Of a stretch of 64,000 nt of DNA, positions 1 to 64,000 are shown piece after piece. Every line of letters begins with the position of its first letter. Position 1 is the first letter of the stretch. The notes beneath the pieces are model-generated. The model saw nothing but the letters and a program-made list of their open reading frames with translations. It was not told the origin of the DNA and did not search any database. The DNA is from Limnospira fusiformis SAG 85.79 (GTDB lineage: Bacteria; Cyanobacteriota; Cyanobacteriia; Cyanobacteriales; Microcoleaceae): assembly GCF_012516315.1 (NCBI RefSeq), contig NZ_CP051185.1, forward strand, positions 5,461,363 to 5,525,362, written 5' to 3'. The position numbers and the translations under genes were made by a program.

Positions 1-1645
1 TACACGAGTACAGCCTAGGTTAGCCTACATTGGCGATAATTTACCTTTGGAGTCGGTGGCGAAATTGTATCAGGCGGCTGATGTTTATGTGTCCCCTGAT
101 GTCGCACCGGGGTTAAATTTACCGATTTTGGAAGCGATCGCTTGCGGTCTTCCCGTGATTTATTCTGAAGGTAGTCCCGCCCAAGAATGGACTCATCCTG
201 ATTTTGGCTGGGCGATTTCTAGCCAATTCCGAACCTTTGTGATTGACTATAAAACTCGGTTTTTGCTACATCCCAACTGGGAACATTTACTGACTTTAAT
301 GCAGCAGGCTATTGAACAGCCGCAAATCGGAACTATGGCGCGGGAGTTAGTCCCCCAGTTTGTCACCAAAAAATTTACCTGGAAACATACCGTTGACCGG
401 ATTTTAGAAGTTCTTAACCCCCAGTCAAAACCCCCGGCGGCGCTGGGGTTAAATATCGGGGGCGCTAACATCAATTCTCGCCCCCGTAACCTGGTGGTCG
501 AAGGTTGGCGATGGTTGCCCCATTCTTATGCTTTGATTAATAGCCATCAACTCCTAGAACTTAATCAGCGATCGCCCCTTAAACTATTCCATCGGGATAT
601 GCCCTATGTGACCACCGATTGGCAGCCTAGCCGAGGTTTATTTACCCAGGAAGAAGAGGCGATTTTGGACAGTATCCCCATACCCCCAGAAGACCTGAAA
701 GCCGATGTAACTTTGAGGATGTATTGTCCGTTTAACTTGGCATCTTCTGACAGTAAAAAAACCTTTGTTTTTGGTTGTACAGAGTGGGGAATTGTGCCAC
801 AAACTATTTTGCGGGGAATGGGGGTTAAGTCTTTGAGGGAGGCTCATTTAAATTCTGATAGTATTATCATCACCGCTTCCGAATGGTCGCGCCAAGGTTT
901 TTTGAATAGTGGCGCAGTCCCTGAAAGGATGGCGATCGTCCCCTTGGGATTTGACCCAAAGGTGCATTATCCCCTCAATGAAGAAGACCGCAATAGTCTC
1001 CGCCGTGAGTTAGGATGGAATGATTATTTTGTGATTCTCAATATTGGCATTATGTGGAATGAACGTCAGGGGGTCGCTAGGCTTTTAAAAGCCTTTGCAC
1101 AAATTGCTGAGAGTTATCCAGAAGCGAGGTTAGTTTTAAAAGGTAGAGATGCGATTTTTAAGTCCAAAGAATCCATTAAAGCCGCCAGTAAACAAGTCTT
1201 AAATGATTCCCAAATAGATTTAGTAAAACCCCGGATTAGTTATATTGGCGATAATTTATCTGCCACCGAAATCGCCAGACTCTACAAGGCGGCTGATTTA
1301 TATGTTTCTCCTTATTCGGCGGAAGGCTTTAATCTCCCAGTTTTGGAAGCCGTAGCCTGTGGAACTCCGGTTATTTGCACCAAAGGAGGGCCGACAGATG
1401 AGTTTACTAGAGAAGATTTTAGCTTTTATATTAATAGTCAGCTTAAATGTTTTCAAGATTCCGAAGGTGATACTAAGTTTTACTTAGAGCCTGACGGTAA
1501 TCATTTGGTGGAATTGATGGAAAATGCCCTCAAAAACCCGGGTTTAAGGAATAAGAATAAATCGGCGGGCTGCGAATTTGTCAGGGCGAGATTTACTTGG
1601 TCGAAAGTATGCGATCGCCTATTAGAAGTGTTATTGTCATCTTAA
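1..1645 (+). CDS. Tandem group-1 (GT4) glycosyltransferase, 5' end outside the window
   Basis: The frame is open from base 2, so the gene begins upstream; the first in-window start-like codon (TTG, 47) is not the real start. Two GT4-type C-terminal halves are visible. The first ends around window residue 130; the second is complete, with the nucleotide-sugar binding region near 1310-1390. Both contain the signature YIGDNL...LYxAADxYVSP. The second copy has an intact E-x7-E motif (EGFNLPVLEAVACG). In the first copy the leading Glu is Pro (PGLNLPILEAIACG), which suggests a weakened or non-catalytic domain. Family knowledge: retaining sugar transfer from NDP-sugars in polysaccharide or glycolipid synthesis. 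Acceptor and donor cannot be read. It is followed by a HEARO-like element. Confidence 0.85.
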   Translation, partial: TRVQPRLAYIGDNLPLESVAKLYQAADVYVSPDVAPGLNLPILEAIACGLPVIYSEGSPAQEWTHPDFGWAISSQFRTFVIDYKTRFLLHPNWEHLLTLMQQAIEQPQIGTMARELVPQFVTKKFTWKHTVDRILEVLNPQSKPPAALGLNIGGANINSRPRNLVVEGWRWLPHSYALINSHQLLELNQRSPLKLFHRDMPYVTTDWQPSRGLFTQEEEAILDSIPIPPEDLKADVTLRMYCPFNLASSDSKKTFVFGCTEWGIVPQTILRGMGVKSLREAHLNSDSIIITASEWSRQGFLNSGAVPERMAIVPLGFDPKVHYPLNEEDRNSLRRELGWNDYFVILNIGIMWNERQGVARLLKAFAQIAESYPEARLVLKGRDAIFKSKESIKAASKQVLNDSQIDLVKPRISYIGDNLSATEIARLYKAADLYVSPYSAEGFNLPVLEAVACGTPVICTKGGPTDEFTREDFSFYINSQLKCFQDSEGDTKFYLEPDGNHLVELMENALKNPGLRNKNKSAGCEFVRARFTWSKVCDRLLEVLLSS

Positions 1646-1718
1646 AACCCTTGACAATTCTCACCATGGGATGTCTAATGGAAGATTGCCAATCAGTTGC
1701 ATACTTAACAAAGGCTCG

Positions 1719-2097
1719 GTCAGCACCCCCGGCTGAAGCACGGGGGCTTCCTGCCCCCCGCTTTCAGGTAGCTGACCAGCTTAAGCCTTAACTGGCTACG
1801 TTCAGAGCAAGAGTTAAAGTTCCTACCCTGGAATGCGTGCTAGTTCCAGGCTCTAGAACCAAATCGTTAAACAGTCCTAAGGGGTTAAGACAGTGCGATT
1901 TGGAAAGTACCGACTCTGAACATTAGCGAAGCAAACATTACCCCGCAAGGGAGTCGGAGCCAACCATAGCTCCATGGAGGGGCAACCATACCCCTCCACC
2001 CCGCAAGGGGGTGCTGGCGGCGGTCAGCCGCTTGAGTCGGTTTTCCTCTCCGCGATAAATCACGGAGCTTCCAACCCTCCCAGGAGTTTTACGTGAA
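1719..2097 (+). ncRNA. ORF-less HEARO / IscB omega-RNA-like element, copy 1
   Basis: This ~379-nt non-coding segment recurs almost identically at 5489-5891. Both copies begin GTCAGCACCCCC and end TTTTACGTGA followed by unrelated sequence. It is highly structured: GTCAGC at the 5' end pairs with GCTGAC about 55 nt later around a C/G-rich inner hairpin; CCGACTC pairs with GAGTCGG further on; GAGGGG pairs with CCCCTC. Family knowledge: HEARO RNAs (the omega-RNA of IscB) are mobile structured RNAs found without their ORF in cyanobacteria and sit just 5' of ATGA or GTGA. That flank is seen here. No IscB or TnpB frame is present. The class assignment is recognition by eye; another IS200/IS605 remnant is the alternative. 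Confidence 0.6.
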
Positions 2098-2416
2098 ATA
2101 CTTCTTTCTCTCAGAAGGGTGGACAATTGGACGGATTTGGGGTATCGGTGGCCTGTGGGATGTGGCCACCCAGCGGCGACTTCCAGATCTACAAAAACTA
2201 GATATATGTGTGTCCAACGATACAGACACTGAAAAAATGTGGCTGTACAGAGTTGAAGATGAAGTTCTGATGCTAGAAGTCAAACCCCAATGGACAGAAC
2301 ACCCATCAACAGGTATCGGTCAAGTAGTTCTCACCCGTCTAATTACTGCTGACCAGGTTCTGGACCGTCTGGGAACAGCATCAACCGAGTGCCGAGTCCA
2401 GGGCGGTCTTTTTTAG
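2093..2416 (+). CDS. Small conserved cyanobacterial hypothetical protein
   Basis: A 107-residue frame starts at GTG 2093 and continues MKYFFLSEGW. I recall similar short cyanobacterial proteins of unknown function, but cannot name a family. It is soluble-looking, with a Trp/aromatic-rich N-terminus and no membrane segment. The GTG and the next A form the GTGA that follows the inserted element, and the element's CAGGAG lies 7-8 nt upstream, so the element now supplies the ribosome binding site and leader. The native promoter may have been displaced. A GGGCGG/CCGCCC inverted repeat overlaps the stop region (about 2401-2427). A gene function is not inferred. Confidence 0.55.
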   Translation: MKYFFLSEGWTIGRIWGIGGLWDVATQRRLPDLQKLDICVSNDTDTEKMWLYRVEDEVLMLEVKPQWTEHPSTGIGQVVLTRLITADQVLDRLGTASTECRVQGGLF

Positions 2417-2835
2417 GAAAGCCGCCCCCCAGTGTTTAGATCTTGGGTTTTGCTTGCAATTGGTTCTAATAATCTATACAATTCTTTAACAAAATCTGCG
2501 AAAATTCTCAGCTTCTAGTTTTTGATAGAAGTAGGGGATGGATTGCGGTAACAAGTGTTGGTAGAATAGATCCCAAAGTTAGGACACCAACTGCAAACGC
2601 CAAAACCGAGCGTTAAAATCAAAAAACAGGCAAACTAACGAAGAATCTCATGGCTCATGGGAGGATATCGGAAGCCGCCTATAGAGGGCAGAGTTTTTGT
2701 CTGACCCGACCGTAATACCGGATACTGGATTGATGCTAGTGAAGGCTATGGCGGTTCAAATAGCGGGCTTGGTTTGTAATCTCTCATTTAAACGTCTGTA
2801 ATTCACATTCATTGATTCTAGGAGGAGCGTAGTCA
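2417..2835 (+). other. psbB upstream region, no gene seen
   Basis: This 419-bp gap contains no supported gene. A TAGAAT (2562-2567) could be a -10 box, but no well-spaced -35 box is visible. The last 15 bases carry a strong GGAGGAG Shine-Dalgarno for psbB. It presumably holds the psbB promoter and 5' UTR. Confidence 0.4.
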
Positions 2836-4365
2836 ATGGGACTACCCTGGTACCGCGTACATACAGTAGTTCTGAACGATCCAGGACGGCTGATTTCTGT
2901 ACACCTAATGCACACTGCTCTTGTCGCAGGTTGGGCGGGCTCTATGGCCCTGTACGAATTGGCAGTTTTTGACCCATCAGACCCAGTTCTAAATCCCATG
3001 TGGCGTCAAGGTATGTTTGTCATGCCTTTTATGGCTCGTTTGGGTGTAACTCAATCCTGGGGTGGCTGGAGTGTAACTGGAGAAGTAGCCGATAACCCCG
3101 GCCTTTGGTCTTTTGAAGGGGTAGCCGCTACCCATATCATCCTGTCAGGTCTATTATTCCTGGCAGCAGTTTGGCACTGGGTTTACTGGGACCTGGAACT
3201 GTTTACCGATCCTCGGACTGGTGAACCAGCCCTAGACCTGCCCAAAATGTTCGGAATTCATTTATTCCTATCTGGTTTACTTTGCTTTGGCTTCGGAGCC
3301 TTCCACCTGACCGGACTATTCGGGCCGGGAATGTGGGTTTCTGACCCTTATGGATTGACGGGGAGTATACAACCTGTCGCGCCTTCCTGGGGACCTGAAG
3401 GATTTAACCCCTTCAATGCTGGCGGTATTGCGGCTCACCATATTGCGGCGGGAATTGTTGGCATTATTGCTGGACTATTCCACCTGTCCGTCAGACCACC
3501 TCAGCGCCTCTACAAAGCCCTGCGTATGGGAAATATCGAAACTGTACTATCTAGCAGTATTGCAGCGGTATTCTTTGCGGCTTTTGTGGTAGCTGGAACT
3601 ATGTGGTATGGTTCGGCTGCTACCCCGATTGAACTGTTTGGACCTACCCGCTATCAGTGGGATCAGGGATACTTCCAACAGGAAATTCAGCGCCGGGTAC
3701 AAGCAAGCATTGCTCAGGGCGACAGCCCCTCAGAAGCATGGTCTAAGATTCCTGAAAAACTGGCATTTTATGACTATGTTGGTAACAGTCCCGCCAAAGG
3801 TGGCTTGTTCCGCGTTGGTCCGATGAACAAGGGCGATGGTATTGCTCAAGGTTGGTTCGGACATCCAGTATTTACTGATGCAGAAGGTCGCGAATTAACT
3901 GTTCGTCGTCTTCCTAACTTCTTTGAAACTTTCCCGGTCATTCTGACTGATGCTGATGGAGTGATTCGCGCTGACATTCCTTTCCGTCGCGCTGAGTCTC
4001 GCTACAGCTTTGAGCAAACTGGGGTGACTGTTTCCTTCTATGGTGGTGAACTGAATGGTAAAACCTTCACCGATCCCGCCTCTGTGAAGAAATATGCCCG
4101 TTTTGCTCAACAGGGCGAACCCTTTGCCTTTGACCGGGAAACTCTCGGCTCTGATGGGGTATTCCGCACCAGTACCCGTGGCTGGTTTACCTTCGGTCAC
4201 GCTTGCTTTGCTTTGCTTTTCTTCTTTGGTCATATTTGGCACGGTTCCCGCACCATCTTCCGAGATGTATTTGCTGGGGTTGAAGCTGACCTGGAAGAAC
4301 AAGTTGAGTGGGGTAACTTCCAGAAAGTTGGTGACCAAACAACTCGTGTTCAAAAGACTGTCTAA
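2836..4365 (+). CDS. psbB: Photosystem II CP47 chlorophyll-binding core antenna protein
   Basis: At 509 residues the protein is full length for CP47. The N-terminus [19 protein letters not shown] is the conserved start, and the frame shows the six-helix pattern with repeated His chlorophyll ligands (for example [11 protein letters not shown] and [15 protein letters not shown]) and the large lumenal loop between helices 5 and 6. CP47 is an integral thylakoid protein that passes excitation energy to the PSII reaction centre. A GGAGGAG ribosome binding site lies 8 nt before ATG 2836. The psbB-psbT order is the standard cyanobacterial arrangement. A strong hairpin with a T-run follows the stop. 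Confidence 0.99.
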
Positions 4366-4387
4366 TGGCAGTTGTTGAGTAGTTGTC

Positions 4388-4480
4388 AGGACAGGTTCAT
4401 GGGTATATCAAGACTGGTGGCAGCCTTCCTCAATGGTTGGCGATCGCCTCTGGTGAAGATATCCGACCTGTCCTTTTTTT
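4388..4480 (+). terminator. Long-stem hairpin with T-run downstream of psbB
   Basis: AGGACAGGT (4388-4396) is complementary to ACCTGTCCT (4466-4474) and is followed by a run of T to 4480. The ~69-nt loop contains a HIP1 site. It may be an intrinsic terminator or a processing/attenuation point separating psbB from psbT. Confidence 0.6.
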
Positions 4481-4621
4481 GGTGAAACTCCCGAAAAAAT
4501 ATCCAACCCCTCCCTATTCTCCTAGACTGGGGAAATTGGGGATTAAGTTAGGGCAGGTTTTTCAGAGTGGCATCAAGACTGATAGACTGGTAGTTAACCC
4601 GGGATATGAGGAAACATTGAC

Positions 4622-4717
4622 ATGGAAAGTGTTGCATACATATTAGTTTTGACGCTGGCTCTCGGCGTGTTGTTCTTTGCCATTGCCTTCCGGGAACCCC
4701 CCCGCATTGGTAAATAA
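4622..4717 (+). CDS. psbT: Photosystem II protein T
   Basis: A 31-residue frame begins [19 protein letters not shown] and ends REPPRIGK. This is the canonical PsbT length and sequence: one transmembrane helix and a short basic tail. PsbT sits at the PSII dimer interface and supports Q_A-site recovery after photodamage (family knowledge). It lies 256 nt after psbB in the same direction, as expected. The intervening hairpin implies either partial read-through or a separate promoter in 4481-4621; no clear -10/-35 pair was identified. Confidence 0.97.
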
Positions 4718-4848
4718 GTCGCCAACAGCATTTGATTTTCTGATTCCAATTGGGTTGTAAGGGGTATGCTTCTTAGAACCCGATTGGATATGGCTTTCGT
4801 AAATCAATCAGCATCCATGGCAAAATCTGAGTTTAAAGGACGTATATT

Positions 4849-5379
4849 ATGCAATGTCCCGTTTGCCAACATACCAGTACCCGTGTGTTAGAATCGCGAT
4901 GGGCTGAATCACTGAAAAGCATCCGGCGACGGCGGGAATGTCTCAATTGTAAACACCGTTTTACCACTTATGAACGCATCGAGTTGGTTCCTTTAACGGT
5001 GATTAAGCGTGACGGACGGCGAGAATCTTTCGATGGTTCCAAATTGTTACGGGGTTTAGTTCGTGCCTGCGAAAAAACTGGCATCGCTTCTTCTGAACTA
5101 GAAACCATGATCGAAGACATAGAAGCAGAACTCCAACAGCGTGCCACCCGCGAGGTTTCCAGCCCAGAAATTAGTGAGCTTGTACTCGATCGCCTCAAAC
5201 CCATAAGTGAAGTGGCTTATATTCGCTTCGCCTCAGTTTACCGGGAATTCCAGGGAATACAAGATTTTATAGCATCCCTGACTGATTGGGAACGGACACC
5301 CGCAGTCATTCCAGAAACTTCTGACCAACATCTACCCACTGAAAGCAACCACCCCACCCCTAGCCCAGTCATGAGGTAG
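4849..5379 (+). CDS. nrdR: Transcriptional repressor NrdR
   Basis: The 176-residue protein starts [17 protein letters not shown]. It has the N-terminal zinc ribbon (CPVC near residues 3-6 and CLNCKHRF near 31-38) followed by an ATP-cone domain (about 48-138: [19 protein letters not shown]). NrdR senses ATP/dATP and represses ribonucleotide reductase genes by binding NrdR boxes. The C-terminus is about 20-25 residues longer than usual, a Pro/Thr/His-rich tail that looks disordered. ATG 4849 is fixed by the zinc ribbon. It is co-directional with psbT, 131 nt downstream. The HEARO-like copy 2 follows. Confidence 0.96.
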
Positions 5380-5488
5380 GCTCCTCCCAGGTATACCGAA
5401 GGAGGGCCAGGCAGCTCATTGCTAAAGTCAGAGTTTGATGATGTCATCCGCTCAACTCTGGGGATAATCTTACCACAAATATGCTGAA

Positions 5489-5891
5489 GTCAGCACCCCC
5501 GGCTGAAGCACAGGGGCTTCGTGCCCCCCTTTCAGGTAGCTGACCAGCTATAGCCTTAACTGGCTACGTTCAGAGCAAGAGTTAAAGTTCCTACCCTGGA
5601 ATGCGTGCTAGTTCCAGGCCCTAGAACCGAATCGTTAAACATCTCTAAGGGGTTAAGGACGTGCGATTTGTATAGTACCGACTCTGAACATTGGCGTTCG
5701 CGCAGCGTGCGCGTTAGCGCAAGCGCAAACATTACCCCGCAAGGGAGTCGGAGCCAACCATAGCTCCATGGAGGGGCAACCATACCCCTCCACCCCGCAA
5801 GGGGGTGCTGGCGGCGGTCAGCCGCTTGAGTCGGTTTTCCTCTCCGCGATCAATCACGGAGCTTCCAACCCTCCCAGGAGTTTTACGTGAA
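5489..5891 (+). ncRNA. ORF-less HEARO / IscB omega-RNA-like element, copy 2
   Basis: This copy is near-identical to 1719-2097, with the same 5' edge, internal stems and TTTTACGTGA 3' edge. It differs mainly by a ~24-26 bp GCG-rich insertion (about 5695-5727), itself nearly self-complementary and resembling short cyanobacterial GCGTTCGCG-type repeats. It lies between nrdR and murI. No endonuclease frame is present. If it is an IscB omega-RNA, the guide would be the ~16 nt just 5' of base 5489; guide-side polarity follows family knowledge. Assignment is by eye. Confidence 0.6.
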
Positions 5892-5896
5892 CAACA

Positions 5897-6025
5897 ATGG
5901 GGAGTATTTTTGTTGCTACCCTTGATGAGGATGATAATTTTGGCGACAGTGTTCGCCGTATTAGTCCCGATCATGTACTTTTGAGTGGAACAGATTTATC
6001 TGTTAAGGCAGGTCGGATGTCTTAG
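5897..6025 (+). other. Possible remnant of a short gene 3' of HEARO-like copy 2
   Basis: Two overlapping frames are noticeable. One runs from ATG 5897 for 42 codons. The other, from about 5899 to a stop near 5985, reads as a single hydrophobic helix (VFLLLPLMRMIILATVFAVL). Neither has a convincing start and Shine-Dalgarno. It may be the 3' remnant of a small membrane protein interrupted by the element. I do not recognise it. Confidence 0.2.
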
Positions 6026-6084
6026 TTGTGCTCCACAACAGCACATCTAGCCTATCAAACATAATAACAAGTGCCAGGCAACCG

Positions 6085-6939
6085 ATGACAAGGGATAAAC
6101 GAGGACAGAAAATCGCCATTTTTGATAGTGGTGTGGGGGGTTTAACGGTTTTAAGGGAATTGTATCGGCAACTTCCCAATGAATCGATTTTGTATTTTGC
6201 GGATACGGCACGATTACCTTACGGGACACGATCGCCTGAAGAGATTGTGCAATTTGTCCGCGAAATTATTACTTGGGCAGTCGCTCAGGATGTTAAAATG
6301 GTGCTGATGGCTTGTAACACCAGTTCCGCCTTGGCTTTAGAAGTCGTTAGGTCTGAGTTTGATATACCAATTTTAGGCTTAATTTTACCCGGATCCAGGG
6401 CAGCTATCAGTCAGGGTGAGCGGATCGGGGTAATTGCGACCCCAGCGACGGCGGCGAGCAATGCCTATCGTCAGGCGATTCAAGAAATCAACCCGGCTGT
6501 GCAAGTTTGGCAGGTTGGTTGTCCGGCTTTTGTTCCGCTGATTGAACAAAATCGCATCCATGACCCTTGTACATTAGAGGTGGCGCGAGAATATCTAGCC
6601 CCTTTAATACAGCAGCGTATTGATACCCTAATCTATGGTTGCACCCACTATCCCCACTTAGCTCCGGTGTTGCGATCGCTATTACCAGCTTCGGTAAAAT
6701 TAGTTGATCCAGCAGTGCATTTAGTCGAAGCAGTCGTCCAGGAGTTAGAATTACTGGGATTACGCCATAGCGACCTACCGCGACCGACCCGTTTTTGTGT
6801 AAGTGGCTGCGCGGAGCAGTTTGCTAATCTGTCGGTACAATGGCTAGGATATACACCTGCGGTCGAGTCGATTACCTTACCAACCCTTACCTCTGCGGGG
6901 GTGGAAACAGCCATTTCTGTGGGGGATGGGATAATTTAG
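6085..6939 (+). CDS. murI: Glutamate racemase
   Basis: From ATG 6085 the protein has 284 residues and starts MTRDKRGQKIAIFDSGVGG. A longer in-frame form from GTG 6028 adds 19 non-conserved residues, so ATG 6085 is preferred. The Asp/Glu racemase fold is marked by FDSGVGGLTV and the two catalytic cysteines in MACNTSS (Cys77) and YGCTHYPHL (Cys186). It makes D-glutamate for peptidoglycan in the cytoplasm. It converges on fabF and shares a bidirectional terminator with it. The upstream element at 5489-5891 may affect its leader. Confidence 0.97.
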   Translation: MTRDKRGQKIAIFDSGVGGLTVLRELYRQLPNESILYFADTARLPYGTRSPEEIVQFVREIITWAVAQDVKMVLMACNTSSALALEVVRSEFDIPILGLILPGSRAAISQGERIGVIATPATAASNAYRQAIQEINPAVQVWQVGCPAFVPLIEQNRIHDPCTLEVAREYLAPLIQQRIDTLIYGCTHYPHLAPVLRSLLPASVKLVDPAVHLVEAVVQELELLGLRHSDLPRPTRFCVSGCAEQFANLSVQWLGYTPAVESITLPTLTSAGVETAISVGDGII

Positions 6940-6942
6940 TTG

Positions 6943-7010
6943 AGAAACCCGGTGGCTCAGACAAATCTGGTGGTGACCAGAAAATTGACTGAGAGAAACC
7001 GGGTTTCTTT
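6943..7010. terminator. Bidirectional terminator between murI and fabF
   Basis: AGAAACCCGGT (6943-6953) pairs perfectly with ACCGGGTTTCT (6998-7008), followed by TT on the plus strand. It lies between two convergent genes, so it can serve both. Confidence 0.6.
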
Positions 7011-7027
7011 GGGGGTTGTAGCCTGTT

Positions 7028-8284
7028 CTAACTGTCCTTAAACTTGCGGAATGCTAAGGTGATGTTATGACCCCCAAAACCGAAGGAGTTAGATAAAGCC
7101 ACCTCGACAGTTTGGCTGCGGCTGTGGTTAGGAACATAATCTAAATCACATTCAGGATCGGGATTTTCCAGGTTAATGGTGGGGGGAATTTGGTCATAGG
7201 CGATCGCCAATACCGCCGCCACTGCTTCAATACCCCCAGAACCTCCTAACAGGTGTCCCGTCATAGATTTAGTGGAACTCACCGCCACTTTATGGGCGTG
7301 TTCACCCAGAGCCGTTTTAATGGCTGCTGTTTCCGTCGGATCATTAGCGGGGGTGCTGGTTCCATGAGCGTTAATATAGCTAATTTGGTCAGGAGTTAAT
7401 CCCCCATCTTTCATCGCCAAAGCGATCGCCTTAGCCGCGCCGATACCACCCGGAACCGGGGAAGTCATATGATAAGCGTCGCAAGTCATACCATAGCCGA
7501 CAATTTCGCCATAAATGCGAGCGCCGCGACTCAGGGCATATTCCAGCTCTTCCAAAACCAGTATTCCGGTACCTTCACCCATAACAAAACCATCTCGTCC
7601 CACATCAAAAGGACGACAGGCATGGAGAGGGTCATCATTGCGAGTAGACAAGGCTCGTGCTGCCGCAAACCCCGCCACCGACAGGGGAGTGACAGCCGCT
7701 TCTGTACCGCCACAGATCATCGCCTGAGCGTATCCTCGTTGAATTAGTCTAAAAGCATCTCCCACCGCATTAGACCCGGCTGCACAGGCTGTTACCGGGC
7801 AGCTATTAGGTCCTTTAGCTCCCGTATGTATAGCAGTGAGTCCAGCCGCCATGTTAGCGATCATCATGGGAATCATAAACGGGCTGCATCGGTCTGGGCC
7901 ACGAGTTAAATAAACTTCCTGCTGATCCTCGAGAACTTTGAGTCCCCCAATGCCTGTACCAATCATGATTCCCACCTGGTCTGCATTCAGGTCATCAATT
8001 ACTAATTCCGCATCAGCGATCGCCTGTTTACTCGCCGCCACTGCAAATTGAGCAAACCGATCCATGCGTTTGGCTTCTTTGCGCGAAATGTAGTCACAGG
8101 GATCAAATCCCTTCACCTCTCCAGCAATGCGACAATCATGGCGTGAAGCATCGAATAAAGTGATAGGGCCGATTCCATTACGCCCAGTTAACAACCCCTC
8201 CCAATACTCAGTAATCGTATTACCTATGGGAGTAATTGCCCCGAGACCTGTAACAACAACGCGCTTGCGGTTCATATCAGTCAT
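7028..8284 (-). CDS. fabF: 3-oxoacyl-[ACP] synthase II (KAS II)
   Basis: The protein has 418 residues, full length for FabF. The catalytic Cys lies in [13 protein letters not shown] (about Cys167), with His in [11 protein letters not shown] (about 307) and [13 protein letters not shown] (about 343), and the C-terminal NSFGFGGHN motif is present. It condenses malonyl-ACP with acyl-ACP in fatty acid elongation, including C16 to C18. The start could be the first Met or the Met three residues later ([10 protein letters not shown]). It lies 54 nt downstream of acpP on the same strand, the usual acpP-fabF operon. Confidence 0.98.
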
Positions 8285-8338
8285 GACTTTTCTATCAGAA
8301 GTTAACCACCCAGAATGCAGAACACAGGCAAATCCTCC

Positions 8339-8587
8339 CTAGGCGGAGGCTGTTACCTTAGCATCAATAAAACTCACCGCGCCTTGGACTGTGGTAATTT
8401 TTTCGGCTGCTTCGTCAGGGATCTCGATATCGAATTCCTCTTCCAATGCCATAACCAGTTCTACTGTATCTAACGAGTCTGCGCCCAAGTCATTGACAAA
8501 ATTCGCTTCTGGTGTTACCTGTGCCGGATCAACTTCTAGTTGCTCGGCGACAATTTTCTTAACTGTTTCAAATGTATCTGAACTCAT
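8339..8587 (-). CDS. acpP: Acyl carrier protein
   Basis: An 82-residue acidic protein with the 4'-phosphopantetheine attachment site at Ser38 in [18 protein letters not shown]. It carries acyl intermediates in type II fatty acid synthesis. It lies directly upstream of fabF in one transcription unit. The Met start is supported by the conserved N-terminal helix ([15 protein letters not shown]). The 210 bp between acpP and the divergent gene at 8798 should contain both promoters; no unambiguous boxes were identified. Confidence 0.98.
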
Positions 8588-8797
8588 GGAATTTTTCCTC
8601 TATAGGATGCCGCGTATTCCATATTATCGGAAAGCGTAATCCCCGCGATCATCATTTTCTACTTTTCTGGTAGATTCTGCTCCTGGGGCGGAGGCAACCT
8701 TTATGGTTTCTTTAGGTCTGCGATCGCTCCCTAGGGTAGATGATATATTAACAATGGGTGCTTCCCCCCCCCACAGTCAATTCATAAAAATATTGCT

Positions 8798-9709
8798 ATG
8801 TCATCTTCTGTCAAACTCAGATATGCCTATTTTCCCGGTTGTGTCGCTCAAGGTGCTTGTCGGGAACTTTATCAGTCAACCCAAGTGCTGACCGAAACTC
8901 TGGGAATTGAGTTAGTCGAGTTAAAAAAAGCCTCCTGTTGCGGTTCGGGTACTTTTAAAGAAGATTCTCAACTCCTCGAAGATACTGTCAACGCCCGAAA
9001 TCTTGCCCTAGCCGAGGAGTTGAACTTACCCCTACTCACTCACTGTAGCACCTGTCAGGGCGTGATTGGTCGGGTTGATGAACGCCTGAAAGACTATCAG
9101 AATAGTGATCCGGCTTATCTGGAAAAGGTTAACCAACTTCTGCAAAAGGAAAGCTGCACCCCCTACAAGGGCGCAACCGAGGTTAAACACTTATTATGGG
9201 CTTTGGTGGCTGATTATGGTTTAGCGGAAATTGAGCGCCGGGTGACTAGGAAGTTATCCGGTTTGAAATGTGCGGCTTTCTATGGCTGCTATCTCCTGCG
9301 CGCCCAACATCAGTTAATCTATGATGACCCTCATCAACCCGAGTCTATGGAAAATGTGTTCCGGGCGCTGGGGGCTACACCCGTTTATTATCGGGGACGG
9401 ACTCAGTGCTGCGGTTGGCCGATTTCTAGTTATGCTACCAATGAATCTTTCCAAATGGCGGGTAATCATATCGAAGAGGCGATCGCCGCTGGGGCTGATT
9501 GTATGGTCACCCCCTGTCCTCTGTGTCATCTTAACCTAGACTCCCGCCAACCAGAAATCTCGAAATTTCTGGGGCGATCGTTCAATTTACCCGTCCTTCA
9601 CCTTCCCCAAATCATTGCGATCGCGCTAGGTATCAGCCCCCAAGCCCTCGGTTTAGACAACCACATTGTCTCCACCACCCCCGTATTAGAGAAGATCATG
9701 AACAATTGA
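8798..9709 (+). CDS. HdrB-like CCG-domain protein (heterodisulfide reductase subunit B family)
   Basis: 303 residues with two cysteine-rich CCG domains. The first shows YFPGCVAQ, SCCGSGTF and HCSTCQGV; the second shows AFYGCYLL, QCCGWPISS and TPCPLCHLNLD. CCG domains in HdrB bind non-cubane [4Fe-4S] clusters and bring thiol/disulfide or quinone redox chemistry. Cyanobacterial homologues have been annotated both as HdrB-like and as a candidate succinate dehydrogenase anchor-type subunit; neither can be decided here. It has no membrane segment. It is divergent from acpP and is followed by a weak terminator and psaC, with no obvious operon partner. Confidence 0.85.
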   Translation: MSSSVKLRYAYFPGCVAQGACRELYQSTQVLTETLGIELVELKKASCCGSGTFKEDSQLLEDTVNARNLALAEELNLPLLTHCSTCQGVIGRVDERLKDYQNSDPAYLEKVNQLLQKESCTPYKGATEVKHLLWALVADYGLAEIERRVTRKLSGLKCAAFYGCYLLRAQHQLIYDDPHQPESMENVFRALGATPVYYRGRTQCCGWPISSYATNESFQMAGNHIEEAIAAGADCMVTPCPLCHLNLDSRQPEISKFLGRSFNLPVLHLPQIIAIALGISPQALGLDNHIVSTTPVLEKIMNN

Positions 9710-9727
9710 CAATTGAGAATTCTGCCT

Positions 9728-9761
9728 CCCCCTAACTAGGTGTGGGTGAGGGGTAGTTTTT
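9728..9761 (+). terminator. Putative terminator after the HdrB-like gene
   Basis: CCCCT (9729-9733) can pair with AGGGG (9749-9753), followed by TAGTTTTT. The stem is short. The remaining sequence to 9977 probably contains the psaC promoter, which I could not pinpoint. Confidence 0.4.
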
Positions 9762-9920
9762 CCCGTGTTAGGGAGAAATTCAGCAAGTTGGCAGTTCCCT
9801 GTTAGGTCCGCAAAATATTACAGAGTTTAAAGTTTTGTCGCCTTGTGTATCCTGAAAGGCAAACACTAAGCTAAAGTGATCGAAGATATACGATAATCCT
9901 GCTTTGAGCAAACCGTTTAA

Positions 9921-10223
<303 letters not shown>

Positions 10224-10305
10224 AGTGGATCTGATGGCAGTTACCCAAATCTTTTTAGGGTTAAACTGCCTCCGCACAGTTTCACGGATTTATTTGATGA
10301 CTCAC

Positions 10306-10331
10306 AGAGGGCTCTGTTCCCTCTTTTTTTT
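10306..10331 (+). terminator. psaC terminator
   Basis: AGAGGG (10306-10311) pairs with CCCTCT (10319-10324) around a 7-nt loop and is followed by an uninterrupted T-run, a standard intrinsic terminator 80 nt after psaC. Confidence 0.75.
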
Positions 10332-10345
10332 GTCTCCGTCCCCCT

Positions 10346-10590
10346 GTAGGTTGGGTGCAACCCAACAAAGGAGTAGGTTGGGTGAAGCTGTAGGTTGGGT
10401 GCAACCCAACAAAGGAGTAGGTTGGGTGAAGCTGTAGGTTGGGTGCAACCCAACAAAGGAGTAGGTTGGGTGAAGTTGTAGGTTGGGTGCAACCCAACAA
10501 AGGAGTAGGTTGGGTGAAGCGCAGCCGGGCCCAACAAAGCCCCTCTGTGTAGTAGAGTAGGTTAGGTGAAGGGCAGCGTAACCCAACAAA
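10346..10590 (+). repeat. REP array upstream of the RAYT gene (four 52-bp units plus a degenerate one)
   Basis: Four tandem ~52-bp units each hold one GTAG-headed perfect hairpin (GTTGGGT-GCA-ACCCAAC), then AAAGGA and a second GTAG half-hairpin ending GTGAAGCTG. A degenerate fifth unit extends to 10590. The GTAG foot next to an imperfect palindrome is the signature of REP sequences mobilised by RAYTs. Minus-strand open frames across it are only translations of the repeat. The 159 bp from 10591 to the RAYT start hold nothing recognised. Confidence 0.85.
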
Positions 10591-10749
10591 TAGGGTTTGT
10601 ATTTGTGTGGAAGGAGAGTCGAACCCAAGCCGTCAGTTACAGCTTGTTCACCAGTAGCTTAATACATTGCCCTCACCCTAAATCTGGATCCCAGAGAGGG
10701 AGAGGGACTTTGAGAGGTTATCAGATGATTTCTGAACAGGCTGTAACCC

Positions 10750-11313
10750 ATGCACGCACCCACTAAAATTATGAAATATCGAAGAGCTAAAATAGAAGGT
10801 GGCACATACTTTTTCACTGTGGTAACAGACAGGAGACGAGAGTTTTTGTGCTTTCCCGAAAATATCTTATTATTAAGGCAGGCTGTCCGAGAAGTGATGG
10901 CGGAATATCCTTTCGATATAAATGCCTGCGTTATCTTACCGAACCATATACACTGCGTATGGACTTTACCAGAAGGCGATCGCGATTTTTCTAATCGGTG
11001 GCGTTTGGTGAAAAACTATTTTACCCAAAAATGCGATCGACAATATCACGGTCAAATTTCGGCATCTAAACAACAGAAACAGGAGAAAGCGATTTGGCAA
11101 CGTCGTTTTTGGGAACATTGCATTGTGGATGAAACCGATTTTATTAATCATGTTGAATACATTCATTATAACCCGGTTAAGCATGGTTTAGTCAAAGCCC
11201 CAAAGGATTGGCAGTATTCAAGTTTTTTAAGGTATGTTCGTCAGGGTATTTACGATATTAATTGGGGTGCAGAAACGGAGATTGTATTTGATGCGAATGT
11301 GGGACGGGAATAA
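10750..11313 (+). CDS. REP-associated tyrosine transposase (RAYT, Y1/HUH family)
   Basis: 187 residues. The HUH motif is LPNHIHCVW (His66, His68), and the catalytic Tyr lies in HVEYIHYNPVKHGLV (Tyr137 or Tyr140). The N-terminus YRRAKIEGGTYFFTVVT is typical of TnpA_REP proteins. The start may be ATG 10750 or ATG 10771; the second fits the family better. RAYTs nick and join single-stranded REP hairpins and are domesticated single-copy relatives of IS200 transposase. The gene is flanked on both sides by GTAG-headed REP hairpins, so cognate enzyme and substrate appear side by side. No terminal structures of a complete insertion sequence were found. Confidence 0.93.
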   Translation: MHAPTKIMKYRRAKIEGGTYFFTVVTDRRREFLCFPENILLLRQAVREVMAEYPFDINACVILPNHIHCVWTLPEGDRDFSNRWRLVKNYFTQKCDRQYHGQISASKQQKQEKAIWQRRFWEHCIVDETDFINHVEYIHYNPVKHGLVKAPKDWQYSSFLRYVRQGIYDINWGAETEIVFDANVGRE

Positions 11314-11354
11314 ATTTTAATAAATTGGTATTATGTACCACACCCAACAGAGGG

Positions 11355-12081
11355 TAGGTTGTGTGCAACCCAACAGAGAGTAGGTTGTGTGCAACCTAAC
11401 AGGGGTAGGTTGTGTGAACCCAACAGGGGTAGGTTGTGTGCAACCCAACAGGGGTAGGTTGTGTGCAACCCAACAGGAGTAGGTTGGGTGCAACCCAACA
11501 GAGGGTAGGTTGTGTGCAACCCAACAGGAGTAGGTTGGGTGCAACCCAACAGGAGTAGGTTGTGTGAACCCAACAGGAGTAGGTTGGGTGCAACCCAACA
11601 GGAGTAGGTTGGGTGCAACCCAACAGGAGTAGGTTGTGTGAACCCAACAGGAGTAGGTTGGGTGCAACCCAACATGGGTAGGTTGTGTGAACCCAACAGG
11701 AGTAGGTTGGGTGCAACCCAACAGAGGGTAGGTTGTGTGAACCCAACAGGAGTAGGTTGGGTGCAACCCAACAGAGGGTAGGTTGTGTGAACCCAACAGG
11801 AGTAGGTTGTGTGAACCCAACAGGAGTAGGTTGTGTGAACCCAACAGGAGTAGGTTGTGTGAACCCAACAGAGAGTAGTGCAACCCAACAGAGGGTAGGT
11901 TGGGTGCAACCCAACATGGGGTAGGTTGGGTGCAACCCAACAGAGGGTAGGTTGGGTGCAACCCAACAGAGAGTAGTGCAACCCAACATGGGGTAGGTTG
12001 GGTGCAACCCAACAGAGAGTAGGTTGGGTGCAACACGACATCGGGTAAAGTTGGGTTTCGCTGCGCTTCACCCAACCTACA
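11355..12081 (+). repeat. Expanded REP array, about 28 tandem hairpin units
   Basis: About 28 direct units of 24-26 bp (two shortened to ~20 bp), each starting GTAG. Three core variants are intermixed: a perfect palindrome (GTTGGGT-GCA-ACCCAAC), one with a single mismatch (GTTGTGT-GCA-ACCCAAC), and a shortened one (GTTGTGT-GA-ACCCAAC). Linkers are GGA, GGG, GAGA, GAGG or TGGG. The last element (about 12052-12081) is a longer hairpin in inverse orientation, ending CACCCAACCTAC. The array fills nearly all the space between the RAYT stop and glmS. No spacer diversity is present, so it is not CRISPR. Confidence 0.9.
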
Positions 12082-12091
12082 ACTACAATTA

Positions 12092-12100
12092 TGGTATAAT
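12092..12100 (+). promoter_or_regulatory. Extended -10 promoter candidate for glmS
   Basis: TGGTATAAT (TG-N-TATAAT, box 12095-12100) lies 46 nt before the glmS start, immediately 3' of the last REP hairpin. No good -35 box is visible because the REP array occupies that position, consistent with reliance on an extended -10. Confidence 0.5.
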
Positions 12101-12145
12101 CGCGCAGAACCCCAATGATCTAAGTTTGAGGAGTTACCAATACTA

Positions 12146-14077
12146 ATGTGTGGAATTGTTGGTTATATCGGCACTCAAATCGCTACAGACGTTCTCATGT
12201 CTGGGCTGGAAAAACTGGAGTATCGGGGTTATGACTCGGCTGGACTCGCTACGGTCTGGGAAGGTCAAATTAATTATCTTCGGGCTAAGGGTAAACTCTA
12301 TAATCTACGCGATAAGTTAAGCCAGGTGGAAATGCCAGCCCAAATTGGTATTGGTCACACCCGCTGGGCTACCCATGGGAAACCAGAAGAATATAACGCT
12401 CACCCACAATTGGACCCCTATGGACGGGTGGCGGTGGTTCAAAATGGCATTATTGAAAATTATCGGGAACTGCGGGAAGAGTTGAAGGGAAAGGGATATG
12501 AGTTTAAATCTGATACCGATACGGAGGTAATTCCTCATCTGATTTCTGAGTTTTTATCACATCTATCTAAGCCGGAACCGGGTTCCCCTTCGGTTTTTTT
12601 TGAGGCGGTGCGTCTCGCGGTTAAGCGTTTGGATGGGGCTTTTGCGATCGCTGTTTTATGTGCAGACTATCCCAATGAGTTAATTGTTGCCCGCCAACAA
12701 GCACCCCTTTCTATTGGCTTAGGACAAGGGGAATTTTTCTGCGCTTCTGATACTCCCGCTTTAGTTCCCTATACCCAAGCTGTTGTCAGTTTAGATAACG
12801 GCGAAATGGCTCGGTTGACTCCTTTGGGGGTTGAGATTTACAGTTTTGACGGGGAACGTCTTAATAAAAAGCCCCGTATTCTCAACTGGAGTCCGACTCT
12901 GGTAGAAAAGCAAGTCTTTAAGCATTTTATGCTCAAAGAAATTCACGAACAACCAGGGGTCGTGCGAGACTGTCTCAATGCCTATATTCATGATGATTGG
13001 CAGGTTCCAGAAACTAGCAAAACTTCCAAATCTGCGACTGTTAATAAGAGTTTATCTCCGATTAATTTGAACCTCCCTAATGCTTTATGTGAGGGTGTGG
13101 AACAGGTGCAAATATTGGCTTGTGGTACCAGTTGGCACGCCAGTTTGGTGGGGAAATATCTATTAGAACAGTTGGCGGATTTACCAACAACAGTTCAATA
13201 TGCTTCGGAGGCTCGTTATTCCCCGATTCCACTGCGACCTAATACGATGACTATTGGGGTTACTCAGTCGGGAGAAACTGCTGATACTTTGGCGGCGTTG
13301 GCTATGGAACAGCAACGCAGAATTAATGCTGGGGCGGCGTTTGCTCCCCGTTTATTAGGGATTACTAATCGCCCGGAAAGTTCTTTGGGGCAAATGGTTC
13401 CACATTTGATTGATACTAGGGCGGGTATTGAAATTGGGGTGGCGGCTACTAAGACTTTTTTGGCTCAATTGATAGCCTTTTATTTGTTGGCTTTGGATTT
13501 GGCTTGGCGACGGCAGACTATATCGGTATCTCGCCTTGAGGAAATTATTAAGGGTTTGCGACAAATTCCTTCTCAAATTGAGTTGATTCTGAGCAGTCAT
13601 GAACAGGATATTGGGGAACTTTCCCATGATTTTAGTGATACTCAGGATTTTATTTTCTTGGGTCGGGGAATTAATTTTCCCATCGCTTTGGAGGGTGCTT
13701 TAAAACTCAAGGAAATTAGCTACATTCACGCGGAAGGATATCCGGCGGGAGAGATGAAACACGGTCCGATCGCCCTGTTGGATGATAAGGTTCCGGTAGT
13801 GGCGATCGCAATGCCTGGTATGGTTTATGAAAAGGTGATTTCTAATGCTCAGGAAGCTAAAGCGAGGGATGCTAGATTAATTGGAGTGACACCCAAAACC
13901 AGCGGCGAGTCAGCCGAGATTTTTGATGATTTATTATCAGTCCCGGAAGTGGATGAGTTATTATCACCCATTCTCACAGTTATTCCCCTGCAATTGTTAG
14001 CTTACCACATAGCGGCACGACGGGGCTTAGATGTAGACCAACCTCGCAACCTCGCTAAGTCGGTGACAGTGGAATAA
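12146..14077 (+). CDS. glmS: Glutamine-fructose-6-phosphate aminotransferase (isomerizing)
   Basis: 643 residues starting MCGIVGYIG, whose Cys2 becomes the N-terminal glutaminase nucleophile. The class II glutaminase domain (about 1-220) has GHTRWATHG and NGIIENY. Two SIS domains follow (about 320-450 and 490-630), with CGTSWHA, TQSGETADTLAAL and GRGINFPIALEGALKLKEISYIHAE split by family position, and the C-terminus NLAKSVTVE. It makes glucosamine-6-phosphate for peptidoglycan and LPS. A ~20-residue Ser/Thr/Lys-rich insertion near 285-305 lies between the domains. It converges on the DUF433 gene with only 22 bp between stops. Confidence 0.98.
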   Translation: MCGIVGYIGTQIATDVLMSGLEKLEYRGYDSAGLATVWEGQINYLRAKGKLYNLRDKLSQVEMPAQIGIGHTRWATHGKPEEYNAHPQLDPYGRVAVVQNGIIENYRELREELKGKGYEFKSDTDTEVIPHLISEFLSHLSKPEPGSPSVFFEAVRLAVKRLDGAFAIAVLCADYPNELIVARQQAPLSIGLGQGEFFCASDTPALVPYTQAVVSLDNGEMARLTPLGVEIYSFDGERLNKKPRILNWSPTLVEKQVFKHFMLKEIHEQPGVVRDCLNAYIHDDWQVPETSKTSKSATVNKSLSPINLNLPNALCEGVEQVQILACGTSWHASLVGKYLLEQLADLPTTVQYASEARYSPIPLRPNTMTIGVTQSGETADTLAALAMEQQRRINAGAAFAPRLLGITNRPESSLGQMVPHLIDTRAGIEIGVAATKTFLAQLIAFYLLALDLAWRRQTISVSRLEEIIKGLRQIPSQIELILSSHEQDIGELSHDFSDTQDFIFLGRGINFPIALEGALKLKEISYIHAEGYPAGEMKHGPIALLDDKVPVVAIAMPGMVYEKVISNAQEAKARDARLIGVTPKTSGESAEIFDDLLSVPEVDELLSPILTVIPLQLLAYHIAARRGLDVDQPRNLAKSVTVE

Positions 14078-14099
14078 TAGATAACGATTTATGGTAAAA

Positions 14100-14822
14100 T
14101 TAACCGATAGCAGCCTGTGAGTTAGATTCAAATAAAATGGCTTGTTGAATTTGCCAGGGTTGGCAGTTATAATCATCAGCAATATCCTCGATAGAGTCCC
14201 CGGCATCAAACAGTTGAGTGACAATTTTGGTGGGAATGCCTGTTCCGGTGATGGTAGGTTTACCAAAGGAAATATTAGGATCTATGATTAAGACTTTATC
14301 CCGGAAGTTGTGGCTATGATCGTTGATGATAGGGAAGAGTCTGGAGGCGATGTCTTGTTCATCCCATTCTATGCGAGTTAACAGATTATTTAAGACCTGT
14401 TTCATGGCTAATTGTCCTGAACGGGAGGCATTAATTAGCCGTTCAAATTGTTCGATAAAAATGTCAACCCCATCGGTGCTAAATTGTTTTTGAACAAGGG
14501 GATGTTCTGTTTTAAATTGTTCGCTTATGTAGTCGAGGGCGAGTCTAACTTGACGAAGGGGGACGTTATGAACGGTGCGAATGACTCTGAGGACGTGAGC
14601 TTCAACTAGGTTGGTAAAGGAGAGTTGGGGAATATTCGGTTGAGGGCGTTGGATGAGGGGTAAGAAGTCTTGATCTCCTTTTTGGGTGGGGTAGCTGCGT
14701 CCATTTACCCATGTTTTGAGGGTAGGTAGGGGGATATGAAGATAGCGGGCAGTATCGGCTATCGTGTAAATAGGAACATGATAGAGATTTTGTTGAGTTA
14801 GCAGGGATGATGTTTTAACCAT
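14100..14822 (-). CDS. DUF433 protein with N-terminal helix-turn-helix (VapB45-like antitoxin type)
   Basis: 240 residues. The N-terminal ~60 residues resemble a MerR-like DNA-binding helix-turn-helix (YTIADTARYLHIPLPTLKTWV). The C-terminal ~60 residues are DUF433, with IIDPNISFGKPTITGTGIPT and a second helical motif. In the VapB45 group, DUF433 proteins are antitoxins paired with a DUF5615/PIN-like toxin, normally overlapping or adjacent. No such frame exists on either side here: glmS lies on one side and the GGDEF/EAL gene on the other. The protein is therefore an orphan antitoxin or a DNA-binding regulator. Confidence 0.75.
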   Translation of the reverse strand: MVKTSSLLTQQNLYHVPIYTIADTARYLHIPLPTLKTWVNGRSYPTQKGDQDFLPLIQRPQPNIPQLSFTNLVEAHVLRVIRTVHNVPLRQVRLALDYISEQFKTEHPLVQKQFSTDGVDIFIEQFERLINASRSGQLAMKQVLNNLLTRIEWDEQDIASRLFPIINDHSHNFRDKVLIIDPNISFGKPTITGTGIPTKIVTQLFDAGDSIEDIADDYNCQPWQIQQAILFESNSQAAIG

Positions 14823-14929
14823 CGGTTGTGGGTATATTGCGGATTAGCAAAAATAGTAGGCTTGGTTAGAATCACGATATTTTGAGATTATAGCGAATAG
14901 GTGAGGTAGGGGAGTGTAACCGGTTGGGG

Positions 14930-17900
14930 TTAACTTTTCTGTTGCAGATAAGCCCTAAATTGGGCGGGTGGTAGAGGTTTACTAAATAGATATCCCTGAC
15001 CGTAATCACATCCTTGATTACAGAGAAAGTCGAGTTGGGCGGTGGTTTCAATGCCTTCTGCTACCACGACTAAGCCTAACCCATGAGCCATAGTAATCAT
15101 GGTTTTGACTAGAGCGATCGCATCTTGATCATCGGGAAGATCCGAAATAAATGATTTATCAATTTTCAAGACACTAAAAGGAAATCGCTTTAGATAACTA
15201 AGGGAGGAATAACCTGTGCCAAAATCATCGATCGCCAAACGGATTTTGAGGTGATTCAGTTGTTTAATTAAACTTTGCACTCCCGGAACTTCTTCCACCA
15301 GGGAACGTTCGGTTATTTCTAACTCTAAGCAATCACTACTCAGACCATTATTAGCGATCGCCTCTATAATCACATTAACCAGGTTAGGGGTCCGTAACTG
15401 ACGGGGAGACATATTCACCGCCACCCATAACCCATTGTTTCCCTGTTGATGCCAATTAGCCACCTCTTGACAGGCTTGTGATAAAATCCACTCTCCCAAA
15501 TCTACAATTAACCGACTTTCTTCAGCAATAGCAATAAACTGGTCAGGTCTAATATTTCCTAGTTCGGGATTATACCAACGCATCAAAGCCTCAGCCCCAA
15601 CAATTTGAGAGGTATTCAGATGAATAAAAGGCTGATACACCACAGATAGTTCATTTCTGCTTATGGCATGACGAAGCTGATTTTCAATGATAATCCGACT
15701 TTGAGCCTCATCATTCATATTTTGAGTAAAAAATGCGAAAACATTACGGCCTTCCTGCTTCGCTGCATACATAGCCGTATCTGCATTTCTCACCAATGTA
15801 CTGACATTCTTGCCATCTTGGGGATAACTAGCAATACCAATACTGGCTGATATAAATGCTTCTTCACCGCACAGATTAAAGGGTTCACCCAATACATCTA
15901 AGACCTGATTAGCAATATATTCAGCCTGTACTAAGTCATCTAACTTGGGGATAATCAATAAAAACTCATCACCACCAAGTCGCCCTACTGTATCAGTTTT
16001 GCGGATACATCCTCTTAATCTCATCCCGGCTTCTTTTAACAAAAAATCTCCTAATTCATGACCTAGGGTATCGTTAATATTTTTAAAGTGGTCTAGGTCA
16101 ATAAACATCACCGCGACGTTACTATGATGAACTTGAGCCTCGGTAATTGCTTGTCGTAGTCTATCAAAAATTAAAGTTCGGTTCGGTAGGTCGGTCAGAG
16201 CGTCATAGTTGGCTTGATGGGCTAAAATTTCCTCGTTATGTTTCTGTTGAGTAATATCTTCTTTAACTGCGATAAAGTGGGTAATATAACCTTCTTCATC
16301 TCGCATCGGACATATAGAAGCGTGTTCCCAGAAGAGTTCTCCGTTTTTTTTCTTATTGTGAAACTCCCCAGACCACTGTTTCCCTGATGTAATCTGTCTC
16401 CATAACACATCATATTCCGGTTCTGTGGTGTAGCCAGATTTCAGGATGCGAGGATTTTGACCGATTACCTCTCCTGCTTTATATCCGGTGATTTCTTCAA
16501 ATTTCGGGTTCACATACTGAATATCTCCCTCGGAGTCGGTAATCACAATAGAGACCGGACTTTGATCGCAAGCGCGGGAAAACATTTTCAGCTGATCTTC
16601 GGTTTTTTTGAAGTCGGTAATATCTGTTAAGGATGCTAGATAGGCTGTTTCCTGTTCCCAAGAAATTTCTACTACTCGCATACGGACGATTTTTAGCTGT
16701 CCATCCTGTCTCAAAATTTCTAATTCGGTTGATTCTTTGGTGACTAGGGGAATACCTATCAGTTCCCCTTCCAGTTGGCTGGCTGGGCGACCGAATAAAG
16801 CCTCGGCGGCGGGGTTAATGAATAGGGCGCGTCCTTCACGGTTGACTACTACTAAACCGTTGGTACTGGTGCTGATAATGGTTCTCAGACGTGCTTCGCT
16901 TTCCCTTAACGCGGCTTCGGCTGTGATGGAAGAGTTAATGATTTCCTGATTCTCGATCGCTTTTATGGTGCTGATTATATGGGTGACTTGACCATGGCGA
17001 TCGCTTACTGGGGTCGATTCTTGGCTGACCCAGTGAACAGAACTATCCGGTTGTATAATTCGATAGTTCAGGCTGTAATTTTGTTTCATAAATAACGATG
17101 TCGTATAGTTTTGCACCCAACCATATAGATCCTCGACATGGATCTGATTCAACAATTGCTCAAAATTTATGGATGTCGGCTGGGGAGTTAATCCTAAAAT
17201 ATGATATAATTGCTCTGATACAATCATTTCTCCGGTGTTCATATTTAAACACCAACTCCCCGTTTTGGTCAGGGCTTGCACTTGGGCTAGGTGCTGCTGT
17301 AGCTGCTGGTGTTGCGATTTCAGCTTGGAATCGGTGATATCTTCACAGATGGCGATCGCTCTGAAATCCGACCCATCTTGACTATCAATTGGGTAGAGTC
17401 TCAGGCAAAACCATTCGGTTATATTATCTTTTGTAATCGGAATTTCTGCGACTATTTCTGAGATATTAGTGTCGGCAATTTGGGGCGATCGCTCTCTTAG
17501 CCAGGTTTCAAGTTCCGGGGGAATTTGAGAATTGACCACTAAGGTTTCATGGGCTTTCCTATTCGCGAAAATAATTTTATGTTCTTGATTAACTATGAAT
17601 ATGGGGAGATTAATGGCATTTAAAATCATCTCCATTGGGCTGGCTTTAATATGATTAATACTATCATCGATATGCTCATCAAGATATTGGTCAATAATCG
17701 TCTGATATTGACGCTGTTTTTCTTCCGCAAAAAATTGCCTCTCAATAGCCGTAAAGAAATCCCCGACTACTTGGGAGAATAGGTGTTCCTGTTCACTGCT
17801 AAATTCTCCTAACTTAATCAGATTTAAATAGCATTGTCTATATTGTTGGAGAGTTTCCACCATTTCCGCAGCGGAGATATCGGTCTGGGTTTCCGCCGAA

Positions 17901-18205
17901 ATAGCGATCGCACTTATTCCCCCCAGCGTCTGTAAATGTTCCTCCATGTCAGAAACTAGATATCCTGGGGTGAGATCTGCAGTCATCTCAATTAATAGCA
18001 GGGAAATGCGGGAAGTTAAACCCTGCACTGACCGTAAGTGAGTTATAATGGAAGGTTGGGTAGTCTGACCGAAACACTGTAGTAACTGCATTACCATCCA
18101 TTCTTGATGGTTAACAATCAGTTGGTGTAGGGGTTCTACTAAACTCACCCCCAATGGTAGTGAAGCGATCGCATAACGTCTAGGCTGCGGAATTGATATT
18201 TTCAT
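14930..18205 (-). CDS. Multi-PAS GGDEF/EAL cyclic-di-GMP protein
   Basis: 1091 residues. An N-terminal ~190-residue helical domain of unknown type is followed by four PAS/PAC units (roughly 195-300, 310-430, 440-540, 545-660), then GGDEF (about 665-835) and EAL (about 845-1091). RLGGDEFLLI is intact, so diguanylate cyclase activity is possible. The EAL domain keeps GAEALMRW, ELEITE, IDDFGTGYSSL, KIDKSF and VVAEGIET, so phosphodiesterase activity is also possible. No transmembrane segment or signal peptide is seen, so it is probably cytoplasmic. The signal sensed cannot be read. It lies 107 bp upstream of the DUF433 gene on the same strand. Confidence 0.95.
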   Translation of the reverse strand: MKISIPQPRRYAIASLPLGVSLVEPLHQLIVNHQEWMVMQLLQCFGQTTQPSIITHLRSVQGLTSRISLLLIEMTADLTPGYLVSDMEEHLQTLGGISAIAISAETQTDISAAEMVETLQQYRQCYLNLIKLGEFSSEQEHLFSQVVGDFFTAIERQFFAEEKQRQYQTIIDQYLDEHIDDSINHIKASPMEMILNAINLPIFIVNQEHKIIFANRKAHETLVVNSQIPPELETWLRERSPQIADTNISEIVAEIPITKDNITEWFCLRLYPIDSQDGSDFRAIAICEDITDSKLKSQHQQLQQHLAQVQALTKTGSWCLNMNTGEMIVSEQLYHILGLTPQPTSINFEQLLNQIHVEDLYGWVQNYTTSLFMKQNYSLNYRIIQPDSSVHWVSQESTPVSDRHGQVTHIISTIKAIENQEIINSSITAEAALRESEARLRTIISTSTNGLVVVNREGRALFINPAAEALFGRPASQLEGELIGIPLVTKESTELEILRQDGQLKIVRMRVVEISWEQETAYLASLTDITDFKKTEDQLKMFSRACDQSPVSIVITDSEGDIQYVNPKFEEITGYKAGEVIGQNPRILKSGYTTEPEYDVLWRQITSGKQWSGEFHNKKKNGELFWEHASICPMRDEEGYITHFIAVKEDITQQKHNEEILAHQANYDALTDLPNRTLIFDRLRQAITEAQVHHSNVAVMFIDLDHFKNINDTLGHELGDFLLKEAGMRLRGCIRKTDTVGRLGGDEFLLIIPKLDDLVQAEYIANQVLDVLGEPFNLCGEEAFISASIGIASYPQDGKNVSTLVRNADTAMYAAKQEGRNVFAFFTQNMNDEAQSRIIIENQLRHAISRNELSVVYQPFIHLNTSQIVGAEALMRWYNPELGNIRPDQFIAIAEESRLIVDLGEWILSQACQEVANWHQQGNNGLWVAVNMSPRQLRTPNLVNVIIEAIANNGLSSDCLELEITERSLVEEVPGVQSLIKQLNHLKIRLAIDDFGTGYSSLSYLKRFPFSVLKIDKSFISDLPDDQDAIALVKTMITMAHGLGLVVVAEGIETTAQLDFLCNQGCDYGQGYLFSKPLPPAQFRAYLQQKS

Positions 18206-18662
18206 AACTTCATAATTATAGCTAATTTTATGTCATCTTCAATCCTGCATAAAATCGACAATTTATCATTATGATATACCTCCCGATATCTACTTATTAA
18301 CCCCTAGCAGTAATACTGATTTCCCTAAGTTTGGCTTGAATAATCGGTGATCCCTATCTACTCACAGAAAATACCTATCTGGTCGGATGGCCAGATATTG
18401 CCCCAAAATCAGTAGACCTGACATAGTATTCAGATCCATCTTATCCTATTTTGATAACAGTTATAATTTCCTGGAAATCGACTGTCTAAAGGCTAATTGA
18501 TGCTTTGGCTACCGCAAAAATTTAATAAAAATTTAACGATGCTTAATATTTATTCATATATCCGGTAAAGGCGATCGCTCCCCCGTCGGTAGAGTCCGTA
18601 GAGTTGGTAGGGTCCGTGATAGCCTGGTCCTAGTCATGGTAAACCCGCGCCCAGCCAGCAGT
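18206..18662. other. Intergenic region, no gene seen
   Basis: This AT-rich 457-bp stretch lies upstream of the GGDEF/EAL gene and downstream of the integrin-like gene. It contains one HIP1 site (about 18572) and no supported frame or RNA. It marks the border between core genes and the modular-protein cluster. Confidence 0.4.
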
Positions 18663-18686
18663 GGGGGCGCAAAATTTTGCGCCCCC
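18663..18686. terminator. Perfect 24-bp palindrome
   Basis: GGGGGCGCAAAA is followed directly by its reverse complement, centred at 18674/18675. It has no T-run on either side. It lies beyond the end of the integrin-like gene and could be a second terminator, an mRNA 3' stabiliser or a protein site. Confidence 0.4.
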
Positions 18687-18720
18687 AGTATGATGAATTA
18701 TTCATGGTTTGGTGAGGTTA

Positions 18721-18767
18721 GGGCGGGTTCCTGTTAATTACAGGGGAGAACATGAGTCAACCCGCCC
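18721..18767 (-). terminator. Two-tier hairpin after the integrin-like gene
   Basis: GGGCGGGTT (18721-18729) pairs with AACCCGCCC (18759-18767), and inside it CCTGT-taatt-ACAGG forms a second perfect hairpin (18730-18744). It lies 32 bp after the stop of the minus-strand gene. There is no T-run, so a role in 3' processing is equally possible. Confidence 0.5.
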
Positions 18768-18798
18768 CTTGATGAGAGGGCGAAGTAATCGTCCTATT

Positions 18799-21700
18799 CT
18801 ACATCATAGAAACACTCAGGTTGTAAGGAGTTTGATTACCCTGACTAAATACCCGGGCTACATAAGTACCAGGTTCTAAGAATTCTCGAATCTCCTCATC
18901 TTGGCTGCCAGGATTTCTCGAACTACCAAGGAGCCTTGTACGGTCATTATTGAGTAACTCGAATAATTCCAGGTTAGCATTAGCCCGGAGACCGTCGAGA
19001 CCCACAGTGACAAAACCAGGTGACTCTAAAGTGAAATTGTAATAGTCGTCAGTGTCAACCCTGCCACCTTCGGTATAGCCAATCAGACCGCGTTGGCTGA
19101 TCGAACCGCCTTCGGTGAGTGGGTCCAGAGGTTGTCCCGGTGGCGTGTCGTCAAGTGAACCTGTAATCGGACTCGCAGCCATATTGATTTCGTAGGGAGT
19201 TCTTGCTGCCCCCCTGGGGAAGACCCGCACAAAATAGTTGCCCGGATCTAAGATTGTTTTGATGTTTTCATCGTTATTTCCCGGTCTGGCAGAACGTTGA
19301 AGGAGATCACGACCGTCGCTACCTATTAACTCCAGGTCGGCGTTAGCCCTCAAGCCCGTCAGGTTAATATCAACGCTACTGCGTTCATTAAGGGTGAACT
19401 GGCGATAGTCGTTAACATCCCGATAACCGTTTTCTGGGAAACCGATCCGGTCTGTGTCCCTGTAGTCCGTCAGCAAACCGATATTGTTAACGTTTCCGGG
19501 GGCTTGGCCATCAGGATCTACGGCTACCCCCAAATCGGCAATCTTCAGGGTGTAGGGACTACGGGCGCTACCTTGGGGCCGAACGGCTACATAATAAGTG
19601 CCGGGGTCTAACTCTTGTTCAATTTTTTCGTCCGCTGTTCCTGGGTTGCGAGATTCAAATATCAGGCTACCAGAATTATCTAGTAATTCCAGATTGATAT
19701 TAGCGCTCAGGCCTTCTAGAGCGATCGCCAGGGATTTGGCTTCGTTGAGCCGGAAGCCATAGTAGTCTACCTGGTCGCGACTGCTACCTGTGCCGAAACC
19801 TACCCTATCACTATTACTGTAATCTCCTGTTAGCACTCCCAAATCATTGAAGAAAGAAGAACCTGGTACAGGACCACCATCTGGGTCTACCGAGTCGGTC
19901 ATCGCCGTAATATCCAGGGTATAGTTGGTTCTGGCATTACCCACGGGAACCACATCCAGATAATAGGTTCCGGCTTTGAGTTCTTGGCTAATCTGTTCTG
20001 CTTCGTTGCCGGGACGGGTTGAGTCAAACAACAAACTACCGTTGGTCTCTTTTAGCTGAATGTCGGCATTTCCTCGCAGTCCGGTTAGGGAAATATCAAC
20101 TTCAGCTTCACTCGCAAGAGTGAACTCATAGCGATCGGTGGTGTTACGAATACCGCTTTCAGCAAAACCAATGCGATCGCTGTTGGTGTAACCCCCTTCT
20201 AGGGAAAGCAGGTTCCCCACATCGAACTCCTGAAGCGCGTCGCTGCTACCAGTATTGATACTTAGTCGGTATTCGCTGCGAGCATTGCCATTGGGGAATA
20301 CTTCCACATAGTAAACACCAGCATCTAAGAAATCGGTAATATTTTCGTTAGCACGACCCCTTTCCTCTGCTGTTTGCAGAATCGTTTTACCATCACCGTC
20401 GTACAAACGCATATTGATATCCTGACGCAAGTTAGTCAAGTTGATATCAACAGAACCATCTTTAGTTAGTTCAAAGCGTACCCAGTCTCGTTCGTCCCGA
20501 CCAGAACGGCCCTGAGTGAAACCTACACTGTTCCGAATGGAAGGGATGTTATCGACCCCTGGTTCAACCTTACCGAAATTGAGAGCCTTTTCGGGAGTGG
20601 CATGGTCAGGAATGAAAACAGTAGCTGCCGTGATACCCAACCGGTAGTTACTCCGGACGTTGCCCACGGGGGTAACTTTTACATAGTAGGTTCCCGCTTC
20701 GAGTCCTTCCAGTTCAATTTTTTCAGCTTGGCGACCTGGGTTTGTACCCCGCGCTACTCGCTCGCCGCCTTCATCTAGAATCTCTACATCAAGGTTCGCT
20801 CTCAGTCGGTCTAGGGTCAAGTTAACATCGCTGTTTACTGGCAAGGTGAAATTGTACCAGTCCTGAGTGTCCCGTCGCCGACCTGTAACGAAACCAACAT
20901 CTCCAGTCTGACTAACAGGGTTAGCTTCAGTAACTGGCCCCAAAGTGATACCAGGTTTGCTGTCGTCGTCTTCGATGGTGATAGGGTTAGCACTCATACC
21001 CAGGCGATAGTCCGTCCTGGCGTTACCTACCGGGAACACCCGCACATAATAATCACCAGGTTCTAAATCCGTGCTAATTTGTTCAGCTTGGCGACCTGGG
21101 TTAGTGGACTGATCGATAATAGTTTCGCCATCTGCGCCTAGGAGTTGGACGTTAGCATTAGCCCGAAGTCCGTCCAGAGTCAGCGATAATTCGCTATTTT
21201 CGGTGATACTAAACTTGAAGAAGTCTTGTGTGTCTCGGCTTATGCCCCGACCAAAGCCAATTCGGTCAACTGCGCTGACTTCTTCTGGTCCGATATTACC
21301 TAGGTTTTCCGCTGTGGCGATCCTGTCTTTGCCTTCTCCGATTATGTCTAAGGCTTCTGCACTTACCCACAAGCGATAGGAAGTGCGATCGCTCCTGCTA
21401 TTGGGAAAAACTCGGATATAGTATTCCCCTGCACCTAAGTTTTCGGTAATCTCTTCCGGGCGACGACCGGGTTCAGTAGAGCGGAATATTACCGTGCTAC
21501 CATCCCCGTCCAAAATCTCAACGTCAGCATTGGCTTGGAGTTGGTCAAGAGTCAGGTTAACCTCGCTATCGTTGCTGATGCTGAACTTATAAAAATCTTG
21601 CGAGTTCCACACACCATCTTCACGATCGCCGATTCTGTCGTTGTTGCTGTATGGCCTAGGTCGTCCGTTGAGGTCGCCAATATTAATTACATCAGGTCCT

Positions 21701-22716
21701 ATTACGGAACCTAGGGTGACATTAACTGTGGTCTCGCCTAAACCCAACACTTCCAACGAAAGTGTATCGTCTTTGGCGTGGGGATTTTCAGTACCGAGTT
21801 CTACTGTGAAGGTGCGACTTTCCCCGTCTTTAACACCCTTATGTTGCACCGGGTTGATGCTTTGAACATAGCCATACTCATCACTCCTGGCTACCATTGT
21901 CAAGTCGCTTAATATGGTCTCTAAGCCACTGGTAACTACGTTGACTAGGTTGGAGCTATCGGACCTTAAAGTTTCTACCGTACCAAATCCCAATTGATCA
22001 ACCAGTTCTCTATATACCGGTACAACATCCCTGGTGACCGCGAAAATAGGAATCACTCCCGTCTCTTCCAAAGCATTCCTGACTTGAGCAACGCTGGGAT
22101 AGTCTTCTCCCGTACCTGCTGGTCTACCATCAAGAACTGTATCGCCATTATTGGCAGTGGTTATGCCTGCCGCTCCTCCCGCTCCTGCCTCATGATAGCG
22201 AGCATCTGTAGAAAGAACCACAATCCGCCGAGAATTATTGCGGTAGCCAACCTCTTCTTCCCGGAGAGCCACATGCATCAACCCCTCAAGTTGAGCTTCT
22301 GGAGCGTCCCCGCCAAAGCCAATTTCCAGGCGACCTAGTGCGTCCTGGAAATCAGGCAAAGAGTCCGTTAGCGGCAGGTGGGTTTCGTATACATAATCAG
22401 TGCTACCACCAAAAGGCCAAATGGGTTTGTCGATGAAGGAAGCCAAACCAAATTTAGTGTCTGGTTGGATGTCTTGCACCTCTTTAACTATTCGGGGAGC
22501 TAAACGCTGCATAACCGGCAGGTCATCCCAAAATGAACCCGAAAGATCCGTTAGGAAAACTAAATCTATTGCTGTGGTTTCGGCACTGTCACTGGGTACT
22601 GTTGCCGTAATGTCAAAACTGATGTTATCTCCAGGTACAATATTCACATCTACTACGCCTGGATTTAACGCTCCCTCGCCACGTACTGTATTGGTGATTG
22701 TGCTTTTCCCGCTCAT
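18799..22716 (-). CDS. Integrin beta I-like domain protein with eight PPC repeats
   Basis: 1305 residues. Residues 48-280 form a von Willebrand A/beta-integrin I-like domain. The metal site is complete: DLSGS (Asp57, Ser59, Ser61), Asp64-Asp65 in the ADMIDAS position, Glu140 in GGDAPEAQLEG, and Asp171 in VVLSTDARYH. DYPSV...PIFAVTRDVVPVY and SDSSNLVNVV follow the integrin-beta order almost block for block. A ~75-residue beta-rich segment follows, then eight ~118-residue PPC (bacterial pre-peptidase C-terminal) repeats with the pattern RIGF...RD..D.Y.F...L..L.ANA...L..G...AGTYYV.V.P...TPY. No Sec signal peptide is visible. It lacks the N-domain of its neighbours. Its PPC repeats 2-5 resemble the 44029 gene. 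Likely an exported adhesive or matrix protein (inference). Confidence 0.9.
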   Translation of the reverse strand: MSGKSTITNTVRGEGALNPGVVDVNIVPGDNISFDITATVPSDSAETTAIDLVFLTDLSGSFWDDLPVMQRLAPRIVKEVQDIQPDTKFGLASFIDKPIWPFGGSTDYVYETHLPLTDSLPDFQDALGRLEIGFGGDAPEAQLEGLMHVALREEEVGYRNNSRRIVVLSTDARYHEAGAGGAAGITTANNGDTVLDGRPAGTGEDYPSVAQVRNALEETGVIPIFAVTRDVVPVYRELVDQLGFGTVETLRSDSSNLVNVVTSGLETILSDLTMVARSDEYGYVQSINPVQHKGVKDGESRTFTVELGTENPHAKDDTLSLEVLGLGETTVNVTLGSVIGPDVINIGDLNGRPRPYSNNDRIGDREDGVWNSQDFYKFSISNDSEVNLTLDQLQANADVEILDGDGSTVIFRSTEPGRRPEEITENLGAGEYYIRVFPNSRSDRTSYRLWVSAEALDIIGEGKDRIATAENLGNIGPEEVSAVDRIGFGRGISRDTQDFFKFSITENSELSLTLDGLRANANVQLLGADGETIIDQSTNPGRQAEQISTDLEPGDYYVRVFPVGNARTDYRLGMSANPITIEDDDSKPGITLGPVTEANPVSQTGDVGFVTGRRRDTQDWYNFTLPVNSDVNLTLDRLRANLDVEILDEGGERVARGTNPGRQAEKIELEGLEAGTYYVKVTPVGNVRSNYRLGITAATVFIPDHATPEKALNFGKVEPGVDNIPSIRNSVGFTQGRSGRDERDWVRFELTKDGSVDINLTNLRQDINMRLYDGDGKTILQTAEERGRANENITDFLDAGVYYVEVFPNGNARSEYRLSINTGSSDALQEFDVGNLLSLEGGYTNSDRIGFAESGIRNTTDRYEFTLASEAEVDISLTGLRGNADIQLKETNGSLLFDSTRPGNEAEQISQELKAGTYYLDVVPVGNARTNYTLDITAMTDSVDPDGGPVPGSSFFNDLGVLTGDYSNSDRVGFGTGSSRDQVDYYGFRLNEAKSLAIALEGLSANINLELLDNSGSLIFESRNPGTADEKIEQELDPGTYYVAVRPQGSARSPYTLKIADLGVAVDPDGQAPGNVNNIGLLTDYRDTDRIGFPENGYRDVNDYRQFTLNERSSVDINLTGLRANADLELIGSDGRDLLQRSARPGNNDENIKTILDPGNYFVRVFPRGAARTPYEINMAASPITGSLDDTPPGQPLDPLTEGGSISQRGLIGYTEGGRVDTDDYYNFTLESPGFVTVGLDGLRANANLELFELLNNDRTRLLGSSRNPGSQDEEIREFLEPGTYVARVFSQGNQTPYNLSVSMM

Positions 22717-22781
22717 GGTTTTCTGTCCTTAGCTAATAAGTTGTGAGCATACAAGGTTTTTCGCTGTTATCTGCCATCCTA

Positions 22782-22832
22782 CCTCCTATAAAACCCACGG
22801 GAAAAACTGCGGTTTTTGGGGTTTTATGGAGG
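22782..22832 (-). terminator. Nested inverted repeat between two PPC genes
   Basis: CCTCCTATAAAACCC (from 22782) pairs with GGGTTTTATGGAGG (to 22832), and the loop holds AAAAACTGCGGTTTTT, itself a hairpin. It follows the stop of the upstream minus-strand gene at 22857. Confidence 0.55.
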
Positions 22833-22856
22833 TTTGTATATGTCTGATTCACCGTC

Positions 22857-25418
22857 TCATCTGAACATAAATTCCAGATTATAAGGGGTTTGAGCCATGC
22901 CTACCGGATAAACCCGCAAGTAATAATCTCCCGCATCTAAATTTTGGGTGATTATGTCTGTGTTATTGCCACGTTGATTAGAACTATCAATCATCCCGCC
23001 ACTACTATTCAATAGCTCTAAATCGGCATTTTGCCTCATGCCGTCCAGCATAATAGTAAGACTTTGGGGCTCGTTGAGGGTAAATCTGTAGTAGTCGTTA
23101 ACGTCGCGAACTCCGTCTTCCATAAAGCCAATTCGGTCTCTGGGAGTTCGGAAATCACTATTCAAGCTACCCAAGTCTGTGGCAGTTTCCAGAGTGCCGT
23201 CGGGGTCTTCTCCGGTAATTGGATCGACGGTCGGTCTTTCTTCCGGTTTCGGCTCTGTAGGTACGGCATTCATTTTCAGGAAATAGTTGGTTTGCGCTGC
23301 ACCTGCTGGGAAGACTTGCACTTTGTAGTCCCCAGCTTCCAATTCCCCGCTGAGAAATTCCGACTCACGGTCTGGGTTGAAACCAGTCATAACCGGCCTA
23401 CCGCTGCTGTCAAACACAATAACATTAGCATTCATCCTCAGTTCGTCTAGGGTGAGGGTAAACCGACTATCAACATCTAAGCTAAAGTTGTATTCGTCGC
23501 TGTTGTTACGAACACCCCCGTCAGTAAAGCCGATGCTATCTGAGATTTTGAACTCCCCATTTCTCAGGCTATTTAAAGAACCGACTTCTGTGATTTCTAC
23601 ACCACCACCTACAACTTCAGAATTTATTGCCAGTCGATACCGAGTCTCGGCATTACCTACCGGTACCACTCGCAGGTGGTAATCACCAGACTCTAGGACT
23701 TCGGCGATGTTTTCTGGTGTACGTCCGCGCTCCTCAGAAACTGCAATGGGTCGGCCTCTTCTGGAGTCAGGGTCGAAAAAGCCTTGATATAGTTCTAGGT
23801 TGATGTTTTGATTGAATTGGTCTAGGGTGACGTTAATATCCCTGGACTCATTCAGGGTAAAGTTATAAACATCTAACTCGTTGCGAACTCCGCTCCCTGT
23901 CTGACCCACATTGTCAAAATTGCTGTAGGGCGCACCCAAAGCATTTATGTCTATGATATCCACCGGGGAAATAGTTTCCCCCGCGCTGAGACTCAGCCGA
24001 TAGTCAGTATTACCACTACCAGTGGCAAATACTCTGACATAATAATCTCCCGGGTCGAAGATGTCGTTAATTTTTCTGGCGTTCCTACCATCCCTTTCTG
24101 ACTGATGAATACGTTCACCGTTGCTGTCGTAAATCTCGACATTTGCCACATTAACTCGCAGTTCGTCAACGACCAAATCCACGTTTTTCTCAGCACTGAG
24201 GCTGAATTTGAACCAGTCCTCTTGGTCTCGGAAGCGATCGCCTATTAATAAGCCTACATTGTTTTTCTCATTAATCGGTCTGACTCCCAACTCCCCTAAG
24301 TCTTTGGCAGTTGCTAAAGTAGGATAGTCGCTTTGATTTGTCTGAGCATCTAGTTCCAATCGGTAGTCGGTTCTGTTAGTACCTTGAGCCCCTACCACTA
24401 AGGCATAATCTCCTACCTCTAGGAAATTGCTGATGGTTCTGGGTCGATTAGCCGGAGCTGTAACCCTTTCCAACAGAGAGCCTAGTTGTTTTGGTCTACT
24501 GGGATCATACTCGTGTAAAAGCAGATTGGCTCCCCGGTTGAGCTGATCCATTTGAGCATAAAATGAAGCATCCTCGCTCAGGTTAAAGGTGTAGAAGTCC
24601 CTTTGGTTGCGCTGACTTCCTGTGCCAAAACCGATACGATCAGCAGTGACAAACGGTTGAACTTTGCCGACTAAATCCCCAACTCGAGTACCTGGTAATT
24701 CTTCCGGTGGCAGCACTTCGTTGGCAGTCAACTCTAGCCGATACGGAGTTCTGGCAGCTCCACGAGGAAATACCCGCACCACATAATCGCCGGCTTTAAA
24801 AATACCATTAATGCTGTCTTCCTGTCGCCCAGGATTCATCGATTGAAAGAGAATCGTTTCCCTATCTTCATCTAAGATTTGAATGTCGGCATTCTGTCTC
24901 AGTTGGTCTAGGTTGATGCTGACATCGCTATCCTTATCTAAGCTAAAGCTGAAAAAATCTTCAACGTTCCGTACACGACCTTCAGTAAAACCAATGCGAT
25001 CGTTTATTACTACTGGTTCTGACAGACTGTTAAGAACTCCCAGGTTTTGACCTGGATCTACTACGGTTCTCGGTTCTGCACTTAGGCTTAACGAATATTC
25101 CGTTTGGGCTGGCCCTACCGCCATAACTCGGACATAATAATCACCGGGCTCTAAGTTGGCGTTAATGTTTTCTGCTCGCCTACCCGGGTTGTTAGACTGG
25201 AACATCACCGAACCGTCGCTATCTAACAGTTGGACGTTAGCATTAGCATTTAAATCATCCAGGGTGAGGTTAAACTCGCTTTCCTCACGGATGGTAAATT
25301 TGTAGAAGTCGTTGAGTTCTCGCTGGCCATCCTGTCTAAAGCCAATGCGATCGCGAATCTCAATTTGTTCAGTTATGACACCTTTATTTAGGGCATCTTC
25401 TATCGTGTCGTAAGCCAT
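22857..25418 (-). CDS. Seven-repeat PPC-domain protein without the N-terminal EEFGH domain
   Basis: From the ATG at 25418 (MAYDTIEDALNKGVI) it has 853 residues made of seven PPC repeats of ~115-130 residues. An in-frame codon at 25520 would add 34 non-conserved residues, so 25418 is preferred; a GGGAG lies about 15 nt before it. Repeats 1-5 are near-identical to those inside the gene at 29730, where the same MAYDTIEDAL follows directly after the shared N-domain. The protein is acidic and repetitive without signal peptide or anchor. PPC domains usually sit at the C-terminus of secreted proteins. Export route and ligand are unknown. Confidence 0.85.
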   Translation of the reverse strand: MAYDTIEDALNKGVITEQIEIRDRIGFRQDGQRELNDFYKFTIREESEFNLTLDDLNANANVQLLDSDGSVMFQSNNPGRRAENINANLEPGDYYVRVMAVGPAQTEYSLSLSAEPRTVVDPGQNLGVLNSLSEPVVINDRIGFTEGRVRNVEDFFSFSLDKDSDVSINLDQLRQNADIQILDEDRETILFQSMNPGRQEDSINGIFKAGDYVVRVFPRGAARTPYRLELTANEVLPPEELPGTRVGDLVGKVQPFVTADRIGFGTGSQRNQRDFYTFNLSEDASFYAQMDQLNRGANLLLHEYDPSRPKQLGSLLERVTAPANRPRTISNFLEVGDYALVVGAQGTNRTDYRLELDAQTNQSDYPTLATAKDLGELGVRPINEKNNVGLLIGDRFRDQEDWFKFSLSAEKNVDLVVDELRVNVANVEIYDSNGERIHQSERDGRNARKINDIFDPGDYYVRVFATGSGNTDYRLSLSAGETISPVDIIDINALGAPYSNFDNVGQTGSGVRNELDVYNFTLNESRDINVTLDQFNQNINLELYQGFFDPDSRRGRPIAVSEERGRTPENIAEVLESGDYHLRVVPVGNAETRYRLAINSEVVGGGVEITEVGSLNSLRNGEFKISDSIGFTDGGVRNNSDEYNFSLDVDSRFTLTLDELRMNANVIVFDSSGRPVMTGFNPDRESEFLSGELEAGDYKVQVFPAGAAQTNYFLKMNAVPTEPKPEERPTVDPITGEDPDGTLETATDLGSLNSDFRTPRDRIGFMEDGVRDVNDYYRFTLNEPQSLTIMLDGMRQNADLELLNSSGGMIDSSNQRGNNTDIITQNLDAGDYYLRVYPVGMAQTPYNLEFMFR

Positions 25419-25644
25419 AATATTTTCTGAATTCTCCCTAATGTTGACAATAAACCCCCCGTGGCTCCACTGCGCTTGGGGGCCAGACTGGGCGGCACAA
25501 TATTGAATTTTGGGAACCACTAAAACCCACAGTCATGACCCCATAAGGCGGGGGAGCAACTGCGTCTTTATTTTCGTAGAGAATAGGGCTAATACTTCTA
25601 TGTATTACAAAGGGAGTGCTAGGACATTCTCTCTCGATATCCTT

Positions 25645-25672
25645 ATCGTAACACCACCATCAGAAATGTCAA
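25645..25672 (-). promoter_or_regulatory. Promoter candidate for the 22857 gene
   Basis: Read on the minus strand, TTGACA (25667-25672) and TACGAT (25645-25650) are separated by 16 bp, about 230 nt before the start. It is weaker than the promoters of the other family members. Confidence 0.45.
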
Positions 25673-25985
25673 CTCTTTTTTATAAAGATTTTGTAAAGAT
25701 TTTCTCACAAGCTAATTTTTAGCCCGCCATCATCACTAGCTTCACCATCTCTAAATGTGTAACCGGCTTTTTTAGAACTAATATTTCAATTTGTCTGATG
25801 GAAAATTTAGTGATATCACTACTCCCAATACCCCCAAACTACCACCGGTCAAGGGATGAGAGGGAATCATACATTAGTCGCTACTTGGTTGTTTACAAAA
25901 AGTTACAATAAATTAGCAGTACCAGATATTTCCCCACCGGGTTTGGGTATCTGTAGCATCACCACCAAAAATCTGATATTTCCCC

Positions 25986-26060
25986 TTGACAAATCTGCTG
26001 ACTTGACTTACCATTAGAGAATGGGAATCCGTGCCGCCCTATATATAGGGGTTTTCACCC
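25986..26060 (+). repeat. Intergenic cassette: antisense-oriented promoter-like boxes and palindrome (1 copy)
   Basis: On the plus strand, TTGACA (25986-25991), 17 bp, then TACCAT (26009-26014), followed by the CCATT/AATGG inverted repeat and the perfect palindrome CCCTATATATAGGG (26037-26050) with GTTTT after it. The same block recurs in nearly every spacer of the cluster, always pointing against the genes. The rest of 25673-25985 holds no recognised feature. After 26060, a G/C-rich hairpin region (26061-26100) may terminate the 26108 gene. Confidence 0.75.
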
Positions 26061-26107
26061 CCCACCCCATTTCTAGGGTGGTGGTGAGTAGGTGGGTGGA
26101 AAAGCAA

Positions 26108-29100
26108 CTAAATTAAGTTAATACTTAATCTGTATTCAGTGCGAGCCGCGAGGTGGGGAAATACACGGACATAGTAGGTTCCCGGTTCAAGGTTTCGTTG
26201 GGTGATAATTTCCCGCTGAGTACCAGGATTTCTGGATTGATCAATCCTCTCCCCTGTACTACCCAAAAATTCCAGGTTAGCATTTTCAAATAGTTCATCT
26301 AAGATAATTCGGACAGTCCCTTCACGATTGAGGTTAAAGCGGTAATAGTCCTCGGTATTGCGATCGCCTGCTTCGGTAAAACCAATTTCGTCATTGATCA
26401 CAATGGGTTCTCCGGTGAGTCTACCCAGGTTGACCGCAGGAGACGAGCCATCGTCATTGATAATAGTTCCGGTAGCTTGTCGCCGTCCTAATTGGGCATT
26501 TTGAGGTCTACTCAGGTTGACGGTAAAGGTTTCATCGGGTTCTATTTCGGTATCTCCAAACACGGGAACATCAATAAATTGGCGGGTTTGACCGGGGCGA
26601 AATATCAGCCTTCCTGTAGTGCGTCGATAGTCTTCCCCAGCGGTAGCCGTCCCGTCAGCCGTAGCATAATTAACCACTACCCTTTCAGGGCTAGGGCTAT
26701 CTAAGGTTACCAAAAAACGAGCATTAGTCTGACCGCGATCGCCTTCTGTGATTTCCGTATCTCTGATAGAGATTTGGGGGAAATCATCATTGATAATAGT
26801 TCCGATAGCACGTCGCCTTCCTAATTCCGCATTTTGAGGGTTACTGAGGTTGACGGTAAAGGTTTCATCAGGTTCGACTTTAGTATCCCCAAACACGGGA
26901 ACATCAATAAATTGGCGGGTTTGACCGGGGCGAAATACCAGCCTTCCGCTGGTGCGTCGATAGTCTCGGTCTCTGACAGTGGCTGTACCGTCAGCGGTAG
27001 CATAATTAACCACTACCCTCTCCGGGCTAGGATTATCTAATGTGACCACAAAACGAGCATTCGTCTGACCGCGATCGCCTTCTTTTACCTGAGTGTCTGC
27101 GATCGTAATTTGGGGGAAATCATCATTGATAATAGTTCCGGTAGCACGTCGCCTTGCTAATTCCGCATTTTGAGGTCTACTCAGGTTGACGGTAAAGGTT
27201 TCATCAGGTTCGACTTTAGTATCCCCAAACACGGGAACATTAATGACTTGGCGGGTTTGACCGGGTTGAAATACCAGCCTTCCGGTGGTGCGTTGATAGT
27301 CTCGGTCTCTGAGCGTAGCTGTACCGTCAGCGGTAGCATAGTTAACCACTACCCTCTGACTGCTAGGATTATCTAATGTGACGACAAAACGAGCATTAGT
27401 CTGACCGCGATCGCCTTCTTTTACCTGGGTGTCTGCGATCGTAATTTGGGGTAAATCCTCATCCTCATCAACAATTAACTTGCTGATAAAGGCATCCCAT
27501 TCGCCGCCACTATTGGTTTGTCCGCCTAGGTTGCCCGAAGTCTCCCCCGCCACATAAATAGAGCCATCACTACCCGTCGTCAGGGCATAAGCCACATCAT
27601 CCTCACTGCTTCCCAGTAGGCGCGTCCAGTCCCTAATGCCATCAGGCTGGTACTTGCTGATAAAGGCATCCCATTCGCCACCACTATTGGTTTGTCTATC
27701 TAGGTTGCCTGAAGTCCAGCCCCCCAAATAAATCGACCCATCCCTACCGGTAGTCAAACCAAAAACCCCTTCATTCTCAAGGGTTCCCAACAGGCGCGTC
27801 CAATCTTTACTGCCATCAGGCTGGTACTTGGTAATAAAGGCATCGAAGCCACCACTATTGGCGTGTGCATCTAAGTTGCCTTCAGTATAGCCAGCCACAT
27901 AAATAGAGCCATCGCTACCGGTGGTCAGGGCACGAGCTACATCACTCCCACTGGTTCCCAACAGGCGAGTCCAGGCTTTAGTGCCATTAGGCTCGTACTT
28001 AGCGATAAAGGCATCCCTGCTACCACTATTGATTTGTCCATCTAAGTTGCCTTCAGTATAGCCAGCCACATAAATCGACCCATCACTACCGGTGGTCAGG
28101 GCATGAGCCTCGTCACTCCCACTGCTTCCCAGCAGGCGCGTCCAGACTTTAGTATCATCAGGGCGGTACTTAGCGATAAAGGCATCCCTGCTACCACTAT
28201 GGGTTTGTCCATCTAAGTTGCCCTCAGTATAGCCAGCCACATAAATAGAGCCATCACTACCGGTAGTCAGGGCATGAGCTACATCATTCTCACTGCTTCC
28301 CAGCAGGCGCGTCCAATTTTTAGTGCCATTGGGCTGGTACTGAGTGACAAAGGCATCCCAGTTACCACCATTAGTTTGTCCATCTACGAACCTCCAAGTC
28401 GGGCCCGCCACATAAATCGACCCATCACTACCGGTGGTCAGGGCATGAGCCTCGTCCCAACTACTGGTTCCCAACAGGCGCGTCCAGTCTTTAGTACCAT
28501 CAGGCTGATACTTGGTGATAAAGGCATCTCGCTGACCATTATTGGTTTGTCCATCTAGCTTGCCCTCAGTTATACCCGCCACATAAATGGACCCATCGCT
28601 ACCGGTGGTCAGAGCCCACGCCCGGTCAGTCTCACTGGTTCCCAACAGGTCTGTCCAGGCGAACTCTGGCGGCGCGGACATCTGTACTGCTACCGGTTCT
28701 CCTTCTACCCAGATGAAACCCCAATCATTCTGATTTCTTAACCCGGTGATATCTGCTTCTGTCAAGGCTTCCCCATTCACCAGGCGCATAAATAACTCAC
28801 CCTCATCTCCTGGGGAGTCGATTTCGTTTAACTGAGAATCCAGATAATGCCCAAATTCCTCGGTTATCACATCCACCAGTTTCTCACTGTGAATTATGGC
28901 ATCCGATAAATACACCGTACCCGTCAGGGAATCAAAAGCGCCATCCGCACCATTCATGGCTCTGGCGGAAAGAACTTTCAGATGTGGTGTTTCTCCCTGA
29001 GTCAAAGCCTCAATAATAGTTGCCCCTAATTCCACATCCGTAGATGCACCGAAAGCGGTTTGTAAATCCCCCTGAAAATTCGCGGAGGCGACAAACTCTG

Positions 29101-29260
29101 TTAATTGTTGGTTAACCTGAGTTAATGCCGCCTCGATTTGGGCTGCTGCTGTCAGTGGTTCGACGGACACATCACCGCTGAATCCCAATGGGGGTAGGGG
29201 ATTCGGATAATCCGATGGTTCGGGCATTATGGCCACTAATATTTCTCTGGTATTTTCCAT
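26108..29260 (-). CDS. Modular protein: EEFGH N-domain, seven-blade SBBP propeller, three Calx-beta, PPC
   Basis: 1050 residues. Residues 1-194 are the family N-domain, with VITEEFGHYLD (EEFGH 134-138) and DSPGDEGELF. Seven SBBP-type repeats of ~57 residues follow (about 200-605), each with WTRLLGTS...ALTTGSDGSIYVAG...DAFITKYQPDGTK. Three Calx-beta domains (about 605-940) have KEGDRGQTNARFVVTLD...NYATADGTAT...GDTKVEPDETFTVNL. A PPC domain ends in TYYVRVFPHLAARTEYRL. EEFGH resembles a zincin HExxH whose first His is Glu, so proteolysis is unlikely or altered (inference). There is no Sec signal. AGGTGAAATATT precedes the start and a strong promoter lies 79 nt upstream. Blades 5-7 are near-identical to part of the pseudogene at 50191. 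Confidence 0.92.
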   Translation of the reverse strand: MENTREILVAIMPEPSDYPNPLPPLGFSGDVSVEPLTAAAQIEAALTQVNQQLTEFVASANFQGDLQTAFGASTDVELGATIIEALTQGETPHLKVLSARAMNGADGAFDSLTGTVYLSDAIIHSEKLVDVITEEFGHYLDSQLNEIDSPGDEGELFMRLVNGEALTEADITGLRNQNDWGFIWVEGEPVAVQMSAPPEFAWTDLLGTSETDRAWALTTGSDGSIYVAGITEGKLDGQTNNGQRDAFITKYQPDGTKDWTRLLGTSSWDEAHALTTGSDGSIYVAGPTWRFVDGQTNGGNWDAFVTQYQPNGTKNWTRLLGSSENDVAHALTTGSDGSIYVAGYTEGNLDGQTHSGSRDAFIAKYRPDDTKVWTRLLGSSGSDEAHALTTGSDGSIYVAGYTEGNLDGQINSGSRDAFIAKYEPNGTKAWTRLLGTSGSDVARALTTGSDGSIYVAGYTEGNLDAHANSGGFDAFITKYQPDGSKDWTRLLGTLENEGVFGLTTGRDGSIYLGGWTSGNLDRQTNSGGEWDAFISKYQPDGIRDWTRLLGSSEDDVAYALTTGSDGSIYVAGETSGNLGGQTNSGGEWDAFISKLIVDEDEDLPQITIADTQVKEGDRGQTNARFVVTLDNPSSQRVVVNYATADGTATLRDRDYQRTTGRLVFQPGQTRQVINVPVFGDTKVEPDETFTVNLSRPQNAELARRRATGTIINDDFPQITIADTQVKEGDRGQTNARFVVTLDNPSPERVVVNYATADGTATVRDRDYRRTSGRLVFRPGQTRQFIDVPVFGDTKVEPDETFTVNLSNPQNAELGRRRAIGTIINDDFPQISIRDTEITEGDRGQTNARFLVTLDSPSPERVVVNYATADGTATAGEDYRRTTGRLIFRPGQTRQFIDVPVFGDTEIEPDETFTVNLSRPQNAQLGRRQATGTIINDDGSSPAVNLGRLTGEPIVINDEIGFTEAGDRNTEDYYRFNLNREGTVRIILDELFENANLEFLGSTGERIDQSRNPGTQREIITQRNLEPGTYYVRVFPHLAARTEYRLSINLI

Positions 29261-29338
29261 AATATTTCACCTAGTAGATGGGCTGACATCGCCAACCTAT
29301 CAAATAGTATCTTCCCTGACATTCCCCCCACCTGTACT

Positions 29339-29367
29339 ATTCTATTCTCCCTCACAGATGATGTCAA
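29339..29367 (-). promoter_or_regulatory. Sigma70-type promoter of the 26108 gene
   Basis: On the minus strand TTGACA (29362-29367), 17 bp, TAGAAT (29339-29344). The flanking TTGACATCATCTGTGAG is conserved in the equivalent position before most paralogues. Confidence 0.75.
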
Positions 29368-29383
29368 CCCCTACAGCTTGAAA

Positions 29384-29660
29384 GCGATCGCACCTCAAAA
29401 ATCACGGTTTTCTCACAGCAAAAAAACCCACTTTTACCCCTTGACAAATTCCCCGACTTGACTTACCATTAGAAAATGGGAATCTGTGCCGCCCTATATA
29501 TAAGGTTTTTCACCTCCCACCTCAAAGCGATCGCACCTCAAAAATCACGGTTTTTTCACAGCCAAAAAACCCACTTTTCCCCCTTGACAAATCCCCCGAC
29601 TTGACTTACCATTAGAGAATGGGAATCTGTGCCGCCCTATATATAGGGGTTTTCACCCCC
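29384..29660 (+). repeat. Two tandem ~143-bp intergenic cassettes
   Basis: Copies start at the HIP1 sites 29384 and 29527 and run through ATCACGGTTTT, AAAAAACCCACTTTT, TTGACA-N17-TACCAT (plus strand; second copy TTGACA at 29584) and CCCTATATATAGGG. In the first copy the palindrome is imperfect (CCCTATATATAAGG). Confidence 0.85.
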
Positions 29661-29729
29661 CACCGCCATTTCTGGGAAGGGGTTGTTGGTGAGGAGGTGA
29701 GGTTAAACACCGCACCCCACATCATTTAA

Positions 29730-32700
29730 CTAAACCAAGTCAATACTCAATCTGTATTCAGTGCGTGCAGCCAGGTGGGGAAATACCCGCACATAATAAG
29801 TTCCGGGTTCAAGTCTTCTAGCGGTGATAGTTTCGGGGTTTTTACCTGGATTATTAGACTGGGATATCAACTCACCATCACTACCCAACAATTGCAGGTT
29901 AGCATCTTTAAATAGATCATCCAGGTCAATTCGGACAGTCCCTTCACGATTGAGGATAAAGCGGTAATAGTCGTCGGTATTGCGATCGCCTCCTACTACA
30001 TAGCCAATGCGGTCATTCCTGACAATTTCTTCAGTGAGTCTACCCAGGTTTACTGCATTAGGGAAGATATCATTATCGGGTGGTTCAGGTCTGGGGTTAT
30101 TATTCCCCCCTTGGAAATCATCATTCAGAATAGTTCCGATAGCACGTCGCCTTCCTAATTCGGCATTTTGAGGTCTAGTCAGGTTGACGGTAAAGGTTTC
30201 ATCAGGTTCGACTTTAGTATCCCCAAACACCGGAACATTAATAAATTGGCGAGTTTGACCGGGTTGAAATACCAGCCTTCCGGTGGTGCGTTGATAGTCT
30301 CGGTCTCTGACCGTAGCTGTACCGTCAGCGGTAGCATAATTAACTGTGACCCTCTCCGGGCTAGGATTATCTAATGTGACCACAAAACGAGCATTAGTCT
30401 GACCGCGATCGCCTTCTTTTACCTGAGTGTCTGCGATCGTAATTTTGGGTAAATCCTCATTATTCATTGCATTTATTGCCAGTCGATACCGAGTCTCGGC
30501 ATTACCTACCGGTACCACTCGCAGGTGGTAATTACCAGACTCTAGGACTTCGGCGATGTTTTCTGGTGTATGTCCGCGCTCCTCAGAAACTGCAATGGGT
30601 CGGCCTCTTCTGGAGTCAGGGTCGAAAAAGCCTTGATATAGTTCTAGGTTGATGTTTTGATTGAATTGGTCTAGGGTGACGTTAATACCCCTGGACTCAT
30701 TCAGGGTAAAGTTATAAACATCTAACTCGTTGCGAACTCCGCTCTCTGTCTGACCTACATTGTCAAACTTGCTGTAGGACGCACCCAAAGCACCTATGTT
30801 TAGGATATCCACCGGGGAAATAGTTTCCCCCGCGCTGAGACTCAGCCGATAGTCAGTATTACCACTACCAGTGGCAAATACTCTGACATAATAATCTCCC
30901 GGGTCGAAGATGTCGCTAATTGTTCTGGCGTTCGTACCATCCCTTTTTGACTGATGAATACGTTGACCCTTGCTGTCGTAAATCTCGACATTAGCCACAC
31001 TAACTCGCAGGTTGTCAACGACCAAATCCACGTTTTTCTCAGCACTGAGGCTGAATTTGAACCAGTCCTCTTGGTCTCGGAAGCGATCGCCTATTAATAA
31101 CCCTACATTGTTTGTCTCATTAATCGGTCTGACTCCCAACTGCCCTAAGTCTTTGGCAGTTGCTAAAGTAGGATAGTCGCTTTGATTTGTCTGAGCATCT
31201 AGTTCCAATCGGTAGCCGGTTCTGTTAGCACCTTGAGCCCCTACCACTAACGCATAATCTCCTACCTCTAGGAAATTGCTGATGGTTCTGGGTCGATTAC
31301 CCGGAGCTGTAACCCTTTCCAACAGAGAGCCTAGTTGTTTTGGTCTACTGGGATTATACTCGTGTAAAAACAGATTGGCTCCCCCGTTGAGCTGATCCAT
31401 TTGAGCATAAAATGAAGCATCCTCGCTCAGGTTAAAGGTGTAGAAGTCCCTTTGGTTGCGCTGACTTCCTATGCCAAAACCGATACTATCAACAATGACA
31501 AACGGTTCTTCTTTGCCGATTAAATCCCCAACTCGAGCACCTGGTAATTCTTCCGGTCGGTGCGCTTCGTTGGCAGTCAACTCTAGCCGATAGTCAGTTC
31601 TGGCAGCGCCCTGAGGAAATACCCGCACCACATAATCGCCGGCTTTCAAAATACCATTAATGTTGTCTTCGACTCGCCCAGGATTCATCGATTGAAAGAG
31701 AATCGTTTCCCTATCTGCATCTAAGAGTTGAATGTTGGCATTCTGTCTCAGTTGGTCTAGGGTGATGCTGACATCGCTATCCTTATCTAAGCTAAAGCTG
31801 AAAAAATCTTCAACGTTCCGTACACTACCAGTAGCAAAACCAATGCGATCGTTTATTACTACTGGTTTGGACAGACTGTTAAGAACTCCCAGGTTTTGAC
31901 CTAGATCTACGGTTCTCGGTTCTGCACTTAGGCTTAACGAATATTCCGTTTGGGCTGGCCCTACCGCCATAACTCGGACATAATAATCACCGGGATCTAA
32001 GTTGGCGTTAATGTTTTCTGCTCGCCTACCCGGGTTGTTAGACAGGAAAATCACCGAACCCCAGTTATCTAACAGTTGGACGTTAGCATTAGCATTTAAA
32101 TCATCCAGGGTGAGGTTAAACTCGCTTTCCTCACGGATGGTAAATTTGTAGAAGTCGTTGAGTTCTCGCTGGCCATCCTGTCTAAAGCCAATGCGATCGC
32201 GAATCTCGATTTGTTCAGTTATGACACCTTTATTTAGGGCATCTTCTATCGTGTCGTAAGCCATCTGTACTGCTACCGGTTCTCCTTCTACCCAGATGAA
32301 ACCCCAATCATTCTGATTTCTTAACCCGGTGATATCAGCTTCTGTCAACGCTTCCCCATTCACTAACCGCATAAATAACTCACCCTCATCTCCTGGGGAG
32401 TCGATTTCGTTTAATTGGGAGTCTATATAATGCCCAAATTCCTCCGTTATCACATCCACCAGTTTCTCACTGTGAATTATCGCATCCGATAAATACACCG
32501 TACCCGTCACCGAGTCAAAAGCGCCATCCGCACCATTCATCGATGTAGCGGAAAGCACCATCATCTCTGGTGTTTCTCCCTGACTCAAAGCCTCAATAAT
32601 AGTTGCTCCTAATTCCACATCCGTATATGCACCGAAAGCGGTTTGTAAATCCCCCTGAAAATTCGCGGAGGCGACAAACTCAGTTAATTGTTGGTTAACC

Positions 32701-32843
32701 TGAGTTAATGCCGCCTCGATTTGGGCTGCTGCTGTCAGTGGTTCGACGGACACATCACCGCTGAATCCCAATGGGGGTAGGGGATTCGGATAATCCGATG
32801 GTTCCGGCGCGATCGCCACTAATATTTCCCTGGTATTTTCCAT
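29730..32843 (-). CDS. Modular protein: EEFGH N-domain, five PPC repeats, Calx-beta, PPC
   Basis: 1037 residues. The family N-domain occupies 1-193. Residue 194 is the Met of MAYDTIEDAL, exactly the start of the free-standing gene at 22857, and the next ~590 residues match PPC repeats 1-5 of that gene. One Calx-beta domain follows (KITIADTQVKEGDRG), then a Pro/Asn-rich linker (GGNNNPRPEPPDN) and the C-terminal PPC domain. The gene is thus a chimera of three modules also found separately in the cluster. It has its own promoter and AGGTGAAATATT leader. There is no signal peptide. Probably an exported calcium-binding surface or matrix protein (inference). Confidence 0.92.
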   Translation of the reverse strand: MENTREILVAIAPEPSDYPNPLPPLGFSGDVSVEPLTAAAQIEAALTQVNQQLTEFVASANFQGDLQTAFGAYTDVELGATIIEALSQGETPEMMVLSATSMNGADGAFDSVTGTVYLSDAIIHSEKLVDVITEEFGHYIDSQLNEIDSPGDEGELFMRLVNGEALTEADITGLRNQNDWGFIWVEGEPVAVQMAYDTIEDALNKGVITEQIEIRDRIGFRQDGQRELNDFYKFTIREESEFNLTLDDLNANANVQLLDNWGSVIFLSNNPGRRAENINANLDPGDYYVRVMAVGPAQTEYSLSLSAEPRTVDLGQNLGVLNSLSKPVVINDRIGFATGSVRNVEDFFSFSLDKDSDVSITLDQLRQNANIQLLDADRETILFQSMNPGRVEDNINGILKAGDYVVRVFPQGAARTDYRLELTANEAHRPEELPGARVGDLIGKEEPFVIVDSIGFGIGSQRNQRDFYTFNLSEDASFYAQMDQLNGGANLFLHEYNPSRPKQLGSLLERVTAPGNRPRTISNFLEVGDYALVVGAQGANRTGYRLELDAQTNQSDYPTLATAKDLGQLGVRPINETNNVGLLIGDRFRDQEDWFKFSLSAEKNVDLVVDNLRVSVANVEIYDSKGQRIHQSKRDGTNARTISDIFDPGDYYVRVFATGSGNTDYRLSLSAGETISPVDILNIGALGASYSKFDNVGQTESGVRNELDVYNFTLNESRGINVTLDQFNQNINLELYQGFFDPDSRRGRPIAVSEERGHTPENIAEVLESGNYHLRVVPVGNAETRYRLAINAMNNEDLPKITIADTQVKEGDRGQTNARFVVTLDNPSPERVTVNYATADGTATVRDRDYQRTTGRLVFQPGQTRQFINVPVFGDTKVEPDETFTVNLTRPQNAELGRRRAIGTILNDDFQGGNNNPRPEPPDNDIFPNAVNLGRLTEEIVRNDRIGYVVGGDRNTDDYYRFILNREGTVRIDLDDLFKDANLQLLGSDGELISQSNNPGKNPETITARRLEPGTYYVRVFPHLAARTEYRLSIDLV

Positions 32844-32929
32844 AATATTTCACCTGGTTTATTCTCATACATCGCAGAGCGCTGAGATGCGAGAGGCTGT
32901 AGGTAACGTAACATCTTCCCACCATGACC

Positions 32930-32958
32930 ATTCTATTCTCCCTCACAGATGATGTCAA
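32930..32958 (-). promoter_or_regulatory. Sigma70-type promoter of the 29730 gene
   Basis: On the minus strand TTGACA (32953-32958), 17 bp, TAGAAT (32930-32935), 87 nt before the ATG. Confidence 0.75.
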
Positions 32959-32975
32959 CCCCCCACCCCTTCCAA

Positions 32976-33108
32976 GCGATCGCACCTCAAAAAGCACCGT
33001 TTTTTCACAGCAAAAAAACCCACTTTTACCCCTTGACAAATCCCCCGACTTGACTTACCATTAAAGAATGGTAATCCGTGCCGCCCTATATATAGGGGTT
33101 TTCACCCC
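32976..33108 (+). repeat. Intergenic cassette, 1 copy
   Basis: HIP1 at 32976, AAAAAACCCACTTTT, plus-strand TTGACA-N17-TACCAT, the CCATT/AATGG repeat (here AATGGT) and CCCTATATATAGGG. It is followed by ACCCC...GGGGT-type hairpins before the stop of the 33159 gene. Confidence 0.85.
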
Positions 33109-33158
33109 TCACCCCCCTATTGCTAGGGTTGGTGGTGAGTAGGTGGGTGGAAAAGCGA

Positions 33159-36100
33159 CTAAATTAAGTTAAGACTTAACCTGTATTCAGTGCGTGCCGC
33201 CAGGTGGGGAAATACCTTGACATAATAAGTTCCCGGTTCTAGTCTTCGTTCGGTGATAATTTCTGGCTCAATATCAGGGTTTCTGGATTGATTAATTATG
33301 TCCCCTGTACTACCCAACAATTGCAGGTTAGCATTGTCCATGAGTTCATCTAAGATAATTCGGACAGTCCCTTCACGATTGAGGAGAAAGCGGTAATAGT
33401 CCTCGGTATTGCGATCGCCTCCTGGTGCAAAACCAATGTGGTCATTCCTGACAATTTGTCCGGTGAGTCTACCCAGGTTTACTGCATTAGGGAAGATATT
33501 ATTATCGGGTGGTTTAGGTTGTTGGTTATTATTCTCCACCTCGGAATCATCATTCAGAATAGTTCCGATAGCACGTCGCCTTCCTAATTCGGCATTTTGA
33601 GGGTTACTGAGGTTGACGGTAAAGGTTTCATCAGGTTCGACTTTAGTATCCCCAAACACGGGAACATCAATAAATTGGCGAGTTTGACCGGGTTGAAATA
33701 CCAGCCTTCCCGTCGTGCGTCGATAGTCTCGGTCTCTGACCGTAGCTGTACCGTCAGCGGTAGCATAATTAACTGTTACTCTCTCCGGGCTAGGATTATC
33801 TAATGTGACCACAAAACGAGCATTAGTCTGACCGCGATCGCCTTCTGTGATTTCCGTATCTCTGATAGAGATTTGGGGGAAATCATCATTCAGAATAGTT
33901 CCGGTAGCACGTCGCCTTCCTAATTCGGCATTTTGAGGGTTACTGAGGTTGACGGTAAAGGTTTCATCAGGTTCGACTTTAGTATCCCCAAACACGGGAA
34001 CATTAATAAATTGGCGAGTTTGACCGGGTTGAAATACCAGCCTTCCCGTGGTGCGTCGATAGTCTCGGTCTCTGACCGTCGCTGTACCGTCAGCGGTAGC
34101 ATAATTAACTGTTACTCTCTCCGGGCTAGGATTATCTAATGTGACGACAAAACGAGCATTAGTCTGACCGCGATCGCCTTCTTTTACCTGAGTGTCTGCG
34201 ATCGTAATTTGGGGCACTATAATATCATCATTCAGAATAGTTCCGGTAGCACGTCGCCTTCCTAATTCGGCATTTTGAGGGTTACTGAGGTTGACGGTAA
34301 AGGTTTCATCAGGTTCGACTTTAGTATCCCCAAACACGGGAACATTAATGACTTGGCGAGTTTGACCGGGTTGAAATATCAGCCTTCCCGTGGTGCGTCG
34401 ATAGTCTCGGTCTCTGACCGTAGCTGTACCGTCAGCGGTAGCATAATTAACTGTTACTCTCTCCGGGCTAGGATTATCTAATGTGACGACAAAACGAGCA
34501 TTAGTCTGACCGCGATCGCCTTCTTTTAGCTGGGTGTCTGCGATCGTAATTTGGGGGAAATCCTCATCCTCCTCATCAACAATTAACTTGGTGATAAAGG
34601 CATCCCTGCCACCACTATTGGTTTGTCCACCTAGGTTGCCCTCAGTCCCACCCGCCACATAAATAGACCCATCCCTACCGGTGGTCAGGGCTTCAGCCCA
34701 GTCATACCCACTGGTTCCCAACAGGCGCGTCCAGGTTTTAGTACCATCAGGCTGAAACCTGCTGATAAAGGCATCCTCGTTACCACTATTGGTTTGTCCA
34801 TCTAGGTCGCCATAAATATAGCCCGCCACATAAATAGACCCATCACTACCGGTGGTCAGGGCACGAGCCTCGCCCCAACCCCTGGTTCCCAATAGGCGCG
34901 TCCAGTCTTTAGTGCCATTGGGCTGATACTTGGTAATAAAGGCATCACCGCCACCACTATTGGTTTGTCCATCTAGGTTGCCCTGAGTCCAGCCCGCCAC
35001 ATAAATCGACCCATCACTACCGGTGGTCAGGGTCTGACCCCCGTCCCTCACCGAGGTTCCCAACAGGCGCGTCCAGTCTTTAGTGCCATTGGGCTGAAAC
35101 CTGGTGATAAAGGCATCACTGCTACCACTATTGGTTTGTCCATCTAGGTCGCCCTGAGTCCTACCCGCCACATAAATCGACCCATCCCTACCGGTGGTCA
35201 GGGCATTAGCCTCGTCCCAACCCCTGGTTCCCAAGAGGCGCGTCCAGGCTTTAGTGCCATTGGGCTGAAACCTGGTGATAAAGGCATCACTGCCACCACT
35301 ATTTCTTTGTCCATCTAGGTTGCCCCAAGTAGAGCCCGCCACATAAATCGACCCATCACTACCGGTAGTCAGGGCATAAGCCTTGTCACTCCTACTGGTT
35401 CCCAACAGGCGCGTCCAGTCTTTAGTACCATCAGGGTGATACTTGGTGATAAAGGCATCCACCCAACCGCTATTTCTTTGTCCGTCTAGGTTGCCATTAG
35501 TATAGCCCGCCACATAAATCGACCCATCCCTACCGGTGGTCAGGGCATGAGCCTCGTCCCAACTACTGGTTCCCAACAGGCGCGTCCAGGCTTTAGTACC
35601 ATCAGGCTGATACTTGGTGATAAAGGCATCACCGCTACCATTATTTCTTTGTCCATCTAGGTTGCCTGAAGTATAGCCCGCCACATAAATGGACCCATCC
35701 CTACCGGTAGTCAGGGCACGAGCCTCGTCCCTCTCACCACTGCCCAACAGGTCTGTCCAGGCGAACTCTGGCGGCGCGGACATCTGTACTGCTACCGGTT
35801 CTCCTTCTACCCAGATGAAACCCCAATCATCTTTATTCCTTAACCCGGTGATATCTGCTTCTGTCAAGGCTTCCCCATTCACCAGGCGCATAAATAACTC
35901 ACCCTCATCTCCTGGGGAGTCGATTTCGTTTAACTGAGAATCCAGATAATGCCCAAATTCCTCCGTTATCACATCCACCAGTTTCTCACTGTGAATTATG
36001 GCATCCGATAAATACACCGTACCCGTCAGAGAGTCAAAAGCGCCATCCGCACCATTCATGGCTCTGGCGGAAAGAACTTTCAGATGTGGTGTTTCTCCCT

Positions 36101-36362
36101 GAGTCAAAGCCTCAATAATAGTTGCTCCTAATTCCACATCCGTAGATGCACCGAAAGCGGTTTGTAAATCCCCCTGAAAATTCGCCGAGGCGACAAACTC
36201 AGTTAATTGTTGGTTAACCTGAGTTAATGCCGCCTCGATTTGTGCTGCTGCTGTCAGTGGATTTACCGACCCATCACCGCTGAATCCCAATGGGGGTAGG
36301 GGATTCGGATAATCCGATGGTTCTGGCATTATAGCCGATAAGATTTCTCTGGTATTTTCCAT
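33159..36362 (-). CDS. Modular protein: EEFGH N-domain, seven-blade SBBP propeller, three Calx-beta, PPC
   Basis: 1067 residues with the same layout as the 26108 gene: N-domain 1-194 with EEFGHYLD, seven SBBP repeats counted individually (about 200-610), three Calx-beta domains (ITIADTQLKEGD, ITIADTQVKEGD, ISIRDTEITEGD) and a C-terminal PPC after a PPDNN linker. Blade sequences differ from the 26108 gene mainly in the short surface segment after WTRLLG (for example SGERDEAR, SSWDEAH, TSVRDGGQ), while the core is almost invariant. This suggests diversification of exposed loops (inference). It has its own strong promoter and AGGTGAAATATT leader. There is no signal peptide or membrane anchor. 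Confidence 0.92.
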   Translation of the reverse strand: MENTREILSAIMPEPSDYPNPLPPLGFSGDGSVNPLTAAAQIEAALTQVNQQLTEFVASANFQGDLQTAFGASTDVELGATIIEALTQGETPHLKVLSARAMNGADGAFDSLTGTVYLSDAIIHSEKLVDVITEEFGHYLDSQLNEIDSPGDEGELFMRLVNGEALTEADITGLRNKDDWGFIWVEGEPVAVQMSAPPEFAWTDLLGSGERDEARALTTGRDGSIYVAGYTSGNLDGQRNNGSGDAFITKYQPDGTKAWTRLLGTSSWDEAHALTTGRDGSIYVAGYTNGNLDGQRNSGWVDAFITKYHPDGTKDWTRLLGTSRSDKAYALTTGSDGSIYVAGSTWGNLDGQRNSGGSDAFITRFQPNGTKAWTRLLGTRGWDEANALTTGRDGSIYVAGRTQGDLDGQTNSGSSDAFITRFQPNGTKDWTRLLGTSVRDGGQTLTTGSDGSIYVAGWTQGNLDGQTNSGGGDAFITKYQPNGTKDWTRLLGTRGWGEARALTTGSDGSIYVAGYIYGDLDGQTNSGNEDAFISRFQPDGTKTWTRLLGTSGYDWAEALTTGRDGSIYVAGGTEGNLGGQTNSGGRDAFITKLIVDEEDEDFPQITIADTQLKEGDRGQTNARFVVTLDNPSPERVTVNYATADGTATVRDRDYRRTTGRLIFQPGQTRQVINVPVFGDTKVEPDETFTVNLSNPQNAELGRRRATGTILNDDIIVPQITIADTQVKEGDRGQTNARFVVTLDNPSPERVTVNYATADGTATVRDRDYRRTTGRLVFQPGQTRQFINVPVFGDTKVEPDETFTVNLSNPQNAELGRRRATGTILNDDFPQISIRDTEITEGDRGQTNARFVVTLDNPSPERVTVNYATADGTATVRDRDYRRTTGRLVFQPGQTRQFIDVPVFGDTKVEPDETFTVNLSNPQNAELGRRRAIGTILNDDSEVENNNQQPKPPDNNIFPNAVNLGRLTGQIVRNDHIGFAPGGDRNTEDYYRFLLNREGTVRIILDELMDNANLQLLGSTGDIINQSRNPDIEPEIITERRLEPGTYYVKVFPHLAARTEYRLSLNLI

Positions 36363-36448
36363 AATATTTCACCTAGTTTATTCTCATACATCGCAGAGCG
36401 CTGAGATGCGAGAGGCTGTAGGTAACGTAACATCTTCCCACCATGACC

Positions 36449-36477
36449 ATTCTATGGTCGCTCACAGATGATGTCAA
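36449..36477 (-). promoter_or_regulatory. Sigma70-type promoter of the 33159 gene
   Basis: On the minus strand TTGACA (36472-36477), 17 bp, TAGAAT (36449-36454). ACCATAGAATGGT makes the -10 region palindromic in this copy. Confidence 0.75.
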
Positions 36478-36494
36478 CCCCCCACCCCTTCCAA

Positions 36495-36768
36495 GCGATC
36501 GCACCTCAAAAAGCACGGTTTTTTCACAGCCAAAAAACCCACTTTTACCCCTTGACAAATCCCCCAACTTGACTTACCATTAAAGAATGGAAATCCGTGC
36601 CGCCCTATATATAGGGTTTTTCACCCCCCACCTCAAAGCGATCGCCAAAAATCACGGTTTTCTGACAGCAAAAAAACCCACTTTTACCCCTTGACAAATC
36701 CCCCAACTTGACTTACCATTAGAGAATGGAAATCCGTGCCGCCCTATATATAGGGGTTTTCACCCCTC
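36495..36768 (+). repeat. Two tandem ~143-bp intergenic cassettes
   Basis: Copies start at HIP1 sites 36495 and 36638. Both carry plus-strand TTGACA-N17-TACCAT and CCCTATATATAGGG. The second lacks the ACCTC after HIP1. Confidence 0.85.
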
Positions 36769-36839
36769 ACCCCCATTTCTGGGAAGGGGTGGTGGTGAGT
36801 AGGTGGGGTTAAAAAATCACCCCAACCCACATTATTTAA

Positions 36840-39491
36840 CTAAATCAACTCAATACTCAATCTGTACTTCGTCCGAGCGCTAACATGGGGATGTACCCGC
36901 ACATAGTAAATTCCCGGTTCAAGGTCTCGTTGGGTAATAATTTCTGCCTGAGTACCTGGATTATTAGATTGGTCTATCAACTCACCCCGGCTACCCAACA
37001 ATTCCAGGTTAGCATTTGCCACTAGGTCATCAAGGTTGATTGTGACAGTACCGGTACGATTCAGTCTGAAGCTGTAATAATCATTGACATCACGCTTTCC
37101 TGATTCAATAAAGCCGATTCGGTTCGTCCTAACGATTTCACCAGTAAGGTTGCCAAGCACAAAGGGGATCACAGGAGGTTCAATAGGGTCATCGTCATCA
37201 AGAATAGTGCCGATCGCTTCACCCCGTTCCAACTCGGCATTTTGTGGGTTACTGAGAATTACCTTAAAGGTTTCATCTGGTTCGATTTTGGTATCTCCAA
37301 TCACCGGAACTCTGATCACCCTTTCCGTTTGACCCCTCCGAAAAACTAGCTCTCCCCTAGTTCGCTCATAGTCACGGTCAGCCACGGTAGCCGTGCCATC
37401 AGCGGTAGTATAATTAACTCTCACGATTTGGTTACTCGGACGGTCGAGAGTTACCTTAAATTCGGCAAAACTGCGACCGCGATCGCCTTCTTTTAGCTGA
37501 GTGTCTGCAATGGAGATATTGGCACTAACGAGTCCATCATCATTAAGAATAGTACCCGTAGCTTTATCCCGACCCAACTCGGCATTTTGTGGGTCACTGA
37601 GGATTACCTTAAAGGTTTCATCCGGTTCGACTTTGGTATCTCCAATCACCGGAACTCTGATCACCCTTTCCGTTTGACCCCTCCGAAAAACTAGCTCTCC
37701 GCTAGTTGGCTCATAGTCACGGTCAGCCACCGTAGCCGTGCCATCAGCCGTAGCATAATTAACTCTCACGATTTGGTTACTCGGACTGTTGAGAGTTACC
37801 TTAAATTCCGCAAAACTGCGACCGCGATCGCCTTCCAGTATTTGGGTATCTGCTATAGAGATTTCTGGTACATCATCATTAAGAATAGTACCCGTAGCTT
37901 CACCCCGTTCCAACTCGGCATTTTGTGGTTCACTCAGAATTACCCTAAAGGTTTCATCCGGTTCGACTTTGGTATCTCCAAACACCGGAACTCTGATCAC
38001 CCTTTCCGTTTCCCCTCGCGGAAAAACTAACCGTCCCGTAGTTCGCTGATAGTCACGGTCAGCCACCGTAGCCGTGCCATCAGCCGTATTATAATCCACC
38101 CTCACGATTTGGTCACTGGGACGGTCGAGAGTTACCTTAAATTCCGCCAAACTGCGACCGCGATCGCCTTCCAGTATTTCGGTATCTGCTATAGAGATTT
38201 CTGGTACATCATCATTAAGAATAGTACCCGTAGCCTGTCGATTAGCTAAAGTCACATTTTGTGGGTTACTCAGGATTACCCTAAAGGTTTCATCCGGTTC
38301 GACTTTAGTATCTCCAAACACCGGAACTCTGATCACCCTTTCCGTTTCCCCTCGCGGAAAAACTAACCGTCCCGTAGTTCGCTGATAGTCACGGTCAGCC
38401 ACCGTAGCCGTGCCATCAGCCGTATTATAATCCACCCTCACGATTTGGTCACTGGGACGGTCGAGAGTTACCTTAAATTCCGCCAAACTGCGACCGCGAT
38501 CGCCTTCCAGTATTTCGGTATCTGCTATAGAGATTTCTGGTACATCATCATTAAGAATAGTACCCGTAGCCTGTCGATTAGCTAAAGTCACATTTTGTGG
38601 GTTACTCAGGATTACCCTAAAGGTTTCATCCGGTTCGACTTTAGTATCTCCAATCACCGGAACTCTGATCACCCTTTCCGTTTGACCCCTCGGAAAAATT
38701 AACCGTCCGTTAGTTAGCTCATAATCTCCGTCAGCGACGGTAGCCGTGCCATCAGCGGTAGTATAATCCACCCTCACGATTTGGTCACTGGGACGGTCGA
38801 GAGTTACCTTAAATTCCGCAAAACTGCGACCGCGATCGCCTTCCAGTATTTGGGTATCTGCTATAGAGATTTCCGGTAAAAAGTTGGCATGATTATCAAT
38901 GACAATATCTTGATTGGCTTCTACCTCAACCAACCCACCCAAAATCATTACTCGGTCATCTTTATTCCTCAAATAAGTTAGATCAACTTCACTCAATACC
39001 TCCCCATTCACCAGGCGCATAAATAACTCACCCTCATCTCCTGGGCAGTCGATTTCGTTTAATTGGGAGTCTATATAATGCCCAAATTCTTCGGTTATCA
39101 CATCCACCAGTTTCTCACTGTGAATTATCGCATCCGATAAATATACCGTACCCGTCAGAGAGTCAAAACCGCCATTAACACCATTCATTAGGTCTGATGA
39201 CACTACTATCATCTCTGGTGTGTCTCCCTGAGTCAAAGCCTCAATAATAGTTGCTCCTAATTCCACATCCGTATATGCACCGAAAGCGGTTTGTAAATCC
39301 CCCTGAAAATTCGCCGAAGCGACAAACTCTGTTAATTGTTGGTTAACCTGAGTTAATGCCGCCTCGATTTGTGCTGCTGCTGTCAGTGGTTCGACGGACA
39401 CATCCCCAATGAATCCCAGTGCTGGTAGGGGATTCGGATAATCCGATGGTTCCGGCGCGATCGCCACTAATATTTCCCTGGTATTTTCCAT
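36840..39491 (-). CDS. Modular protein: EEFGH N-domain, five Calx-beta, PPC
   Basis: 883 residues. The N-domain (1-about 205) is a diverged version that ends ILGGLVEVEANQD, like the FG-GAP gene at 53954 and unlike its neighbours. No propeller is present. Five Calx-beta domains follow, with EISIADTxILEGDRGRSFAEFKV, split by position; domains 2 and 3 are almost identical in DNA (about 38000-38560), a recent duplication. The C-terminus is a PPC domain. Calx-beta domains bind calcium in exchangers and adhesins, and such arrays usually act as rigid calcium-stabilised stalks. It has its own promoter. There is no signal peptide. Confidence 0.92.
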   Translation of the reverse strand: MENTREILVAIAPEPSDYPNPLPALGFIGDVSVEPLTAAAQIEAALTQVNQQLTEFVASANFQGDLQTAFGAYTDVELGATIIEALTQGDTPEMIVVSSDLMNGVNGGFDSLTGTVYLSDAIIHSEKLVDVITEEFGHYIDSQLNEIDCPGDEGELFMRLVNGEVLSEVDLTYLRNKDDRVMILGGLVEVEANQDIVIDNHANFLPEISIADTQILEGDRGRSFAEFKVTLDRPSDQIVRVDYTTADGTATVADGDYELTNGRLIFPRGQTERVIRVPVIGDTKVEPDETFRVILSNPQNVTLANRQATGTILNDDVPEISIADTEILEGDRGRSLAEFKVTLDRPSDQIVRVDYNTADGTATVADRDYQRTTGRLVFPRGETERVIRVPVFGDTKVEPDETFRVILSNPQNVTLANRQATGTILNDDVPEISIADTEILEGDRGRSLAEFKVTLDRPSDQIVRVDYNTADGTATVADRDYQRTTGRLVFPRGETERVIRVPVFGDTKVEPDETFRVILSEPQNAELERGEATGTILNDDVPEISIADTQILEGDRGRSFAEFKVTLNSPSNQIVRVNYATADGTATVADRDYEPTSGELVFRRGQTERVIRVPVIGDTKVEPDETFKVILSDPQNAELGRDKATGTILNDDGLVSANISIADTQLKEGDRGRSFAEFKVTLDRPSNQIVRVNYTTADGTATVADRDYERTRGELVFRRGQTERVIRVPVIGDTKIEPDETFKVILSNPQNAELERGEAIGTILDDDDPIEPPVIPFVLGNLTGEIVRTNRIGFIESGKRDVNDYYSFRLNRTGTVTINLDDLVANANLELLGSRGELIDQSNNPGTQAEIITQRDLEPGIYYVRVHPHVSARTKYRLSIELI

Positions 39492-39577
39492 AATATTTCA
39501 CCTGGTTTATTCTCATACATCGCAGAGCGCTGAGATGCGAGAGGCTGTAGGTAACGTAACATCTTCCCACCATGACC

Positions 39578-39606
39578 ATTCTATTCTCGCTCACAGATGA
39601 TGTCAA
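39578..39606 (-). promoter_or_regulatory. Sigma70-type promoter of the 36840 gene
   Basis: On the minus strand TTGACA (39601-39606), 17 bp, TAGAAT (39578-39583), 87 nt before the ATG. Confidence 0.75.
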
Positions 39607-39623
39607 CCCCCCACCCCTTCCAA

Positions 39624-39897
39624 GCGATCGCACCTCAAAAAGCACGGTTTTTTCACAGCAAAAAAACCCACTTTTCCCCCTTGACAAATCCCCCAACTTG
39701 ACTTACCATTAAAGAATGGAAATCCGTGCCGCCCTATATATAGGGTTTTTCACCCCCCACCTCAAAGCGATCGCCAAAAATCACGGTTTTCTGACAGCAA
39801 AAAAACCCACTTTTCCCCCTTGACAAATCCCCCGACTTGACTTACCATTAAAGAATGGAAATCCGTGCCGCCCTATATATAGGGGTTTTCACCCCTC
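39624..39897 (+). repeat. Two tandem ~143-bp intergenic cassettes
   Basis: Copies start at HIP1 sites 39624 and 39767 and carry the same boxes and palindromes. The pair is almost identical to 36495-36768, so the spacer itself was duplicated along with the gene. Confidence 0.85.
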
Positions 39898-39945
39898 ACC
39901 CCCCTATTGCTAGGGTTGGTGGTGAGTAGGTGGGTGGAAAAGCGA

Positions 39946-42900
39946 CTAAATTAAGTTAAGACTTAACCTGTATTTAGTGCGTGCCCCCAGGTGGGGAAAT
40001 ACCTTGACATAATAAGTTCCCGGTTCTAGTCTTCGTTCGGTGATAATTTCCCGCTGAGTATCAGGGTTTCTGGATTGATTAATTATCTCCCCTGTACTAC
40101 CCAACAATTGCAGGTTAGCATCTTGAAATAGGTCATCCAAAACCACTTGAAAAGTACCTTCACGATTGAGGATAAAGCGGTAATAGTCCTCGGTATTGCG
40201 AGCGCCTGCTTCGTTAAAACCAATTTCGTCATTCTTGACAATTTCTCCAGTGAGTCTACCCAGGTTTACCACATTAGGGAAGATATCATTATCGGGTGGT
40301 TTAGGTTGTTGGTTATTATTCCCCCCTTGGAAATCATCATTCCGAATAGTTCCGATAGCACGTCGCCTTCCTAATTCGGCATTTTGAGGGTTACTGAGGT
40401 TGACGGTAAAGGTTTCATCAAGTTCGACTTTAGTATCCCCAAACACGGGAACATCAATAAATTGGCGAGTTTGACCGGGTTGAAATACCAGCCTTCCCGT
40501 CGTGCGTTGATAGTCTCGGTCTCTGACCGTAGCTGTACCGTCAGCGGTAGCATAATTAACTGTTACTCTCTCCGGGCTAGGATTATCTAATGTGACCACA
40601 AAACGAGCATTAGTCTGACCGCGATCGCCTTCTGTGATTTCCGTATCTCTGATAGAGATTTGGGGGAAATCATCATTCAGAATAGTTCCCGTAGCACGTC
40701 GCCTTCCTAATTCGGCATTTTGAGGGTTACTGAGGTTGACGGTAAAGGTTTCATCAGGTTCGACTTTAGTATCCCCAAACACGGGAACATCAATAAATTG
40801 GCGAGTTTGACCGGGTTGAAATACCAGCCTTCCCGTCGTGCGTCGATAGTCTCGGTCTCTGACCGTAGCTGTACCGTCAGCGGTAGCATAATTAACTGTT
40901 ACCCTCTCCGGGCTAGGATTATCTAATGTGACGACAAAACGAGCATTAGTCTGACCGCGATCGCCTTCTTTTACCTTAGTGTCTCTGATAGATATTTGGG
41001 GGAAATCATCATTCAGAATAGTTCCCGTAGCACGTCGCCTTCCTAATTCGGCATTTTGAGGGTTACTCAGGTTGACGGTAAAGGTTTCATCAGGTTCGAC
41101 TTTAGTATCCCCAAACACGGGAACATTAATGACTTGGCGGGTTTGACCGGGTTGAAATACCAGCCTTCCGGTGGTGCGTCGATAGTCTCGGTCTCTGACC
41201 GTAGCTGTACCGTCAGCGGTAGCATAATTAACTGTTACCCTCTCCGGGCTAGGATTATCTAATGTGACGACAAAACGAGCATTAGTCTGACCGCGATCGC
41301 CTTCTTTTACCTGAGTGTCTGCGATCGTAATTTGGGGCACTATAATATCATCATTCAGAATAGTTCCCGTAGCACGTCGCCTTCCTAATTCGGCATTTTG
41401 AGGGTTACTGAGGTTGACGGTAAAGGTTTCATCAGGTTCGACTTTGGTATCCCCAAACACCGGAACATTAATAAATTGGCGAGTTTGACCGGGTTGAAAT
41501 ACCAGCCTTCCCGTGGTGCGTTGATAGTCTCGGTCTCTGAGGGTAGCTGTACCGTCAGCGGTAGCATAATTAACTGTTACCCTCTGACTGCTAGGATTAT
41601 CTAATGTGACGACAAAACGAGCATTAGTCTGACCGCGATCGCCTTCTTCTACCTGAGTGTCTGCGATAGATATTTGGGGGAAATCCTCATCCTCCTCATC
41701 AACAATTAACTTAGCGATAAAGGCATCGCCATTCCTGCCACTATTGGTTTGTCCACCTAGGTTGCCCGCAGTATTGCCAGCCACATAAATCGACCCATCA
41801 TTACCGGTGGTCAGGGCACGAGCCAAATCCCAACTACGGGTTCCCAGCAGGCGCGTCCAGTCTTTAGTACCATCAGGCTGAAACCTGCTGATAAAGGCAT
41901 CACTGTTACCACTATTGGTTTGTCCATCTAGGTTGCCCCAAGTCCGACCCGCCACATAAATCGACCCATCACTACCGGTGGTCAGGGCCTCAGCCACGTC
42001 CCAACTACGGGTTCCCAGCAGGCGCGTCCAGTCTTTAGTACCATCAGGCTGAAACCTGCTGATAAAGGCATCACTGTTACCACTATTGGTTTGTCCATCT
42101 AGGTTGCCCCAAGTCCGACCCGCCACATAAATCGACCCATCACTACCGGTGGTCAGGGCATTAGCCCAGTCCTCTTCACCGCTTCCCAACAGGCGCGTCC
42201 AGTCTTTAGTGCCATTGGGCTGAAACCTGGTGATAAAGGCATCACCGCTACCACTATTTCTTTGTCCATCTAGGTTGCCTGAAGTATAGCCCGCCACATA
42301 AATAGACCCATCACTACCAGTGGTCAGGGCATTAGCCCAGTCCTCTTCACCGCTTCCCAACAGGCGCGTCCAGTCTTTAGTACCATCAGGCTGATACTTG
42401 GTGATAAAGGCATCACCGTTACCACTATTGGTTTGTCCACCTAGGCTGCCCTCAGTCCAGCCCGCCACATAAATAGACCCATCACTACCGGTGGTCAGGG
42501 CACTAGCTGAGTCCGAACTACTGGTTCCCAGCAGGCGCGTCCAGGCTTTAGTGCCATTGGGCTGATACTTGGTGATAAAGGCATCTGCGCTACCACTATG
42601 GGTTTGTCCATCTAGGTCGCCCTCAGTATAGCCGGCTACATAAATCGACCCATCCCTACCGGTGGTCAGGGCACTAGCTAAGTCCCAACTCCGGCTTCCC
42701 AGCAGGCGCGTCCAGGCTTTAGTGCCATCAGGCTGGTACTTGATGATAAAGGCATCACTGCGACCACTATTGGTTTGTCCATCTAGGTCGCCCATAGTCG
42801 CACCCGCCACATAAATCGACCCATCACTACCGGTGGTCAGGGCACGAGCCCCGTCCTGCCCCAAGGTTCCCCGCGCACCGGCTACCAAATGGGTTCCCAA

Positions 42901-43515
42901 CAGGTCTGTCCAGGCGAACTCTGGCGGCGCGGACATCTGTACTGCTACCGGTTCTCCTTCTACCCAGATGAAACCCCAATCATTCTGATTTCTTAACCCG
43001 GTGATATCTGCTTCTGTCAACGCTTCCCCATTCACTAACCGCATAAATAACTCACCCTCATCTCCTGGGGAGTCGATTTCGTTTAATTGGGAGTCTATAT
43101 AATGCCCAAATTCCTCCGTTATCACATCCACGAGTTTCTCACTGTGAATTATGGCATCCGATAAATACACCGTACCCGTCAGGGAATCAAAAGCACCATC
43201 CGCACCATTCATGGCTCTGGCGGAAAGAACTTTCAGATGTGGTGTTTCTCCCTGACTCAAAGCCTCAATAATAGTTGCCCCTAATTCCACATCCGTAGAT
43301 GCACCGAAAGCGGTTTGTAAATCCCCCTGAAAATTCGCGGAGGCGACAAACTCTGTTAATTGTTGGTTAACCTGAGTTAATGCCGCCTCGATTTGTGCTG
43401 CTGCTGTCAGTGGATTTACCGACCCATCACCGCTGAATCCCAATGGGGGTAGGGGATTCGGATAATCCGATGGTTCCGGCATTATAGCCGATAAGATTTC
43501 TCTGGTATTTTCCAT
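39946..43515 (-). CDS. Modular protein: EEFGH N-domain, seven-blade SBBP propeller, four Calx-beta, PPC
   Basis: 1189 residues, the longest of the SBBP type. N-domain 1-194 with EEFGHYID; seven SBBP repeats (the first has a ~9-residue insertion, THLVAGARGTLGQDG); four Calx-beta domains; a C-terminal PPC domain. Blades 5/6 and 6/7 share a ~160-bp block that is identical in DNA (41828-41989 and 42000-42160, period 171 bp), yet the blade number stays seven. The gene has its own promoter and leader and no signal peptide. Role as in paralogues: probable exported calcium-binding propeller adhesin (inference). Confidence 0.92.
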   Translation of the reverse strand: MENTREILSAIMPEPSDYPNPLPPLGFSGDGSVNPLTAAAQIEAALTQVNQQLTEFVASANFQGDLQTAFGASTDVELGATIIEALSQGETPHLKVLSARAMNGADGAFDSLTGTVYLSDAIIHSEKLVDVITEEFGHYIDSQLNEIDSPGDEGELFMRLVNGEALTEADITGLRNQNDWGFIWVEGEPVAVQMSAPPEFAWTDLLGTHLVAGARGTLGQDGARALTTGSDGSIYVAGATMGDLDGQTNSGRSDAFIIKYQPDGTKAWTRLLGSRSWDLASALTTGRDGSIYVAGYTEGDLDGQTHSGSADAFITKYQPNGTKAWTRLLGTSSSDSASALTTGSDGSIYVAGWTEGSLGGQTNSGNGDAFITKYQPDGTKDWTRLLGSGEEDWANALTTGSDGSIYVAGYTSGNLDGQRNSGSGDAFITRFQPNGTKDWTRLLGSGEEDWANALTTGSDGSIYVAGRTWGNLDGQTNSGNSDAFISRFQPDGTKDWTRLLGTRSWDVAEALTTGSDGSIYVAGRTWGNLDGQTNSGNSDAFISRFQPDGTKDWTRLLGTRSWDLARALTTGNDGSIYVAGNTAGNLGGQTNSGRNGDAFIAKLIVDEEDEDFPQISIADTQVEEGDRGQTNARFVVTLDNPSSQRVTVNYATADGTATLRDRDYQRTTGRLVFQPGQTRQFINVPVFGDTKVEPDETFTVNLSNPQNAELGRRRATGTILNDDIIVPQITIADTQVKEGDRGQTNARFVVTLDNPSPERVTVNYATADGTATVRDRDYRRTTGRLVFQPGQTRQVINVPVFGDTKVEPDETFTVNLSNPQNAELGRRRATGTILNDDFPQISIRDTKVKEGDRGQTNARFVVTLDNPSPERVTVNYATADGTATVRDRDYRRTTGRLVFQPGQTRQFIDVPVFGDTKVEPDETFTVNLSNPQNAELGRRRATGTILNDDFPQISIRDTEITEGDRGQTNARFVVTLDNPSPERVTVNYATADGTATVRDRDYQRTTGRLVFQPGQTRQFIDVPVFGDTKVELDETFTVNLSNPQNAELGRRRAIGTIRNDDFQGGNNNQQPKPPDNDIFPNVVNLGRLTGEIVKNDEIGFNEAGARNTEDYYRFILNREGTFQVVLDDLFQDANLQLLGSTGEIINQSRNPDTQREIITERRLEPGTYYVKVFPHLGARTKYRLSLNLI

Positions 43516-43594
43516 AATATTTCACCTAGTAGATGAGCGGACATCGCCAACCTATCAAATATAGTATCTGGACTCACATTTCCCCACCATGACC

Positions 43595-43623
43595 ATTCTA
43601 TGGTCGCTCACAGATGATGTCAA
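43595..43623 (-). promoter_or_regulatory. Sigma70-type promoter of the 39946 gene
   Basis: On the minus strand TTGACA (43618-43623), 17 bp, TAGAAT (43595-43600), with the palindromic ACCATAGAATGGT variant. Confidence 0.75.
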
Positions 43624-43642
43624 CCCCCACCACCCTCTCAAG

Positions 43643-43926
43643 GCGATCGCACCTCAAAAATCACCGTTTTTTCACAGCAAAAAAACCCACTTTTACCCCT
43701 TGACAAATACCCCAACTTGACTTACCATTAGAGAATGGGAATCCGTGCCGCCATATATGGGCATTTTCCGAGCCACCAACTGCCATCAGTGGCGCGATCG
43801 CACCTCAAAAATCACCGTTTTTTCACATCCCCAAAAAACCCACTTTTACCCCTTGACAAATCCCCCGACTTGACTTACCATTAAAGAATGGGAATCCGTG
43901 CCGACATATATGGGCATTTTCCGAGC
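43643..43926 (+). repeat. Two tandem intergenic cassettes, diverged palindrome
   Basis: Copies start at HIP1 sites 43643 and 43794. TTGACA-N17-TACCAT is retained, but the palindrome has become CATATATG (within GCCATATATGGGC in the first copy and GACATATATGGGC in the second), followed by CATTTTCCGAGCC. The promoter-like boxes are conserved more strongly than the palindrome here. Confidence 0.8.
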
Positions 43927-43967
43927 CCCCACCCCTCACCGACAGGCTAAGGTTTTGGGCTCGGGGA

Positions 43968-44022
43968 GTGCGTCAGAGGCGAGCCATAGCAATAATCACC
44001 GGATAATTAGCAACTGACGCAC
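43968..44022 (-). terminator. Hairpin after the 44029 gene
   Basis: GTGCGTCAG (43968-43976) pairs with CTGACGCAC (44014-44022), a 9-bp perfect stem just past the stop of the minus-strand gene. There is no T-run. Confidence 0.45.
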
Positions 44023-44028
44023 CTCTTC

Positions 44029-46047
44029 CTAATTGATCGCCATAATATTCAGGTTATAGATAGTTTTGGCAGTACCCGCCGGAATCACATTGAGAGAATA
44101 GGTTCCTCTGGGGAGAAATTGGCTAATCTGTTCTGACTGTATACCCAAGTTGGTGGACGCAAACATCAGGCTACCGTTAGCCTCTCGTAGCTCAATGTTG
44201 GCATTTTCCCGCAGTCCGGTTAGGCTAATATCTACTTCGCTGTCCCGGCTGATATTGAACTCATAGCGATCGACCCTGTTGCGAATACCGCTGCTAGTAT
44301 AACCAATGCGATCGCTGTTGGTGTACATATTGTCTGTTAGGGAAAACAGGTCGCCGACTAAGAACTCTTTAATGGGTGGGTTGATATCACTATTAACACT
44401 GAGTCGGTATTCGCTCCTAGCAGTACCATTGGGGAATATTTCCACATAGTAAACACCAGCTTTTAAATCGGTGCTAATATTCTCGTTAACACGACCCTTT
44501 TCATTGGCTGTTTCCAGAAGGCTTTTAGCATCACCGTCGTACAAACGCATATTGATATCCTGACTCAAGTCAGTCAGGTTGATATCAACAAAACCATCTT
44601 CAGCTAGTTGAAAGCGCACCCAGTCTCGTTGGTCGCGACCGGAACGACCCTCGGTGAAACCTACACGGTCGTTAAAGGTTTTGGCTTCCTCGTCAGGAAG
44701 GATCCTGCCTAAATTGAAGGCATCTTCTGGGGTATCATATTCACCAATGTAAGCAGTAGCTGCAGTGATACCCAACCGGTAGTTACTCCGGGCATTACCC
44801 ACCGGGGTAACTTTTACATAGTAGGTTCCGGCTTCGAGTCCTTCCAGTTCAATTTTTTCAGCTTGGCGACCTCGGTTTGTACCCTGCGCCACTGACGAGC
44901 CACGTTCATCGTAAATCTCTACATCAAGATTTGCTCTCAGTCGGTCTAGGGTCAAGTTAACATCGCTGTCTACTGGCAGGGTAAAATTGTACCAGTCCTG
45001 AATGTCCCGTCGCCGACCTGTGCCGAAACCAACATCCCCAGTTTGATTAATAGGAGTCGCTTCCGTAAGCCTCCCCAAAGATATACCAGGTTTGCTGTCG
45101 TCCTCTTTGATGGTGATAGGGTCAGCATTCATAGCCAGGCGATATGGGGTTCTGGCGTTACCTACCGGGAACACCCGCACAAAATAATCACCCGGAGCTA
45201 AATCGGTGCTAATTTTTTCCGGTCGGCGACCTGGGTTGTTAGACCGAAATAGTACCGAACCCCTGCTATTTAAGATTTGGACGTTAGCATTAGCCCTGAG
45301 TCCGTCCAGGGTCAGGTTAAACTCGCTGTCCTCACTGATGGTAAATCTGTAGTAGTCGTTGCGATCTCGTCTGCGTCCTTGTCCAAAACCAATGCGATCG
45401 CTAATCACCTTCTCTCCAGATTCGATGACACCGACATTTAACGCATCTCTCATGGTGTCATAAGCCATCTGTACTGCTACCGGTTCTCCCTCGACCCAGA
45501 TTAACCCCCAATCATCCTTATTCCTTAACCCGGTGATATCAGCTTCTGTCAAGGCTTCCCCATTCACCAGGCGCATAAATAACTCACCCTCATCTCCTGG
45601 GGAGTCGATTTCGTTTAATTGGGAGTCTAGATAATGCCCAAATTCCTCCGTTATCACATCCACCAGTTTCTCACTGTGAATTATGGCATCCGATAAATAC
45701 ACCGTACCCGTCAGGGAATCAAAAGCGCCATCCGCACCATTCATGGCTCTGGCGGAAAGAACTTTCAGATGTGGTGTTTCTCCCTGAGTCAAAGCCTCAA
45801 TAATAGTTGATCCTAATTCCACATCCGTATATTCACCGAAAGCGGTTTGTAAATCCCCCTGAAAATTCGCGGAGGCGACAAACTCAGTTAATTGTTGGTT
45901 AACCTGAGTTAATGCCGCCTCAATTTGTGCTGCTGCTGTTAGTGGATTGACGGACACATCACCGCTGAATCCCAGTGGGGGTAGGGGATTCGGATAATCC
46001 GATGGTTCCGGCGCGATCGCCACTAACATTTCCCTAGTATTTTCCAT
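44029..46047 (-). CDS. Modular protein: EEFGH N-domain and four PPC repeats
   Basis: 672 residues. N-domain 1-193 (EEFGHYLD) joins at residue 194 to MAYDTMRDALNVGV, again with a Met at the junction. Four PPC repeats follow and match, in order, repeats 2-5 of the integrin-like gene at 18799 (for example DDSKPGISLGRL, GRSGRDQRDWVRF, YTNSDRIGYTSSGIRN). There is no propeller, no Calx-beta and no standard C-terminal PPC of the NREGTVRI type. The promoter differs slightly (TTGACG/TACAAT). The gene looks like a fusion of the N-domain to a PPC array taken from a relative of the 18799 gene. Exported location is inferred from PPC domains only. Confidence 0.9.
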   Translation of the reverse strand: MENTREMLVAIAPEPSDYPNPLPPLGFSGDVSVNPLTAAAQIEAALTQVNQQLTEFVASANFQGDLQTAFGEYTDVELGSTIIEALTQGETPHLKVLSARAMNGADGAFDSLTGTVYLSDAIIHSEKLVDVITEEFGHYLDSQLNEIDSPGDEGELFMRLVNGEALTEADITGLRNKDDWGLIWVEGEPVAVQMAYDTMRDALNVGVIESGEKVISDRIGFGQGRRRDRNDYYRFTISEDSEFNLTLDGLRANANVQILNSRGSVLFRSNNPGRRPEKISTDLAPGDYFVRVFPVGNARTPYRLAMNADPITIKEDDSKPGISLGRLTEATPINQTGDVGFGTGRRRDIQDWYNFTLPVDSDVNLTLDRLRANLDVEIYDERGSSVAQGTNRGRQAEKIELEGLEAGTYYVKVTPVGNARSNYRLGITAATAYIGEYDTPEDAFNLGRILPDEEAKTFNDRVGFTEGRSGRDQRDWVRFQLAEDGFVDINLTDLSQDINMRLYDGDAKSLLETANEKGRVNENISTDLKAGVYYVEIFPNGTARSEYRLSVNSDINPPIKEFLVGDLFSLTDNMYTNSDRIGYTSSGIRNRVDRYEFNISRDSEVDISLTGLRENANIELREANGSLMFASTNLGIQSEQISQFLPRGTYSLNVIPAGTAKTIYNLNIMAIN

Positions 46048-46126
46048 AATATTTCACCTGGTAGATGGGCCTACATATCAGACATGAGATGCTCGATGCT
46101 GTGGGTTAGATTATCCCACAATAACC

Positions 46127-46155
46127 ATTGTAATTTTACTTATATATAACGTCAA
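46127..46155 (-). promoter_or_regulatory. Sigma70-type promoter of the 44029 gene (variant)
   Basis: On the minus strand TTGACG (46150-46155), 17 bp, TACAAT (46127-46132). Spacing is as in the other promoters, but the flanks are AT-rich and resemble the promoter at 57092-57120. Confidence 0.65.
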
Positions 46156-46187
46156 TAGTTTAATTTTTTTTTTAACCGATTTCCCCC

Positions 46188-46264
46188 TTGACAAATCTGC
46201 TGACTTGACTTACCATTAAAGAATGGAAATCCGTGCCGCCCTATATATAGGGGTTTTCACCCCC
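46188..46264 (+). repeat. Intergenic cassette, partial copy
   Basis: Only the 3' part is present: plus-strand TTGACA (46188), N17, TACCAT, CCATT/AATGG and CCCTATATATAGGG, then GGTTTTCACCCC. Confidence 0.8.
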
Positions 46265-46311
46265 CACCCCAATTGCTAGGGTTGGCGGTGAGTAGGTGGG
46301 TGGAAAGGCGA

Positions 46312-49300
46312 CTAAACCAAGTCAATGCTTAACCTGTATGGAGTGCGTGCAGCCAGGTGAGGAAATACCCGCACATAATAAGTTCCGGGTTCAAGTCTTC
46401 GTTGGGTGATCATTTCTGGATCAATATCAGGGTTTCTGGATTGATTAATTATCTCCCCTGTACTACCCAACAATTCCAGGTTAGCATTTTGAAATAGGTC
46501 ATCCAAAACCACTTGAACAGTCCCTTCACGATTGAGGTGAAAGCGGTAATAGTCCTCGGTATTGCGATCGCCTGCTGATGCAAAACCAATGCGGTCATTC
46601 CTGACAATTTCTCCGGTGAGTCTACCCAGGTTTACCGCATTAGGAAAGCGATCGTCGGGTGGTTCAGGTCTGGGGTTATTATTCCCCCCCTGGAAATCAT
46701 CATTCAGAATAGTTCCGGTAGCACGTCGCCTTGCTAATTCGGCATTTTGAGGGTTACTGAGGTTGACGGTAAAGGTTTCATCAGGTTCGATTTTAGTATC
46801 CCCAAACACGGGAACATTAATGACTTGGCGAGTTTGACCGGGTTGAAATACCAGCCTTCCCGTGGTGCGTCGATAGTCTCGGTCTCTGACCGTAGCTGTA
46901 CCGTCAGCGGTAGCATAATTAACTGTTACCCTCTCCGGGCTAGGATTATCTAATGTGACCACAAAACGAGCATTAGTCTGACCGCGATCGCCTTCTTTTA
47001 GCTGGGTGTCTGCGATCGTAATTTGGGGCACTATAATATCATCATTCAGAATAGTTCCCGTAGCACGTCGCCTTCCTAATTCGGCATTTTGAGGGTTACT
47101 GAGGTTGACGGTAAAGGTTTCATCAGGTTCGACTTTGGTATCCCCAAACACGGGAACATTAATGACTTGGCGAGTTTGACCGGGTTGAAATACCAGCCTT
47201 CCGGTCGTGCGTCGATAGTCTCGGTCTCTGACCGTAGCTGTACCGTCAGCGGTAGCATAATTAACTGTTACCCTCTCCGGGCTAGGATTATCTAATGTGA
47301 CCACAAAACGAGCATTAGTCTGACCGCGATCGCCTTCTTTTACCTTAGTGTCTCTGATAGAGATTTGGGGGAAATCATCATTCAGAATAGTTCCCGTAGC
47401 ACGTCGCCTTCCTAATTCGGCATTTTGAGGGTTACTGAGGTTGACGGTAAAGGTTTCATCAGGTTCGACTTTGGTATCCCCAAACACGGGAACATTAATG
47501 ACTTGGCGAGTTTGACCGGGTTGAAATACCAGCCTTCCGGTCGTGCGTCGATAGTCTCGGTCTCTGACCGTAGCTGTACCGTCAGCGGTAGCATAATTAA
47601 CTGTGACCCTCTCCGGGCTAGGATTATCTAATGTGACGACAAAACGAGCATTAGTCTGACCGCGATCGCCTTCTTTTACCTGAGTGTCTGCAATAGAGAT
47701 TACCGTGTCACTACCCAGAACCGGAACTTGGTTAATTATCTGTTGTCCCGGTAAGTCATTTACGGTTTCAATAAAACCTGTCCCCGCACCAGTACCAGCA
47801 GCGTTGAAAAAGTCTACCACTACTAAATCATCTTCAGGGGAAAATTCACCATCTCGATTGAGGTCTAGTAGCAGATTTTGGCCTTGTCGCGCTACCCCCA
47901 CTACTCCTGCTAAAAATCCATTTAAATTTAGGTCAATGGGAATTCCTGGGCTCAAATAATTTGCTATGGTTAGGGTATCTTGTCCGCCACTGTCTTCGAT
48001 ACGACTACCAGCTTGAGGTCTTCCAAAACCACCATAGCTAATCATGTAGCTATCATCTCCGTCACCACCGCGCAATACATTCCCGGTGAAACTATATGCG
48101 AAGCTCCTGAGAGTATCATTACCCGAACCACCTTCAAGAGTTACATTTGATGAAGATGCAGCAATCAGAACATTGTTACCAGAGTCTCCTAAGACCAGAT
48201 CATTTTGATAACCCACAATTGAGTCATTCCCAGCACCTCCACTAAGGGTATTTTGACCCAGAAAACTACCAACCAGGGTATCATTACCATCATCGCCGAA
48301 AAGCCTATTGTTTCCCGCACCAGCCACTAAACTATCATTTCCCGGACCGCCGCGCAGGAAATCATCCCCCAAGCCACCAACGAGAGTATCATTTCCCGGA
48401 CCACCGAGGAGGGTATCATTACCTTTACCTGTACTAACAAGGCGATCGTTCCCCCCCAGACCGAGGATGCTATCATTATTGTTGGTTCCGAACAGGGTAT
48501 CATCACCATCTGTACCAGTGATAATATTAGGGCTATCAGTTACCGTGTCACTACCCAGAACCGGAACTTGGTTAATTATCTGTTGTCCCGGTAAGTCATT
48601 TACGGTTTCAATAAAACCTGTCCCCGCACCAGTACCAGCAGCGTTGAAAAAGTCTACCACTACTAAATCATCTTCAGGGGAAAATTCACCATCTCGATTG
48701 AGGTCTAGTAGCAGATTTTGGCCTTGTCGCGCTACCCCCACTACTCTTGGTAAAAATCCATTTAAATTTAGGTCAATGGGAATTCCTGGTCTAAAACTAC
48801 TTTCGATGCTGAGGGTATCTTGTCCGCCACTGTCTTCGATGCGACTACCAGCTTGAGGTATTCCAAAACCACCATAGCGAATCATGTATCTATCATCTCC
48901 GTCACCACCGCGAAATACATTCCCGGTGAAACTATATGCGGAGATGCTGAAACTGTTGTTCCCTGCTAAAGCCTCTAGGGTATCCCCAGACCTAGCAACC
49001 AGGGTATCATTGCCATCAGTACCTCGTATTAGCCTACCCATGATGCTATCATTATTGTTGGTTCCCAACAGGCGCGTCCAGTCTACCTCTGGCGACCCTG
49101 ACATCTGTACTGCTACGGGTTCTCCTTCTACCCAGATGAAACCCCAATCATTCTGATTTCTTAACCCGGTGATATCTGCTTCTGTCAAGGCTTCCCCATT
49201 CACTAACCGCATAAATAACTCACCCTCATCTCCTGGGGAGTCGATTTCGTTTAATTGGGAGTCTATATAATGCCCAAATTCCTCGGTTATCACATCCACC

Positions 49301-49683
49301 AGTTTCTCACTGTGAATTATGGCATCCGATAAATACACCGTACCCGTCACCGAGTCAAAAGCGCCATCCGCACCATTCATCGATGTAGCGGAAAGAACTT
49401 TCAGATTTGGTGTCTCTCCCTGACTCAAAGCCTCAATAATAGTTGCTCCTAATTCCACATCCGTAGATGCACCGAACGCCGTTTGTAAATCCTTCTGAAA
49501 ATTCGCGGAGGCGACAAACTCTGTTAATTGTTGGTTAACCTGAGTTAATGCCGCCTCGATTTGTGCTGCTGCTGTCAGTGGATTTACGGACCCATCACCG
49601 CTGAATCCCACCGGGGGTAGGGGATTCGGATAATCCGATGGTTCGGGCATTATAGCCGATAAGATTTCTCTGGTATTTTCCAT
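46312..49683 (-). CDS. Modular protein: EEFGH N-domain, RTX repeats, three Calx-beta, PPC
   Basis: 1123 residues. N-domain 1-194. A stub of one SBBP blade (VDWTRLLGTNNNDSI) runs at residue 215 into MGRLIRGTDGND, the same sequence that starts the RTX pseudogene at 60030. RTX-type calcium-binding nonapeptides follow (GGxGNDxLxGG, about 390-560), flanked by two copies of a ~150-residue non-RTX block (GNVxRGGDGDD...SRIEDSGGQDTL...DLNRDGEFSPEDDLVVVDFFNA, split by position) whose DNA is nearly identical. Three Calx-beta domains and a PPC domain end the protein. RTX repeats fold on calcium outside the cell and usually mark type I secretion. It has its own strong promoter. Confidence 0.92.
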   Translation of the reverse strand: MENTREILSAIMPEPSDYPNPLPPVGFSGDGSVNPLTAAAQIEAALTQVNQQLTEFVASANFQKDLQTAFGASTDVELGATIIEALSQGETPNLKVLSATSMNGADGAFDSVTGTVYLSDAIIHSEKLVDVITEEFGHYIDSQLNEIDSPGDEGELFMRLVNGEALTEADITGLRNQNDWGFIWVEGEPVAVQMSGSPEVDWTRLLGTNNNDSIMGRLIRGTDGNDTLVARSGDTLEALAGNNSFSISAYSFTGNVFRGGDGDDRYMIRYGGFGIPQAGSRIEDSGGQDTLSIESSFRPGIPIDLNLNGFLPRVVGVARQGQNLLLDLNRDGEFSPEDDLVVVDFFNAAGTGAGTGFIETVNDLPGQQIINQVPVLGSDTVTDSPNIITGTDGDDTLFGTNNNDSILGLGGNDRLVSTGKGNDTLLGGPGNDTLVGGLGDDFLRGGPGNDSLVAGAGNNRLFGDDGNDTLVGSFLGQNTLSGGAGNDSIVGYQNDLVLGDSGNNVLIAASSSNVTLEGGSGNDTLRSFAYSFTGNVLRGGDGDDSYMISYGGFGRPQAGSRIEDSGGQDTLTIANYLSPGIPIDLNLNGFLAGVVGVARQGQNLLLDLNRDGEFSPEDDLVVVDFFNAAGTGAGTGFIETVNDLPGQQIINQVPVLGSDTVISIADTQVKEGDRGQTNARFVVTLDNPSPERVTVNYATADGTATVRDRDYRRTTGRLVFQPGQTRQVINVPVFGDTKVEPDETFTVNLSNPQNAELGRRRATGTILNDDFPQISIRDTKVKEGDRGQTNARFVVTLDNPSPERVTVNYATADGTATVRDRDYRRTTGRLVFQPGQTRQVINVPVFGDTKVEPDETFTVNLSNPQNAELGRRRATGTILNDDIIVPQITIADTQLKEGDRGQTNARFVVTLDNPSPERVTVNYATADGTATVRDRDYRRTTGRLVFQPGQTRQVINVPVFGDTKIEPDETFTVNLSNPQNAELARRRATGTILNDDFQGGNNNPRPEPPDDRFPNAVNLGRLTGEIVRNDRIGFASAGDRNTEDYYRFHLNREGTVQVVLDDLFQNANLELLGSTGEIINQSRNPDIDPEMITQRRLEPGTYYVRVFPHLAARTPYRLSIDLV

Positions 49684-49760
49684 AATATTTCACCTGGTTT
49701 TTTTGCATAACTCGCCAACCCATCAAATAGTATCTGGCCTGACATTCCCCCACCATGACC

Positions 49761-49789
49761 ATTCTATGGTCGCTCACAGATGATGTCAA
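49761..49789 (-). promoter_or_regulatory. Sigma70-type promoter of the 46312 gene
   Basis: On the minus strand TTGACA (49784-49789), 17 bp, TAGAAT (49761-49766), with the ACCATAGAATGGT variant. Confidence 0.75.
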
Positions 49790-49805
49790 CCCCTACAGCT
49801 TGAAA

Positions 49806-49936
49806 GCGATCGCCAAAAATCACGGTTTTTTCACAGCCCAAAAAACCCACTTTTACCCCTTGACAAATCCCCCGACTTGACTTACCATTAAAGAATGGAA
49901 ATCCGTGCCGCCCTATATATAGGGGTTTTCACCCCC
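49806..49936 (+). repeat. Intergenic cassette, 1 copy
   Basis: HIP1 at 49806, AAAAAACCCACTTTT, plus-strand TTGACA-N17-TACCAT and CCCTATATATAGGG. From 49937 to 50050 nothing further is recognised. Confidence 0.85.
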
Positions 49937-50050
49937 CACCCCTATTGCTAGGCGGTGAGGAGGTGGGGTTAAACATCCCCACCCCAGAAAATTCACAGCC
50001 CTTTCAGTAATCATGCAATACCGTTTGACTGGTCGCTCTCCCCCCCTGCA

Positions 50051-50130
50051 CTGCTAGGATTATCTAATGTCACCACCAAACCAGCATTAGTGCGATCGCC
50101 TTTTCTGATTTCCGTGTCTACAATTGTTAT
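50051..50130 (-). pseudogene. Calx-beta fragment
   Basis: Read on the minus strand this encodes the first ~27 residues of a Calx-beta domain (TIVDTEIRKGDRTNAGLVV) and then stops matching. It is a leftover 3' of the pseudogene at 50191, showing that the region once held more Calx-beta units. Confidence 0.6.
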
Positions 50131-50190
50131 AGGCAGGAAATCACGATACATAATCATCATCAGGAATAATATAACTTGCTGACAAAGCCA

Positions 50191-53100
50191 CTATAAATCG
50201 GGTAAATCATCATTCAGAATAATTCCGGTAGCTTGTGCCCTGGCTAATTCCGCATTTTGAGGGTTACTGAGGCTGACGGTAAAGGTTTCATCAGGTTCGA
50301 CTTCCGTATCTCCAATCACCGGAACATTAATGACTTGGCGGGTTTGACCGGGGCGAAATATCAGCCTTCCCGTCGTGCGTTCATAGTCTCGGTCTCTGAC
50401 CGTAGCTGTACCGTCAGCAGTAGCATAATTAACTGTTACCCTCTGGCTGCTAGGATTATCTAATGTCACCACAAAACGAGCATTAGTCTGACCGCGATCG
50501 CCTTCTTTTAGCTGGGTGTCTGCAATGGTGATTTGGGGTAAATCCTCATCCTCATCAACAATTAACTTGCTGATAAAGGCATCATAGTCGCCACTATTTC
50601 TTTGTCCACCTAGGTTGCCCGTAGTCTCCCCCGCCACATAAATAGAGCCATCACTACCCGTGGTCAGGGCACGAGCCACATCATCCTCACTGCTTCCCAG
50701 CAGGCGCGTCCAGTCCCTAATGCCATCAGGCTGGTACTTGCTGATAAAGGCATCCCATTCGCCACCACTATTGGTTTGTCCATCTAGGTTGCCTGAAGTC
50801 CAGCCCCCCAAATAAATCGACCCATCCCTACCGGTAGTCAAACCAAAAACCCCTTCATTCTCAAGGGTTCCCAACAGGCGCGTCCAATCTTTACTGCCAT
50901 CAGGCTGGTACTTGGTAATAAAGGCATCGAAGCCACCACTATTGGCGTGTGCATCTAAGTTGCCTTCAGTATAGCCAGCCACATAAATAGAGCCATCGCT
51001 ACCGGTGGTCAGGGCAAAAGCCTCGTCACTCCCACTGGTTCCCAACAGGCGCGTCCAGTCTTTACTTCCATCAGGTTGGTACTTAGCGATAAAGGCATCC
51101 CTAGAACCACCACTATTGGTTTGTCCACCACCTAGGTCGCCAGTAATCATCATCATTGATAATAGTTCCGATAGCTTGTGCCCTGGCTAATTGGGCATTT
51201 TGAGGTCTACGGAGGTTCACCATAAAGGTTTCATCCGGTTCGACTTTCGTATCTCCAAACACGGGAACAGTAATGACTTGGCGGGTTTGACCGGGGCGAA
51301 ATATCAGCCTTCCCGTCGTGCGTTCATAGTCTTCCCCAGCGGTAGCCGTACCATCAGCGGTGGCATAATTAACCACTACTCTCTCAGGCTGCTAGGATTA
51401 TCTAATGTCACCACAAAACGAGCATTGGTGTGACCACTATCTCCTTCTATAATTTCCGTGTCTGCAATGGTGATTTGCGGGAAATCATCATTGATAATAG
51501 TTCCGGTAGCTTGTGCCCTGGCTAATTCCGCATTTTGAGGTCTACGGAGGTTGACGGTAAAGGTTTCATCCGGTTCTATGTTAGTATCTCCAAACACGGG
51601 AACATTGATAAATTGGCGGGTTTCACCGGGTTGAAATATCAGCCTTCCTGTGGTTTGTCGATAGTCTTCTCCAGCGGTAGCTGTACCGTTAGCGGTAGCA
51701 TAACGAACTGTCACTATCTCACTGCTAGGGCTATCTAATCTCACCACAAAACGAGCATTGGTGCGACCACTATCTCCCTCTTTTACCTGGGTGTCTCTGA
51801 TAGAGATTTGCGGTAAATCCTCATCCTCATCATCAGCAATAATTAACTTGCTGATAAAGCCATCACCGCGACCACTATTTCTTTGTCCACCTAGGTTGCC
51901 CGTAGTCCCACCCGCCACATAAATCGAGCCATCACTACCGGTGGTCAGGGCATGAGCCTTGTCCCAACCCCTGGTTTCCAACAGGCGCGTCCAGTCTTTA
52001 CTTCCATCAGGCTGAAACTTGGTGATAAAGGCATCAGGATGCCAGCCACCACTATTGGTTTGTCCATCTAGGTTGCCATCAGTCGAGCCCGCCACATAAA
52101 TCGAGCCATCACTACCGGTGGTCAGGGCACTAGCCTTCGGTCAGTCCTCACTGCTTCCCAACAGGCGCGTCCAGTCTTTAGTGCCATCAGGCTGATACTT
52201 GGTGATAAAGCCATCACCGCGACCACTATTTCTTTGTCCACCTAGGTTGCCCCAAGTCCTACCCGCCACATAAATCGAGCCATCACTACCGGTGGTCAGG
52301 GCTGATGCCTCGTCAAAATTCCGGCTTCCCAGCAGGCGCGTCCAGTCTTTAGTGCCATCAGGCTGATACTTAGTGATAAAGGCATCAACACGACCACTAT
52401 TGGTTTGTCCATCTAGGTCGCTCTCAGTCCTACCCGCCACATAAATCGAGCCATCACTACCGGTGGTCAGGGCTGATGCCTTGCTCCCTCTACGGCTTCC
52501 CAACAGGCGCGTCCAGTCCTTAGTGCCATCAGGTTGGTACTTGGTAATAAAGGCATCCCAGTCACCACTAAGGGTTTGTCCATCTAGGTCGCCCCCAGTC
52601 CAGCCCGCCACATAAATCGAGCCATCACTACCGGTGGTCAGGGCTGATGCCTCGTCCCAACTACTGGTTCCCAACAGGCGCGTCCAGTCTTTAGTACCAT
52701 CAGGTTGGTACTTGGTGATAAAGGCATCACTGCCACGACCACTATGGGTTTGTCCATCTAGGTTGCCCCAAGTCAAGCCCGCCACATAAATAGACCCATC
52801 ACTACCGGTGGTCAGGGCATGAGCCTCGTCCCTCCCACTAGGTTCCCAACAGGCGCGTCCAGTCTTTAGTGCCATCAGGCTGATACTTGGTGATAAAGAC
52901 ATCACTGCTACCACTATTGGTTTGTCCATCTAGGTCGCCCCAAGTCGAGCCCGCCACATAAATAGACCCATCACTACCGGTGGTCAGGGCACGAGCCTCG
53001 TCCCACTCACCACTGCCCAACAGGCGCGTCCAGGCGAACTCTGGCGACCCTGACATCTGTACTGCTACGGGTTCTCCTTCTACCCAGATGAAACCCCAAT

Positions 53101-53635
53101 CATTCTGACTCCTTAACCCAGTGATATCTGCTTCTGTCAACGCTTCCCCATTCACCAGGCGCATAAATAACTCACCCTCATCTCCTGGGGAGTCGATTTC
53201 GTTCAATTGGGAGTCTATATAATGCCCAAATTCTTCGGTTATCACATCCACCAGTTTCTCACTGTGAATTATCGCATCCGATAAATACACCGTACCCGTC
53301 AGGGAGTCAAAAGCACCATCCGCACCATTCATGGCTCTGGCTGAAAGCACCATCATCTCTGGTGTCTCTCCCTGAGTCAAAGCCTTAATAATAGTTGCCC
53401 CTAATTCCACATCGGTAGATGCACCGAAAGCGGTTTGTAAATCTCCCTGAAAATTGGCGGAGGCGACAAACTCTGTTAATTGTTGGTTAACCTGAGTTAA
53501 TGCCGCCTCGATTTGGGCTGCTGCTGTCAGTGGATTTACCGACCCATCACCGCTGAATCCCACCGGGGGTAGGGGATTCGGATAATCCGATGGTTCTGGC
53601 ATTATAGCCGATAAGATTTCTCTGGTATTTTCCAT
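50191..53635 (-). pseudogene. Broken mosaic paralogue: N-domain, seven SBBP blades, Calx-beta, second partial propeller, Calx-beta
   Basis: The gene starts normally at 53635 (MENTREI, N-domain with EEFGHYID). A one-base insertion near 52841 shifts the frame inside blade 2; a TGA interrupts blade 6 (52141-52143: SSED-stop-PKAS); another shift lies near 51376 in the second Calx-beta domain. Around 51135-51156 the Calx-beta domain is abruptly joined to a partial propeller (GGGQTNSGGSRDAF) that is nearly identical to blades 5-7 of the 26108 gene, followed by one more Calx-beta domain. The C-terminal PPC domain is missing. All seven original blades can still be counted across the lesions. Sequencing error could explain one shift, but not the junction or the lost C-terminus. 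Confidence 0.85.
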
Positions 53636-53717
53636 AATATTTCACCTGGTTTTTGTGCATAGATAGCCAAGCCAATCTATCAAATAGTATCTGTCCTCAC
53701 ATTCCCCCACCATGACC

Positions 53718-53746
53718 ATTCTATTCTCTCTAACATATAATGTCAA
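53718..53746 (-). promoter_or_regulatory. Sigma70-type promoter of the pseudogene at 50191
   Basis: On the minus strand TTGACA (53741-53746), 17 bp, TAGAAT (53718-53723). The promoter remains intact although the gene is broken. Confidence 0.7.
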
Positions 53747-53762
53747 CCCCCACAGCTTGAAA

Positions 53763-53893
53763 GCGATCGCCAAAAATCACGGTTTTTTCACAGCCCAAAA
53801 AACCCACTTTTACCCCTTGACAAATCCGCTGACTTGACTTACCATTAAAGAATGGGAATCCGTGCCGCCCTATATATAGGGGTTTTCACCCCC
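53763..53893 (+). repeat. Intergenic cassette, 1 copy
   Basis: HIP1 at 53763, plus-strand TTGACA-N17-TACCAT and CCCTATATATAGGG. It is nearly identical to 49806-49936. Confidence 0.85.
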
Positions 53894-53953
53894 CACCCCT
53901 ATTGCTAGGTGGTGAGGAGGTGGGGTTAAACATCCCCACCCCACATCATTTAA

Positions 53954-56900
53954 CTAAACCAAGTCAATACTCAATCTGTATTCAGTCCGTGCCGCCAGGT
54001 GGGGAAATACCCGCACATAATAAGTTCCGGGTTCAAGTCTTCTAGCGGTGATAGTTTCGGGGTTTTTACCTAGATTATTAGACTGGGATATCAACTCACC
54101 ATCACTACCCAACAATTGCAGGTTAGCATTGGCAAATAGGTCATCAAGGTTGATTCTCACAGTACCTTCACGATTGAGGTCAAAGCGGTAATAGTCATCG
54201 GTATTGCGCTCGCCTCCTACTACATAGCCAATGCGGTCATTCCTGACAATTTCTCCGGTGAGTGTACGCAGGTTTACCGCATTAGAAAAGCGATCGTCCG
54301 GTGGTTCAGGTTGTTGGTTATTATCCCCCGGAAATCATCATTCAGAATAGTTCCAGTAGCACGTCGCCGTCCTAAGATCGCATTTTGAGGGTTACTTAGG
54401 TTCACCCTAAAGGTTTCATCAGGTTCGACTTTGGTATCCCCAAACACCGGAACATTAATGACTTGGCGGGTTTGACCGGGGCGAAATACCAGCCTTCCTG
54501 TGGTTTCTCGATAGTCTCGGTCACTCACGGTAGCCGTACCATCAGCGGTAGCAAAATTAACCACTACCCTTTCACTGCTAGGGCTATCCAATGTCACCAC
54601 AAAACGAGCATTAGTCTGACCACTATTTCCTTCTGTGATTTCCGTGTCTGCAATGGTGATTGTCGGCAAATCATTATAATCATCATTCAGAATAGTTCCG
54701 GTAGCACGTCGCCTTGCTAATGCCGCATTTCGAGGGTTACTCAGGTTGACGGTAAAGGTTTCATCGGGTTCGACTTTGGTATCTCCAAACACGGGAACAT
54801 TAATGACTTGGCGGGTTTGACCGGGCCTAAATATTAGTTGTCCGGTGGTTTCTTGATAGTCTCGGTCCCTGACAGTGGCTGTACCGTCAGCGGTAGCATA
54901 ATTAACCACTACCCTTTCACTGCTAGGATTATCTAATGTGACCACAAAACGAGCATTAGTCTGACCACTATTTCCTTCTATAATTTCCGTGTCTGCAATG
55001 GTGATTTGCGGTAAATCATCATCATCGTCATTCAGAATAGTTCCGGTAGCACGTCGCCTTGCTAATTCCGCATTTTCAGGGTTACTCAGGTTGACGGTAA
55101 AGGTTTCATCGGGTTCGACTTTGGTATCTCCAAACACGGGAACATTAATGACTTGGCGGGTTTGACCGGGTTGAAATATCAGCCTTCCGGTGGTGTGTCG
55201 ATAGTCTCGGTCACTCACGGTAGCCGTACCATCAGCGGTAGCATAATTAACTGTTACTCTCTCACTGCTAGGATTATCTAATGTGACCACAAAACGAGCA
55301 TTCGTCTGACCACTATCGCCTTCTTTGACATTGGTATCTCTGATGGTAATATTGGGTTTAATAGGGCTACCAGATAATGTGGTATTGAGGAGGATAGATA
55401 CGTTATGACCAGGACCACGACGACCCATCATTGACTACCGCCAAATCATCGAGTCCGTTACCGTTAAAGTCACCGACGGCAATATCCCAAGGATAACTAC
55501 CGACAGCAAAACTAACAGGACTCATAAAAGTACCATTACCTCTGCCTAATAATACTGATACTTGATTATCCGAGGAAGGGTTGACCACTGCCAGATCTAA
55601 ATTCCCGTCAAGGTTGAAGTCTCCCACCGCCATGGCTTGAGGAGAACTTCCAGCCGGAAAACCAATAGCGTTCCTAAAAGTACCATCTCCCCTTCCTAAT
55701 AAAATCCATGCTTGACTGCTGTGGTCGGTCACTACCAAATCTAAATTACCATCATTGTTGAAGTCTCCCACTGCAATGTCATAAGCAGGACCTCCAGTAT
55801 CAACCATGGTAGCCTCACCAAAGCCACCATTTCCGTCTCCTAATAGGACTGATGCGCCACTGCTACCACTTGCTACTGCTAAATCTAACTTCCGGTTTCC
55901 ATTAAAGTCTCCCACTGCGATCGCATAAGGATAGTCACCAGAATTAAAGTTGGTGGCATTGCTAAAGGTACCATTACCAATTCCTAATAGCACTGATATC
56001 TGGTCAGAATAACCCTGATTCATCACGATGAGGTCTAAATTGCGATCGCCATCTAAGTCTACCAGTAAAAAGTCACTCGCACCCGACTCGCTTCCGGTGT
56101 TAAAGTTGTCCCCAATGAAGCTGGCAGAACCAATGCCTTCTAACACTGTTAAGTTATTAGAACTCGTGCTTTGATTCATAACTACTAAGTCTAAATTGCG
56201 ATTGGCATTCAAATCTCCCGCCGCAATCAGCGTAGGATTATTCACCACAGTCAAATTAGTATCACTCAAATCAAAAGTGCCATCTCCCTTTCCTAATAAT
56301 AGTGAGACGTTACTACCAGAGTAGTTGGCTACAGCTAAATCTAGCTTTCTGTTTCGGTTCAAGTCCCCTACAGTAATAGCATAAGGGTAACTGCCAACAT
56401 CGAAGTTAGTAGCCTCACTAAAAGAAACATCCTGACTCGCCTCTACTTGCACCAAACCACCCAGAATATTTACAACATCATCTTGATTTTTTAACAGGGT
56501 GATATCAGCTTCACTCAACACTTCCCCATTCACCAGGCGCATAAATAACTCTCCCTCATCTCCTGGGGAGTCGATTTCGTTCAATTGGGAGTCGAGATAA
56601 TGTCCGAATTCTTCGGTAACAACATCCACCAGTTTCTCACTGTTAATTACGGCATCAGATAAATACACCGTACCCGTGAGGGAGTCAAAACCGCCATTAA
56701 CACCATTCATCAACTCCGCTGAAACTACTATCATCTCTGGGAGTTGGCTACCGTCTCCCAAAGCCTCTATAATAGTTTTACCCAATTCCACATCCGTATA
56801 TGCACCGAAAGCGGTTTGTAAATCGGCTGCAAAACTAGCCGAGGCGACAAACTCTGTTAATTGTTGGTTAACCTTAGTTAATGCCGTCTGTATTTCTGCT

Positions 56901-57016
56901 GCTGCTGTCAGTGGTTCGACCGATACATCCCCAATGAATCCCAGTGCTGGTAGGGGATTCAGAGATTCCAGGGAGTCCAGCCACCAAATATCTAATACTT
57001 CTTGGGTGTTGTCCAT
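53954..57016 (-). pseudogene. Frameshifted paralogue: EEFGH N-domain, seven FG-GAP blades, three Calx-beta, PPC
   Basis: The gene starts MDNTQEVLDIWWLDS at 57016 with a diverged N-domain (VVTEEFGHYLD). Seven FG-GAP/VCBS repeats follow (about residues 205-537), each with AVGDFNGNxxLDLAV-type calcium-binding loops and SVLLGxGxGTF. The frame is lost in blade 7 near 55405-55435. The other frame resumes at NVSILLNT and continues through three Calx-beta domains to 54274. A short deletion near 54330 (in the linker that reads GGNNNPRP in paralogues) shifts the frame again, after which the C-terminal PPC domain (to 53954) is intact. Seven FG-GAP blades are the layout of the integrin alpha propeller. 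If both shifts are sequencing errors this is a normal ~1020-residue gene. Confidence 0.8.
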
Positions 57017-57091
57017 GATATTTTACCTGGTAGTTATATATATTTCATCCAGATGAGATGGTAAAGGCGATCGCCTTTTCCCATAACAGCC

Positions 57092-57120
57092 ATTATAATT
57101 TTTTTTAGAGATAACGTCAA
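57092..57120 (-). promoter_or_regulatory. Sigma70-type promoter of the 53954 gene
   Basis: On the minus strand TTGACG (57115-57120), 17 bp, TATAAT (57092-57097), 76 nt before the ATG. The -10 box is consensus. Confidence 0.7.
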
Positions 57121-57154
57121 CGCTTGAATTATTAAAAAAAAATGATATTTTTTC

Positions 57155-57183
57155 TTGACAAATCCCTGAACTTGACTGATAAT
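57155..57183 (+). promoter_or_regulatory. Diverged copy of the antisense-oriented promoter-like boxes
   Basis: Plus-strand TTGACA (57155-57160), 17 bp, GATAAT (57178-57183). The CTTGACT inside the spacer is shared with the cassettes, but the CCCTATATATAGGG palindrome is absent. Conservation of boxes without surrounding sequence suggests they are functional. The rest of 57184-57299 holds nothing recognised. Confidence 0.5.
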
Positions 57184-57299
57184 TATATAATCGGTATCTT
57201 TGCCAAAACATCTAAGCAGCAGGGCGGAACCGAAATTCCACCCCACCTGGATATAACGAGGAACTTGAGGGGATAGAAATTATCCCCCAAGCGGAACAA

Positions 57300-60030
57300 T
57301 TAAATCACAAAGAAATCCTCAAGCGGAATCTCGCCGAACCCCGGTAAATCTCCAGTATATCCAGTGATATTAATCACCAAATCATTCTGAGGCTGAAAAC
57401 CAGGAACATTATCATTAATGACCAAATAAGTACCGCGAATATCGGGATTAGTTGCTCTGACGAATACGGCGCTATTAGGTGCTAATTCTTGTTGTCCGGG
57501 TTGTCCGCCATCAGCATTACGAAATACCTGATTAACAAGCCTACGCAAGGTAGGAGCATTGTTATTTGGAGCGCGGGTAAAATTATCTGGGGCACCGATA
57601 TCGCCTCCGCGTCGGTTCAGCAGGTCAATTTTATCAGTACCGATTTCAAAATCGGTAATCCGGTCAGGAGCAGCTACCCTCGATTCTCCAAACTGGAACA
57701 CAAAGACATCAGCACCAGGACCACCAGTGAGAATATCCCGACCCGGACCGCCGTTGAGGGTGTCGTTACCGGGACCACCATTCAGGCGGTCATTTCCCGG
57801 ACCTCCATCTAAAAAGTCGTTACCTTTACCACCGATTAAAGTATCGCGACCTGCGCCACCGATTAAAGTATCATGACCGACACCACCGACGAGGCGATCG
57901 TTTCCCGGACCTCCATCTAAGAAATTGTTACCGCGTCTGACAGATCAAGGTATCATTGCCAAGACCACCGAGGAGGGTATCATTACCTTTACCGGAACTA
58001 AAAATGTCATCATTCCCCCCCAGACCGAGGATGCTATCATTATTGTTGGTTCCGAACAGGGTATCATCATCATCTGTACCAATGATAATATTAGGACCAT
58101 CAGTTACGGTGTCACTACCGAGAACCGGAACTTGGTTAATTATCTGTTGTCCCGGTAAGTCATTTACGGTTTCAATAAAACCTGTCCCCGCACCAGTACC
58201 AGCAGCGTTGAAAAAGTCTACCACTACTAAATCATCTTCAGGGGAAAATTCACCATCTTCATTGAGGTCTAGTAGCAGATTTTGGTCTTGTCGCGCTACC
58301 CCCACTACTCCTGCTAAAAATCCATCTAAATTTAGCTCAATGGGAGTTCCTGGTCTCAAACTACTTCCGATGGTTAGGGTATCTTGTCCACCACTGTCTT
58401 CGATACGACTACCAAATTGAGCTATTCCCAAACCACCATAGCTAATCATGTAGCTATCATCTCCGTCACCACCGCGAAATACATTCCCGGTGAAACTATA
58501 TGCGAAGATTCTGAGAGTATCATTACCCGAACCACCTTCAAGAGTTACATTTGAAGATGCAGCAATCAGAACATTGTTACCAGAGTCTCCTAAGACCAGA
58601 TCATTTTCATAACCCACAATTGAGTCATTCCCAGCACCTCCACTAAGGGTATTTTCACCCAGAAAACTACCAACCAGGGTATCATTACCACCATCGCCGA
58701 AAAGCCTATTGTTTCCCGCACCAGCCACTAAACTATCATTTCCCGGACCGCCGCGCAGGAAATCATCCCCCAAGCCACCAACGAGAGTATCATTTCCCGG
58801 ACCACCGAGGAGGGTATCATTACCTTTACCTGTACTAACAAGGCGATCGTTCCCCCCCAGACCGAGGATGCTATCATTATTGTTGGTTCCCAACAGGGTA
58901 TCATCATCATCTGTACCAGTGATAATATTAGGGCCATCAGTTACCGTGTCACTACCGAGAACCGGAACTTGGTTAATTATCTGTTGTCCCCGTAAGTCAT
59001 TTACGGTTTCAATAAAACCTGTCCCCGCACCAGTACCAGCAGCGTTGAAAAAGTCTACCACTACTAAATCATCTTCAGGGGAAAATTCACCATCTCGATT
59101 GAGGTCTAGTAGCAGATTTTGGTCTTGTCGCGCTACCCCCACTACTCCTGCTAAAAATCCATCTAAATTTAGGTCAATGGGAGTTCCTGGGCTCCAACTA
59201 CTTCCGATGGTTAGGGTATCTTGTCCGCCACTGTCTTCGATCCGACTACCAGCTTGACCATAGAATGCTAATGGGATGATGTAAGTATTATCTCCGTCAC
59301 CGCCGCGCAATACATTCCCGGTGAAACTATATGTGGAGATTCTGAAACCCCGAAAGATGCAGCACGTGTTACCAGCTGCTAACGCCCACAAGATCATCCC
59401 AGCACCTCCACTAAGGGTATTTTCACCCAGACAACTAGCAACCAGGGTATCATTCGCCGCACCAGCCACAGTACCTCCCGCCACCAACGAGGGTATTAGC
59501 CTACCCATAACCAGATGCTATCATTATTGTTGGTTCCGAACAGGGTATCATCACCATCTGTACCAGTGATAATATTAGGGCCATCAGTTACCGTGTCACT
59601 ACCCAGAACCGGAACTTGGTTAATTATCTGTTGTCCCGGTAAGTCATTTACGGTTTCAATAAAACCTGTCCCCGCACCAGTACCAGCAGCGTTGAAAAAG
59701 TCTACCACTACTAAATCATCTTCAGGGGAAAATTCACCATCTTCATTGAGGTCTAGTAGCAGATTTTGGTCTTGTCGCGCTACCCCCACTACTCCTGCTA
59801 AAAATCCATTTAAATTTAGCTCAATGGGAGTTCCTGGTCTAAAATTACTTTCGATGGTTAGGGTATCTTGTCCACCACTGTCTTCGATACGACTACCAAA
59901 TTGAGCTATTCCAAAACCACCATAGCTAATCATGTAGCTATCATCTCCGTCACCACCGCGAAATACATTCCCGGTGAAACCATATAACCAGGGTATCATT
60001 GCCATCAGTACCTCGTATTAGCCTACCCAT
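57300..60030 (-). pseudogene. Broken RTX (hemolysin-type calcium-binding) protein gene
   Basis: The start MGRLIRGTDGNDTLV is at 60030. A deletion near 59990 puts the following block (GNVFRGGDGDD...) out of frame. Near 59500 the RTX frame NNNDSI runs into WLWVG-stop while another MGRLI begins at 59508. The frame from 59508 carries two large RTX blocks to about 57940, where TCTGACAGATC-type sequence shifts it again. The last part (57300-57940) resumes RTX nonapeptides (GGPGNDxLxGG) and ends in a ~130-residue C-terminal domain ([14 protein letters not shown]...) typical of secreted RTX proteins. The block around 58100-59300 is highly similar to 47700-49000 of the 46312 gene. It has at least three lesions, so it is non-functional unless assembly errors are involved. 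Confidence 0.8.
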
Positions 60031-60226
60031 AATCTATCCTTGTAAAACAAGTCAGTACAATTACAGTCTAACAATCACTTTTGAAACTGTGCCTTTTGGT
60101 GGAAAAATTAATGTTTATTTATAAAACTTTATTATTGTTAACAAATATTCTAATATTCAGGGATGTGATCTAGCAAAAATCGTGGTTATAATAAATTATA
60201 TGTACCTGTAAAATTATCATAAGTTC
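60031..60226. other. Divergent intergenic region
   Basis: 196 bp of AT-rich DNA between the divergent RTX pseudogene and the sulfotransferase/GT41 gene. The conserved family promoter and cassette are not present here. Specific boxes were not assigned. Confidence 0.35.
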
Positions 60227-62935
60227 ATGTCACTTACAAATATTTCAGCATTAATTATTACCGGAATGCACCGTTCTGGAACTTCCCTAACCGCATCATT
60301 TTTAGCGGCGATGGGTGTAGACTTAGGTTCTCATCTTCTGAAAGGAGATTATGCTAATCCTAAAGGATATTTTGAAGATGTGGAAATTTTGACTTTTCAG
60401 CGTCAACTTTTAGCTAGTTGTTGTCGAGGTGATGAAACCGGATTTCCTGATTGGGGATGGACTGATAGTGAATGGCTAAATCAATATAAAATCACCAGTT
60501 ACCTGACTATGGCTGAACAATTAATTGCATCTCGAAAAACTCCCGGTAAAATTTGGGGCTGGAAAGATCCACGCACTACCTTGCTCTTGGATTTTTGGCA
60601 TCAGATTATTCCGGAATCTTATTATATTTTGGTCTATCGATATCCTTGGGATGTTCTGGATTCTATTTTGCGTCTCAATATTCCTTTTTTTCAACTCCAT
60701 CCTGAATCATGTTTAAAAATTTGGCGATATTATAATTTGCATCTCCTGGATTTTTATAAAAGGCATGATCACCAATGTATTTTAGTTCATATAAATAGCT
60801 TGATTAAACATCCAGATATTTTGGTAAATTTATTAAATTCTAAATTAGGACTTGCGGATATTCCCGCAGGCGGAAAGGTGCTAAAATCAATTTATAATCC
60901 CCAAATACTCAAGAGTTTACCTGAAGATCATCCTTTGGTAAAATTGCTGTTTCAGGTTTCGTCAAATAACTATTTTGAACTTTTAGAAAATCTGGATGCT
61001 GTAGCCGACTTACCGAGTCAATTTTCCCGAGAACTATTGTTACAAAAAGCTACATCATTAGAGAAAATGATTGTTCAACTATATCAAAAATCCATTGAAC
61101 AGCAACTACATCCAAATTCGCAGAAGTTTTTGGGTTTGGTTAGTCAAACAGTACAAGACTATCAAAACCATATTTATTGGGAGTTTCCTTTAACTAAACT
61201 GCGAGAATATCGTCAAAAAATAGCGGAGTTTTGGTTGACAGCAGAATCTCTCAAAGACTGTTACCATAGCCACTTAGGGAAAAGCCATAAAATTTTGGTT
61301 AATAGTGGCATTAAATATGAGCCATTAACTGACCATGAGCAAGATTTTTGTCGGGGAATATTATCACAGTTTAATCAAGAACAATTCCACCCATCAAATG
61401 CTCTCAGATATCTATTGGTTTTGATGCTATACAAGCCAGCCTATCAGTTCATGATTAATTATGATGCTATGGCTCTACCTAGATGGTTTATTAATGACTT
61501 CTTAGAGTTTATGTTAGAATTACCTGAAGTTTTTCAAAACACCGAAGATATCGAAATTTATACCAATTATATTTCTCACATAGTTAAGATAATTGAGCAA
61601 AAAATTGCCGCCGAAAGCGTTGCCAAACTTTGGCTTGATATTGCTAAATATCTAGGGGATTTATTTAATTTCATGCCTTTATATTTTGCCGAAATCAATC
61701 TCAAAAATTTAGCGGTTAAAAGGGCAAAAATATTGTCGATTTTGCTGGAAAAGGCTGGTCATCAATTAGATATTAATTTGCCGCCCAGACCGGCTAATCG
61801 CTCCCGGATTAGGATCGGAATTTTAAAATCCAATTTTGATGGAACTTCGGAAACATTTACGACGATTCCTGTATTTGAATTTCTGAATAGAGAGAAATTT
61901 GAGGTAATTGTTTATGTTCTTAATGAGACACAAACACCTATGGAAGAATATTGTAAAAATCTTGTTGATAAATGGGTGGAACTTCCCCAGGGAATCCGAG
62001 AACAAGTTGCGGTAATACTTGATGATAATTTAGATATTCTTTTGGTGGGCTCAATTTTAACGACAGCAGCACAACCGATAATTTTACTAGCCTTACATAG
62101 ATTAGCCAGAATACAAGCTACTTATTTTGCTTCTCCTATGACCACAGGAATCAAAAATATGGATTATTATATTTCTGGAACTTTGACAGAACCCCCTGAT
62201 GCTGCGAGCCACTATCAAGAAAAATTAGTCTTAATTCCCGGGACTGGTTTTGCTTTTAATTATAGTTGGGAACCTATGGAGACTAACCGAGAAATTACTC
62301 GCCAAAAACTAGGGATTCCTGAAGAATCAATTATCTTTGTTTCCGGGGCTAACTTTTTTAAAATTATTCCGAATTTGAGGGATACTTGGGCAAAAATTTT
62401 AGCGTCTGTACCTAATTCGGTGTTGCTATTATATCCCTTTGGCTCGAGTTGGTCAAAGATATACGCGACTATACCTTTTATCCATAATCTACATAGACGA
62501 TTCCAGGTCTATAATGTGGCAGCATCTCGATTGATTTTGTTGAATAATTTGCCGAACCGTGCGGAAGTGAAAGCTGTGTTAAAACTAGCAGATGTTTATT
62601 TGGACTCTTACCCTTTTGCGGGTGCTAATTCCCTCGTTGAACCCCTGGAAGTGGCTTTGCCTACAGTAACTTGGGAAGGTAATTATTTGCGCTCTCGACA
62701 AGGTGCTGCTTTGATGAAAGAGTTGGAATTGTGGGATTTTATTGCTGATGATGAATTGACTTATATTAAGTTGAGTGTATCCCTGGGTAATAGTGCCGAA
62801 TTTCGTCAGCAAACTCGCCAAAAAATTCAACAAAAAATGCCTCCTTATTCGTTGCCTAATTTCTTGAATAGCCGCACTTACTCAGCACAAATGGAAATAG
62901 CATTTGCCCAACTCTGGCAAGATTATCAGTCTTAA
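60227..62935 (+). CDS. Sulfotransferase-GT41 (OGT/SPINDLY-like) fusion protein
   Basis: 902 residues. Residues 1-about 220 look like a PAPS-dependent sulfotransferase: the PSB-like loop ITGMHRSGTSLTASFL near residue 10 and WGWKDPRTTLLL near 110. A ~300-residue helical middle follows. Residues ~525-902 resemble the catalytic part of O-GlcNAc transferase-type GT41 enzymes (RIRIGILKSNF; LLNNLPNRAEVKAVLKLADV; DSYPFAGANSLVEPLEVALP). GT41 enzymes glycosylate Ser/Thr of proteins from UDP-sugars. It is divergent from the adhesin-like cluster, so modification of those Ser/Thr-rich repeats is a possibility (inference). The TPR repeats usual in OGT are not obvious. It is AT-richer than flanking core genes. 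Confidence 0.8.
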   Translation: MSLTNISALIITGMHRSGTSLTASFLAAMGVDLGSHLLKGDYANPKGYFEDVEILTFQRQLLASCCRGDETGFPDWGWTDSEWLNQYKITSYLTMAEQLIASRKTPGKIWGWKDPRTTLLLDFWHQIIPESYYILVYRYPWDVLDSILRLNIPFFQLHPESCLKIWRYYNLHLLDFYKRHDHQCILVHINSLIKHPDILVNLLNSKLGLADIPAGGKVLKSIYNPQILKSLPEDHPLVKLLFQVSSNNYFELLENLDAVADLPSQFSRELLLQKATSLEKMIVQLYQKSIEQQLHPNSQKFLGLVSQTVQDYQNHIYWEFPLTKLREYRQKIAEFWLTAESLKDCYHSHLGKSHKILVNSGIKYEPLTDHEQDFCRGILSQFNQEQFHPSNALRYLLVLMLYKPAYQFMINYDAMALPRWFINDFLEFMLELPEVFQNTEDIEIYTNYISHIVKIIEQKIAAESVAKLWLDIAKYLGDLFNFMPLYFAEINLKNLAVKRAKILSILLEKAGHQLDINLPPRPANRSRIRIGILKSNFDGTSETFTTIPVFEFLNREKFEVIVYVLNETQTPMEEYCKNLVDKWVELPQGIREQVAVILDDNLDILLVGSILTTAAQPIILLALHRLARIQATYFASPMTTGIKNMDYYISGTLTEPPDAASHYQEKLVLIPGTGFAFNYSWEPMETNREITRQKLGIPEESIIFVSGANFFKIIPNLRDTWAKILASVPNSVLLLYPFGSSWSKIYATIPFIHNLHRRFQVYNVAASRLILLNNLPNRAEVKAVLKLADVYLDSYPFAGANSLVEPLEVALPTVTWEGNYLRSRQGAALMKELELWDFIADDELTYIKLSVSLGNSAEFRQQTRQKIQQKMPPYSLPNFLNSRTYSAQMEIAFAQLWQDYQS

Positions 62936-63246
62936 TTAAGGGGAATATGTGGGGACATATATATGGCTGCTGGATGGGGTGTAGTAACCTAACCTACAAC
63001 TCCCACCCGGGAAATCAGCTTGGGGAAAATTAAGGATAATTGCTGATGGAAATTATTGCCCAAATATATATTATACTCAAATAGTATATAGCTGGTGGGA
63101 AGGAAAACGGCGCGAAAGTCTATATTAATCAACCTATGGGCGCTTTCATACACAGCGAGACTAGAATGATCGGGAATTGAGTTAGCCAGTTGTGCAGATT
63201 TTCGCAAAACTGCTATAGTGAAGTGTAAAATAACTCAATCTGTGCG
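62936..63246. other. Intergenic region
   Basis: 311 bp without a supported gene. TAACCTAACCTACAAC (about 62986-63001) resembles a degenerate, inverted REP head and half-stem. The promoter of the next gene should lie in the last 100 bp, but was not assigned. Confidence 0.35.
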
Positions 63247-64000
63247 ATGTCTATAGCTAGTCAGGAATTATCCCAGACATCAAAACCTCTGAACTTAGAG
63301 GAAATAGCCACCGTCGCCGCCAACAGTAACCTATGTACTTGGGACGACCTGGATCAATCTGTCCGTGCTAACCTGGAAGCAGCGATCGCCCCCGGTTCAG
63401 CTATCCAATGCGTTCTGTATCCCCCCACTCAGGAGGAACTAGCTGCAATAACCACCTATGCGGCACGGCACCAGTTAGGAATTTTACCGTTTGGGAAAGG
63501 TAGCAAAATTACCTGGGGAAACCCGGTGAAAAACCCCTCTATTGCTATTAGTACCCAGAAAATCAACCGCTTAGTTGAACACGCGGTGGGAGACCTGACT
63601 GTAACGGTAGAAGCTGGTATGAAATATCGGGAACTTCAGCAAATTTTGGCTAAACAAGGACAGTTCCTAGGCTTTGACCCCTGCTATCAGGATGATGCTA
63701 CTATTGGCGGAATTATTGCTACTGGAGATAGTGGTTCTCTGCGTCATCGATATCGAGGTATCCGCGATATGCTGCTGGGAATTTCTTTTGTCCGGTCTGA
63801 TGGTAAAATTGCTAAAGCTGGGGGTCGGGTAGTTAAAAATGTCGCGGGTTATGACTTGATGAAGTTGCTAACGGGTTCCTACGGAACTTTGGGCATTATT
63901 ACTCAAGTTACCCTGCGTTTATATCCCTGTTTAGAAGCATCCCATACGGTCCTGTTAACAGGAGATTCAGATGCGATCGCTACCTGTTTTGCAACTATCT
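63247..64000 (+). CDS. Glycolate oxidase-type FAD-binding protein (GlcD/GlcE family), 3' end outside the window
   Basis: The frame starts at ATG 63247 (MSIASQELSQTSKP) and is open to the window end, giving about 251 residues. It has the FAD_binding_4 (VAO/PCMH-type) pattern: LPFGKGSKITWG near residue 80, TVEAGMKYRELQ, GFDPCYQDDATIGGIIATGDSG, GGRVVKNVAGYDLMKLLTGSYGTLG split by position, and ITQVTLRLYP. The KNVAGYDL...GSYGTLGII stretch is characteristic of GlcE-like subunits. It likely takes part in glycolate or D-lactate oxidation; the C-terminal half is needed to decide. It is co-directional with the fusion gene and 311 bp downstream. Confidence 0.88.
   Translation, partial: MSIASQELSQTSKPLNLEEIATVAANSNLCTWDDLDQSVRANLEAAIAPGSAIQCVLYPPTQEELAAITTYAARHQLGILPFGKGSKITWGNPVKNPSIAISTQKINRLVEHAVGDLTVTVEAGMKYRELQQILAKQGQFLGFDPCYQDDATIGGIIATGDSGSLRHRYRGIRDMLLGISFVRSDGKIAKAGGRVVKNVAGYDLMKLLTGSYGTLGIITQVTLRLYPCLEASHTVLLTGDSDAIATCFATI

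Follow-up and report, generated by a model that had tools for sequence, protein, structure and literature searches.

An integrin-type betaI-hybrid headpiece on a stalked cyanobacterial protein and its bacterial relatives

In our preferred reading (probability about 0.7), a protein of the filamentous cyanobacterium Limnospira fusiformis SAG 85.79 is a solitary bacterial adhesin with an integrin-type headpiece at its tip, a betaI domain inserted in a hybrid domain, and eight PPC beta-sandwich domains below. That the head has an integrin-type betaI and hybrid fold is close to certain. The gene lies in a complete 6.42-Mb genome, within a 64-kb stretch that was analysed as a whole and is called the window here. 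Its features are as follows.

18799..22716, minus strand: gene of the integrin-beta-like stalked protein, 1305 aa, open reading frame intact, no cysteine
22582..22716, minus strand: hybrid domain, N-terminal half (residues 1-45), with strands 6-11, 21-26 and 31-39
21907..22581, minus strand: betaI (I-like) domain, Pfam Integrin_beta PF00362 (residues 46-270), E 1.2e-42
22522..22548, minus strand: DLSGSFWDD (residues 57-65), with MIDAS D57/S59/S61 and ADMIDAS D64/D65 by alignment
22429..22431, minus strand: D96, equivalent by alignment to SyMBS ligand D158 of beta-3; the shortened SDL comes next
22297..22299, minus strand: E140 within GGDAPE, by alignment the MIDAS/SyMBS glutamate, E220 of beta-3
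22204..22206, minus strand: D171 within STDARYH, by alignment the MIDAS aspartate, D251 of beta-3
21703..21906, minus strand: hybrid domain, C-terminal half (residues 271-338), with strands 272-278, 284-288, 300-308, 317-323 and 327-335
18844..21606, minus strand: stalk of eight PPC domains (residues 371-1291), spaced about 121 residues apart, from Pfam and the sequence

Pfam assigns Integrin_beta to residues 46-270 with 146.8 bits (cut-off 24.8), while generic VWA reaches 18.9 bits (E 0.0019) in the same protein, under the Pfam cut-off. This comparison had been proposed as a check in an earlier sequence-only reading of the DNA, which described a nearly complete integrin-beta-like head, and it comes out about 128 bits in integrin's favor. 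A genome-wide profile search places Integrin_beta at the same spot as the protein-level match, and none of 14 control genomes contains an Integrin_beta match. With phmmer against the PDB, every one of the 60 matches listed is integrin beta or integrin beta-2-like (E from 1e-32). Pairwise alignment to human beta-3, whose sequence as used here agrees 100% with the PDB, covers residues 46-331 at 28% identity and so runs past the betaI edge. By the Pfam, PDB and control-genome searches, the resemblance to integrin beta is far beyond chance. The blocks and residue numbers quoted in the sequence-only reading (D57, S59, S61, D64, D65, E140 and D171) are all in place, and the five MIDAS ligands and both ADMIDAS aspartates that it claimed are present on the alignment; its observation was correct and understated.

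An AF2 model of the head (residues 1-338), built with 45 bacterial sequences, has a pLDDT of 94.5 and a pTM of 0.90. In animal integrins the betaI domain is an insertion within the hybrid domain. The same topology is present here by superposition of the model and by hybrid profiles, with three hybrid strands preceding the betaI fold and five coming after it. All 50 of the 50 Foldseek matches listed for the model are integrin beta (best E 1.3e-35). Superposed with VIA, 326 residues of the model fit beta-3 58-432 at 2.7 A (Z 38.0) and 323 fit beta-7 at 2.4 A (Z 37.6); on human beta headpieces overall, about 325 residues superpose with Z about 38 at 2.4-2.8 A. The fit to open alphaVbeta3 (6avu) is poorer, at 5.7 A, which places the model nearer the closed headpiece and suggests that the predicted head resembles the closed state. 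Structure prediction, also put forward earlier as a check, thus returns the headpiece of an integrin beta chain, in which the ADMIDAS residues are in position and the SDL is present though short. The hybrid domain had been overlooked in the sequence-only reading; the likeness reaches beyond the residues quoted there into both hybrid halves.

Across the 45 bacterial sequences D57, S61, D65, D96, D137, E140 and D171 are invariant, the SyMBS residues D96 and D137 among them; position S59 is S or T, and ADMIDAS position D64 is D in 37 and N in 8. The SyMBS asparagine N215 of beta-3 is a glycine in all 45 (G135 in the window protein), leaving the SyMBS ligand set of that protein incomplete, with one ligand replaced. 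Because this glycine is constant, metal regulation may differ from that of animal integrins. Relative to human beta-3 the SDL lacks about 18 residues, and with no cysteine in it there is no disulfide loop. In animal integrins an arginine, R261 of beta-3, inserts into the alpha propeller; its equivalent is G181 in the window protein and mostly A in the relatives among the 45 sequences. Three differences from beta-3 are therefore constant or near-constant: N215 to G, R261 replaced and the SDL disulfide loop absent. "Nearly complete" was an overstatement for the short SDL and for the SyMBS with its glycine.

How much of an animal integrin beta subunit does this protein represent? With beta-1, -2, -3, -6, -7 and -8 it shares the betaI-in-hybrid arrangement, the MIDAS, the ADMIDAS and the fold over about 325 residues. 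Unlike them, it begins, by superposition, at the equivalent of beta-3 residue 55-58, and Pfam finds no PSI, I-EGF repeats, beta tail, transmembrane or cytoplasmic segments in it. There is no cysteine in all 1305 residues, the SDL is short, N215 and R261 are replaced, and no alpha partner is in sight. Because several defining features that we tested are absent, integrin beta subunit is not the right class for the protein; it is still plausible that the protein works in the manner of an integrin head.

PF00362 matches are scattered over the cyanobacterial phylum (17/386 genomes; four of these, the weakest at E 3e-4 to 6e-4, probably belong to other proteins). They occur in 16/62 genomes of the host's own family, with none in the one other species of the host's genus. 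A DNA scan of 84,980 species yielded 103 confirmed relatives, 80 of which were kept, in cyanobacteria, alpha-, beta- and gammaproteobacteria and Myxococcota. An even draw of 398 Pseudomonadota gave a match in the centre genome alone (1/398), so the betaI domain is rare in that phylum. Profiles for the N- and C-terminal hybrid halves were built on cyanobacterial sequences and divide the relatives cleanly. With the hybrid-C profile, the window protein and 20 loci, seven of them alphaproteobacterial or proteobacterial, score 27.8-99.8 bits; none of the other 60 exceeds 0.4. Hybrid-type heads are found in a minimal form with a signal peptide and PEP-CTERM (L033, L037), in Trichodesmium erythraeum (L030) ahead of two cadherin-like domains and one PPC, with Calx-beta, SdrD-B and PPC (L031), and with RTX (L045, L072).

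Why favor an adhesin? Fold, inserted topology and MIDAS/ADMIDAS conservation in the 45 bacterial sequences come from computation, and adhesion is what we infer. Metal-dependent binding at the surface or outside the cell is likely. The main argument for adhesion is that hybrid-type heads recur on varied anchors, a modular reuse of the kind typical of secreted adhesins; settings with a signal peptide and PEP-CTERM, cadherin-like domains, Calx-beta or RTX are themselves adhesin-like and support this reading. In the mechanism we propose, the betaI-hybrid head, predicted at high confidence, would fold on top of the eight PPC domains that recur every 121 residues in the sequence (252.5 bits in Pfam). 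By analogy with integrin biochemistry, the head would bind Mg2+ at the MIDAS, with an acidic ligand residue completing the site, and Ca2+ at the ADMIDAS would tune the MIDAS. Candidate ligands would be borne by a neighbouring filament, the sheath or other cells. The stalk would keep the head off the cell, and a pull along it could act on the hybrid domain and hence on ligand affinity, as in integrins; that this hybrid-domain allostery has been kept is a tentative suggestion, somewhat doubtful in our judgment. The missing interface features suggest that the head would work without an alpha subunit. Counted against the adhesin reading are these points: no evident signal peptide, no adjoining exporter, a sister species living without the locus, and the SyMBS N to G replacement.

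The gene sits at one end of a same-strand run of repeat-protein genes, within a larger block.

18564..63193, no strand: accessory locus of this gene and its neighbours, 44.6 kb, with 209 bp instead in the sister species G393
22857..57016, minus strand: same-strand neighbours, PPC, Calx-beta, SBBP, RTX and FG-GAP_3 repeat proteins, most sharing a MENTREIL... N-terminus
55403-57016, same cluster: FG-GAP_3/FG-GAP protein

In G393 the match to the left flank stops at window position 18563 and that to the right flank starts at 63194, the two being 209 bp apart; the 44.6-kb block is thus accessory, either gained in the host or lost in G393. Its G+C is similar to that of the left flank (0.468 versus 0.463). 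Signal peptides are not evident in the window protein, its Trichodesmium relative or the MENTREIL neighbours. No exporter adjoins the gene, and the type I export adaptor profile gives only sub-threshold matches in the genome. TIGR04183, the C-terminal sorting domain of type IX secretion (T9SS) cargo, matches four stretches of the window protein, the best of which (758-815) overlaps a PPC domain (740-808), and is probably cross-matching the PPC beta-sandwich; a search for SprA of the type IX system gave no match anywhere, controls included. Could the protein be located at the surface and yet be non-adhesive, its head serving to scaffold or bind a different secreted protein encoded in the cluster? 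The neighbouring repeat proteins have PPC segments up to 65% identical to the stalk, the highest value coming from one neighbour. Conservation of the MIDAS ligands across three phyla speaks instead for a conserved metal-dependent contact, although it does not specify the partner, and we regard the scaffold role as unlikely.

Might the protein instead be half of a bacterial alpha/beta heterodimer, with an FG-GAP propeller protein such as that at 55403-57016 as its alpha subunit? The cluster does encode this FG-GAP_3/FG-GAP protein, and certain proteobacterial chains join an integrin-alpha-type propeller to a betaI domain. At about 20 proteobacterial loci, FG-GAP cage motifs lie upstream of betaI in one polypeptide, and Pfam finds FG-GAP (PF01839) and Integrin_beta, with RTX repeats, in 15/15 aligned loci. 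One of these, L046, is a single chain of 1168 residues in the order propeller-RTX-betaI; 383 residues of the AF2 model of its propeller (pLDDT 88.8, pTM 0.91) superpose on integrin alpha propellers with Z 34.7 at 2.8 A. Single bacterial chains thus contain the two halves of an integrin head, and the betaI domains of these chains also lack R261. For the neighbour at 55403-57016, in contrast, no sequence in the PDB matches at E 0.01, whereas the L075 propeller matches integrin alpha chains and nothing else in the PDB. Moreover, PF01839 has no match in three cyanobacterial genomes with a betaI-hybrid-PEP-CTERM type head; since these genomes carry the same kind of head and the docking features (R261 and the SDL disulfide loop) are missing, no alpha subunit appears to be needed. 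The FG-GAP neighbour is therefore unsupported as an alpha subunit, and the heterodimer is quite improbable.

Where does the head come from? In a quick tree the window protein pairs with Trichodesmium (SH-aLRT 98) inside a bacterial clade, the 21 hybrid-type heads all fall, together with two other sequences, in a 23-row clade (96), and the human sequences stand apart on a long branch. Recent acquisition from an animal or other eukaryote would suit the patchy spread over cyanobacterial genomes and the absence from the sister species. It is made very improbable by the placement of the Trichodesmium pair within the bacterial clade, with the human sequences outside, and by members in all the groups from cyanobacteria to Myxococcota named above. 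Weakest of all is the idea of an ordinary bacterial VWA domain with a coincidental motif likeness to integrin: betaI domains do sit within the VWA superfamily, and VWA_4 and VWA_2 match weakly, but the 128-bit gap, the presence of a hybrid domain, the Foldseek matches and the superposition on integrin beta rule out a generic VWA identity and leave this idea virtually no credence.

In AU tests on a more careful tree, neither a hybrid-type bacterial clade (p-AU 0.25) nor a clade of hybrid-type heads with human beta-1, -3 and -7 (p-AU 0.31) is rejected. As both stand, the betaI-in-hybrid arrangement may be ancestral to the bacterial hybrid-type heads and the human sequences; there may also have been an ancient transfer, in either direction, between bacteria and eukaryotes. 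A more ambitious scenario, which we think unlikely to be correct, is that both integrin head halves arose before integrins as bacterial adhesin modules, the betaI-hybrid head alone and the propeller paired with betaI in one polypeptide, and that animal integrins adopted them.

Cyanobacterial integrin-beta-like proteins have been in print since 2009-2011, so the existence of the protein is no discovery. PMC3192720 (2011), citing a 2009 study, reports one in Trichodesmium erythraeum, in line with the mention of Trichodesmium in the sequence-only reading, and the entry gi 113475558 is tabulated in PMC2651865 (2009). The L030 locus is, we infer, this published protein. It shares the betaI-in-hybrid head (62% identity over residues 4-334) and differs in what lies behind it, two cadherin-like domains and one PPC versus eight PPC; by this identity and the pairing in the tree, the window head falls with the cyanobacterial integrin-beta-like type. 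The Dictyostelium Sib proteins (PF24909, vWA_SIBA-E) have an integrin-beta-like head in common with it. Their profile is over cut-off in L030, L033, L037 and L072 and just under in the window protein (26.6 versus 27.0 bits). Sib proteins have a transmembrane domain, according to PMC2651865, and none is evident in the window protein. Bacterial integrin-type seven-bladed propellers, the other half of the integrin head and absent from the window protein, were described by Chouhan et al. (PMC3192720); joined to betaI, such a propeller occurs only in the proteobacterial family found here. In the literature searched, mostly non-subscription papers, we found no description of the eight-PPC architecture, the explicit hybrid domain, the alphaproteobacterial spread, the constant losses or the single-chain form of propeller and betaI.

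Integrins hold the central place among animal adhesion receptors, and where they came from is debated. From a bacterial head with the betaI-in-hybrid lever but no alpha subunit, disulfides or membrane parts, it would become apparent which features are old. The window head would also serve as a cysteine-free, single-chain model of MIDAS/ADMIDAS allostery. The proteobacterial chains that contain both propeller and betaI make it directly testable how the two integrin halves first came together; the spread of the head, its lever domain and its apparently partner-free use make the origin of integrins testable as well.

Some proteobacterial proteins carry, within a single polypeptide, an FG-GAP propeller of integrin-alpha type together with RTX repeats and an integrin betaI domain. 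Pfam searches detected both FG-GAP and Integrin_beta in all 15 of the proteobacterial chains tested. The loci encoding such single chains are:

L040, L043, L046, L055, L060, L062, L065, L069, L071, L075 (example chain, L075:6638-12829), L077, L078, L089, L109

Among the bacterial hybrid-type heads, in which betaI is inserted in an integrin-type hybrid domain, those of L030, L033, L037 and L072 surpass the cut-off of the Dictyostelium Sib model PF24909, with scores of up to 63.5 bits. Inspection by eye placed betaI in further settings. In L036:2139-5747, a betaI-hybrid head is flanked by Calx-beta-like repeats and a segment bearing the lipase-like motif GHSLGSL. In L049:8057-12937, betaI lies inside a repeat protein that looks to be of the filamentous-haemagglutinin type.

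Features of the Limnospira window were also noted:

18564-63193, 44.6-kb accessory block, missing from the sister species, which has 209 bp at the corresponding site (L124)
60227-62935 (+), sulfotransferase and GT41 glycosyltransferase gene, part of this block, in a stretch of 36% G+C
26108-53635 (-), tandem family of repeat proteins

Neither an integrase nor a tRNA was seen within the window holding the block. Members of the tandem family have near-identical N-termini (MENTREILSAI...) and swapped C-terminal repeats; the common N-terminus includes TEEFGHYLD, which resembles a degenerate metallopeptidase motif. Several of the cluster's repeat-protein genes are fragmented into short ORFs (50191-53635 and 57928-60005, minus strand), which suggests that they are decaying copies.
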